Assembly (NCBI RefSeq): GCF_041260155.1
Contig: NC_091941.1
Span: forward strand, 37,892,747-37,956,746
Direction: 5' to 3'
Length of the DNA: 64,000 nt
Origin: Ptychodera flava
Lineage: Eukaryota > Hemichordata > Enteropneusta > Ptychoderidae
A program made the position numbers and the translations under genes. A model generated the notes under the pieces. That model did not search any database, was not told the DNA's origin, and saw only the letters and a program-made list of their open reading frames with translations. Below are positions 1-64,000 of the stretch, piece by piece (the first letter of the stretch is position 1; every line of letters begins with the position of its first letter).

Positions 1-532
1 CCCATTATAGCTTCAACAATGTGAAACGTGCATTTTTACCAACTATTGGCCATACCTCATAAAGGCATGTGTCGTTCATCTGACAGTGAATACAATGTTT
101 GACACTCAGCATCCAAGCAGACATCCACATAACTATACGGAAAAATTCTTGTCAATGGTTCTGAGATTACATGTATCTGATTTTCTTGATCAACCCCTAC
201 ATCTGGGAGAGGAGATGGTAAGAAATTTGACATGCGACTTTTTTGTTTATGTTCCACAATTAAATGTTTTCAAAAAGTTATTCATCCAAAATTCTATGGT
301 TTCCCTGTATATTCTTATTCGCAAAAGAAGCAAAGTTACAAATTTTGACTCATATTTTTTACTTTTTTCACCACCAACTCGAAAGATGTGAATGGTTTAT
401 CCAGTCAAAGTTCTTTTCTGTCATGTCGCATTCCTGTAGTATGAAAGGGGTTTGTTGGTGTGTAAGCTTACTTCTACACATTATAGACAAAAATTGCAGA
501 ATTTCAACAAATAAAAGGTAACTTGTAGCTGT

Positions 533-937
533 GCAAACGCAGCTATCTGTGGCAGAGCAGGCTGCGTCTATGCAGGTCATCAAAAGGTCGACCCCGCCTG
601 TTGACTTGGTGGACTTCGTGAGGTCACTGTGCAGTGCAGAGGTGCGACCAAAGTTGGGATCGAAGTGTGAGGCCAAAGGCCTAAACTCGATACTAGTGTA
701 AAGTATCAAGTGTAAAGTACACTAGTACCGAGGTTCGGCCTTCGGCTACACACTTCGATCCCTGGCCTTTAATCGACAAGCAACGCTGCGCGTAACCTTG
801 GAAATCCAGCTGTCTGTGGCGGGGTCCCGGGGCGGGGTATGCTGCGTCTGTGCGGTCATCAAAGGTCAACCCCGCCGGTTGATCTTTTGGTGACCCGCAT
901 AGACGCAGCCTATCCCGCTACAGATAGTTGCGTTTCC
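533..937. mobile_element. Foldback inverted-repeat element in an intron
   Basis: The left end (GCAAACGCAGCTATCTGTGG) is the reverse complement of the right end near 905-937 with a few mismatches, giving arms of roughly 55 bp that also include GGCTGCGTCTATGC. A second copy of the left arm occurs at about 805-880, so the element is itself compound, and a small palindromic stretch sits at about 670-745. Copy B of the duplication lacks it at the matching place (about 22650), which marks it as an insertion. No coding sequence is seen. The superfamily is unknown. Confidence 0.75.
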
Positions 938-1235
938 ACAGTTGGCTAACTAAATGATGCCTGTCACCATGTAGGCATCACAAGACCTCCGTGGTTTTCG
1001 AGACAGATATTCTCTTGAGCAAATAAAACGACAACTTCTGCATTGAACGAGTTATTGGACTTATGTCAGCGTCCAACGGACTGATTAAATTGGTAACCTA
1101 CATTACAAGAGCAATGCAGCCATGCAACCTACACGACAATAGAAAAGTTTGTAACAACATTGTAAAAGGTTGTGCTGAAGGCTTGAGCTATTGTAAAGTG
1201 CAAACATTCTTGTGACAGTTTGCCAACTCACTAAC

Positions 1236-2849
1236 CTGTATAACTTTTGCTTCCCATACATACGGTGCAACTGTAATGAATACGAGGAAATGAAGTATTT
1301 ACGTTCGATTCATCCAACTCAAAAAAAGATAACGGAAAATGGCAACTAGCGGAAGGTTGAACATGATTATATTTCATCCGCGTTTTATATGTAGCCAATA
1401 CAAACTGTAGGATTATCAACTAAGTCACATGTCCGAAACAATATGACGGTACAAGACATCCATGGCCAGTAGTAAAACATTCTGCATGTTTTACATTATT
1501 ACATTTATTCATGCACGAAATACATTTTTCACATTTACGGTAATACATTTTCTCATTAAATGTCCTCACGCAATACACTTTACTATCGGGACTTCGTCGG
1601 GAGGGTTGATCCGACATCATCCGGAAATTGGGAATTATCAGGACTCCGTGGGGAGGGCCGATCGGACATCATCGGGAGTTCGGGCTGGTCGTGCACGAAA
1701 TACATGTAAGCTTACATTCTTTACATTTAAAACATATTTTTACATTTTTACGTTTTTTGCATGATAGGTGTGCACAAATTACGGTAATATACGCTGTGCC
1801 GGGACAGTTTTTGTCCATTTAAGCTTTGAACGTTTGTAAGCCCAGCCACGTAATTAGTGCAGACCTCTCATTTGTCAAAGTAAAACATGCATGTACAAAT
1901 GTATTAAACGTAAAGAATGTATTTCTTGCAAGCCCATCTAGACCGGCCCCGATCTTAGAATGTAATTCGTGCAGACCTTTCATGTAATAAAAGTAACAAA
2001 TGTAAAAAAATGTATTAAATGTAAAGAATGTATTTCGTGCGAGACCATCTAGACCTAGCTGCGATCTTTTTAACTTATTTCGCGCAGACTTTTCGTGTAA
2101 TAAATGAAAAAAGATGCATTAATTGTAAAGAATATAATGTATTAAATGTAAAGAAAGTATTATGTGCAAGCCAATGTAGACATAATCCGGACTTAAGAAT
2201 GTAATTCGTGCAGACTTTCCGTGTAACAAATGACAAAAATGTAAAAAATATATTAAATGTAAAGAATGTATTCCATGCAAGCCCATCTCGACCTAGCCAA
2301 GACCTCAAAATAAAATTCGTATAGACTTCTCATGTAAAAACTGAAAAATGTACTAAATGTAATTTCGTGCAAGCCCATCTAGACCTAGCTGTGATCTTTT
2401 AATGTAATTCGTGCAGACCTTTTGTGTAAAGATGAAAAGAAATATATGAATTGTAAAGAATGTAAAAATGTATAAATGCAAAGAAAGTATTTCATGCTAG
2501 CCCATGTAGACCTAACCCCGACTTTAGAATGTAATTCGTGCAAACCTTTCACGTAATATAAAAATGTAAAATGTATTAAATATAAGGAAGGTATTTCGTG
2601 CAAGCCCATCTAGACCTATCCTCGATATTGTAATGTACTTCGTGCAGGCCTCTCTTGTAATAAATGAAGAAATTATTAATATAAAGAAAATATTAAATCG
2701 GCAACTATTGGCCATAGCTCCCCCCATGGTCAGGAGTGCGAGTGATTGAAGCAAGCGCTGAAACAATAGTCATTGAACTTACGGCATGGTTTTGGTGTCT
2801 GTCCGTACACAACACCAACGAATACTAATATTGCAAGCAAGATTCTCAT
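1236..2849 (-). CDS. Ependymin-related secreted protein, paralogue A (5' part only)
   Basis: Two coding exons are visible on the minus strand: exon 1 at 2849-2783 and exon 2 at 1270-1236. Exon 1 starts at an ATG with A at -3 and encodes a hydrophobic signal peptide followed by QTPKPC; it ends in phase 1 before GTAAGT. Exon 2 follows a CAG acceptor, encodes LAPYVWEAKVIQ and ends in phase 0 before GTTAGT. The order signal peptide, KPC, then P-x-x-WEGR-like motif is the N-terminus of the ependymin-related (EPDR) family. Paralogue B has WEGK where this copy has WEAK. The remaining exons should lie left of the window; sequence at 1-57 no longer matches copy B, so exon 3 is not within view. Whether the gene is intact cannot be judged. 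EPDR proteins are secreted glycoproteins of the lipid-binding bacterial LolA-like fold; their physiological role is poorly defined. Confidence 0.8.
1480..2700. repeat. Degenerate satellite array in intron 1 of EPDR paralogue A
   Basis: About eight diverged units of roughly 95-130 bp are recognised by the anchor GCAAGCCCATCTAGACCTAG, with copies near 1926, 2037, 2168, 2276, 2370, 2496 and 2598. Each anchor is followed by a GTAATTCGTGCAGACCTTTC-like stretch and an AT-rich stretch with AAATGTAAAGAATGTA. The array is missing from intron 1 of paralogue B (22963-23293), so it was gained in copy A or lost in copy B. Open frames in it are by-products of the repeat. Confidence 0.8.
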
Positions 2850-3360
2850 GGTTGATTCGGTGAAGTATTCCGGAGAAATATACCAGACCGATCTGTTTCG
2901 TTGATTTAGTAGTTGATATAGTGTACTTTATGAGCACAAAGTGGAGTGACTGCACAATTTGTAGCTTTCAGACTATATCCTCACATAATGATATCACGTG
3001 ATCATATCGGCTGCAATACCATAGTCGAATGTCAGGAGGTCTGAGAGGCAAAAGAACCATAAAATCAATTATTGTATTGCGTAACGTTTATGATGAAAGA
3101 AAATGTGTAGGACACGTTGTGTGAACTGCAGTCTATTTCCGATTGCCATCTCCTCATACCACTATACTGAAATTACCCTACGATGTCACACCCCCATAAA
3201 TGAATAAGATCGTCCCCGACTTACACAATCGCTTTTTGACCGTACCTGTGAAGGTAAATTCACAATACAGTACCTCCCTAAACAGTGCCCCTTGCCCCAA
3301 GTATCGGTAACCACTCCCAAATTCACTCGACGTAAAGTAGATGCTGGGGCGGGACAGCTG
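2850..3360 (-). promoter_or_regulatory. Upstream region of EPDR paralogue A, shared with paralogue B
   Basis: This sequence aligns with 23361-23860 upstream of paralogue B. A palindromic E-box CACGTG lies at 2995-3000, 146 bp upstream of the ATG, and is kept in paralogue B at 23494-23499, inside the longer match ATATCACGTGA. A TATATTTC stretch, in the gene's direction, lies about 35 bp upstream of the ATG in both. Promoter function is inferred from position and conservation only; the conservation may simply reflect a recent duplication. Confidence 0.4.
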
Positions 3361-3515
3361 TGGAGTTGACCATTTGGTGTTGACTATGATGTCGACTATT
3401 TGTGCAGTAAATGAGTCAAACTGAGAGTTTATTTATTATAATGACGTGTAGAGCAGCAGCAAAGTATATAACAAAGTCATGTAGCACTTTATTTCATTAA
3501 TAATAATAATTACTG

Positions 3516-3526
3516 TATATATATAT

Positions 3527-3607
<81 letters not shown>

Positions 3608-3618
3608 ATATATATATT
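3516..3618. repeat. (TA)n microsatellite
   Basis: About 100 bp of almost uninterrupted TA dinucleotides, with a short TGTGTG run near the right end. It lies between the EPDR-A upstream region and gene-free DNA. Confidence 0.95.
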
Positions 3619-3649
3619 GGTGTTATAATATCAGTTAATTTTTTATTTC

Positions 3650-6586
3650 ATCGACCGTTGCCCCCTAATGTGCGGTATTCAACGCCGCATAGTGTGCGTA
3701 GGAGTTGACGTAATCACCGAAAAAGTTTCGGAAATCCCTTTGTCGTTCAGCAAGGTTGTCGATTCAACGCAGAGTGCATATTAAGACCAGACGTGATGAA
3801 CTCACATGCTTATACATAAATTGGTTGTTTCACAATTCTATTTTGAGTTCACAGCACTAACTTCTGAGGGAATCTGCCGTGGGCAAACTTGTAAGTATTG
3901 AAACTGTTTGCCTGTTGACCATGCAACATATGGACTTGACAGTAGACGATGCTGGCGATAATGTAAGATACAAGGCTGCAATATGTTCATTTGTACATGT
4001 AATTTAGGCGAGAGATATTTATTAACTTTTAAATCGACGCATAGGTTCGCTTGCCCGAAGAACCAGTGACATTTCGAATGTGCCAATTGAAATCTTCCAT
4101 GCCGAAAAGTAATTTCTCGCACTTAAAGACGACCATTTTGTGTCGTTTACAAAATTATGGTCCCTAATAGACAAAAATAGTCCCGACTACCTGTAGTGCA
4201 CGCGCCACAGGTGTTCTTTACCGGCAGGCTTACTGCAACAGAGAAATAACTTTTTCGTTGCATTAGTCTGCCGGACAGTCTTGCTCACGGACATTCGTGT
4301 AAACGCTTGTGACGCGCGCGCTTATATAGCCCTCTCTTGTAGAGATTTCATCTCGAAGCGTCCCTCACATGGCCCACCAGGGACCGTGCATGGCCGAATC
4401 GTAAGAAGGCCGGTTGAAGATCGTACGAGAAGGAGATACGATATAGCGTCATACTTTTCATTAATTATTGGTAAAAAGTTGAATGAGAACAATCGAGTAC
4501 GGTGTATTCCATGGTGTGATTTTGTTTGATCTTAACAATCAATCAAAGACCCGCCGAAATTTCCATGTGACGACAATTGTATAATGATAATAATTTTGTA
4601 GTCATGTAAGTTTAGTATAGTATACAACTTTGTAGATAATTTACACTGGAGATACAGATGCTCAGACTCAAGACCTGGAACGTTATGTTTGCCATCTCGT
4701 AGTAAAGATCTAAATTGGTGCAGACAATGTACATCTCGGTGTGTCAGCTTCAGTTACTGAAAGCATTACAGTGCAGACTGGTACCTCAACTCGTATTTCC
4801 CTAATTACGAGTGCAACAAATTGGTGGAGAATCCGGGTAGCTGAAGCACCACAACTATATGATACTGAAATATGGCAGTAGTGTCAATCAGCGTTAAGAA
4901 CTTGAGATGGTAGAACCAGCAGAAGGAGTAGTGAACCAGCAGCACAATCGATTCTATGGTGATATGTAGATTCACAGTGAAGCGGCGCACTTCAGCGGAT
5001 GGAAGTGAACTATGACCGAGAGAGACGAGGGCGGCTTGCAGACATGAACGTCCTAGGTCGGCAATACGACATTATTAATGTTGGCGCAAATGTCATGTCT
5101 CGATGAACAAGGCGAGAGAATGTTTGTCTACAGAAGTGGCTGAAGAAGTTTGAAATGTGTGTAAACCTAGAGGAAGTACGACCAGCCAATGTCAACGATG
5201 CAGACGATGCTTGTGGTTCATCTTCCAGTCGGCATTCTAATATATAAGCTTAAACGAACTGATTACGTGACGAATGAACTAAAAATGATAAGAATCAGTA
5301 TTTCGGAACACACCCACTCACAAAGTTCAACAACAACAAAAATAAGGATGCACGACTTTTCAGTTTTGGTGACTGTATTTTCTGGTACTTCGGAAATCAC
5401 CCCTTTTCATATAGGTTAATGCTCTCGACTTATATGCAAACGCGGCATCTCTCTTTCTTTGAAGTGCTATTATCTTTACTCTATTGATGAAGTGTTGTTG
5501 TATTTTGTTGTCGTATGATGAGGTACGCGTACAGAAGTTTTTGTTATTTTGTTATTTTTCTCCTCGGTTGGCTAGTAATGCCAGTGCTAGTGATCCGTAA
5601 GTGGTCCTAGTTGACCGAATTGCCCAAGGAACTGGAGTTTGGAGATGTAGCAATATTGAGGTTTATCGCTTTTGTTATTGTGTTTATTTTGGAGTTGCTA
5701 GTTTGATTATATTATTTTATTGCTGATGTTTTGCGTTTTGTTGTTTTGTTTTATGAAGATTTTGGGGGACAGAACGAGTATCGCATTTTGGCACAGGTCA
5801 GTCTATAATTAGATCTGTAATTTTCATTGTACAAGAATTTCTCATAAGACTTCATGCTAACTTCTAAAATATGTAATTTATGCGTATTTTAACTACACAT
5901 GCCTTACAATTATTGTACATCCTCTTATTTCAAGAAAATTGCAATTGCCAGCTATCGCCCTGCACCGTCACTCGCTTTGACCAGCGAAGATGGTGGTTAA
6001 GGTCAGTTCAAGATCCGTACGAGAAGGAGATAAGAGATAGCGTCATACTTTTCATTAATTATTGGTAAAATCTTGGATGAGGACGATATATTCCATGGTG
6101 TGATCTTGTTTCATCTTAAGAAACAATCGAAGACATTTTTAAAATAATGATAATTTCGTAGTTATTTAAGTTTAGAAACGTATATAACTTTGTAGAGAAT
6201 GTACATCGAGAGCGAATAGGTAAGATGGCTAAATCAGAGAGACAGCACATGAGTTTTGGTACATGCAGAACAAGTTCTTTATAAGTTCTAATATAACAAT
6301 GACATACAGTCCTGAATGGAAGGTTAGTGTCATTTATTTATTTTTACAGTTCTGTTTTATACAGCACTGTGTTATGCACTATCGTCGCGTATTTTTTGCG
6401 TTTTTTTTCATTTTATTTCCTCATGAGCAGAAAGAAAGTTGACGTGGCGGGTCTGAATTGACACGCGCGAGGAAGAGAAACAAACTTTTTAGTTTTCTTG
6501 GTCTTATATAGCCTCACAAAGCCAGGGTATAAAACAAAGACAAGTAATTAAAAGATACATTTGCATATCAGTAGATAGCAGATTAC
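3650..6586. other. Gene-free stretch with an internal duplication
   Basis: No exon could be supported here. About 4395-4830 resembles two later pieces, 5998-6215 and 7181-7270. Shared stretches include AGCGTCATACTTTTCATTAA and CAGTTACTGAAAGCATTACA. In the later copy the two pieces are separated by about 950 bp that includes the TTAA-flanked element at 6587-6941. Open frames in this stretch are short and look random. Confidence 0.55.
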
Positions 6587-6941
6587 TTAAAGCTCCATAA
6601 GCTGTATCTTTTGGCTATTTTTTCAAAACTTTTGTTTTGTGGTTTCCCTACACTTTCTGCATTGAATCCCTAAACTGTAATTTAATGCCAAGTATTTAGC
6701 ATTTCAACACAACCTATATGAATATAATCTACATTCTTATTGTTGAAACTTGTATTCAAGTCTGGACTAGAATTCATTTGTAAACAATAAACAACGATCA
6801 CTAAACACATACAAGCTGTGTTGACAAAGACAATATTCGAAATTTCAGTATGACAAACGGATTAGGGTCAGACATGGTAGCTGATATACAGAAGCAGAAT
6901 ACTGAAAAACTTGCCACAAGTTACAGCTTATGTCCCTTTAA
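6587..6941. mobile_element. TTAA-flanked MITE (piggyBac-like)
   Basis: The left end TTAAAGCTCCATAAGCTGTA pairs with the reverse complement of the right end, TTAAAGGGACATAAGCTGTA. The inverted repeat extends imperfectly over about 40 bp, and TTAA stands at both ends. A TTAA target is the hallmark of the piggyBac superfamily. At 355 bp with no transposase it is a non-autonomous element. It sits within the later copy of the local duplication, so it probably inserted after that event. Confidence 0.75.
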
Positions 6942-7829
6942 TTCAAACTCATCAGTACATAAACTATAAAGCTTAGCAAAAACAGAATTGACCAGAGCTC
7001 AGTACATAAACTGTTCAGGATTAAAGACACACCCGTGCATTCAAAATTCCAGAATAAACTATTAAGTATTAAATATATACACCTGTGACTTGAAATTTCT
7101 GTAATATAAAATATAAAGATTAAAATACACCTGTGACCTTTTAACTTGTATCAACATATAATGCTATCCGTCAAACTACATCTTTGTATGTTAGCTTCAG
7201 TTACTGAAAGCATTACGACCCAAACTGGTACCTCAACTCGTATTCCCCTAACTACGAGCGCAACACATAGCACATTTTAGTGTGTCGATAAAGTGATACG
7301 AGGAACAATAAAATCGATGTGGTCGACGATTTTTAATGTATCATATTACACTGCCAGGTGCAATTTTCAGTTATCAACTCCCTCTGTTAAAGTTAGCAGG
7401 AGATCAGACTTAGTCACAACAACAACAACAACACCGCCCGATCCACAAACACCAGCATTGGCGTATGACATCCTGCTAGACAAGTTTCAAATTTTGCAGA
7501 CGGGGTTGATTAAAATGTAATTCAAGGATTAAAAATCGTTGACCACATCGATTTTACTGTCTTCTTATCAGTTTTTCGATACTGTAAAATGCATTTGGTT
7601 GCATTTTAGTAGTAATAGGTGGAAAACGGGGGTGTTTCTCAGGTGAGTTTTATAGAGTAAAGTGTATTCTTATCTGATTTTGGACTATGTTGATCAGTAT
7701 TGTCAAAAGGATATTTTGTCGTGTTTGTTGACTGAAAAAATATTGTTCACTGTGCATGTTGATATGAAAGATGATAGATTCAAGGTCACAGTCAACGTCA
7801 TAATTTTAAGATGTGCATGCCTCAAAGTA

Positions 7830-8493
7830 CACTCAGTGAGACAGTTTTCGGACGACCTCAGTTTTCAGACATTTAATGACATGCTATTCGTTATACTCAC
7901 TTCGCTCCGTTTTGATAGCGTTTTACAAGTCATGCTACAGCATATTAAGTCAGGTGACGCTGCCGTCCCGTTTTGGATAGATTTTTTTTTTGGTAGAAGC
8001 TATTTCGGGCGCTACAAACTTGGTGAAGTTAGCCACACCGTACGATACGAGGCGTCGAACGCAACACACAGAGACAGCCAGTGTCCGATATCTAAGCGCT
8101 ATACACATAGAAATATAGTTGCGTCGTCCATGGATTAAACGTAACTAGTTATCACGAAATATTTCCATATAGTTTTCTAAACACATCGAAATGAAAACTG
8201 GGGGTTCGAAGTTTCAAAATATCTGATTTTTTAATCCAGTATTTAGCCCCTATAATCATATTCCAAATACGACGTCCGATTACTGCGATAGCAGTCTGAT
8301 TACACGCACTCAAATGGGTCAAAAATTTGGCAACTTTGACTCCCTAAATGCCACTTCTGTTGGTGTTAACAGTTTGAGGGTAAACACAAAAAAGTTTCGA
8401 AAAGTATGATAATAAGATTTCATAGTGCTCGTCATTTATGAAACGGCTTTGGGCGAAATTCACTACCCTGTCCGAAAACTGTCACACCGAGTG
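7830..8493. mobile_element. TA-flanked inverted-repeat element
   Basis: The left end CACTCAGTGAGACAGTTTTC matches the reverse complement of the right end, CACTCGGTGTGACAGTTTTC. TA is present immediately outside both ends, as expected for Tc1/mariner-type insertion. The interior (664 bp) encodes no recognisable transposase. An open frame of 158 codons that overlaps its left part (7662-8138) begins outside the element, has no recognisable domain and is judged fortuitous. Confidence 0.7.
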
Positions 8494-8910
8494 TATTCGT
8501 CTTTTGTGACAAATGGCGGTGAAGTAAATCGTTCTCCTTGGAAATAATGACATACACAGTACCATTTATGATAATGATTAGATAGGTCTTCCTTTAAAAA
8601 AGTTAGGTTATAGTCCAAGTTTCTTGACTAACGCAGATCCAAATCGTCTTTTCCTAACATACATGTTTCTATAATGAGCATTATTCGGAGTTTACAATTT
8701 CGTGACTACAGAACTCACAATTGTCACAACGACAATGTAGTATGTCGGCTTGGTAGGAAGACCGGTCACGCTATTCGAACATAGACTTGAGAGTCGTAAA
8801 AGAACTGCGACCTCCTGCATATGCACTTGACAAATACCAGGCAATAGAGAGGGAGGGTTTCCTGGTCGGAAGAGGAAAACTAACTTGAGTGGAAAGGGAA
8901 CTTTTTACAA

Positions 8911-10594
8911 CAAGCGACCTAGCGGCCGATATAGCTCCGCTGTGTTTATGTAAAGAATAACTATTTTTTACACATGTTGATGAAGAAGGTGGAAATCTTT
9001 GATAGCTCAATGCAGAGGCCAGAAAAAAGTGGCTAAAATAAGCTGCAAAAATACACAATTGAAGATTTCATCATACTTTGAATATATGACATCCGATCAT
9101 CCCTAAGAACATGTCAACCAAAGCTATCTGATGAGTAGGTTTTTGAGAATAAAATTTTCTGACCAAAAATGGCAACAATTGCCCCAAAAAATGAAATTGC
9201 AGATTTCATCATAATTTCAAGAGATCAAATTTAGTTCATAACTTCATCTATAGAAACCTGTATACCAAATTTCAAAGCTGTTAGACCAGTACTTTTTTTG
9301 AGAAACACATTTTTTGACCAAAAATGAGAAAAATTGCCCCAAAAATTCAAATTGCAGATTTCATCATTATTTTTTTTAATAAATATCATTTAGTTCATCT
9401 ATAGAAACCTGTATACCAAATTTCAAAGCTATCGGATGAGTAGTTTTGGAATTACACGTTTTAACCAAAAATGGCAAAAATTGCCCCCAAAATACAAAAT
9501 TACAGATTTCATCAGAAATTCATTATATATTACTGAACTCATCTGTAGAAACCTGTATACCAAATTTCAAAGCTATCAGACCAGTAATTTTTGAGAAACA
9601 CATTTTTTGACCAAAAATGGCAAAAATTGCCCCAAAATTACGAAATTGCAGATTTCATCATAATTCTAACAAATATCATTAAGGTGATCTGTAAATACCT
9701 GTATAACAAATTGCAAAGCTATCAGATAAGTAGTTTTGGAAATACACATTTTTTGACCAAAAGTGGCAAAAATTGCCCAAAAATACAAAATTGCAGATTT
9801 CATCACAATTTCAATAAATATCATGTAGTTTATCTGTAGGAACCTGTATACCAAATTTCAAAGCTATCAGATAAATAGTTTTGGAAATACACATTTTTTG
9901 ACCAAAAATGGCAAAAATTGCCCCAAAAATACAAAATTTCAGATTTCATTAGAAATTCAATATATATTACTCAGTTCATCTATAGAAACGTGTATACCAA
10001 ATTTCAAAACTATTAGACCAGTTCTTTTTGAGAAATACATTTTTTGACAAAAAATGGCAAAAATTGCCTTAAAAATGCAAATTTGCATATTTCTGCACAA
10101 TTTGAAGAAATCTGAAATAGATCATCCCTAGGGACATATGTACCAAATATCAAAGCTATCTGACTGGTAGTTTTGAAGAAGAAGATTTTTAAAAATTTTT
10201 TAACCAAAAATGACAAAAATTGCCATAAAAATACAAATATGGAAATTTCACTACGATTTGACCAAATCTGACTGAAGTGACCCTAAGTAAACTGCATGTC
10301 AAATTTCAAAGCAATCGAACAAGCGGTTTCAGAGAAGAAGATTTTTTTACCAAAAACACCAAAAATTGCCCCTAAAATACTAATATGCAAATTTCACCAC
10401 GATTTGAACAAACTTAAGTGTGGTCACCCTAAGTGAACTGCATATAAAATTTCAAAGCAATTGGACTTGCAGTTTCAGAGGAGAAGGCAATTGTTGACGG
10501 ACGACGACGACGACGACGACGGACGACGACGGACGACGACGGAAAATCAACCTATTTGATAAGCTCCGCGTCGCTGACAGCGGAGCTAAAAAGT
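8911..10594 (+). mobile_element. Helentron/'pearl'-like element with tandem core
   Basis: The interior carries about nine diverged units of roughly 130-155 bp, each with ACCAAAAATGGCAAAAATTG, a GCAGATTTCATCA-like stretch and ACCTGTATACCAAATTTCAA. After the units come a GAC-rich simple-sequence tract (about 10499-10541) and a terminal hairpin at 10562-10587 with an 8-bp stem (AGCTCCGC/GCGGAGCT) and a 10-nt loop. A related AGCTCCGCTGT lies inside the left end at about 8933, forming a subterminal inverted repeat. Copy B (26610-26635) has the empty site: sequence before 8911 continues directly into GTGAGAAGGCAAT. This layout recalls Helentron-associated elements and bivalve 'pearl' elements; the assignment is inference. 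Long open frames on the minus strand here are products of the repeat. Confidence 0.75.
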
Positions 10595-11407
10595 AGTGAG
10601 AAGGCAATGGCTAATAGGTATCACTGAATCATCCAAAGTTCAAGTTTTGCGAAGTATCATTACCGTAGGTTATTTTTTACACCAATACTGGTTAACATTT
10701 CTCAAACTCAGCTGGTTGGCTACCCTGATTGCATGATGTACGTAACGGTTGACCGAAATATATTACTTAGGGGTTTAAGAAATATGGGCATAAATCAGAT
10801 ATAACGGCTGTTGTTCTTCGAATCAACAAACCAAAGTATTAATATGAAAAAAACACGTTGTAAAATATCGGTGATGTCCGGAGTAACTGTTGCCACCGTT
10901 TCTTTACAGTTGACATCTTCCCTCAGGAAACTAGGTTGAAGTGGTTGAACTTTATTGATACGAAGCCGGATCAGACCAAAGTTTGCCAAGGCCAGGGGAC
11001 GCCTAGACTGACAAAAGTCTAAGCCTCCCCCACAAAGTCTTACATATCAAAACTTCACATTATATAGCCAATTTTTAAAGGCGTATCTGAACATGTGAAA
11101 TATATCACAGGAAGTAATCGTACATTTGCCACAAAGTATGAAAACTTCCACATACTTGATTGGAAGAAAGTTTCAACATTTAACGTAATTATTCTGCTGA
11201 CTCGGTATACCAACCGTCACTTTTTAGTATTTATGATATTCTTGTGATAAAGTACAGACTTCTAAAAATAGAAGTCACTAAAGTTACATGGTCAAGATTA
11301 GAGGAGCCAGAATTCGATTATATATGTATAAGCTATTTCATTCCAAAGTTAATTAAGCGTTGACTAAATTGACGTAACCATATCGTCGTCACAACTTATT
11401 GTTTCAG

Positions 11408-12076
11408 CTTAAGGTTCCAGAAAAGTAATTGACCTTTTAAGCTAACTAAAAACCCCCATATATTATATATTTTCAGAAATCCTCGATATAGAGGGACATT
11501 TTAGTTACCATATAGTGCCACAATATTGTTTACGTAACTATCACGTGATAGGTAATTTGCATAACCTTTCAAAATCGGTTTTCCCTATGTTTTGTTTCAA
11601 TGTTTTGAGATGTGTGGCTGAAATTTGTATGGGTGCAAGCTGTCCTAAGGATCTTCCAAAGTAAGTCTCAGAATGTATTTTAACCTCTTTAAACAACTTT
11701 TATGCCAGAAAAACTTCCAGCGCGGTGAATTTAACCCTCGTTGATTTCTATAAAATTGTGCTCCGAAAAAACTAAGCAAGATATAAAATATCTGAGACAT
11801 AAGTTGAAAGAGCGTTGTGATAGCTTGCATTCCAGCAAGTTTGAGTCAAATACTTTGAAGTATTGAGACAAACCATAGGAATAACAAATTTTTGAAAGGT
11901 TATGCAAATTACTTTTCACGTGATAATTATGTAAACTACGGTGACACTGTGGTTACCAAAATGTTTCCCTATATCTAGGCTTTCAGAAAATGTATTATTT
12001 ACGGGGGTTCAAAGCTTATTAACCACCAGAAAATTGTTACATTAAAAAGGTCAATTACTTGTCTTGGAAACTTAAG
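11408..12076. mobile_element. Large foldback element with arms of about 200 bp
   Basis: The stretch from CTTAAGGTTCCAGAAAAGTA at 11408 reappears as an inverted copy ending at 12076 (CTTAAGTTTCCAAGACAAGT on the other strand). The match continues through GTAATTGACC, an ATCACGTGA-like core and TTTGCATAACCTTTCAAAA, so each arm is about 200 bp or longer. The centre contains no recognisable gene. No target duplication was settled. Confidence 0.75.
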
Positions 12077-12540
12077 GCAGAGCTATCCAATTACATTTCA
12101 TTCGAGTAAAGGTATCATGGTCAATGTCAGTAAATATCTTTTGTCCTTACTGCATGAAAAGTAAAGTTGTTGGTTGTTTTCCAGTTTCTTTTCATTGACT
12201 GACCGGTAGCTGCAGTGTATGTTGATTAACACATTGGCAATTATACTTGAGTTAGTAAAAGAAAAACCGGTAATGATATTTGGGTTACTGTTACTAATAA
12301 TTAAGAAAGAGCTTCCACGTTTGGCCGACTATAATTGTTTGTATTTAAATTGTCATAGAATTAAAGTCCCAATAGTTGCGAAGGTGCAATAAACAGATCT
12401 CAATATATCCCGTTTTTCAAGAGTTTTCTTGAATAAGTCCCGTTAAAGACTTAAAAAGTGTATAACACTGTCATAAGTGTCGAAAGTGGCATGTAAAATC
12501 AAACGTCTTAACATCATTTTAGATTTCCTGCCATTTTCAT

Positions 12541-13550
12541 TTCTTGAAGATGAAAGTTTATATCAAGAAACCATTTGCGAGCCTTCTACCTGTTTATTGA
12601 TGGCGATAAAATAACAAAAGACGGAGTTTGTGGTCTGGATTGAAGGTACCCTTACCAAGGTCATGTGATCTGTTGATTTCTTCTTGTTCAGGTTCACACT
12701 AGTTCCAAACATGAACAAGAAGATCACATTTGTTAAACACTTTGAGCAAAGATTTCTACATTTATCAAATATAAAATGTTGATATCTGCAAAACTTTTAA
12801 TCGTGTCTTTTTGGTATTTGGTAGCATGAAGCCTGATATGGTATTTTCTTTTACATGTATTCTGTACCAGCACTTCTTGTACTTCTGGAGCCAAATTATA
12901 AAGTAATCAAAGTGACTGTGGACATCCCAGGTCTCACGTCATTTTTTTGACAGGAAAGTAAAATTTATTGACAAATAGTGAGTTTGATAGTAGATATGTC
13001 TACCATCAACATACAGCGTAATGTCTACAAACTGTAAAGAAGTAAAGCAAGTGGAGAATGTACAAAGAATGTTTTGAAAACAAAGTGACAAAAACATAAT
13101 GTCAATAGAGTGCAGTTTAACCGTCAAAATTAGTTCAAGGCGCATCCTATATCACCAAGTCTCACCAGACCCGAAATTTACTTTGATTTAAATTCAGTTG
13201 CATCAAGTTTTTAAACTCCTTTACTGCCCCACGCAAATTTGAAGGGGATGTCTTCAGTGTCTTATCTGTTACGTGGGTGTATCAGTTTTTGAACGAATCT
13301 GTATTCTGTATTCGTTCACTGTATCATCCGACACTGTGGAACAGTCATCATCTCTCAACCATTTTGACAGGAAAGTAAAATTTATTCACAGTGACTTTTA
13401 TAGTACATATGCCTACACTAACATGACGCATCATATCTACATAACTGTAAATAAGTAGAACAAACGAAAAGTGTACAAAGAATGTTTTGAATAACAAAGT
13501 AACTTAATTTTAACCGTCAAAATGAATGCATCACGCGGCTTTCTCAGTGA
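12541..13550. repeat. Low-copy repeated segments shared with copy B
   Basis: 12541-13150 aligns with 27380-28060. A shorter piece starting with TTTTTTGACAGGAAAGTAAA at 12944 recurs at 13363 and, in copy B, at 27855 and 28265, so a local tandem duplication preceded the large one. Each piece contains GTACAAAGAATGTTTTGAA and AACCGTCAAAAT. No exon is convincing. A short minus-strand stretch before CCTTG/GTAAGG (near 12660) is conserved in both copies, but no protein family is recognised. Confidence 0.5.
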
Positions 13551-13615
13551 ACGGGAGCGCCCTCAATCGATGAATTTGTCTTCGTCGTAGCTTGCTATAC
13601 GCGCCGTAGGCGTAT

Positions 13616-14424
13616 GTACGGCGCCTATCTGACAAAATGTGCTTATCTGACAAAACTCTTTTTAGCAATAACCTGGGGAGTTACTTTAGCCAGCCCACTT
13701 GTACTTCATGCGCGCGGTACATGTCGCTTCGCGCTTCGTACGATGTTGTGTACACGTAGTGTGCCAATTTAACGTTAATACGAAGTCTTCTATACGAATG
13801 ATTTTGTTTCTGTAAACTACTCTCAAATTGTTGACATGTAATTAATTCATTTGTATTGTGGCTGTTCTTCCATCGGCCGGGCTCGGGCTCGCGCTCGCTC
13901 GCTGTAGTGTAGTCGAGACCATGGAGATAACTCCGTATTGCAACATGTACAGTGTAGGTGCTTTTCTTCTCATCCACTTGCATGTTTATCGAGTATAATT
14001 TATGTTCTTAAATGGCACAATGAGCGATCGAGGAAGGTGATGAAAAACAAAAACACAAGTACTCTGCTTGCCATTGTGGTGATTTTGATACTCCTGCCAC
14101 CGTGAGAGCGGACGACCTCATGTGACCTCGTGCCCTCTCCTCTACCCCTTAAGACAGCCTCTATGTGTTGATCGATGTATACACAGTGATTAATTGAGGT
14201 GCTCGGCGATTTTACGCAATCAATGAAATTTACTGTATTTTTTAATTATTATATGGCTATTTTGTGATGTTTGTGATTTTAGACTGCTCTAATTAAGATT
14301 TCGTTTGTGTGTTTTAACAGACGAAGTATTGTGTGAGGGATTACTTTCCACAAATGAGTAAGGCTAAAAGCAGTAATTAGTTATTTTTGTCAGATAAGCA
14401 CGTTTTGTCAGAAAAGCGCCGTAC
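13616..14424. mobile_element. Inverted-repeat element, empty site in copy B
   Basis: Ends beginning GTACGGCGCCTATCTGACAA (left) and GTACGGCGCTTTTCTGACAA (right, other strand) form inverted repeats that extend about 40-60 bp and include GTGCTTATCTGACAAAA. Copy B at about 28985-29010 lacks the element and has the uninterrupted site. The interior of about 700 bp, with CG-rich clusters such as GCTCGCGCTCGCTCGC, encodes no recognisable transposase. Confidence 0.75.
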
Positions 14425-14957
14425 AGGCGAACGCCTTGCATGATGGCGTCCTTTCCGCGAAGTCTTCCCGTAAGCTTATACTGTCCACACCCGATCTGGA
14501 GGGAATTACTTTTGTAGAGAGTCATCGACTAATTGAATGCTACAGTTATACTCCTTAAAACAGTTTAAACATTGTTGGGGTAATATTTTTTAATGCTGAT
14601 TTTGCATTTTTGTGAAATGTACAAATTTCAAATTGATAAAAACCAGATGAAGAGTACCCGGTATTCTCTTGCGATAGCATGACAATAACGGGTAAGTATA
14701 GACGTCGCCGTAATCTACATCTGATTTTAATCAGAGTGGATGACACTTACAGGATAAAGAATTTACCGTGAAAAATTTATCAAGTCCATTATGAAGGGAA
14801 ATAATTTAAACAGAGTAAAACGCAAACAAAATACAAAACACAGCAGATAAAACAAAATTACTGCAACAGAAAGGAAGAGAAACATAAATGGATAAAATGG
14901 CAATGAAAAAATAAAGCAGGCCTCGATGTACTGTGGACGAAATCGACAATTCTCGCA

Positions 14958-15122
14958 CTGTTTACAATTTCTCTCTACTTTTGAAATTTTTCTCTGCTGT
15001 TTAAAATTTCTCTCTACTGTTTGAAATTTCTCTCTACTGTTTAAAATCTCTACTGTTTGAAATTTCTTTACTGTTTGAAATTTCGCTCTACTGTTAAAAA
15101 ATTCTCAACTCTTTAAAAATTC
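14958..15122. repeat. 21-bp minisatellite
   Basis: About eight diverged copies of a unit close to CTCTCTACTGTTTGAAATTT. Unit length varies, with some shortened copies. It directly precedes a degraded retroelement fragment. Confidence 0.8.
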
Positions 15123-15125
15123 ATA

Positions 15126-15790
15126 TTAGGGCCTAATTATGACACGGATACCCCTAAGCTTGAAAACTATCTCTAAGCAGCTAAAATTGAGATTATGATA
15201 GCAGAAATTCCATGTGAAACCCATATCAGAAACAACATGACTCGAGCAGAAAAACCCGCTCTGAATAATCTGTCCAAAAACAAACAAATCACAATAAAGC
15301 CCTTCGATAAAGGAAGAGGCATAGCAATTGTGAATACGACAGATTACATTAAAGAAAGTAATAGACAACTGCAAAATGCGAACTATTACCGTAAAACAAC
15401 ACAGGGCGACATAATCGTAAAGTGGATTTAGTTTACGAAATTATTAAAACATGTGCGACGATAAATCATTAACGAGGCGACTTTCAGCTTCCTCAATCCT
15501 AAAACCAAACATATACGCACACCACGATGGTATCAAAAAATACACAAAACCCCACAGGAAGGAGAATTGTTTGTCGGACGCCCGATTATTAGTGGCTGCT
15601 CCTGCCCTACAAACCAAATCTCGGAGTTTCTAGACTATTTTATAAAACCAATCGTTCAAAGGCAACCAACATATGTCAAGGACACAAAACACTTCATTAA
15701 CAAGCTAGAATCAATAAACCCCCCTTCTTGCTCTCCCCTTGAGGTATTCATACAGTTTTACTTTGGAAGAATGAAGTTGGTGGAATAGAG
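15126..15790 (+). pseudogene. Penelope-like retroelement reverse transcriptase fragment
   Basis: Translated pieces on the plus strand carry motifs typical of the N-terminal part of Penelope-like reverse transcriptases: TRAEKPALNNLSKNKQITIK, PFDKG, DYIKESNRQLQNANYY and, further on, GRPIISGCSCPTNQISEFLD with a following KDTKHFINKLE. The reading frame is broken in several places and only a small part of the element is present, with no endonuclease domain. It is an old, dead copy. The assignment is from recognised motif order; the exact clade is not determined. Confidence 0.7.
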
Positions 15791-17303
15791 GTTTAATATA
15801 ATACATAATATTTCATAAAAGTTCATCATATTGTAATTATAAGATATCCCTTTTCTGTCGGGGGCCCGGACACCCCCTCTCATGCTCTCCCCTTGGTCTG
15901 TTCTGTTTTACTTAGTGGAAAAAGATCTCTCAGACTGCATTAGACTGCACCATTGCACACATCAATTTCTCAAAATATTCCAAGCAAGATAGCCTCTCGC
16001 GTGTTCTCCTCCACGCACTTTCAAATCTGTCCAGTCAGATATCCTAGGGAAAACCCTGTCATGATACCCGTCCAAATAAACAATACTATATGGTTAGATA
16101 TTGGTTATAGCATGGGATTTTATGTGTATATTTTGTTGTGATTTTGAATTTCATTTTGTTGGTTTCACCTTTTTCAACCGTCATGAAATGACTGATGTTA
16201 ATCTGGCAAGGTACATCAGGATTTGAAAGGTCTTTACTATTGCTGTATTTTTGTAAGTTTTACAAACACACACATGTATTGATATTTCACTTCTGTGAGG
16301 TGTGGGTCAAAATTTCTGTGTTAGAGAGGGGGTTTACTAAAATTCATCAAGGTTTGGGGGGGGGGGTGCTCGAATCTTCAGAGTTTGGATGAAATTTCTC
16401 TGACATCCAGGCCGTGAATAATGACGACTCCCTAACCCATACTCATATTTTAAGGGCGCCCTCATGCGGTGAATATTTTCTTTTTGCATGCAAACTGAAC
16501 AACTTGCTGTACTGGCGGCAGAGCTAGATGCACTCGATAACATGACTCCTCCTTTTAGAAAAAAATTATTAGTTTGGACATTCAAATGACAAACTGACAG
16601 AGGAAGACTTGATAGTTGCTAAATAACTTTTCTCCCCTCGCTCCTGACCGGCAGTTGTTCTGTGAATTACGCTTTACCAAATAGGCAGGTGATAACTACA
16701 AGTGTTAGTCACAGGAGGCTGATGAGCAAGTACAATTTGTAGCTGTGGGTCCATAGCTGTGGCGTTTTCAGACGGGATTCCTGCTTTTTATGGGCTGGTT
16801 TTGACTTTTACGATTTTAAATAAAAAATGCACAAAAAATACTAATTTCGCTACAGTTTACACAATTTTTGACACTAACATATTTATTTTAACTAATTTAC
16901 ATATTCTTCCCAGGGAGCACCTATACACCAAATACTATGATGGTAGGTGCTGTGGCTAGCAAGTTTTTGATATGGTTGGACACACATACATTCTTTAATA
17001 CATAACAATAAACATACAGACACTGCCAATTGACCATATAAGCTCTCTTTGGTATATATACATATACCAAATGTGAGCTAAAATGAGTAAAAATCATAAA
17101 GAATCTTTTCATCAGATAAAAATTTATTTCAAATTTGCCAAACAGTTTACAAAAATGTCATTATCTCTAAATCAGTTGATGTAAATGATCTACAGTTGCA
17201 ATCAGTGATGAAGTTTGGGTTTTCTTCTATTAAAATATCACTACCCAAAACATCTGCATATACCTCCACTGGTGGGCGTTCAACACCAGGTCATATTGCT
17301 TAT
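15791..17303. other. Gene-free stretch; possible EPDR-B 3' end
   Basis: No coding exon was found. A run of ten or more G lies near 16357-16368. On the minus strand an AATAAA at 17123-17128 lies 176 bp beyond the EPDR-B stop codon and is a plausible polyadenylation signal for that gene. Short open frames here have no recognisable domains. Confidence 0.5.
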
Positions 17304-20300
17304 CTACATGCACTCTTTTGGTGGAATGAAGACATCTGGATCATGAATGCCGGCTGTCACATCAAAGAAACTGTAAAGGAAAGTAGATTGTTAAAAATTG
17401 ATGATTTCCATACAACAAAAGCGAAACAACATGACGAAATGAGAACAGTACTTCCGGAATTTACAATAAAATAGACAAGTATTTATTTTTACAGATGGTT
17501 AGTGTGGAGTAACTGCGTCTGATCTAATCTAGAGCCCTGATACTTTGTTTCACTTCTCATTCTGAGGGCAATGGAAAAATGTCATTCCAACTCATCCGGT
17601 TGTATTTTGTTCTTGAATGTAGGAATGTTTAACATGTCTGCAAGACCAAAGAAATCATTTTGATGATGGATTCATGGCACAGTTTTGGATGGAAGGAGGG
17701 TTCTTGAAAAAGGAATAAAGACACCTAAGTGAGTGTAAACTGTTCTAGCTGACACAGGCTATGAAATCTCATAGATACCACTTAATAGTTTAAAATCTAT
17801 GACAGGTTGAACATATTCACCATAAAAAAGGTTAAAGGTAAGGGTATTTTGAAGTTGATTGGAGTAAATTTACAGTCTTCAAAAGACAGTTTAGAGTATC
17901 TCTGGCCATTATAAAATAACAATAGGATCAAACAAGGCTTCTCAATGGGCTAAACAAGAGAGCATGGATTAAGCTATTGAACCTGTTCAAAGACAAAGTG
18001 ATGTGACAATTCATTCTTGGCAGACAGAGAACACACAAATGATCTAGAGTTGATGTCTCTACACACATTTCTTCCATTATTTACTTGAGTGTTGGTTTTC
18101 ATTATTTGTCTACTTGAAAACAGTGAAGTCATTTGAGTATCACACGTCATGAGGTTTAAAACATTCTTGACAAATGCTCGTCTCTTACAAAATTTCATTA
18201 GTTATCAGAGGTTTAATCATTCTGTCTGCCAATGGCAGGACAGTCAATTAGACCTGCCAATCACTTCCTAATATGTGATGTGTATCTATGGCCATGCACA
18301 CCAAAAGGTTATCTATCATAAAACTGAAGTCACAGTTTCAAACTGAAGTCATATGTTTCATTCCTGTGTTATTGGTGTTGACAAAACTCCCTTCCTCTCC
18401 AAATCTGTCACAATTACCCACTGCAAGTTTAGCATGAGGAAAATCAGTCAAAAACTCACTCAGATTCCTCACAATCCTTAATGAAGGAAAGTCATTACCT
18501 TCCATTGTATCACAAGTCATTGTCTTAGATAAAACTAAAGATTAATTATGGGATGTGACTGACACAGAGTCAAATGAAGCTAGATCCAAATTATTCAGTC
18601 ACACCACTGTCCAAATACTACAGTTGCTTGGTATCAATATGAACACACTGCAAAGATCTCTCTGGTTGTGTGTACATGTACTTTATGCCACTTCAATCAC
18701 GCAAGTTTTGTGAACAATAAACCACAGTTCTTTCATAGATGAACAGTGTGCCTACATGTAGGTTGCTGGTAAAATTACTATCAGTAATCTAATGGGAAAA
18801 TAAGGGGCAAATAAATAAATCCAGAACTAACATACGCTGAAAAATATGAAATGAATCAACAATTAATGAATTGGAATATGACAATTAGGCCCTGGGATTG
18901 AAACGCTGCCCTTTAAGTGACACCTCTAGTAAGTAGTGCTTGTGGCATGTTATCAAGGAATTTAGGGACTCACTCAGTATGGACAACTCCAGTCTGATTG
19001 CTGAAATACACTTCAGAGACTGGTATGCAACCCTTGACTGTCCAGCTACCAGCATAACGACCTGTAGCACAGAGGACAAAACAGCATAAATAAATTGTCA
19101 GCCAGTGATAACATTAACTGGTACAACTGCATTGTAACTGGTAGATGTCTTGCTTTGTAGAGTATGTTGCTTTGTACAGACAAGGATAGCTTTTGTAGTT
19201 TTCTTTATTCTATGCCTACAAAATTTAATTGTGAATAACAAATTAGACTTTCATTCTATATGCACCAAGGTTATGTTTAACGCTGAAGCATACAAAAATG
19301 AGGTAAGAATTTCTTACTGATGGTGCGGGGGACACCTTGATTTGCAGTCTAGTGTATGCAATGATTTTGACAGAAATCAAGGGCTTCATATGCTACTTTT
19401 GTATTTTTTTCTGTAAAACAGCAAAACCATATGCAGTCAATGATGTCAATTTCCTGAACTATGATGTCAAACCCTCATGCAGAAAGAAGTGAAAGTAATT
19501 GATGATGCAAAGAAACATGCTTTGCTACAATCTAGATTGAAACACTTCTGCATTTAGTTGTCTTCATTCACGACAAACGATGTGGTACTTAGGTCATGTT
19601 CTTCAGCTTTGCCACAACAGTTGTATTTGTTAAATTCACTTGTGTCTAAGATTGGATGATTGATAACAAGACTGACAACTTGAACTACTTTTGGATTGTG
19701 TATCAACTTTTAATGGACAATTTTGAGCCATATTGCGACTTTAAAGGGAGGGGGTCATTGGAACTGCGCTCATAGACTATATGTTGCAGCTATATTAATG
19801 TGATGCATCTAGATATCGTGCATGAAATACATTGTTTGTCATCAAGAAAGTCTAACAAGAACACTGCAGTTTAGACAGATCCCCTCCCTCTGCAGCAAAT
19901 CCCGTCACTGACCGTGTTCTGTGTGTCCTCCCCATAACTGCACTGTGACTCCCTCTCCTGGTGCTGCCAGGCTGCCAATGATAGTCTCACCATAGAAAGT
20001 AGCATTGTTGGGAATACGAACAGGACGGAAAGGTCTGGTCAGCTCGGTCACTTTGCATTCCTTGGTTTTCATATTCAGCTGGTATTCTTTACGCTGGGTA
20101 ATGTGAAAACAAAATAATCATGAATGAATCATGAACCTGAAAACAACCTTTGGTCTATTTCGCAGCCGTCTGAGTGGAAGTGACTTTTGACGTAGATTCA
20201 CATTGCTGAGGCATGAAAAACTGTTAGCAATTCTGCAGTATTTGACAAAAATAGCCTTAATAGCAAATATAATATGCCATTAGATCTTTAGAATGGATGC

Positions 20301-23300
20301 TTACAAATAATATTCATTTTTTTCCACATTTCTTAGATTTTTTTACATTTTGTCTGTACCCATTTGAGGATTTGAAATTTATGACATTTGAAATTTATGA
20401 CTGATGCCGTATGTTGTGAGTTCGAACCCGATTGAAAGCTAGCTGTATTCCCTATAAACACTGCGGTTACAATGTGATACTAAGTCAAATCAGCATGAAT
20501 GTCATTTGCACTGCAGCACAAATATCTGAGGGTCTGATGCAGCACATTAATGACACTGGACGTTGATGTGATATAAAGGAACAGGTGATATTGAGTATTA
20601 AATTATACAAGTATATTGGTGGTGAAAATAGTGATCTGACTGGTCAAGGCATGAAAATAATGGTGACACTATTTGTGGACTACAACTGGAACAGGCTCCA
20701 GTGCTCAGTCAGAGAAAAATCCCTCTTTTGACATTCCTTGCCAGAATTTCGATGAACTGTTAAAAATAGCAATATAACCTTAATACTGGGTATTCTAGTC
20801 AGTTGTGACCAGTTCACTCCATATATATGTGTACTCACTATCACTTGTGAATCTTTAGTGTTGTTAACTGGTCAAAATCTCAGCTCACTGGGGTATTGGA
20901 TTGTTTTTCTCACAGTCCTTCCATACTTGCTGTGTTTCCACTGCCATGCCACTCTCAAATTTGTAAAATTACTAATTTTTTAGATGATTTACTAATTTTT
21001 TACATTGTTGATTCATAAATATGCGAGTGCAAGGAAGCAGCTAGTTGATTCAGAGCTGAAGGCCCCCAAACCTCAAAATAGTTCTGTCTAAGCACATGTG
21101 GTACTTAATTTGAATTTGATTGAATGATATTCCGTATTGGAACGGTAAAGTTTACTTATAAATTTCAAAATTTACAAAAAGTTTCAATACCCAATTCGTA
21201 AATTTGCTAAAAAATTTCAGAAGCCAGAGGAAACACAGACTTGCAAAACATTGTAGTTTAATATGGTTGTTAATTGTAGAAAACATTACTGTCATCATAA
21301 TTTTCTTTTGAGTTATATCATTTCTAGTCCATATACATTCATGTAAAATGTGAAGTAAATCATGTTCACACGGATGAAAGTTTTCTCTGTAATTACTCTA
21401 CCTCTGACAGCATTATGTAATCATCATTTTGCGATGCATTGGTAAAAATAACCGCTTACGAGCAAACTCTGGTCTATTTTCATGTATTTGTCACTAATGG
21501 GGATAAGCAAAACCAATTCCCTTCAAACTGTGCCCTGCCAATGCAATATTCTGGTTTTAGAATATGCAAATTCCCATTTGTCAAATGATATGCACACATT
21601 GGGCATACGAATAGTGAATGAGCTATAGTAGCAATCTTCAAATGAAAATACATTTCACTCGTGCAATAATACAGAATGTGAATGGGCAGAGAACACATAC
21701 AGTTTGACAACAAATCAATCCCACACTGGTGTTCTCACACTCCTGGCTTACCACGGATGTGAGAATTGTACCATACCAACCAGGCTAAGTTGTGTGGACT
21801 TGGCCGTGAAAAGCTAACAATTATCCCAGTCTAGAATCTCCTGGTTTCATTGTCAACCAAATTAAATTCTCATACAACTGGAATGATATCCATTACATTA
21901 TTCTCCTAAACAGTGCCACTGCCCCCCAAGGCTTTGATTGGATAAAATTGCAACTGTGATGTTGCAAAATAGAACAAGCTCCACTGTTTTGGTTGTTTTT
22001 CAACTGAAGACTGGAGATCCGGCGTTTTTGGCTTACCTCTCTATGAAGAAATAAAGATGAAAAGTAATCTTTCTTGTCTACCAGATTAACTTCATCCACC
22101 ACATGGATTCTTTCATTGTATGCATCATAGGCCATTCTGCCCCTCATTTCAAATTGTTTGCTGATGTCATACTGCAGTCATCAATCAAAAATAGAAGAAT
22201 TCAGTATTAAAACATGTGTTGTACATCTGACAGTGAATATGTTTGGAACTCGCAGACATCCACATAACAATACAGAAAAATCCTTGTCTATGGTTTTAAG
22301 ATACAAGTATCTGATTTTCCTGATCGGCCACTTCATCTCTGGGTTGGCCTTAGCGAATTTTGACATGTAACTTTTTTGCTCATTTCCAAACTTCAGTTAA
22401 GCATAATTTCAAACACCCAAAATTCAATGCCTTCTTTGTATATTATTTGCAAAAGAAGCAAAGTTGCACATTTTTACTCATATTTTTTTTAGGTTTTTTG
22501 ACCACCAACTCCAAAGATTGGAATGGTTTATCCAGTCGAAGTTCTGAGCTGTCATGTTGCATTCTAGTCCCTGGAGCATGAAAGGGGTGTGTTTGTGTGT
22601 ACTTCTCTACACATAGACAAACATTGCAGCACTTCAACAAATAATGGGTAACTTAGTGCTGGTCACTGCATATGAGACAGATACTCCCTTGAAAAAATAA
22701 AAAAAACTTCTGCATTCAACGAGTTAGTGGACGAACTGATGAAAATGGTAAACCACATTACAAGAACGAGGCTGCCATGCAACCACGCCCCACGCCACGG
22801 TCCCTCCACAAAAGGAGGGACTGTGATGCAACCTATGGCAATAGTTTGCAAAATGTACAAGGTTGGGCTGAAGGCCCGAGCAATTGTTAGTGCAAACATT
22901 TTGTTGACAGTTTGCCAACTCACTAACCTGTATAACTTTTCCTTCCCATACAGCCGGTGCAACTGTAATGAATACGAGGAAATGTACTGTTTACGTTCGA
23001 TTCCTCCATGATTCATCTATAACTCAAGTGAAAATAGATAAACGGAAAACAGCAACTAGCGGAAGGTTGAACATGATTATATTTCTTTCCGCTTTTATGA
23101 ATAACCAGATTGTACGATTAATCAACCATGTCGCACGTGTGAAACAATATGACGATTTATGTAAGTGCATTGTAGGTTACCCTCTGGTATAATTCACCAA
23201 GCAGCTGAGTGCGCATGGGTGGATATGTTACCTCCATGGTACGGAGTGACTAGGACTGAAGCAAACACTGAAACAAAAGGTCATTGAACTTACGGCATGG

Positions 23301-23360
23301 TTTTGGTGTCTGTCCGTACACAACACCAACGAACACTAATATTACAAGTAAGATTCGCAT
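17304..23360 (-). CDS. Ependymin-related secreted glycoprotein, paralogue B (complete)
   Basis: Six coding exons join in consistent phase: 23360-23294, 22962-22928, 22171-22037, 20093-19913, 19061-18974 and 17370-17304, giving 190 residues. All introns are GT..AG. The ATG has A at -3. Residues 1-16 are a signal peptide; QTPKPC, then LAPAVWEGKVIQ, match the N-terminal EPDR signature. Further family hallmarks are GRMAYDAYNERIHVVDE (about 45-61), KTKEC (88-92), RIPNNATF (105-112), GVTVQLWGG (128-136), KGCIPV (149-154) and FFDVTAGIHDPDVFIPPKEC (170-189). Four cysteines (22, 92, 151, 189) match the conserved family set, and N109 and N161 are N-glycosylation sequons. EPDR proteins are secreted and have a LolA-like hydrophobic-ligand fold; a specific function here is unknown. 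The gene is one of two tandem paralogues. No break is seen. Confidence 0.93.
22784..22825. mobile_element. 42-bp foldback insertion with 7-bp target duplication
   Basis: Copy A at about 1120-1135 reads straight through CATGCAACCTA. Copy B has ATGCAAC, then 42 extra bases, then ATGCAAC again (22826-22832). The insert holds the inverted pair GTCCCTCC / GGAGGGAC six bases apart and ends in CTGTG. The same terminal sequence (CAGTCCCTCC) is found at 27685-27714 and 58499-58585. It lies in intron 2 of EPDR-B, between exons 2 and 3. Confidence 0.75.
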
Positions 23361-23870
23361 GGTTGATTCGGTCAAGTCTTCCGGAGAAATATACCAAACC
23401 GTTCTGTTCCGTTGATGTAGTGTACTTTGTGTGCTCGATGGGGAGTGACTGCGCAATTTGCTGCCTTCGGACGAGATCCTCACATGATAATATCACGTGA
23501 CCGTACAGCTACATTGCCATAGTCAGACAGTCTGATGTCAGGAGGTCAGAGGCAAAAAAGATCCGTAAGTTTCAATTCCCTTACTATTGCGTATAACGTT
23601 TATGATGAAAGTTAATATGCAGGACACGTTGTGTGAACGGCAGTCCATTCCTGATTGCCATTTCCTCATACCAATACTGAAATTACCCGATGGTGTAACA
23701 CCCCCATTAATGAATAAGATCGTCCCCAGGCTTACACAATCACTTTTTGACCTTGCCTGTGAAAGGTAAATACGACACGGTACCTCCCCAAACAGTGCCA
23801 CTTGCGGCAAGTATCGGGATACACCCCCAAATTCACTCGACGTGAAGTAGACGCTAGTTGGACAAAAACA
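23361..23870 (-). promoter_or_regulatory. Upstream region of EPDR paralogue B
   Basis: The region aligns with 2850-3360. The E-box CACGTG at 23494-23499 lies 134 bp upstream of the ATG and is preserved in both paralogues, as is the GGTATATTTCTCCGGAA-like stretch close to the start codon. Function is inferred from position. Confidence 0.4.
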
Positions 23871-24480
23871 AACTCACAAGATTTCGATTATGGTAGATTT
23901 TCTGCCACTTCATATTACAAACTGATGAAAGTAAACTTCACATTTTACAGGGTGTAAAATGTGACATCGGGTTCATATCAAAGGAAGGTAAGCTTATACT
24001 ATAGATGGGACAAGCTTATACTAGTTACGCTCGCGGTATGTAAAATCTTCCATAGACTCATATTCGACCAAGCTTACGTAAAATGATTTTTTTCACAGCA
24101 TTTTATTGCAATGATGATGAATGCAAGAATGGGTGAACAAGTAGAAACACGTCAATAATGATAAAACAACATATCAAGTCATTATGTATTATTTTGCTTT
24201 TAAAAAGGCATTTTCAATTCTTTTTTGTCGAAAAACAGCCTCAAAAAACAATAGCAACACAATTTTTAACAATCAACAATACACTACGTAAAATGCCTTC
24301 TATCCAACGAATCCCAACAAAAACACACAAAAGGGTTGAACTTAAATTTGCAAGTTTCTCGATAACAAATACTGAATAAATCTGCATGAATAATCGTTTG
24401 TGTGTAGCGTATGCTGAATGACAATTATCTGAAGAATTTTTCCACCACAAAAAATGATTTAAGCATGATTTAAACAAATC

Positions 24481-24720
24481 TTAAGGGACTTATGTAGCAA
24501 ATTTCAAAGAAATTGGACAAGCCCTTTCAGAGAATACAGTTTTTTTGACCATGAATGGCATAAATTGCCCTAAAAAGACAAATATTGAAATTTCACCACA
24601 TCTATACACATCCAATCAATTTGGACATGCTGCTACAGAGAAATAGATGTTTTGATCAAAACAGGGCAACAATTGCTCTAAAAACAAAAATATGCAAATT
24701 TCACTATATTTTGCAAACAG
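24481..24720 (+). mobile_element. Fragment of the tandem-core repeat family
   Basis: Two degraded units resemble the core of the element at 8911-10594: GGGACTTATGTAGCAAATTT, a TTTTTGACCATGAATGGCATA stretch and ATTGAAATTTCACCACA. Neither end of the element is present, so this is a solo core fragment. Confidence 0.65.
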
Positions 24721-24906
24721 CTTCTCAGCTTGTCAAAATCAATTGTAAATCATGAGATATGCATGATGTTTGATAGGGTGAATGTAGGCATTTCACCACA
24801 CAGTAGAAAGGGAAGCCAGGAAACCAAAATAGTCAATTTTCAAAACTATAGGAAGCTACTGAGGAGCAAGAAGACCATGTTTCAGAGGAAGATGTGTAAT
24901 CTGAAA

Positions 24907-25115
24907 AAAATGCTCCCCAAGTGCCACCAAATAACACCATTTTAATCTCTGTTTTTCAAAGGCTCCAACGGCAGGAGGGGGGACACCCCCTCCTGACCTC
25001 CCCCCACAAAAATACTCCCCAAGTACCACCAAATAACACCATTTTAATCTCTATTTTTCAAAAACTCCAACAACAGGAGGGGGGCAACCCTCTCCTGCCA
25101 TCCCCCCGTGACCTC
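24907..25115. repeat. Two-copy tandem repeat, about 105 bp
   Basis: A unit starting CTCCCCAAGTGCCACCAAAT and ending in a GGAGGGGG-rich stretch occurs at about 24911-25014 and again at 25015-25115 with modest divergence. It contains AACACCATTTTAATCTCT in both copies. No coding content is recognised. Confidence 0.75.
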
Positions 25116-25588
25116 TTGCGCGGTCGCTTGTGGTGCTTTGCACCACATCTTTGCCCTCTTTATCCTCAGACAGCGACGAACTAAAAAAAAATTATAAATC
25201 TGAAAATTTACTCTGAAAAAAAAAATTTGCACAGCTAATCTCAATTGCAAAAATTTTTTTTAGAAATTTACAATAGTAAAAAAGAATTTTTCACAACTTC
25301 ATTGTGACCACCCCCTCCCAAGATCTAATGGTCCATCCCTAATAGAAATAAGGAACCTTCAGTAATTACAGGGGGGTGGGCCGAGGGAATAGGGGGGATC
25401 ACTGTTTAGAAAACTATCCAAGGGGGAGAGTCACTTGTTATAAACCTATCTTGGGGGAGGGCCACTTTTAACAGAGGATGATTTTACGGCCAAACCTTTG
25501 TATGTCCATTTGATATTTTCTAATAGGAAACTGCCAACAAATACATTGATTCTTTTAAATACATACACATTATCGACAAGCAAAGAAG
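25116..25588. other. Gene-free stretch rich in A and G runs
   Basis: Homopolymer-rich DNA with runs of A at 25182-25270 and G-rich stretches at 25370-25460. No gene or clear element end was found. Confidence 0.4.
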
Positions 25589-26250
25589 ATGCAATGGTAT
25601 CAGTTAAAACTAATGAAAGACGAGAGACATAGACATATGGGACAGATGGCAAAGTGTATATCAATTATATCCAATCTTAATTATGTCTTTCACATCAATA
25701 ACATTGTTTCTAGAGCCTTAAAATCTCTTGGTTTTATTAAGCGTTTTTGCCAGCCATTCAATGACATTTCAGCAATTATTTCTCTGTATTTTGTTAATGT
25801 AAGATCTATTCTAGAGTATGGCTTTGTTGTGTGGTCACCCCACCAGCAGGGCCTGTCAAACAAAATTGAACAAAGCGCAAATCAGGTCACATTTGTCGCA
25901 AACTCAATTTTCACTGCAACAATTTATTGTAGAATACTGAACATCCATAAATTATACAGTAGAGGACTTACCCTTGATATGTGTTTTTTATACAAAATAA
26001 TCCATTCACATCCAATATTTTGAATCAAATCTGTTTTTATGCCCCAGCAGAAATTTACGCAAGAAACCCCTTTTTAAACCAGCCTTGTGCTCTGTTGTAG
26101 AAAATTCTCGACAATGCCAAGATGCACGTCCGATTTTTACGATATCTCTTTCAAATGTTGATCTGTGTATCAAATAATGAAGTAAAATTATTATCAAATG
26201 TCTATAAATGCACAGATATTGTTAGTTTTATGTTTTATATTGGCAAAAAA
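25589..26250 (+). pseudogene. LINE (Jockey-type) reverse transcriptase 3' fragment
   Basis: The plus-strand translation contains NIVSRALKSLGFIKRFCQPF, SILEYGFVVWSPHQQGL, IEQSANQVTFVAN and LYSRGLTLDMCFLYKIIHS. These are the region after the catalytic core in non-LTR retrotransposon polyproteins, where SRALK.LGFI.R and S.LEYGSVVWSP are standard. The open frame spans 25589-26023, and similarity appears to run on to about 26190 in another frame. It is a 5'-truncated, inactive copy, as is usual for LINEs. Confidence 0.8.
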
Positions 26251-27684
26251 TTGATCACAGTTCTCTCATAGATAGACTACCATGTATAGTGAATCAACAT
26301 TTCGGTGAAATTCCAAAGTCCAAAGTCTTGCACATACATTCATTTTTAACCACCCAAGTCTAATAATACAGTAATATGAATATCAAGACTGCATAAATAC
26401 ACAGTTTTGTATTGATTAATATATGTAGGCCTACCTGGCTATATTCGAAACGTTACGCGTCCCTTCGATCATGATATGTGAACTTAGATTTGCGAGTCGT
26501 AAAATAAGTGCGACCACCTATCTGCATCTACACTTGACAAATACGAGGCAATAGGGAAGGAGTTTCCTGGTCGGAAGAGGAGAACTAGCTTGAGTGGAAG
26601 GGGAAATTTTTACAAAACGTTGTGAGAAGGCAATTACTAATAGCTATCACGCTATCCTCCAAATTCAGGGTTTGTTTTCACCAGGTATCATTACTATAGG
26701 TTATTTGTCACACCAACTCTTGTTAAAATTTCTCAAACTCGACTGGTTGGCTACCCTTGATGCGTGATTTAGGTAACCGAATATACAGCATACCGAAATA
26801 TTTCAGGTTGGCATAAATCAGATATGACGGCTGTTGTTCTTCGAATCAACAAACCAAGGTATTAACACGAGAAATACATGTTGTAAAAATATTCGGTGAT
26901 ATCTGGAGTAATATCGTCGAGGCGTTCAACCAGCTATGAACGCCATATACGTACAGCAAAGATTTGAACATTACCGAACTCCCTAGTCAGTTCTAGGGAG
27001 AAGCTATCTGAGTCATTGAAGAGACTCAAAATTGAATGTACATTCAGTTTGACCTCATATCACCTTTATACTGCTTTAAGATATTTATTTCTGGTTCAAA
27101 CGGGAGGAGATTGGGGAGTTTTGGCTTTTGCTGTATTCCAGAGTTAATCTTCCTGAAAGCGCTTTCAGAAAGTCAACTTGCATATCTCTGTCTTTGAACT
27201 CATGTCAATTTCATCCCCCGTACGCACATGCAGGGAAAGTTTTTGCTTCAAAGTAAAGCCTGTGTTATGATATGTTATGATATTCTTCACCATGTACGAT
27301 AAACATTACATGATAATTGTTAAGATAATTAACTCAGAGTAATTTAAATAAATGATTTAAGATAAAACGAATTAAACGTTTCTTGAAGATGAAAGTTTAT
27401 ACCTAGCAACCACATTTGCAAGCCTTCGACCAATTCATCAAAAGTGATCAAAGCGAAAACCACGGAGTTTGTGGCCTGGATGGAAGGCACCCTTACCAAG
27501 GTCATGTAATCTGTTGATTTCTTACATGTATTGTTCAGGTTCACACTAGTTGCAAACATGAACAAGAAGATCACATTTCTTAAACACTCTTAACAAAGAT
27601 TGTTTAATGTTTTCTACATTTATCAAGTATGAAATTGTGTCACATACATAATTATAACTTTTAATGTAGTTTTGCTTATTTGGG

Positions 27685-27714
27685 ACAGTCCCTCCACAGG
27701 AAGGAGTGACTGTG
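27685..27714. mobile_element. 30-bp foldback insertion
   Basis: Copy A near 12815-12830 reads TATTTGGTAGCATGA. Copy B reads TTTGGG, then 30 extra bases, then TTTGGG again (27715-27720). The insert begins ACAGTCCCTCCACAGG and ends AAGGAGTGACTGTG, so it is nearly all inverted repeat. It shares its end sequence with the 42-bp insert at 22784 and the 87-bp element at 58499. Confidence 0.65.
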
Positions 27715-28435
27715 TTTGGGAGCATGAAACCTGATATGGATTTCTTTTAGATATATACATATATTCTCGACCAGCATTTCTTGTACTTCTGGAGCTACCG
27801 TATACTGTAAAGTAATTAATGTGACAGTGGACATTCCTGGCCTAACGCCACTTTTTTGACAGGAAAGTAAAATTTGTTCACAAATAGTAACTTTGATAGT
27901 AGATATGTCTACCATCAACATATAGGCGGCGTAATGTCTACATAGCGTAAATAAGTAAAAGCAAATGAAAAATGTACAAAGAATGTTTTGAAAACAAAGT
28001 GACAATAACATAATGTATAGTGCAATTTAACCGTCAAAATTAGTTCAAGGCACATACTATACCACCAAGTCTCGCCATACCCGAAAATTTACAATATGCA
28101 TCAAGCTTTTAAACTCCTTAAAGTCCTTGCTAATTATTACGCAGCTTTGCTTGTGATGTCTTATCTGATACGTAGGTGCGTTAGCTTTCGAACTTAAGAT
28201 AATCAATTGTAACTTATTCGTTCACTGTATAATCTGACTCTGTGGAACAGCCTCACCAGGCATTTTTTTGACAGGAGAGTAAAATTTATTCACCAACATA
28301 ACGTCTGCCATTATGCTGCGTCATATCTACATAACTGTAAATAAATGAAGCAAACGAAAGGTGTACAAAGAATGTTTTGAATAACAAAGTGACAGTAACT
28401 AAATGTCAATAGTGTAGTTTAGCCGTCAAACCATA

Positions 28436-28882
28436 GGGAATTGCACAGAAGTCCGTACCCAAGGGTAGGGGTGGGGGTAGGGGTGTCTTGGTCTCAGAAC
28501 AAGGTTCCTCTTGCTAATGGTTTAATTTATTTTAATACGTTTAACTATGATATATATTGCCAATAAAGATTTATACCACCAACCTTTCTTTGCAGCTGTG
28601 GTATCTTTGTCTCATGTTAGCACTGGTTTTGTAACGATTTCTTTTTTCTAGTTTGTCCTTTGACAATCTTAAGCGAAGTTTTGTCACTGTGTTGCGTCTA
28701 TCTTGCTAGTTTTTGATTGCCTAATTCGCCAAAGCAAGCAAGGGTAGTAATTTAGTCTATTATCTGAATAGTTTGAGTGCCTAATTTGCCAAAGTAAGCA
28801 AGGTAAATTACTAATCTCTGGACGCTGTCACCCGATTACCACTGGATACCTTGCTTGCTTGACGGACTTCTGTGCAATTCCC
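28436..28882. mobile_element. 447-bp MITE with perfect terminal inverted repeats
   Basis: The first 21 bases, beginning GGGAATTGCACAGAAGTCCG, are exactly the reverse complement of the last 21 (28862-28882). Copy A at about 13517-13530 lacks the element. The interior holds two diverged direct repeats around TTGCCTAATTCGCCAAAGCA and a G-rich tract and has no coding capacity. Perfect ends suggest a fairly recent insertion. The superfamily is uncertain because no clear target duplication was found. Confidence 0.85.
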
Positions 28883-31297
28883 GATGTAATGGTCAAACTG
28901 AGATCATCACGCCTCTTCTCAGTGAACGTGAAGGAGGGCGCCCTCAATCGACGAATCTGTCTTCGTCGTAGCCGGCGTCGCAGCTAGCAATCAACGCCGT
29001 ACGCCTTTCATGATGGCGTCCTTTCCACGACGACTTCCCCTATACTGTCTACATGCGATCTGGAGGGAATGACTTTTGTAGCTGTTTTTTCTCCAGAGCC
29101 TATCTTTTCCTTCACACCAACGCTAAATGGAAGAGGGAGAGTAATCGGACTTTATGAATGTCATAGGGGCATTATTTTTTTTATAAATGCTGAATTTGCA
29201 TTCTGTAAAATATACAGGGTTCAATCAAAGCATCATTAAGCTAACACTCACGAGATGAAGAATTTACCGTGAAAAATTTTTCAAGTCCATCATCATGGGA
29301 AATAATTCCAACTATGTAAAAACGCAAACAAAATACAAGACACAGATGACACAAAATTACTGCGACAGAAAGGAAGAGAAACGGATAACACATGGCAATG
29401 ACATGATGATGTGTGCCCCGTCAAAATGACATTCAAAATTGATACCTCAGTAAGTTAAAGTGGATCAAGTCTTGTCAGGCTTGAAAATTTAGCCAAGAAA
29501 TCATCAACTTTGCTCTTCATCTTATAAGGCTTCATCTTATAAGGCTGCGTTCACAAAAAACGGTGAGGGGGTTGGAGGAATTTGGGGGATTCGAAAATCT
29601 TTTTGAGGGGTAGTAGAGGGGGACTTGAAAGTTTTGCGCTGCCTCTAGGGGACCTGAAAATTGTTTGGTTCCCTTTTAGCTTTACCTTTTCAAAATCCAA
29701 GGGTTTGCAGGTATTTCAGTGAAAATGAATAACATTTTAATGTCATCCATTTGTTCTAATGTTAGTAATAATTAAAATCTAGAACCATTTTGTCACATTT
29801 CATGACTTTTATCTCGAAAAAATCTAAAGATGTATGGTTTTTCGTTAAAAAAACCAAACAAGTGGGCCTAGTAACGGGGCGAAAGCTGCAAATGTTGATA
29901 TTTTTTCAACATTTCTATGCAATATATCAAATACATTTTCTTGCTGTCTCCCTACAGTATGCTGAAACACACAATATTCAGTTTGTCGACAAACCCTGAA
30001 TGTCAATATGTATTGGGTGATAATTTAATTAGAGTCCAGACTGACAGTCCATTTGTCAACGATCATGATACAGATGCAGAGTATACATACACAGGCTGTG
30101 TTGGTAAGTTGAATACTGGACAGTTCAACATGCAGTATGGTGAAGAACAAGAACGCAGTTGTGTAAAATGAACAAAATAATCAGTGTCACGATCACTGCA
30201 TACCGGCAGTAACAGAGGTAGCAGAGGTAGCCCTGACTCTGATGTAGTTGAAGAAGAGTTTAAGTCAAATGACGCTCATGACCGTGAAACACGTGATATG
30301 GAAGACCAGAAAACTTGAACGTTATCAGGGTTTTTGAATTCTGCCATATAAGAATAATAATAAAGAAAAAAGATGGGATCACCATGCTTGATTTTCGAAA
30401 TTTTCACATTCTCACCGTAAAAAATCACAGAAGTTAAACTTTGAACAATAAAGACACTAATTTAAATGAAAAAATGTGTGACTGAATGGAATTATTTTCT
30501 ACGAAATTTACCATTATTACATCCAAAATGTTAGAGATTAAAACGTTTTATTTTAATCTTCCAGTATTGTCAATTTCGAGCATCATCTAAGTCATATATG
30601 CTCGTTCTTTTGAAAAAAAAATGTTTTGTTATGTCACTGTGCTAAATTTTTCATAATTTGGCAAAATGTAGCCAGGAATTCACTATTCTCATACCCTCTA
30701 ATGATCGTCACCTTGTGTGCTCCTCAGCTGGTGCCATTGACCTGACCAGAGTTAGATTAACTAGGTCAGGAGAGTATGGTGGGTGTGGAACTTAGTCGGC
30801 TTAGACTGATAAATCCTAAAAAAATACACTGGCGCGTTTAAAATGAACTGGTAATAACAGGTAGTGTCGAATATCTGCGGGTAGATATGCCCAATACGAG
30901 GGTTGGATGAAAAGTTTTGAGCCAAACTATGAAGGAGCGATGCCAGATCAATGAAGCTTGGTTTGCATTTATTTCAACTCTTCTGACTTGGTTATTTTCA
31001 GTTCGCTGTGTATTTGACTGCTGATACAAGACTTATGGGAGGCTATTAAAAAGACGAGGAAAGTTGAGAAAAAAGTTGCCTCAATCAGGAAAATGCTCCA
31101 CCCCACCAGTCAGTCATTGCCATGGCAACAGTGTGTGACTGCGGCTTCAAACTCGGTCAAAACCCACCATACTCTCCTGACCTAGCACCCTCAGACTTTC
31201 ATCTCTTCCCCAACAAGTATAAACAGCTGGAAAGCATTTTGACGATGATGATGACGTCATATCCGCCTTTCAGGACTTTTTTAGGGAACGAGCACAA

Positions 31298-31490
31298 TTA
31301 AAGGCATACAGTCACCTGTAATCTAATTATGCCCATATATGGTCAAAGGGGTGTTCCTTGGTATTCAAAATGCCCATGTGAGGGCGCTGTTTTTAAAAAG
31401 TGCCCACCCACTTAAAATCTGCGATTGGTTAGATTTTCTCTTTCCATGGTAACTGTGGCAAAATTGGAACAGGTGACAGTATACCTTTAA
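31298..31490. mobile_element. 193-bp TTAA-flanked MITE inside the Harbinger-like element
   Basis: TTAAAGGCATACAGTCACCT at the left and TTAAAGGTATACTGTCACCT on the opposite strand at the right form inverted repeats, and TTAA stands at both ends, as for piggyBac-type insertion. The insertion lies right at the inner edge of the left inverted repeat of its host element. There is no coding capacity. Confidence 0.85.
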
Positions 31491-31738
31491 TGGCGGGGGG
31501 GGGGGGGACTGGAAGAGAAAATGTGTGGTGCATATATTTTTTACAGCCCCCCCCCTAACACCAGCAAAAATTTTAGTGGCCCCCCATCACCGGCAACAAA
31601 ATTTTTGTGCCCCCCTCCCCAAAAAAGAAAGATTACATAGGTACAAAGTTGTACACATATATATATAATCCTTACGACTTTTAATATATGCTTTAGTGAA
31701 AACAACATTCTTGCATTCTTGAAATAAATAATAAAAAA

Positions 31739-32847
31739 TAGGGCCAAAGTCCCTGAAGCTACTAAAGACATGGATACAAATTAAGTATTTCCTGACTGTA
31801 TGAAATTATCTCACCAAGGTCATCCTAGGGACCTGTAAACCAAATATTAAAGCTGTCTGACCAGCAGTTTTGAAAAAACAAGCGACCCAACAGTCGACAG
31901 AGCTCTGCTGTGTTATGTAGAGAATAACTTTTTGTGACACATGTATTGATGAAGAAGGTGGATGGATATCTTTGATAGCTCGTTTCAGGATGGCCTGACC
32001 AAAAATGGCAAAATTAGCTGCAAAAATACAACATTGAAGATTTTATCATAATTTCAATATATTACATTAAGATAAAGCCTAGGAGCCTGTATGCCAAATA
32101 TCAAAGCTATCAGATCAGTAACTTTTGAGAAACAAATATTTTGACCAAAAATAGCAAAAATTGACCCAAAAATACAAAAATTGAAGATTTCATCAAATTT
32201 CAATATATCACACTAAGACAACCCCTAGGAATCTGTATAGCAAATATCAAAGGCATCAGACAAGTAATTTTTGAGAAACACATTTTTTTGACCAAAAATG
32301 GCAAAAATTGCACCAAAAATACAAAATTGCAGATTTTATCATATATTCAATATATCATATTTAGTTCATCTGTAGGAACCTCTATACCAAATATCAAAGC
32401 TGTCAGACGAGCGGTTTTGATGAAATAAAGTTTTGACCAAAAATGACAAAAAAATTCCTTAAAAATACAGATTTGCATATTTCATCACAATTTGAACAAA
32501 TCTAAGTTGGGTTATCCCTAGGGACTTGTATACAAAATAATAAAGCTGTCTGACCGGTGGTTATGATGAAGTGCCTTTTTTGGCACTAATTTGCATATTT
32601 TCAATAATATCAAAAAATTAAGGAAGACAATTTCTCAAAACCATATTTTTCATCTACACAACCAATATCAAATCAGTAAGTACTGCTGTTCTCAAGATAT
32701 TTGAGTGGACGGACGCCTCACAAACGGACATACATACATACATACATACATACATACATACATACATACATACATACAGACTGACGCCAGACGCTGGACG
32801 GATACCCATCCCAATAGCTTCAATAGACTATAGTCTATAGTAGCTAA
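31739..32847 (+). mobile_element. Tandem-core (Helentron/'pearl'-like) element with (CATA)n
   Basis: It begins TAGGGCCAAAGTCCCTGAAG and ends with the palindromic TATAGACTATAGTCTATAG stretch and TAGCTAA. A subterminal pair AGCTACTA/TAGTAGCT is inverted. The core has about five diverged units with ACCAAAAATGGCAAAAATTG and ATTTCATCA. A (CATA)n tract at 32728-32778 precedes the right end. It shares both ends with 57211-58377 and its core with 8911-10594. Confidence 0.75.
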
Positions 32848-33830
32848 CAAATAAATATATAAATAATAAACAAACAAAATAACATATGTTCAAGCTTTAC
32901 TACTTGTAACACCCACAGCTACTTTTCAGTATTGTGTTGAGTTGATGTTCAGTTATTATGCTGTGTGTTATGTGTTTAGTTTGAATACCCTGAAAACAAA
33001 AGACATTTGGAGGACATTTTTGACAGATTTCTGCACAACCCTAAAGATAAGTGTTTTTTTGAGCAAAATTCCATGTAACTTTCCCCCTTCAGTTTAATAT
33101 AGTTTTAAATTAACCCTTTACTCAAAAGTCATCCGAACAAATGGTCACACAGGGGTCATGTACATATTACCAATGGTATATAGAATGAATGCATTGTCTT
33201 TTTAATTTCCAAAGTATGATACAGCAAAGAGTAAGAATTTTAGGACAATTTTTTCACTGAGAAGACTGAACTGAACTGCATAATTATTTTGAGTCTGTTT
33301 GCTGGTATGCATGTTTAGCATTTCATATACCGGTATGTCTATGCTTTACTTCAACTGAGTATCTGTATGATGTTTTCAGATGTTGGGGAAAAATGTATAA
33401 CATGACCATTGTGATTTCAATGCACTTTCCACAACCCAGTGTCTGCCTTTCTATGACTACCCAAGATATTCAATGTTACTCCACTGTAATGACAGTCTGC
33501 CATTGGAATAGTCCTTCATGGGCTAACTATAAAAGACCCATTAATGCCATTTTTTTCTCCTTTTTTTTCAGTATTTTTTTTCTTGTGTGTCCACTACGTA
33601 TTCTAGTTCTTCCTATAGCATGATGAAATAACCAGTTTCAACCTAGCCTCTGTATCATTACCAACCATTATTATTGTTGACAAATGAAGTCAATTTTCAA
33701 TAATAATATTGCTCATTTTACACATAACAACTGCATTGTGAGGTTTAAGACTTGGTATTTCATCATGCTACAAGAAGTTTAACAAGGAACACCAGCTTCA
33801 ACAAGGAACAAAAATGCTGAAAAATATTCT
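32848..33830. other. Interior of the Harbinger-like element without recognisable gene
   Basis: About 1 kb of AT-rich sequence. The longest open frame (33393-33623) has no domain that I recognise. Confidence 0.4.
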
Positions 33831-34892
33831 CTGTCTGTCATGGTGTAAAAATTTTGGTGGCCCACCCCTTACCTTCCCTGGAATTTTCATGGCCCACCCC
33901 AAGAACACTCATTTTTTTTCGTGCCCCCCCCCATTTTCTCTTCCGCCCCCCCTCCGGTAATTGTGCTCGGTCCCTTAACGACCAAGATGAAACCACCTAC
34001 AAAGCAGGAATCCAAACGTTGGAGCACCGCTGGCAGAAGTGTGGACCGTAAGGGGGACTATTGTTGAAAAATAAATTTAACATAGAAACTCATTCCAGTA
34101 GGACTTCATAGATAGGCTCAAATTTTTTCATCGAAACCTCGCACGTTCTCTTTTCTTTGCGTGCATCCCTAATTAGTAAGCTTATGCGGCTATATGATAA
34201 TGGGGGCTTGAAAAATTTTGATTATATAGACGGGGGGACTTGAACATTTTTAAGGGTGCTGAGGGGGATTTTAAAACAAAAGGATTTCAATCGCACCCCC
34301 CTAACCGTTATTTGCGAACGCAGCCTAATAAGGTATAAAGCAGGCTCCGATGTGGATAGACTCTCTCACAGCCCCTCGCCGGCTACGCCTTCGACCATAC
34401 TAGCGCCCTCAGCAGTTGAGATGTTTGGTGTGGAATAATTTGCCAATGATTATAAAATCTTAGCCATTAAAACTCTTTTCTACAAATTATTTAATCGAGT
34501 ACTTTCTCCTAAACTAATACAACTCACACATATTACATAACTATTTTGACGTTTTTCTCATTCTTGAATTTCTGACAATAACGTGAGCCCTGTATTGAGA
34601 TATATCTGAAACAAAACTCGATCAACGAACAGCTTTATTTTTACCAAAATACTGCTCAGGAATAATGTGAATTTCCGATACCGACCCACAGGTGCACGGA
34701 ATTACCGCTGTGGTACATGCAGAAAATTACGTTACTCTACCCAGAACACGTAGCGCCTGTGATCCGACCTACCAAGTTCAAATTCTCTGCGAGACCTGAA
34801 GAAGGGGGGGTCACTTATTTCAGACAATAAAACATTGTTACTCTAAGAAAAAGGAAGCTCCACCCTGATGAAATACTAACACTTTTTTGATA

Positions 34893-35225
34893 TCAATATA
34901 TCATAATTATGATATCATTTTTAATAATTACGAATATAATGTTTCTAATACTCTCAGTTTGCCTGTGACTCTTCCATATGTAGGCATGTGTGTATAACTT
35001 CTGCTCAGTAGGTGAAAGGTAACATACAATATGACAACCATTGTACACAAAGTTCCCATTTTGGTCACAATCTAGATGATATATTAACAGAGTGCTATGT
35101 GGTAATGAGATTGTAATAGAAATCTCTGTAACAAAGGATAATTTTTTGATCATCGCCCAAAGCACGCAAAACGCATAAACCAGAACAATAGCTTTGAACG
35201 AGGTAAGTTTCAACCAATTCTGCAT
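34893..35225 (-). CDS. Possible small membrane-anchored protein or first exon
   Basis: An open frame of 110 codons starts at an ATG and has a hydrophobic stretch at about residues 11-24 (AIVLVYAFCVLWAM) flanked by basic residues, as in a type II signal anchor or a signal peptide. After it comes a stretch with three cysteines (HLDCDQNGNFVYNGCHIVC). Just upstream of the start is a CG-rich patch (CTCGCGCGCCGTG), unusual for this intergenic DNA. No family is recognised, no downstream exon was identified and the last 20 codons are AT-rich and look non-coding. It could be an exon 1 that splices on, or chance. Confidence 0.25.
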   Translation of the reverse strand: MQNWLKLTSFKAIVLVYAFCVLWAMIKKLSFVTEISITISLPHSTLLIYHLDCDQNGNFVYNGCHIVCYLSPTEQKLYTHAYIWKSHRQTESIRNIIFVIIKNDIIIMIY

Positions 35226-35616
35226 ACACGGCGCGCGAGATTATGAACTTATGTTACTTCAAAAGAAATTATCTTCGGAGCAAATCTGTACGATTCATGA
35301 ACATGTTATTAATTATTCAGATATCGTGACGTGACAATCCAAAAACTCCAAAAAGCTTTAATTCTGAGGTACGTTGGTTTGAAATCCATACATTTTACTC
35401 CTGAACATTACCTTTCTGTGTCGGGTGGTGATAAACTGAAATAGTGAAATCAAAGCAGTGTATTCATGAGATTCTACTTTTCAATATAAGAACACTGAAG
35501 AAAGCGTGTCCACTTGAAAAAGTTCTGCAATCTTTCGTTCAAGTAGAAGTTATGAAATAAAAAAAAAGTAAGAAAAGTAAAAAGATTTCCCTACCTATCA
35601 AATGTTTTTTCTGATA

Positions 35617-36299
35617 CAGGGCTCGAAATTAACCTTTTTCCTTGGTACTACCATTAGAGTACCATTTTTTGAAGTTGGTAGCCCGGTGATAATGGCCGGT
35701 AGCCCATGTATATTTTATTTCAGGGGTATCTATTTTCGTTAATCAGACAAGAAAAGGCTATTTTTCAAGATTCTGCCCATTAAGTAAATTTTCTAGTCAT
35801 GTGGTGTAAATACTTGCACACCTTTAATACCCGAGGAAACAGGTATAATAGACGATAGTGATACTCAAAAGTTTGGTGACCTATTGACAAACCGTTTCAC
35901 TGTCAGAGTTGTATGCTAACATTGATTGCCCTTCTGTAAAGAGGAGGCATAATTTACGTGTAATTGTGATTGATACATTATGATCAAAATGCAATCAAAA
36001 TGCGTTTTCATTTCCTGTGCCTGAAATTTTGAAATTTTGTTGCAAAGTTCCACGGCACGGCCGGTCGTCTTCGTAATTTGCATAACAAAGTTACGGTATG
36101 GCCTTTCTGTGTCTAGCAGGGTTTGACTGCATTTTGCTCGTCCTAAAGTGACGGACCAGACATGGCATGCCAAGTACTGACTGAATCTCAGGTCCTAGGC
36201 TTTGGTAGTTCGTGTGGGCTACTATTTCATGGACTTTGATAGCCCCAAAGAAAAGCTGGCAGTCTGTGGACGCGGGACTACCACTAATTTCGAGTCCTG
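35617..36299. mobile_element. CAGG-ended inverted-repeat element
   Basis: Left end CAGGGCTCGAAATTA and right end (other strand) CAGGACTCGAAATTA form inverted repeats, with further matches such as GGTAGTACCA/GGTAGTCCC. TGATA flanks both ends. Such CAGGGCTCGAAATTA ends are common in non-autonomous hAT-like elements of marine animals; that assignment is from memory. The interior of about 650 bp has no recognisable gene. Confidence 0.7.
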
Positions 36300-36367
36300 T
36301 GATAGTTAGTAATAGGAATATTACAGGAACACACACACACAGGTTTATTTATTTTGCCCGAATACTT

Positions 36368-36372
<5 letters not shown>

Positions 36373-36401
<29 letters not shown>
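36373..36401. repeat. (GA)n microsatellite
   Basis: An uninterrupted run of GA dinucleotides about 600 bp upstream of the start codon of the gene at 36977. Confidence 0.95.
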
Positions 36402-36405
<4 letters not shown>

Positions 36406-36976
36406 GAAATGGATGAATCGAATGGTTATTCATCGTGTTTATCAATGTCGCCACCTACTTAGATTTATTGATCTCTCTGTTGTTGTTTACATGTATGGTT
36501 TCCGCAGTTCTGCTGTTCTTCGCGGAAATTAGATGTCCTGACCGAGGTTATACGACCTCAGCCTGAACTCTTGTGCGCATGTTTTTAAGGCTTGTTTTCG
36601 TGGTGAAATTTGCATATCTTTTATCATGCTGAATGTTGAATATTGTAAATCACTCGTGCACTCATGCACAACAGACACACGCCTTGTGCTTGCAGTAGTC
36701 GTGGCTCGTCATTCGCTTCACAATACTTGTAATCGGTCTGTGATCGACATAGCAACTTCAGAGGACATTTTGGCTTGACTGTTCAATTTTCTTAAACTTT
36801 CATGAAAATATGCGCCCGTAACTGTGTGACAAGTAGGTGCGGCGCGGCTAGGATCTGTACAGCGTACCAGGTAAACAGACTTTATTTGGGTCAGTGTGGA
36901 GCAGACATACATCAACACAACTCAGCTGTATCGATAATAGATAAACTGACTGCGGTTGTCGTTGAAACCCAAGAAA

Positions 36977-39900
36977 ATGGATCTCATAGGCAACAAGGAA
37001 TCATACGGACTCCATTCACCAGCTACACTTCGCAAATCCAACTACGGTCACTCCGGCACGTACTCACCGATTACTAAAAGGAAAAATCCTCCAGAGTCCG
37101 GTTTGCGAGCGAGGTCAAACACGATTGATATCCCTCCGTCTCAGAAGTCGAGTACTAGTAATAGCCCCTGCCAAAGCCCTAGTACCCCTAGTCCTACTCG
37201 TGGACTTGCGTTTTTCAACTTATTCAAAAAATCTCGAAAGAAAGGAGCATCCAAGCACGACGAGTTCAGCGATTCTCCGTCGGGCTCTCCAGAAATACAC
37301 CGGCGACAACGAACATCATCGAACGAAAGTAGCGACGTCGAGGTTGACTCGCCCTGTCTATCTCCCACCAAAAAACCTGATCGCTCCCATAGCTCTTCGG
37401 AAGAAGAGAAGGAGCTCGCCAAGGGAGATATCACCCTATTCGAAGTGCCGCAGATTATCTGTGAACCTCCCCCTGAAAACTTAATTTCTATCTTGAAACA
37501 TGTCTGTAGCACGTCTCCATGCTGTGATATCGTCGGGAACTCGCAACCAGATGAGGGAGATGATAGTCGCAGTACAACTGGTGATAGTGACAGGCAGTCC
37601 GACTGTACATGTACCGACACTGAGAAAAACAAGGAACAAGTTTCGGAAGAAGCTGGACCTGTCGAGAGCGAAAAATGTGGGGATGGTGAAAAAGGACAGG
37701 GAGAGAAAAGTGACCACTCGTCGAATGACGGAAGCGACGACGAACCGGACAAAGTTGAGGGTAGTGTGTCCCGGGAATGTGGCAGGAAATGCGTGTCATG
37801 GGACCCGTCCGTCAAAGATCCCAAACCACGCAAAGATTCCTACACGTCGTACATTGAATGTTGGCACAAAGAGTTCCTTCGTCAACAGCGACAAAGAAAA
37901 TTAAAATTCCAAGAAATGCAAAGAAGAGTAAGTATTTGTAAAATGTTGGTGCCGGTGACATGCGTTACAGTAAATTGGTTGAGATTTCTGTCTGTGTGAT
38001 CGCGAACGTCCGTCCTGCGGCCTGTTCAAGTCTGTTGACTTTAGCCAGGATTGAGGTCAAACGCCTCTTTTGTAGTTTTGTTTGTGCAAGCTGCAGTTCA
38101 GTCGCCCCATCACCGGTATGACGACAGGACCGTACTTGTTGTGTGAAATCGACTTACGTAATACAGCTTGTTCTGCAAAATGTGACGCCATGCTTTATAC
38201 GCCCATCATTTAAGAAACTAGACTCTGTTTTATGTGCAGAAATTTGATCTATTTTGGTCCGAGAAATCAAAAGCAGATCACCTGAATGCACTGGCAAACC
38301 GTATAGGGAGGTCACGTGAGGTCAAATTAATGCAATCGTGGGAATGTAGAGTAGATTTAATCGTGCGATATTTTGTTGCCATTTTTCTGAAAACATTGTT
38401 GTCCTGCGATTTCAAATTTAATTTCAACATTGAGGTTTACCCTTTCACAGTGTTCTTGATGTCAACCACAACTATTTTTATTATTTGCACACATAATCTA
38501 CACAATCTACAGTTAAATTCGATCAGTTTATACTGGGCACAACGAACAAAGAGAAAGCTAAGCAATTTGACAAACAGTATGTCAGGTACAAATCAAAGCT
38601 ATGTTCTGTGTACAAACTTGGTATTCTATGATGCAAATTGTCAAAGTATGCAAATTACCACCAGGGGTACAAATATCATATAAGATAAACACTTTGTAGC
38701 AGGAGGTGTATATTTATAATTCATTTGTAATATTTTTTTCAAGCAACACATGTAACAACAGTAGCGGCATTGATCTTCTTCTGCTTATGTATCTCTGGTT
38801 CATTAAGGTAGTATGTGCTCGTAAGGGAAAGACTCAGAGACTTTATTGTGAACGTTGGTCAAGGAAACTTTTAATCGTTCTCTTAACTAAATAAAATAAG
38901 AATTAAAATCAGGGGTAACAGTACAAATTTTGAAACAAACTACCTGACATTTACAAATATTTGAAATTCAAAATGGTTGCAATTCCTGTTTTAAATCTAT
39001 AGGGAAAAATAAAATTTCTGAATTTTCAAAAAAGTAAGAAAGTGAAAATGTTTCTTACTCGAAATGCTTTGAAATGAGCCCTCACAAGTGGTCGATAAGA
39101 AAAGAATTGTAAAAAAAAGAGTCGGGATATATTACTGAAGTGCATTCTACCTTATATGCAATTTTCTCCTCTCTGCACAAACTGTCACTCATCCTCCATG
39201 AGTTTCGCCTGCCTCTGTGCTGAATCTTCTCTTCTTTCTCTTCCCTAGCACTACACTAGACAGTCTTATCAAAGCTCTAACTATGCCTCTTATATGACAG
39301 CTGGTGTTGCATATTTCTAGAATTACCAACCAATTATAGGTCAGTGGTTGATGTTTTTGTCTGTATTATGTGTTTTGTGGTGTCAATCAGAACTCATATC
39401 AACTTCCACCATTTTTAGCGATTTTAGGAAGACTTCTCTTCATGATGTGAAATGTATCTCTCCGTATCTTACTTGCACTTGCATCACATCTGCCTTAACC
39501 ATACTGCTTTCCCTGTCTCCCGCCCTTTCTTTCTCTGTCACAACTTATAATTGTCTTTCATATAGTTCTCTTTCTCACCATCTCTAAAGTTTCACTTGCA
39601 GAAACACCTGACAAATAATTTTGTTCATTGTTATGTATTCATATATAAAAGTATGTTATGATCTTAGTCATTTTTTTTCTTTGGAAAAATATCACTGATA
39701 TTTTATTGTCATCGCTGTTAATGGCATCCACCAGTAATACATTTTCAATCATTTTGTCAAACCAAAACGTTCAATAGACATTACTGAGGTAGTAAGACAA
39801 GAGGTAAAGTGACTTTTTGACCATTCATTCTTGAAACCACTCCATCAGGCCAAACAAAATATATGTGTTCCCTGTAATCCACCCTACCCTATTTAAAACC

Positions 39901-40637
39901 CTCCCATCCTGAACTTCTTTTTACACTTAAAAAACTCATGCATGGTTTTGCCAAACTCTGCTGATTTTTGATTGGTCACACTGAAAAAAAAAGAAAGATA
40001 AAAAAGTTCCTGACCAACCTACTCTACTTCCTGGGGCTTTTTAACAGAAACACATATATTTTGTTTCTTTGGCCTCATCTTCATTCTTAGTTAATGAATG
40101 AAATCACTTCAATCAAACAGGTTTACAAGAATTTTAAAGGGAACAATCTTTTCTGTCAGAGTCATACAAGCAACTCTTTCACATCATTTCAGTGGACTGT
40201 GTGGTACTGAGAACTTCCGACAGAATGTATTCCGAAATTTGCCAGGAAGGGGCTATGTCAGTGTTCCAAACGCTCTCAGTCAGAAAGAGCAACCAAATTA
40301 CCCTGATTTGACTCTTGTTGTTTCAACAAGTACCCATTCGTAATGGTACCAATCATCACGCATTTTATTTTCACAACACAGTACATTCATACAGATGTAC
40401 TTTTGTAGTGCCATTGATGTTTTCTTTCAAAATGTCATGCCAAATTTAACTTGAAACACAGTCAAATTTTCATTTTTAAAGAGGGAAGTTGTCATACTGT
40501 GTTTTATTTATTCACAGGCTAAATACCAAAAGCCAGTCTGGGAAGAGCCAAGATACCTGTACAAAATGAGTCCTGGAGAATTTACACCTTTTGGAGGCTG
40601 CAACTTTTCATGTGATTTTATGATGAGTCGATGGTAA
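36977..40637 (+). CDS. Disordered Ser-rich protein with PP1-docking-like KCVSW motif
   Basis: Two coding exons, 36977-37927 and 40518-40637, join in phase 0 (GT at 37928, AG at 40516-40517) and encode 356 residues. The ATG has A at -3 and G at +4. I do not recognise the family. Residues 1-150 are Ser/Pro-rich with many S/T-P sites and a basic patch (FKKSRKKG, 83-90). An ordered island, DITLFEVPQIICEPPPENLI, lies at 151-170. Residues 185-265 are acidic. The C-terminal 90 residues look conserved and folded: GRKCVSWDPSVKD (269-281), YIECWHKEF, a basic helix LRQQRQRKLKFQEMQRR (301-317), then YQKPVWEEPRYLYKMSPGEF and a terminal MMSRW. KCVSW (271-275) fits the [KR]-x-[VI]-x-[FW] docking motif for protein phosphatase 1. 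A role as PP1 regulator is inference. G+C content is clearly higher in exon 1 than in the flanks. Confidence 0.85.
37928..40517 (+). other. Intron of the KCVSW-protein gene
   Basis: The intron runs from GTAAGTATTTG to TTTATTTATTCACAG. It contains no repeated element I could delimit and no exon that would keep the reading frame; the open frames at 38234-38683 and 40098-40343 lack convincing splice sites and domains. Confidence 0.7.
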
Positions 40638-43600
40638 TCTGTTCATTGTTGTAGCTTCTATCAATCACAGATTTTTGATGTGTTGATGGGATCAACTCTT
40701 GATGGTTCTAGCTTCTGAACATCTCATTTTAGATGTGTACGAGAGATGAAGACAGCTTTTTCAGTGACCTAAATAAGACAGAAATCTGCCAGAATATTTA
40801 AGGCTGGCGGTCTTCTGCCAAAGATGTCCCCTACGAATTGGACAACAGACTTGAGATAGCTTCAATAGTATACCACTGGGTTGATTGACATCATGTAGAG
40901 TATGTGAAAAGAACTATGAACTTTTTTATTTCCATTCAATGAATTCAACTCAAGAATCCAAAGTTCAAAAAAGCTAGAAATTATTTTTCATGGGGCATCT
41001 GATCTTATTTGCATCAAAGTAGACCTTTCAGTTATAATTTCACGTCACCACTTCTTATGCAGTTTACATGCTCCCCTAATTATTCGTTTATGCAAATGAA
41101 GTTACCTTATGATGTTATAGCGGCCTGTATATAGAAAACGGGACTTACTCAACTTGACAATGTCTACCAAAATATCCCGTGGAGATATGGTCCGAGGTGG
41201 CCTACAGGGCCTTCAAATACCACTCAAAACTATATTTTTATTGATTTTGAACCAGTATATTTAGCTCCATTAAATCTTGGAAAGTCAAGCAATGTCTTAT
41301 TTCTATGTCATTCATACATAGTGATGCAAGACCTACCATATCTGTAGATGACAATCTCTTTCCATGTGATGTTAAATATTTTTTGATATGGCAAATTTTG
41401 TAAACCTGTACTTTAAGTACATACACTTTTGTACTCATTGAATTCTTTTGTGAATTTGTTGTATACAGTTGTGGGTAGTTGAATCAGTGGCATTTCAAAA
41501 TGAGGTCAATTGTAAATTGTAAAGGGTACCAACTGCTGGTTTTGCTAGTGTAACTACAAATTTATCAGTTGAAAGACCAATTGCTTCGTTTTTGCAAACA
41601 ACAGTCAGTTTGTGGATATGTAGTGACATGTTCAGTGGGTGATAAAACCAACAGCATGATAAAAAGGAAATTTGACATTAATATCCAGGCAAAGAGTGAA
41701 AACGTAGATGTTGTTTGCTCTCAGGAGTGAGTGTATGATGAGGTCAAGGACATTCAAGGGAAATACAATATGGCAAGGCCATACCATTCTGGATGTTTGG
41801 CATCCATTGTATTATGTAAATAGATTTTGAAAATGGAAGTTGAATGAGTGGATGCCATGTGTACACTGTATATAATACATCATATGTTATAATTAAAGAT
41901 GCTGGTCATGAGGTAATTTTTATTAAATGATTTAAAAAAATATTATTACATCACTGTACACAGAATATAGATTGTATATTTTTTAATACAAAATTTTGTA
42001 ATTTTAAACTCAGATTTTACTGAAGTCATGCACAGTTCAAGTCTCTTGCTTTTATGTTTTAATTATTTGACGCGACCTTACATGACCTTTTCACCACTGT
42101 TTTGTGAAATAATTGGTCCGCAGCTGTACCAAATGTTGAAAATATGGAATATATACCTGTGCAGTTCAGAATGTTTTGATTTCTTCAATTTTGTGTCAAC
42201 AGTAACCGATAAATATTTAACCTGTCACAAAGACCTTTGAAATCAATTTTATGGCATATTTCCAGCTAGTGTCCATGGAATACATTACTCCCAAAACCCT
42301 AAAAACACTGATATCTTCCACAGATTGAAATCATTGGATTTCTTAATTGTAATATTTTGGTTCAGTTCTTTTGCAATGTATCATAATTTCTTTGCTCTGT
42401 GATGCTGTATAATTTGTCTATTTTAATCATCAATGTTATATTCTGAATTTTAAAATTTGAGCAAGCTTGATCATTTGTTCAGATGACCTTAATTGCTGCA
42501 AAGGTGAAATGCCCAGTACCATTTATTGTGTAAATCTGTTGATTCTGTTGTGGTTCATTAAATGCCAAGGTTTACCTTTGCTGTTAACTGGGGCAGTAGT
42601 TACTATGGTAACAAAGGTCAAGATGTATACATGCCAGCCATCTTAAGTATTAACTTTACTGACCAGAGCATACATTCCACAGACAAATTCAGGAACAGTC
42701 GTTTTCTTTTACAGTACTTTGAATTGTAAGTGTCTTAATTTTTGAGATTAAATTCCAGTTGATATGAATTTGGATACTTTGCAATTTCAGTGCGAGGATC
42801 TGAAATGTGGAATAATGGCTAGAAATTTAAATTGATATCATGAACAGTAATGTGTATTGTAATTCTTTATTTTTGGTGATGACCAGTTTTATTAAACTCA
42901 TCATTTGGAGCACCCTAAACATTGGCCAGAACAAATTCAGCATTTGACCCAGTCAGGAAAAGAATTGAATCACTTGTAGTTTTTAGCATCTGTCAGCATT
43001 ATAAGAGATAGACTTTCATGTATATCGAGTACTACTGTCGGTCTTTTGTATATTTCTGTGCAACATCAGCCGTTGTGATCAGGTACTGTTTTGAACAATG
43101 TTATCGCTGTTGGTAATGCTTGATAATATAATTAACACTATGAGTTCCCCTTGATCGCTGGTGTTGATGTATAGTAACGCAAGGAGTTCCTGCCTTAAAA
43201 CGATAAATGCAAGTATTATTGCACAGACATGTTGTAGACCTAATGGAAACTCCAATACAGTAGAGAGCTATGAATGCTGTAGTGTGTCAATATTATCAGT
43301 ACTCAGTCAGTAGGTCTAGAAAATCTGAAATATAGTTGAAAAAAATTTCCATCAAAGATATTTTATGTATGTTGTCCTTTTTCAAATAATGTGAGCTCTG
43401 TGATTAGAGCTCCAGGTTAGAGCTGCAGAAATGGTCACAATGTTTATACTTGTAAAGGATTCAAATCATTATTTGAAAACATTATAATCATTATGCTAAA
43501 CAGTTCACATGATCCTTTCTGAATCTCCAAATTTTTATGGAAATCACTTCATACTTAATTATGGTGATGTCATCTAGGAAAATTAAAATTTCATGTCTTC

Positions 43601-46600
43601 CAGGATTATTTTTGTCATTATTGGATTATCATGACTTTCTGTATTTTTCGATGTTAATGAAACCTGTATATCAGAAATGCATTAAAATATGGACATAATA
43701 AACATGCAGAGCATGGCGTCATGATTTTTTTTAAATATTTAGACATGTTTGTAAAATATAGAATTAATTCTTCTATCAACATAAGAATCAATATGATGAG
43801 TAAGTTTTGAAAGATGAACTAAAGATAGTTTAATCTCTTTTATAAATGATGTTTTTCTCTGAAAACTTTGCAGGAGAATTGTTTCATCAGTTTTCCATCT
43901 GCGAAGATTTGCTTTTACATGAATCCATAATTCTGTGTCTACCATTAATACTCAAATTATGGATCATATATCCTGGATAGTTGAAAACTATTTCCACGTG
44001 AGCTATATGCAGCACTGTCTAATACCATACCAGGTAATGATTACTTAGTCAATGAACTATCAAAATTGAAATGTTACCAAGTTTTGAGAGACCTCATGAT
44101 TTTTCTTAGATCAAAAAACCCACAGGAAATGACAAAGTAGCCCTTCCATGTTAAGTATACTGATCTCTGAATGGCAATGATTATTCCAGGCCGCTATTCA
44201 GGTCTGTCTGATAAAGGGCACAGCATGAGTCATTGTGTGTGGGTCAATTTCCATGTATGATAATAGATTTTTACTGATACGCGTTTGCCCTGTTGAAAAA
44301 TGAAAGAATTCAGATGACAAAATATATAATACACCAACATAAAATTTGACCTTTTGTTAGATTTGCAGGGGATGTCAGAAATGCTATTTGCTTAAACAAA
44401 AATTCAAAAGAACGCATTATCAGGAAACAATAAATTGTTAATTAAATTTTTCAACCTTACTTTAAAAAAGTACCCGAATTTGCCTCTTGTTTTCTATTGC
44501 GTTGAGCTGTTGTCTGAACAATTAGAAATACATGTGGTTGGAAAATAATACATTCCACATCTTTTTTGCAATTGTTTTGACATCCCATCTTTGATATGTT
44601 TGGACCTATCATTATTGTTGTTCAAATGAGAGAGTCAGTGAAATAGACATTCAATACATTCAGTACAATAAGCCTACCTTCTAAATCAGTACCTGGAAGT
44701 CTGATGAAAGCACATACCCTCAATTTTCTTGAGGGCTATAATTGTCATGATGGCCAATTTATTACAAAATAGATGCTGGTGGAATATCTAGTCAGTTTGT
44801 GTGGATCAGTATCAGCTCTCCTCTTTCTAGATGTGTATTGAATTCTCATAACTTTTAATGTGATGATAATGACATGTGTGACCATACAATATTGACAAAG
44901 TTGCTCTCATTGTGCTCTGGTTGCAAAGTTAAACATCAGAGGATTCCTTTTCATAAACTTTTGTATTCATGTTTCATACCTTCTTCACATTTTAAGTGGC
45001 TTTGTAGACAGTTATACAGGTATTTGTGAATTCACTACAACAATTCTACTCGCACAGCTAGTTACTCTTAATTACTAATTTCATATTTCTTTAAATTTTT
45101 TGTTGTTTTAAGGAACAAAGTTTCCAATATTGGTAGACTTTCAGTGAAATATTGACAAATAATCATCTCAGTGGCAGTGTATAGCTACAATCCAAACAGG
45201 GTGCACCTCATTTAAATAAATATTAAAGGGACGACAGCCGTAACTTTTATTCACAAACATATTTTCCTATTCTTCTTTTTACAGTACATTAAAATGATAT
45301 CCCGCATTTGCCTTGCAAACATCATATGTTGTTTCCAACACAAATCATTGACATTTCCGATTTGCAAAAACTACACCAGTGCAGTCACACTTGCCTATTT
45401 GAAGTGAGTGCAGTGCGAGGAACCACCTGTCGAACCATTCTTTCTTTCAACCTTTCAGCTTTTAACCAATCCAGCGACCATGCTGACAAGGTGTTTATCA
45501 GAGGTATACCCCAACCAGCACAGCTTCAAAGCTCAAGTAAAGTCTACTTGAAGTGGGGACCAAAAAACTCAACACCAAACACCCAGTATTAAAATTAAAC
45601 GTCTACTGTTGATAAGCCCTGTTTGAAAGATGCGTACAAGAGGCTACAGCTGGCAAGGTATTCCAGAGACATATTGGGAAAAACTATATTTCTAGGTATC
45701 AGTTGCACCCCTAAATTTCCAAAACTTGTAACTGTGTTTGGGTATGACTTGGTGCAAATGAAAGATAGTCAGAAGCTGGAATTTCAGCAGATTATTGATT
45801 ATCTTATGCAGCATTAGTAGCTGGCACGTTAGTCTTCTGGACTGCAGTGATTCCCACTGTAACTCTTCCAGCATAGATGTAACACTACTTGTATTTATTT
45901 ACCTGTTCGTAACAAGTCAGGCTACCCTGTGTTGCACCATTTCAATTTTGTTAGAAAGAGTGTCTGTGGTGGATTCAAAATGGATGAACAGTATTCTGAA
46001 CTTGACCGAACCAGGGAGAAATAATTGACCCAAGGTGTCTTGATAGCAGAGTTAATATTACATAAGTTTTTCTTTAAAAAGCCCAGAGAGTAATTGGCCA
46101 TTTTAACTACCATTATGTGTGTGTATTGGCCATTTTAACTAGCATATCGATGTGTGTAATCCAATGAATGATTTGGGGCCAATTCAACCCCCTAGTATTT
46201 TACAGATTTCTCCATTTGAGATTGAAATTCTCTTTGTGATCTTCATTGTTTGATCTGAATGGTGGTATTGTTGAAGGGTGAATTCTATTACAGACTAGAG
46301 TTCATATGAAAACAAAACATCAGATAATCTACTGAGTACATTTTATTTGCACGGCAAATGGGCAGTAACTGTACAGACAGTGTTGCAAAGTTTAACTTGC
46401 ATAAAACATCAGAAGAAGCAACAAATATGCAGCCAAAAAATGTTGATCTGTCGTTGGTCATTCATATTTATCACCCTGAGACCTGTGTGTCATGCTTTTC
46501 CCCTTTTCTGGTGTTTTTGACAAACTCCTCAGTATTGTTTACCGGAACAATCTAACAACACATGACCTCAGTGATACACAATATATCAGCTGTCTTACAT

Positions 46601-46890
46601 TCCAACCCAGTTATTAGCGCTCAGTAAAAAAAACTTGGTCTGATAATCTCACTGATCCCTAAGTGGGTCATAGGGCACTTCAAAAGGCAAATTCCATGAC
46701 TTTAATTTTACCAAATGTCTAGGACCAGGAACAAATCTACTTGTTTTACCAAAGGTAAAAGGAAAGTTTAATGTATGCCCTTTGGAAGCCCCAGCTACCA
46801 AAATGATCCCTACATGTTGCCTTAGGTGATGTTCTTTTAAATAATTTCCATAGACATTGGTAGTGTTGTACACCCTCCTTGTTCCAATTT
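40638..46890. other. Gene-free stretch; probable 3' UTR of the preceding gene at its start
   Basis: AT-rich sequence with no supported exon. An AATAAA at 43697-43702, preceded by ATTAAA at 43681, is a possible distal polyadenylation signal for the plus-strand gene ending at 40637, which would imply a 3' UTR of about 3 kb. A plus-strand open frame at 45308-45592 has no recognisable domain. Confidence 0.4.
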
Positions 46891-46891
46891 A

Positions 46892-47189
46892 GGGAATGTC
46901 CAGAGTTTACTTGGGGGGGCCACCCATTTTCCCAAAGAAAAATTAAGGGGCCAGACAAAATACCACAATCTTTTAGGGGGCTACAGAAAAAACACATGAA
47001 TTCAATATTTACCCAGAAGTCCTGATCTGTAGAACTATGTGTGGCTGTCAAAAAAACCCAAAAGAACCTAGGAAATATGAGTGGGGCCATGGATTTTCTC
47101 CATAATTTACCAGGGGGGCATGGAAAAAAATCACCAGGAAAATAGAAAATCCTCCAGGCCCACCCTGGAATTAAATTCTGAACACTCCC
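46892..47189. mobile_element. 298-bp Harbinger-like MITE
   Basis: Left end GGGAATGTCCAGAGTTTA and right end, on the other strand, GGGAGTGTTCAGAATTTA are inverted repeats. TTA flanks both sides (46889-46891 and 47190-47192). Like the element at 31284 it has G-terminal ends, a TTA target and G/C-run-rich subterminal DNA. No coding capacity. Confidence 0.8.
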
Positions 47190-47192
47190 TTA

Positions 47193-50100
47193 ATGTGTAT
47201 ACAATCAGCAGTCCAAGGGTATGTATTAATCAAAAAGTGTTCAAATGAAAATCAATATTTTGAAGAAATAATAAAAAGGTTGGTTTAGAAGATGATTTAT
47301 TTTGTTTGTGTAATTTTTCTGTGTCTCAACTCAGTTTCTATGCTGAAACATTTGAAAATGCCCACATCAATGTCGGGCCGGTTCACTTATTATAACTAGC
47401 TTGTGATATAGCCATGGTATTTTGTAAATGTTTAAATTAAAATGTAACAAGTTTAGTTTCAAATTTTGCTTATTTGATCCAAACTCTGTATTACACATGT
47501 GAAGATTGTGCAGTCTCAAAAGACCAAAACTTGTAAACACCGGAACTGACTTAGAAACATAATAACAGGTTGTCTGCAAAACTCATGATGTCTCAGCTTA
47601 TGGCTAGATATTTGAAAACATCCTAATCTAATTAAACAATAACATTCAACAATAGCAACAACTAGCTGACGTAAATGGGCTGGGTATACCCAGTAAACAA
47701 ATTTATAGTTCATGGGAGTTTGACAGCACTGACGTTACAGCCTGTGTCTCACTGATTGGTCTGAGTCAAGCCATTACTTAAGGGCTAATTACCAAGTTGA
47801 TAGTTCTATCTATTAAAGATATGTAAAATTCCATGGTAGAGTGACTGTTTGTATATGCACATTGGGTGCCAGTCTCTTTGTGATCTTAATATCCATTGTA
47901 CTCTGAACTGTGCTTATCAAGTAACTTGATAGGGTATGCATACGGATTAATTTTATCTTTGCCACTGCCACCAGGCTAAAGTTTAATCATGCTGTAAATC
48001 ACCTGTTGATAGACTGAACTGACGTAAAAACCTATCAATCACAACTTGTTGAAATATAAATTGCAAGTGACATAATTGTACAGTCGAGTCAGATTTTGTT
48101 TTTTATTTATATTTATCATACATTTGATATGTTATCTTCCTTGTCAGTTTGCATAACTGAAATTTAATGTCTCATTGGAAGTACTGTATGAAACACTATC
48201 CTAAAATTGTCTGAAATGTTTTTCTTTTTTGTGCATTCTAAACGCAACTATTCAACAATTCCTATAAATTAACTACATTGTTTGTCACTCAAAACTGATA
48301 TTAATAGCATTATTTGCCAAGTTAAATACAGTATATACAGATTTTGTTTACAGTGTCATTTTGATATTTATGTGCCCTATATCTGTTACTGGCTGTTTAC
48401 TTTATAGAGTCTAGCTCCTTGCCACAGGATTTTTCAATAGGTCACTATTTTTGTTGTCAACATTCCTTCGTTTATGGTACCGTTTTCTAAATAGGAGACA
48501 AAATACATTTGCTTCTTGTCCAAAGTATGAAATACTGATTACACATCTTTCCTTAACTTGCCAGATCACAGGTCCAGTAGGCATAATTTGTGATGATTTT
48601 TTCCTATTATTATCATAAAAAATAATTATGAATATTAATAAATTATTAATATGAATGTTACAGAATATTTAAACTTTTTTACACACAATGTCGTCTACTT
48701 TGTGTAAATGCTGTCTGGAAACTCTAATAGTATCGTAGAAATTGAGCCCCAAAGGCCTTTGACTTTGATCTTGACAATTGAACTCAAATTCACCAGAGGC
48801 CAAAGGGCCAGTCACATCAACCTTGAAGCTCAACCTTAAACAGCATGTGTATCCAATCTGTTATTGCTTCACCACGCTACACACAGTTTGTACCATTTGG
48901 TTCCAATTTCCCAGCTAATATGTGGTGTTATATCTCATGAAACAAATTATGGATCTGTATGCTAACATCTAGTTTGTGAATTGAATGTTAATTGGTAGGA
49001 AAACGCAATGCACATAGAGTGAAAGTTATTCATTCCTTTCCTGACTGACCTCCTGTTGGGAAACAGGTCTGGGTGACAATGTGACACAAAAAGTTTTACA
49101 AAATGGTTTACGAACTTCAACAGAATATGGTATGAAAAATCAAAGATGACTGACTAAAAGATTCTTAGTTCACCATCTAGTATTCACTCCACTTCAACAG
49201 TGGTTAGAGTTTAAATGACAGACTGTAAGATTTAATATCAATTAGTAATTCTTGATGGTATTTTGCACCTAAAAGAATGTAAAAGTGACTGCATACATGT
49301 GCTTTCTGTCTACAACAAAGTTCCCTGCAGTCGGGATATGGTACACATATTATAGATACATCTAATTCCTTTGAAGAATTGTACAGGGTCAACAAATTCA
49401 ATTTTCAAAACACATGCAAATCTTCTTAAATAATGGTACCGGTACATCACTTGAGATGAAGCAGATATGCTAATGATAACAGAGAACACTGCCACTGAGG
49501 GCGCTAAACTAGGAACCTCATCTGTTTGAAAATAAGAATTTTGTATGCCAGCAAAGGCTTCATGTTTCCTGTGGACTTGAGGAAGTATTGGTCAGTTGGA
49601 GTGAAATTCAAACACTTAAAACGCTTGCGTTCTTTCTGTTGACATTTTATTAATGTGGTAAGACATGAGGACATAACATTCATATGTAATTGTGCTGTTT
49701 ACATTTACACTGGAATATCATGAACGTTTAATGTATTTTCACATTAAAAAAGTTTTCTGGCCTCATTGAACAAAAATTATATAGTTGGCTATACACTTTG
49801 ATAAATAAGACACAATGAGTTATTGAAGAACTTGACTAAAATGTTTCAGTTACCTTCATACAAAAATAAAAAATACTTTATGGTATAACATAAAATATGA
49901 AAATTAACAATATTGGAGAAATTGGTGGGGTCAAAGAATTAGAAGAGTATGGTGGATAGGATATATTACTGATTACTTTCTGTCAATGTCACTGTGACAG
50001 TTATAGCAAAATCATTTAATCTTCCTTTGAAGTTATTTTGGAGCTATCACTTGTTTGTATGCTGTGAGTGCTGTACATGCTAGATCCTGCAACAGCTGAA

Positions 50101-50590
50101 CATTGAAGGCACAGTTTCTGTTCAGCTCTCTTCAAATGTTGCATCACTACTACAGTACAATCTCAATGACCAAAACGACTCAAATTAGCTGTCAACAATC
50201 TCTGACTGTTGTGAACCAAAATTACAGAGTGAAAAGTTTCCCTCAGACCATGCAGATGATCATCAAAATAATTTAGATTTGAAAGTATTGTAATTATTTT
50301 CATATTTGAGAACAAAAAGTAAAACTTTGACATTTAAGACTATGGTTTGCTTGACATATTTCCTTGTTTGTATCAGAAACATTAGGAAGTAAAACTTTCT
50401 ACATCTAATATAAAGGAATATTTTCAGTTGTGATGCACAATTCCCTGAAGGAATTGAAATATTTGATGGCAATGTAAATAAATATGTGAATTTATAATCT
50501 TTGGTGCAAAGTTCATTTCTCAGTAGTCAAAGCATGCAAATAGTATGTATATGTGTGCAATTCTGTGAGTGACAGTGAACATGAGTGGAT
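47193..50590. other. Gene-free stretch
   Basis: AT-rich DNA without supported exon, RNA gene or element end. It may include the distal 3' UTR of the minus-strand C1orf198-like gene, but no evidence decides this. Confidence 0.4.
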
Positions 50591-50806
50591 CGGAAAGACT
50601 CCATAGCTGATAGATGTAATGGAAAGACTCCATAGCTGATAGATGTAACGGAAAGACTCCATACATGTAGCTGATAGATGTAATGGAAAGACTCCATAGC
50701 TGATAGATGTAACGGAAAGACTCCATAGCTGATAGATGTAATGGAAAGACTCCATAGCTGATAGATGTAACGGAAAGACTCCATAGCTGATAGATGTAAT
50801 GGAGAG
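50591..50806. repeat. 29-bp minisatellite with 58-bp higher-order period
   Basis: Units begin at 50591, 50620, 50649, 50684, 50713, 50742, 50771 and 50800. The consensus is YGGAAAGACTCCATAGCTGA followed by TAGATGTAA. The first base is C, T, C, T, C, T, C, T in order. The third unit carries 6 extra bases that turn CCATAGC into CCATACATGTAGC. The last unit degenerates after a few bases. All three minus-strand frames are open across the array because the unit has no stop on that strand; this does not indicate coding. Confidence 0.95.
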
Positions 50807-53800
50807 GAACAAAACCTGAGAGTACATGTAGGATGGTGGATCTCAATACATGCTTTGACAGCTTAGAAACTGTAAAGAAATTTGAAATTGCAAAGTAACA
50901 TGAAAATTACAACAATGTGAAATTTTGACTGGATGTGATGTGAAAATGAAATGAAAGACTGACAGACTGACATTAGGAGTAACTTGTTTTACAATGGCTA
51001 CAATAAAGTGAGGACTGAGAAAAGAATATAAACAACTAAATGTGTATGAAATATGCATTTACAAACACCGAAAAATGACATTGTCTCCTTATAACATTTC
51101 CTGAACATGTAATTTTGATATCAATGGTCAATATTTGATCATGTAATTATTTGTAGATGTCACTGTTATACATTCTGAAGATGGAACATTCATCAGCACT
51201 TTTGCAATTTGGACTAAAGGGTACAGATGTATTTGAAACCAGTGAGCATATGGCACGCACCATACTTTTCACTGACTCTCTGCAAAAGCATCAACGAATA
51301 CAGTTTTATTTCTGATGTCCTGTGTCCAACTTCCACCATCTGGCATCCAGTGTTGTGTCATTCACTCAAAGTCCAAAACAATTGTGAATTCTGAGGGTCA
51401 CACCCTGAAACAGTAACCTTTTCCTCATTCGAGCAGTCCATCTTTATAGGTGAAGTCATCGTCACTTATTGACTATTGGCACCAAAACAAGGCGTGTGAA
51501 CAATGTTTCAAAGAAACAATACCATTTTAAATGATTTGTTAGTAGAAATGTTACACTAGTAAGATGATGAATGTCATCATAGTATAAACATTTTTCAATA
51601 TCAGTATCGATGAACAAACACAGTAACAATGTGAATTTGACTAAAATGTATCGTAAACACTACATTTACAAATAATATCCACTGTTCTTGTACACAAACA
51701 CATAACTTTACAATAAACTACACATGCAGTTTAGTAAGAAAATCTATCATTTTCACTTTGAGCTTTTTGTTGCTATAATTACATACAAAAGTATTGAAGC
51801 TGACCTTTGTCAAAATAAAAGGACAAAAGTATTTGATCAACCAAAGCATGCAGACGTACATCTTCAGTTCTACCTCAAGAAAGAGAAAATCAATATATCA
51901 TTTGTCACGGTAAGATGTGACAAAGAAAAAAACATTTATACTACCGGTAACCATAATTGCTATTAAACACTGCGTTTACTATCATTTACGACATTTGTTA
52001 AGATAAGTTATTGAGAGGAACTTAAAACAATAAAACAATAACTGATTAGAATTTAAAACAATTAATTCTATGACTTGTAAAATCCACCTGAAATCCAGTG
52101 AATATGGAAATTATCCTCAAATGCACATTTGTACTAGCATCACATGTTTTCCCTTGTAACAGTACTACTGACTGTTTCAAAGATAAGAAAATTATCGGCA
52201 TAAAAATGTTGGCAAAATGAAAAAACACAAACTTCACAGAAATTGACTGCATTGAAATTGATGGTAGATTTGAATATTTAACAAAACATACAAAGAGGAC
52301 AAGATTTCTAAAAGCACTGTTTTAAATTTGATCTCTTGATAACGATTGCCATCAGACAGTGGTATCAAACTGAGTTGCGTTTGCAAGTCTATGGCTGATA
52401 CAAACTGATACAATACATCATGGAACATAAATACATCTTCAAGACAAGTGACTACCGGTATGTAATCCATTGTACCCAAAGTTATCTTGATGGAGGCTGG
52501 TCACTTCTATGTACATGTAGTTTTTGCTGAGGAGGATGAGTATCTCACAATTATGCAGTGATTTTACTGAATTGGTCTGTGCCAAAAAGTTGTGAACATG
52601 AATTTTTTAGATCACTGTATATTTGTTCTGAGTTGACAGCTTTCAAAGTAAATGAATTTGTAGCAAGAGCTTGGAAAATATAAAGAGTCAAGAAACAAAC
52701 TCTGCTCAACTTTCATTCAAACCGGTTAAAAATACTAGTATTGGAAGCATAGCTACTGAACACTCACTCTGCCATGGTCCCAGTATTACAATACTAGATT
52801 CTACAATTTTCTCCTGTTGTCCCAACACACATGTATGCTGCTATTCATTACGTATCACTCTGACTTTCAATATGGTAACATTACACTATGGAAAATTGGA
52901 TGGACTTGGAATACAAAATACATGGAAGAAGTCAAATTTTGATTAATGTTATAGGAATATTGACACTGGTTTTCTGTCTATTGCATAACATGTAAATTTA
53001 TGGATTTGCAAAATATACCCAATATTGCAAATATTTTGAACCAAAAATTTTCTCCATCTTGTCTCATCTGCCATAAGAAATTTAAAAAAGTTTCAATAAA
53101 AATTCATTAGCAATACTGTCTATGATAACTTTTCTTCTCAGTGTTAGTAAAAAACAACTAGTTTGGATAACATTTCAAGAAAATAAACCTTAGTATTTTA
53201 TAAATAATCGGTTTGAATTTGAGGTTGTTCACAGCTGAAGTTTCAGACAAGATAACATACTACCGGTAATTCATTTTGATCACTTTCATTAAGGCATAAT
53301 GGTCATTTTATGGCTAGTTGTGTTTAAGTGAAGTTTTGATCAATAGTGATTAGCCATGTGACCATCAGAAAACAATTTGATTGGTCATATCTGAGGTCAG
53401 ACACTTTGAGGTCATTCATAATGATTCTTTGTCTGGTCTTATCATATATGTTACTCTGAGCTCTTGCTTCCCATCATCAGCTTTTACTTTCTTCAAACAT
53501 AAATATTTTCTAAACATTAGTTCTACTATTGTTACTAGCATAAGGAGATGAAAATGGTGATTGTGCTTTTGTTGTGGATGTAAAACTGTCAGAATTCTTT
53601 TCTGATGACATAATGAACTGAACTCATTAACATTTTTCAAAATGCAACATCGCGTATAACAAATGCTTACAAATAATTCAACAAAACAAGAATTGAAATT
53701 GAAAAATTTCCTTTTTGCATTCCATTTACCATACCACTAACTCTTCACTGCTGCAATGTTTCAGAGAAAACACACAGAGGTTTTGGTCACTGCATTCTGG

Positions 53801-53836
53801 AAGGAAAGCATTGCAGATCTGTAGACCCAGTGGCAA
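50807..53836. other. Gene-free stretch, likely 3' UTR of the minus-strand gene
   Basis: No exon is supported. Sequence just below 53837 should be the 3' UTR of the C1orf198-like transcript. TACCGGTA occurs three times (51942, 52453, 53261) and TACATGTA at 50823 and 52512. Open frames such as 51724-51966 have no recognised domain. Confidence 0.4.
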
Positions 53837-59456
<5,620 letters not shown>

Positions 59457-60388
59457 TATGTCACTGCTTCTGTAACCTTTGAACCCGATTTTCGGATGAG
59501 AATTTAACGAGATCTCGTTTTTTGCGAGATTTACTGAAATCAGCTGAAATTGTGCTTTACTGCTCTGACTTTTCGATACTGTTAACATTTCCGTCTGGTC
59601 AACAACTAGAAATGGACGCATCTCGGAGCTCTTCACATGGAAAGGTACGTTAATTTATAAGTTTGTTTTTTTTAAATTGAAAAAGACTACAACATGTACA
59701 GACGTGCTGTCTTTCTTGAATTTACCCCGGTGTTTACTTTTTTTAGCCATGCCTAAATTTAGGCGTTGATAGCAGACGACACATACTATAAACGATCTAG
59801 TTTCGAGCTGTATTCAAGTATTTTAGTTCTATGTTTTACAAGGCCTATTAACACCAGTCCTGTACTTGTGCATAGCAAACCCAACACTGAAGGTGGCATT
59901 TATTACACTGCGGGTCCAACATGTTATGCCCAGTACAATATTATGAATAGAATCAATCATAAATCATAGGGACATTACTACAAACAATATAGGTGAAAAA
60001 AAGCTTTATTGTAATATTACTTTAAATGATGTCTCAGAAAGGAGACCAGATGCTTGGAAAAATATAATGGAGTGTGCAAAGGAGCTGTTCTTTTCTTTGA
60101 CAGGAAATTCTGACAAAATAAATAGTGATGTCTCAAAATGTATGATTTCTTGTGCCGTCCAAACCACTGTGCTACATGTATTACTATTGCAAATACTCAC
60201 CACTCCACTCCAGGACTTATTGGAATCACCTCAATTGTGTCATATGAATATGAATTCTGTTGCAGTTACTGGGTTGATTATTCTCAGTGCATTTACCAGG
60301 TACATGTTTATAATTTACAATAACTCTATCATAACCAATCTGTCTTGTTTTCCTCCAATGTGAACAGTTTGATATTTTCCCTGGAGAC
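59457..60388. promoter_or_regulatory. Divergent promoter region of C1orf198 and PUS10
   Basis: The two start codons face away from each other and are 933 bp apart. A consensus donor AAAG/GTACGT at 59644/59645 on the plus strand and an acceptor at 60366-60367, just before the PUS10 start, suggest a non-coding PUS10 first exon ending near 59644. That would leave the two 5' ends at most about 200 bp apart. No TATA box is evident at the inferred starts. The region 59766-60363 has open frames on the plus strand without any recognised domain and would be the first intron. Confidence 0.5.
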
Positions 60389-63300
60389 ATGTCTGGAGTG
60401 ATAGCAGATTTACACCATCTGTCTTGTTGTCCGAGATGCGTGCTTAGATTGTGCGGAGAGAAAGATATTGAAATCTACAGAAAACCAATCAAGGTATGGT
60501 GCTTGTCATGCTTCTCTGTATCTGAATACAGAGTCAAAATTCTGTAAAATACTTAGCATAGCGCTTAAAGATGGCTTTAAAATTTTGATAATGTAGTGAT
60601 CGAGTGTTGGCTCAGAGTAATCGTTATCTGTTATCTGACAACTTATCTTTGGATCAGAAAAGAATTAACTCTGGATTATTTTATTTTGCCACAGGAACTA
60701 GAGAAGAACATCGCTTCCATAGTGGGAGAAGCTACAAACACAGAGAATTCAACAGTCAATGCACCAGTACAGACAATGGATAACCACAATGGTTCATCAC
60801 AACCAGTGTGCCCCAGTTGTCTAGGCTTGTTAACACTGTGTACTGATGAAAACTTTCTTGAAAAAGTTAGCATCACTTTCATTCTACTGTTGTCGTATTT
60901 TTAGCTCATATTTGGTTTTATATATAAATACCAAAAAGAGCTTATATGATGAGTCTGAGTGGCGTCTGTGTCTGTATATTTGTGGGTATGTGCGGATGTA
61001 TGTCCGTCACACGCAAAGGCTCCCATAGCGCCAAAGCTACCGTCTCAGTATTTGGTGTACAGGTAGATGTAGGGGTTGAGATGTCAATTTGTTCAAATGA
61101 ACACGTAAGTGTCAAAAATGTGCAAATGAGGTAAGAAAAAGCGAAATTCTGAAACAGTCTTGAAACAGGCTTACTCCACTGACTTGAGTCATTTCCTGTC
61201 ATTGTTTATGAACTGTTACATATTAACAGACCTGCTCAAACCATAGACAGTAGAGGGGAGGAAGACCGTCTATGGTCAAACTAAGGGGGCTAGCTGCCTT
61301 TCTGCTATGCATGTTGCTAAAGTTAACCTCCAGTACCTAAAGTTTCGGACCTTAATTACTTTTGTCATTCTTGTTTTTCTGGTTTAAATATTTCTTGTTG
61401 TTTTTCTGGTTGTACTGTGCAGAAATCATTGTCATAATATCAACGTAGAATTTTCCTGCACTGAACAGATAGAAACAACATTTATTGTTGATCTTTGGTA
61501 CCCATACTGGTATATACCAATTCTGATCAAATTTGAGCGACACCGTATAATTTCAGTATTTTTTAACATTATTATGATCATAAAAAATATGGTTTTAATA
61601 TGACCATAGTATAAGTTACCTTGATGCCAGTCATTATGTATTCATGTCACCAGATTGCTCTTCACAAAAGAAATAATCAAGCTATGAAATGATAATCATC
61701 ATGAGAATGCCTGTTTTAAACATCAGGGAAATTTTCAGGAAAAGTTACAAGCTCTTGTCTGTTTGGTTTCAGTGCAGAGCAGATGTTGAAGAAGAAGATT
61801 TCCAATTCTCAAAATACTCCCTGTCAGTATCTGTGCCTCTACAGCTTCTGATCAGAGAGGTAAGGACAAAAATCAGTTCACTATATGTAGCATTGATCAC
61901 CAACACTTCCTGCTGGTCACTTTTGTGAAATCGCTCCTTTTGGAAAGTGATTTCAGATCAGGGTATCAAAACAGTAGGTTTACTTGAATCAATAATACAT
62001 CTTTACAGATAGAACATGCCCATGGATTGACAGTGATGACAAGTTCATAACATTACAGATGAAATCTGGTGTTTGCCATGAAAGATTAAACTGATGTCTC
62101 AGCATGAGAAAACTAAAATGATGCCCTCTACACAGGCATCACCTGATGTATAAAAGTTTGAATAGTTTTATGAAGTCCTATGTGAACTGTTCAGGGGCAT
62201 AGTGCAAATCATGTGATCAATTCTTTTTTCAGCATAATTATTGTTTGCAAAACATAATTGACAAACTGTTATGTCATCTTAAATCCAGTTGTTACCGCAT
62301 TGGTTTTCACAGAAATTTATTATAGTTTCTGACTGTAGTATGTTTGTGTTTTCAGCATTCCATTTTGTTGCATCTCAGGCAAAAACACAGTCAGCTGTAA
62401 GTAGTCTCTTATTTTTTGTAACAGTCAATGCAGCCAAAAATCCATCAGCATTATACATTTTGAAAAAAAAATCCACTCTTTCAGGATATCACATGGCATT
62501 TCATATTCTTCCATGTTGTCTTCATGTACTTATTTGCTCAGTAGAATTTATTTCACATAAGTAAATACATTATTAACAAACTCCTCTGTATTTAAGAGAA
62601 TTTGATTCTTGCAGTACTATTTTTTCACTTTGATGAAGGGATGTTTTCAAGGCTGTGACATCTGAAGATATTTTTCAAGTGAAGGATATATTCAAGTGGA
62701 TTTTCAGCCAGATGCTAGCTGAGGTTCTAGAAGTGGCCTTTGTACCATTGGTAAGATTTTTTCTGTCACAATCTACCCATATAAAGATTCAGATCAATAC
62801 ATTGTTGCTCAAACACAATATTTTCCATTTCGTAGACACCATTTCTTGATACCATGCGTCTCTTTGTGCAGTTAGATTGATAAATATAATTGTCAGTGTG
62901 ATAAGTTACAATGCTGGACATATACATGTTGGTTTGTTACTAGTTTGCTTGTGCATGCAGATAATTTGAGGCCATAAATTGCCTTTCACTGAATCATTAG
63001 GTTTCTCTTATAGAAAATAAATGATGGTTATTGATGAACTGTAATTTCAATGCAATAAAAGTGAGATTTTGATCGTAATTTCAGTGTCCATTTGAGGTTA
63101 GTTTATCATTTACACATGAAGAGACAGATGCTGAATGTGGAACACTGTGAGTACATGTATATCATCAATGCTTAACTTTCGTTGTTGAGAGAATGTCCAG
63201 ATAGCATCAACATGCATTCTGTGGTCATTCCATTGAAAGTTGTCATTGACTCTTGTATTTCAATCAAACAATTTTATGGTTACCGTTTTGGTTCTGTAGT

Positions 63301-63661
63301 TTTATTCTGAAACCTAGTGGCCACTTTCCAAAAAGATTAGAGCTACTGTGCTTTTTTAACACATCACACATAATACATCTTGGAATTTCTGCATCTAATA
63401 CTTGAAGAGAACCAAAAATTATTGATAATGAATCATTTCCAGTGTCAATTTTGTGTGATATATGCATTCTAAGAGTTTCAGTGGTCCTCTGTGTGTGTAA
63501 TTCTGCTTGGAAATGTGATATTCTATCCATGTTTCATGTAACTTTTTAAATTTTTAGTTGTAGAAATGATGTTCATTAGAATTGTGCTGTCTCATATTGA
63601 CAGGATAAAGACAGATTCTTGTAAAGAGAAAGGAACATCAAGACCAAGGAAGAAAAGAAAG
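60389..63661 (+). CDS. PUS10: tRNA pseudouridine synthase Pus10, N-terminal part
   Basis: Seven coding exons join in phase: 60389-60493, 60695-60865, 61773-61859, 62356-62396, 62639-62750, 63085-63146 and 63604-63661, giving 212 residues before the window ends in the next intron. The protein matches the accessory domain of Pus10: SCCPRCVLRLCG (human TCPRCIFRFCG), CPSCLGLL (human CNVCLGIL), FQFSKYSLSVSVPLQLLIRE (human FEFTSLVLSVSFPPQLSVRE), HSILLHLRQ, DIFQVKDIFKW (human DIVQLKEAYKW) and CPFEVSLSFTHEET (human SLFEVSVVFAHPET). Cys14, 17, 74 and 77 form the two CxxC pairs expected to bind zinc. Pus10 makes pseudouridine 54/55 in tRNA and has a role in microRNA processing in humans. The THUMP-like and catalytic domains lie beyond the right edge. 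The donor of exon 2 (AAA/GTTAGC) is the weakest junction. Confidence 0.93.
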
Positions 63662-64000
63662 GTAACATCTTACAAAAATCACATCCCAGGTGTCATTGGG
63701 GTCCAAGCCAACCTTCCAATCTCTTGTTAGAGATATTGCATTAATACATGAGTGGTATGCATAAAGGTAAAAACAGCATCCCCTCTTCTACTTGTGTAAA
63801 AATCCAAACTTTCAAAGATGCAAAGAATGTCAGCAAGTATCTTTTACCAAATTAGTAGTCATCAGTGTGGAGTATGCATAATAGCTGAATAAGAAATATG
63901 CACAGCAATGGTGATTTTCAGCTTTTGAATACAACATTATCAATAGAATCACCATGATAATTGAACTATAGAGGGATACTTCAAGAATACTGGTACTGAG

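Follow-up and report, generated by a model that had tools for sequence, protein, structure and literature searches.

Two short palindromic inserts as candidate excision footprints of a P-type transposon

The stretch of DNA analyzed here (the window, 64 kb at 36% G+C) carries two short, largely palindromic inserts of 42 bp and about 30 bp, each lying between 7-bp target duplications and sharing its ends with an 87-bp element elsewhere in the window (Table 1). Judged from their anatomy alone, and read against what is known of Drosophila P, we put somewhat better than an even chance on both inserts being excision footprints of a P-type transposon.

In the proposed mechanism, a longer transposon of P-superfamily type with the ends 5'-CACAGTCCCTCCAC...GTGGAGGGACTGTG-3' would have inserted and duplicated 7 bp of its target. 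Its transposase would then have excised it by cutting the 3' ends at the junction and the 5' strands approximately 15–17 nt inside the terminal repeat, a geometry that we take over from Drosophila P, after which the donor overhangs would have been filled in and ligated, a few filler bases being added at the join. The predicted product keeps both target duplications around about 12–15 bp of each end placed head to head, which amounts to a palindrome of about 30 bp. Later slippage would have altered the left edges, through two nested tandem duplications in element 1 and the loss of one CA in element 2, and the 87-bp element would be a small non-autonomous or internally deleted relative.

Table 1. 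Positions in the window of the two inserts, the 87-bp element and their flanking duplications
Feature	Position	Strand	Remark
Left target duplication ATGCAAC, 7 bp	22777–22783	.	paralogue A: single copy at 1122 within 1060–1200
Element 1: CACGCCCCACGC, 12 bp outside the palindrome	22784–22795	.	
Element 1: 30-bp near-palindrome, proposed excision footprint	22796–22825	.	
Right target duplication ATGCAAC, 7 bp	22826–22832	.	
Left target duplication TTTGGGA, 7 bp	27679–27685	.	paralogue A: TTTGGTA at 12810 and 12817
Element 2: 29-bp near-palindrome CAGTCCCTCCACAGGAAGGAGTGACTGTG, proposed excision footprint	27686–27714	.	
Right target duplication TTTGGGA, 7 bp	27715–27721	.	
Left target duplication CTTGAGT, 7 bp	58492–58498	.	
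87-bp element, putative non-autonomous or internally deleted relative	58499–58585	.	
Right target duplication CTTGAGT, 7 bp	58586–58592	.	

Results

Structure of the inserts and of the 87-bp element

The original prediction placed 42 bp at 22784–22825 between two copies of ATGCAAC, and the sequence confirms this. For the second insert it gave 30 bp at 27685–27714 between two copies of TTTGGG; these are present, but the insert is better read as 29 bp (27686–27714) between two copies of TTTGGGA, the 6-bp/30-bp version describing this same site and differing only in where one base is assigned. The 87-bp element, said to lie between two copies of CTTGAGT and to carry the same ends as the tiny inserts, does so, and its terminal inverted repeat (CACAGTCCCTCCACACA) is perfect, with 17 of 17 positions matching. 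Ends common to the elements had been given as CAGTCCCTCC; the ends are indeed shared, but that sequence is only roughly right. The left arm of element 1 is CACGGTCCCTCC, with one mismatch and with 12 bp of non-palindromic DNA before it, and the right arm of element 2 is GGAGTGACTG, likewise with one mismatch.

The three targets (ATGCAAC, TTTGGGA and CTTGAGT) are unrelated, and each is duplicated over 7 bp. Site 1 also allows an 8-bp reading, ATGCAACC, since the insert and the flanking DNA each begin with C; neither of the other two sites does. Once two edge changes are granted, the sequences of all three elements are consistent with a 7-bp duplication around the ends CACAGTCCCTCC...GGAGGGACTGTG, beginning with CA and finishing with TG. 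For element 1, tandem duplication of CCACG (5 bp) and then of CCACGCC (7 bp), starting from a 30-bp insert, reproduces the 56 bases of 22777–22832 exactly, and we infer that nested duplications of this kind did take place at its left edge. For element 2, inspection shows that the observed TTTGGGACAG is what remains when one CA is taken out of a CACAG directly after TTTGGGA, so the likely change there is the loss of one CA. With these changes undone the inserts are 30 and 31 bp long, and by inspection each divides into 15 bp of left end, 3–4 bp, and 12 bp of right end. The near-palindrome of element 1 thus reads, under this split, as CACGGTCCCTCCACA, AAA and GGAGGGACTGTG, and the centres of the two inserts are AAA and GGAA. 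Bar one mismatch per insert, the retained ends (15 and 12 bp) fall inside the 17-bp terminal repeat of the 87-bp element.

These endpoints bear on an alternative in which a longer MITE, for example the 87-bp element, inserted at each site and lost its interior in place through replication slippage, hairpin-mediated deletion or interrupted gap repair after excision. The 87-bp element shows that a longer relative exists, and the literature offers precedents: incomplete repair synthesis followed by joining accounts for most of the products recovered from wild-type flies, in the account of repair products in PMC2895639, and for P-MITEs a passage of PMC1562414 proposes internal deletion combined with ectopic repair. 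Two independent deletions would nevertheless have to end at nearly the same points, 15 and 12 bp into the ends, whereas cleavage inside the terminal repeat predicts the same endpoints without coincidence, and we consider loss of the interior in place improbable.

Arm-to-arm mismatches number 1/12 in element 1 and 1/10 in element 2, too few bases for the ages of the elements to be had from them. Both tiny inserts have ACA before and AA after a centre of 1–2 bp, and their 6- and 7-bp centres are too short for the comparison of interiors by which a MITE family would be recognized. The 87-bp interior had no convincing second copy in the window (best other match 18 bp, E 0.01). DNA folding gave z values of −4.5 for element 1, −1.3 for element 2 and −6.2 for the 87-bp element; by energy element 2 is an unremarkable hairpin, 22 of 200 shuffles folding at least equally well.

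Occurrence relative to chance

With up to three mismatches allowed in each 12-bp end, the window holds eight end pairs within 600 bp, compared with 0–3 in 20 simulated windows. When no more than three mismatches are allowed in total, four pairs remain, compared with none in any of the 20 simulated windows, and chance palindromes were ruled out on this count. Three of the four low-mismatch pairs have a duplication, and these three are element 1, element 2 and the 87-bp element. Of 20,000 random sites, 157 had an exact 7-bp direct repeat when ±2 slop was allowed; the left edge of element 1 lies 12 bp beyond that slop.

A structure scan of the window that required an exact 7-bp duplication, CA ends and an 11/13 terminal-repeat match over 20–4,000 bp, skipping k-mers of fewer than 3 letters or at more than 200 places, returned the 87-bp element only; both tiny inserts escape it because of their altered left edges. 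At k = 7 a blind scan for short elements with 11-bp repeats picked up the 87-bp element and an A-rich hit at 25205; at k = 5 it picked up 61236–61280 and the 87-bp element again, shifted by one base; at k = 6, 8 and 9 it had no hits in the window. Over 30 simulations of the blind scan the average at k = 7 was 0.03, low-complexity repeats having been removed from the simulations and not from the window list. The interval 61236–61280 consists of 35 bp flanked by two copies of TCAAA, with inverted ends of 11 bp that differ at one position, and may be chance.

For longer elements, the window has 281 end pairs 20–30,000 bp apart, two of them with at least 6/7 matching flanks where 0.38 were expected. 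One of these two is the 87-bp element; the other, at 23776–52909, has five mismatches in its ends and is probably chance. Separately, a perfect short palindrome, TCACATTTTACAGGGTGTAAAATGTGA, lies at 23937–23965 beyond the aligned end of an A/B block (the paralogues A and B are described below), and no target duplication is visible at its flanks.

Paralogous sites

The window holds two diverged copies of one region, copy A at about 66–14,900 and copy B at about 22,200–29,400, which align in blocks; over nine chosen blocks, 2,666 of 3,073 gap-free columns are identical (87%). Both tiny inserts lie in copy B, and the paralogous blocks (1–15000 and 22200–29400) serve for them as a natural empty-site control; the 87-bp element has no such empty counterpart. 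Exact empty sites had been claimed in copy A for both inserts. At site 1 this holds, since the target is single-copy in copy A, which shows that an insertion occurred there, but at site 2 copy A is ambiguous and carries the 7-mer twice in tandem.

The alignments reflect this difference. At site 1, deleting the insert plus one duplication from copy B outscores deleting the insert alone at 4/4 gap settings, by 1 to 5.5 points, while at site 2 deleting the insert alone, which leaves a sequence 7 bases longer, scores slightly better at 4/4 gap settings, by 1 to 4 points. With the insert and one duplication removed, copy B matches copy A at 88 of 107 aligned bases with 28 gap columns at site 1 and at 86 of 107 with 43 gap columns at site 2 (end gaps included in both). 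In copy A, site 2 reads TTTGGTATTTGGTA (12810–12823), with TTTGGTA twice in tandem. The site may be empty, its tandem repeat having arisen by chance, or it may hold both target duplications without any DNA separating them. The sixth base of the 7-mer is T in both A copies and G in both B copies. Had the insertion come before A and B diverged, one and the same change would have had to happen twice, so the pattern tends to favour a more recent insertion in copy B together with a separate tandem repeat in copy A. Should copy A instead hold both duplications without the insert, the excision model would cover it with no extra assumptions.

A survey of the A/B gaps in the nine chosen blocks found eight of at least 12 bp, three of which are occupied by the two insertions, split or shifted by the aligner. 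Two of the other five have an adjacent repeat of at least 8/11 (10/12 at 2900 and 8/11 at 23005), so small tandem duplications do occur in this region.

Excision footprints or minimal mobile units

Taken together, the three elements with their 7-bp duplications support the transposon origin, the shared ends and the target duplications that the original prediction had put forward. The same prediction took the inserts for minimal mobilized units, and here we prefer a different reading. If double-ended palindromes of about 30 bp were mobilized in trans as units, they would be true minimal mobile units; the same ends, the same 7-bp duplication, the clean single-copy target at site 1 and the similar centre context of both inserts (ACA..AA) all speak for it. 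However, one transpososome should not easily pair ends 30 bp apart, a 30-bp duplex being physically awkward, and the transposase of Drosophila P also binds at internal sites that lie further in than the terminal repeat, as the account in PMC7776569 describes. Only two copies were seen in 64 kb, and their centres differ. A known process also yields the same kind of product: P-element excision can leave head-to-head palindromes of about 30 bp flanked by target duplications that are still whole, in the junctions tabulated in PMC2895639. We therefore regard mobilization as units as unlikely. A transposase working in that way would have to bring two ends together with hardly any DNA between them, possibly by way of a hairpin or an extruded cruciform, and we hold this version of events to be just as doubtful.

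Once the edge changes are allowed for, both inserts keep their duplications, no more than 17 nt of each end, placed head to head, and little filler. Points against the excision-footprint reading include the lack of a parent element or transposase hit in the window, the ambiguous site 2 of copy A and the unremarkable folding energy of element 2. In addition, there are only two tiny inserts (n = 2); the shared ACA/AA context around the centres would also come from a common tiny ancestor; and the extra 12 bp of element 1 sit at its outer edge, whereas the filler of fly footprints sits between the ends.

Assignment to the P superfamily

Members of the P superfamily duplicate 7 or 8 bp of target and have terminal repeats starting with 5'-CA; here the duplication is 7 bp at three sites, and the repeat of the 87-bp element starts with CA and matches at 17/17 positions. 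The use of a CA start as a mark of the superfamily is generalized from P and Pdre2 only. It is reasonably supported that the element works like a P-type element, and membership of the P superfamily is plausible from the duplication length and end dinucleotides. Elements of the hAT superfamily usually duplicate 8 bp, unlike the 7 bp seen at all three sites here.

A transposon of another superfamily with 7-bp duplications, for example a 7-bp hAT or an element of Kyakuja/Zisupton type, could in principle have left the tiny forms as its footprints or MITEs. Fungal hAT7 and Kyakuja elements (KDZ group) do duplicate 7 bp, and Kyakuja termini are CA...TG (family descriptions in PMC12730594). Those descriptions are fungal, however, and give the Kyakuja families there as having no terminal repeats, whereas a 17-bp terminal repeat is present here. 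In addition, hAT cleavage forms hairpins on the flanking DNA, according to the review's section on that superfamily (PMC3878927), and such hairpins should not leave about 15 bp of each end. We judge an origin in another superfamily to be very unlikely.

Window content and searches elsewhere

We take the window to be animal nuclear DNA; it has six ORFs of at least 150 aa (bacterial code). Among 27 stop-to-stop ORFs of at least 110 aa, no Pfam hit to a transposase was found, and no parent element was seen in the window. The minus-strand ORF at 59052–59654 matches Pfam DUF4706 (1.4e-17), and two other ORFs have hits under the cut-off, to PCNP and DUF3605. A 154-aa ORF at 25559–26023, which by eye we take to resemble the end of a non-LTR reverse transcriptase, gave no Pfam hit at 0.05. 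No tRNA was found in the window and no Rfam match reached the gathering threshold. A repeat of about 146 bp forms two arrays and one single unit, among 9025–10490, 31996–32585 and 57941–58098; the last two places have flanking sequence in common (32428–32850 and 57938–58381, 88%), and all may belong to a single mobile repeat family that contains an internal satellite. At 50557–50843 there is a minisatellite whose units are mostly 29 bp apart and which is open in two frames of the minus strand.

The end pair, sought 2–32 bp apart and also 30–60 bp apart, had no matches in the viral contigs searched. A 14-mer matched 43 stretches in viral contigs, which were examined for further ends (up to two mismatches) and base composition only; one viral contig (L041:11956–12050) contains, within roughly 100 bp, several motifs resembling the ends, some in each orientation. 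The sole bacterial or archaeal match to the end pair, in a Kaiserbacteria contig (L001), was rejected as a coincidence, being a hairpin with a different interior. By eye this contig has strong palindromes with C- or G-rich arms at about 154–194, 1427–1475 and 2931–2967, one L001 palindrome carrying by coincidence the same 12-bp ends as the window elements. In open-licence full text, the 12-base end matched, judging by titles, primer-type papers and one paper on mouse retroviral elements; none of the matches listed for the 10-base end concerned transposons by title, and the sequence was absent from the matches listed for end variants combined with transposon words. A family with these ends was thus not found in the open-licence literature, among the matches listed.

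Discussion

Implications

If the excision-footprint reading is true, the scars record the position of end cleavage by an uncharacterized P-type transposase together with the break joining of its host. A genome scan for such palindromes would then give the cleavage stagger of a transposase from outside the flies with no need for biochemistry, and structure-based MITE finders could be listing P-type footprints as ultra-short MITEs. Were palindromes of about 30 bp instead mobilized as units, they would rank among the smallest mobile DNA units in eukaryotes, and if such units move themselves, a cut-and-paste transposase would make do with a much smaller minimum substrate than expected.

Comparison with known systems

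According to one review (PMC3878927), a DNA transposon departs either without a footprint or with just a few bases left behind. P differs in this, and its footprints are a known kind. The P transposase cleaves one strand 17 bp inside the terminal repeat, a position called unusual and atypically long in the passage on cleavage in PMC7776569, and in the fly excision assay the donor ends carry 17-nt overhangs (assay description in PMC2895639). Among P{wa} junctions from Rad51-deficient (spn-A) flies, 63 of 66 isolates have both duplications whole (PMC2895639, Table 1). The inserts in these 63 measure 4–7 bp in 20 cases, 16–20 bp in 5 and 25–44 bp in 38; 27 are of 26–36 bp, 14 are of exactly 30 bp, which reflects microhomology in the fly P end, and 15 are of exactly 7 bp (same table). 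Since 20 of the 63 are only 4–7 bp long, inserts of about 30 bp are a main class and not the sole one. The window inserts resemble the Drosophila footprints in that both duplications are kept, with the two terminal repeats meeting head to head over at most 17 nt each, a small filler and a length in the 25–44 bp class; they differ in that the fly element has an 8-bp duplication and unrelated end sequence. The fly junctions are moreover experimental and from Rad51-deficient animals, whereas the window inserts would be old natural scars with edge slippage.

In the length of the duplication the window elements are like 1360 and Galileo, both of the P superfamily. For 1360 the duplication is 7 bp in 274 of 279 insertions (PMC3276498, in its insertion counts), and for Galileo it is mostly 7 bp, three D. 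willistoni copies having 8 (PMC2775673 and PMC4168063, in the copies they describe). Galileo is unlike the present elements in its very long terminal repeats, and its preferred target, given there as GTAGTAC or GTATTAC, is absent from the three targets here. The zebrafish P-like transposon Pdre2 (THAP9) is an animal P-type element with CA...TG ends and a short terminal repeat starting with CA (13 bp, CATACCTGTCAAC), as its description in PMC10983969 has it; it differs in its 8-bp duplication, its sequence and its nature as a full-length coding element. The P-MITEs of Anopheles gambiae, as catalogued in PMC1562414, are short non-autonomous elements with P-type ends and in this are comparable to the 87-bp element, whereas their names give sizes of at least 205 bp, their duplications are 8 bp long and their interiors are shared.
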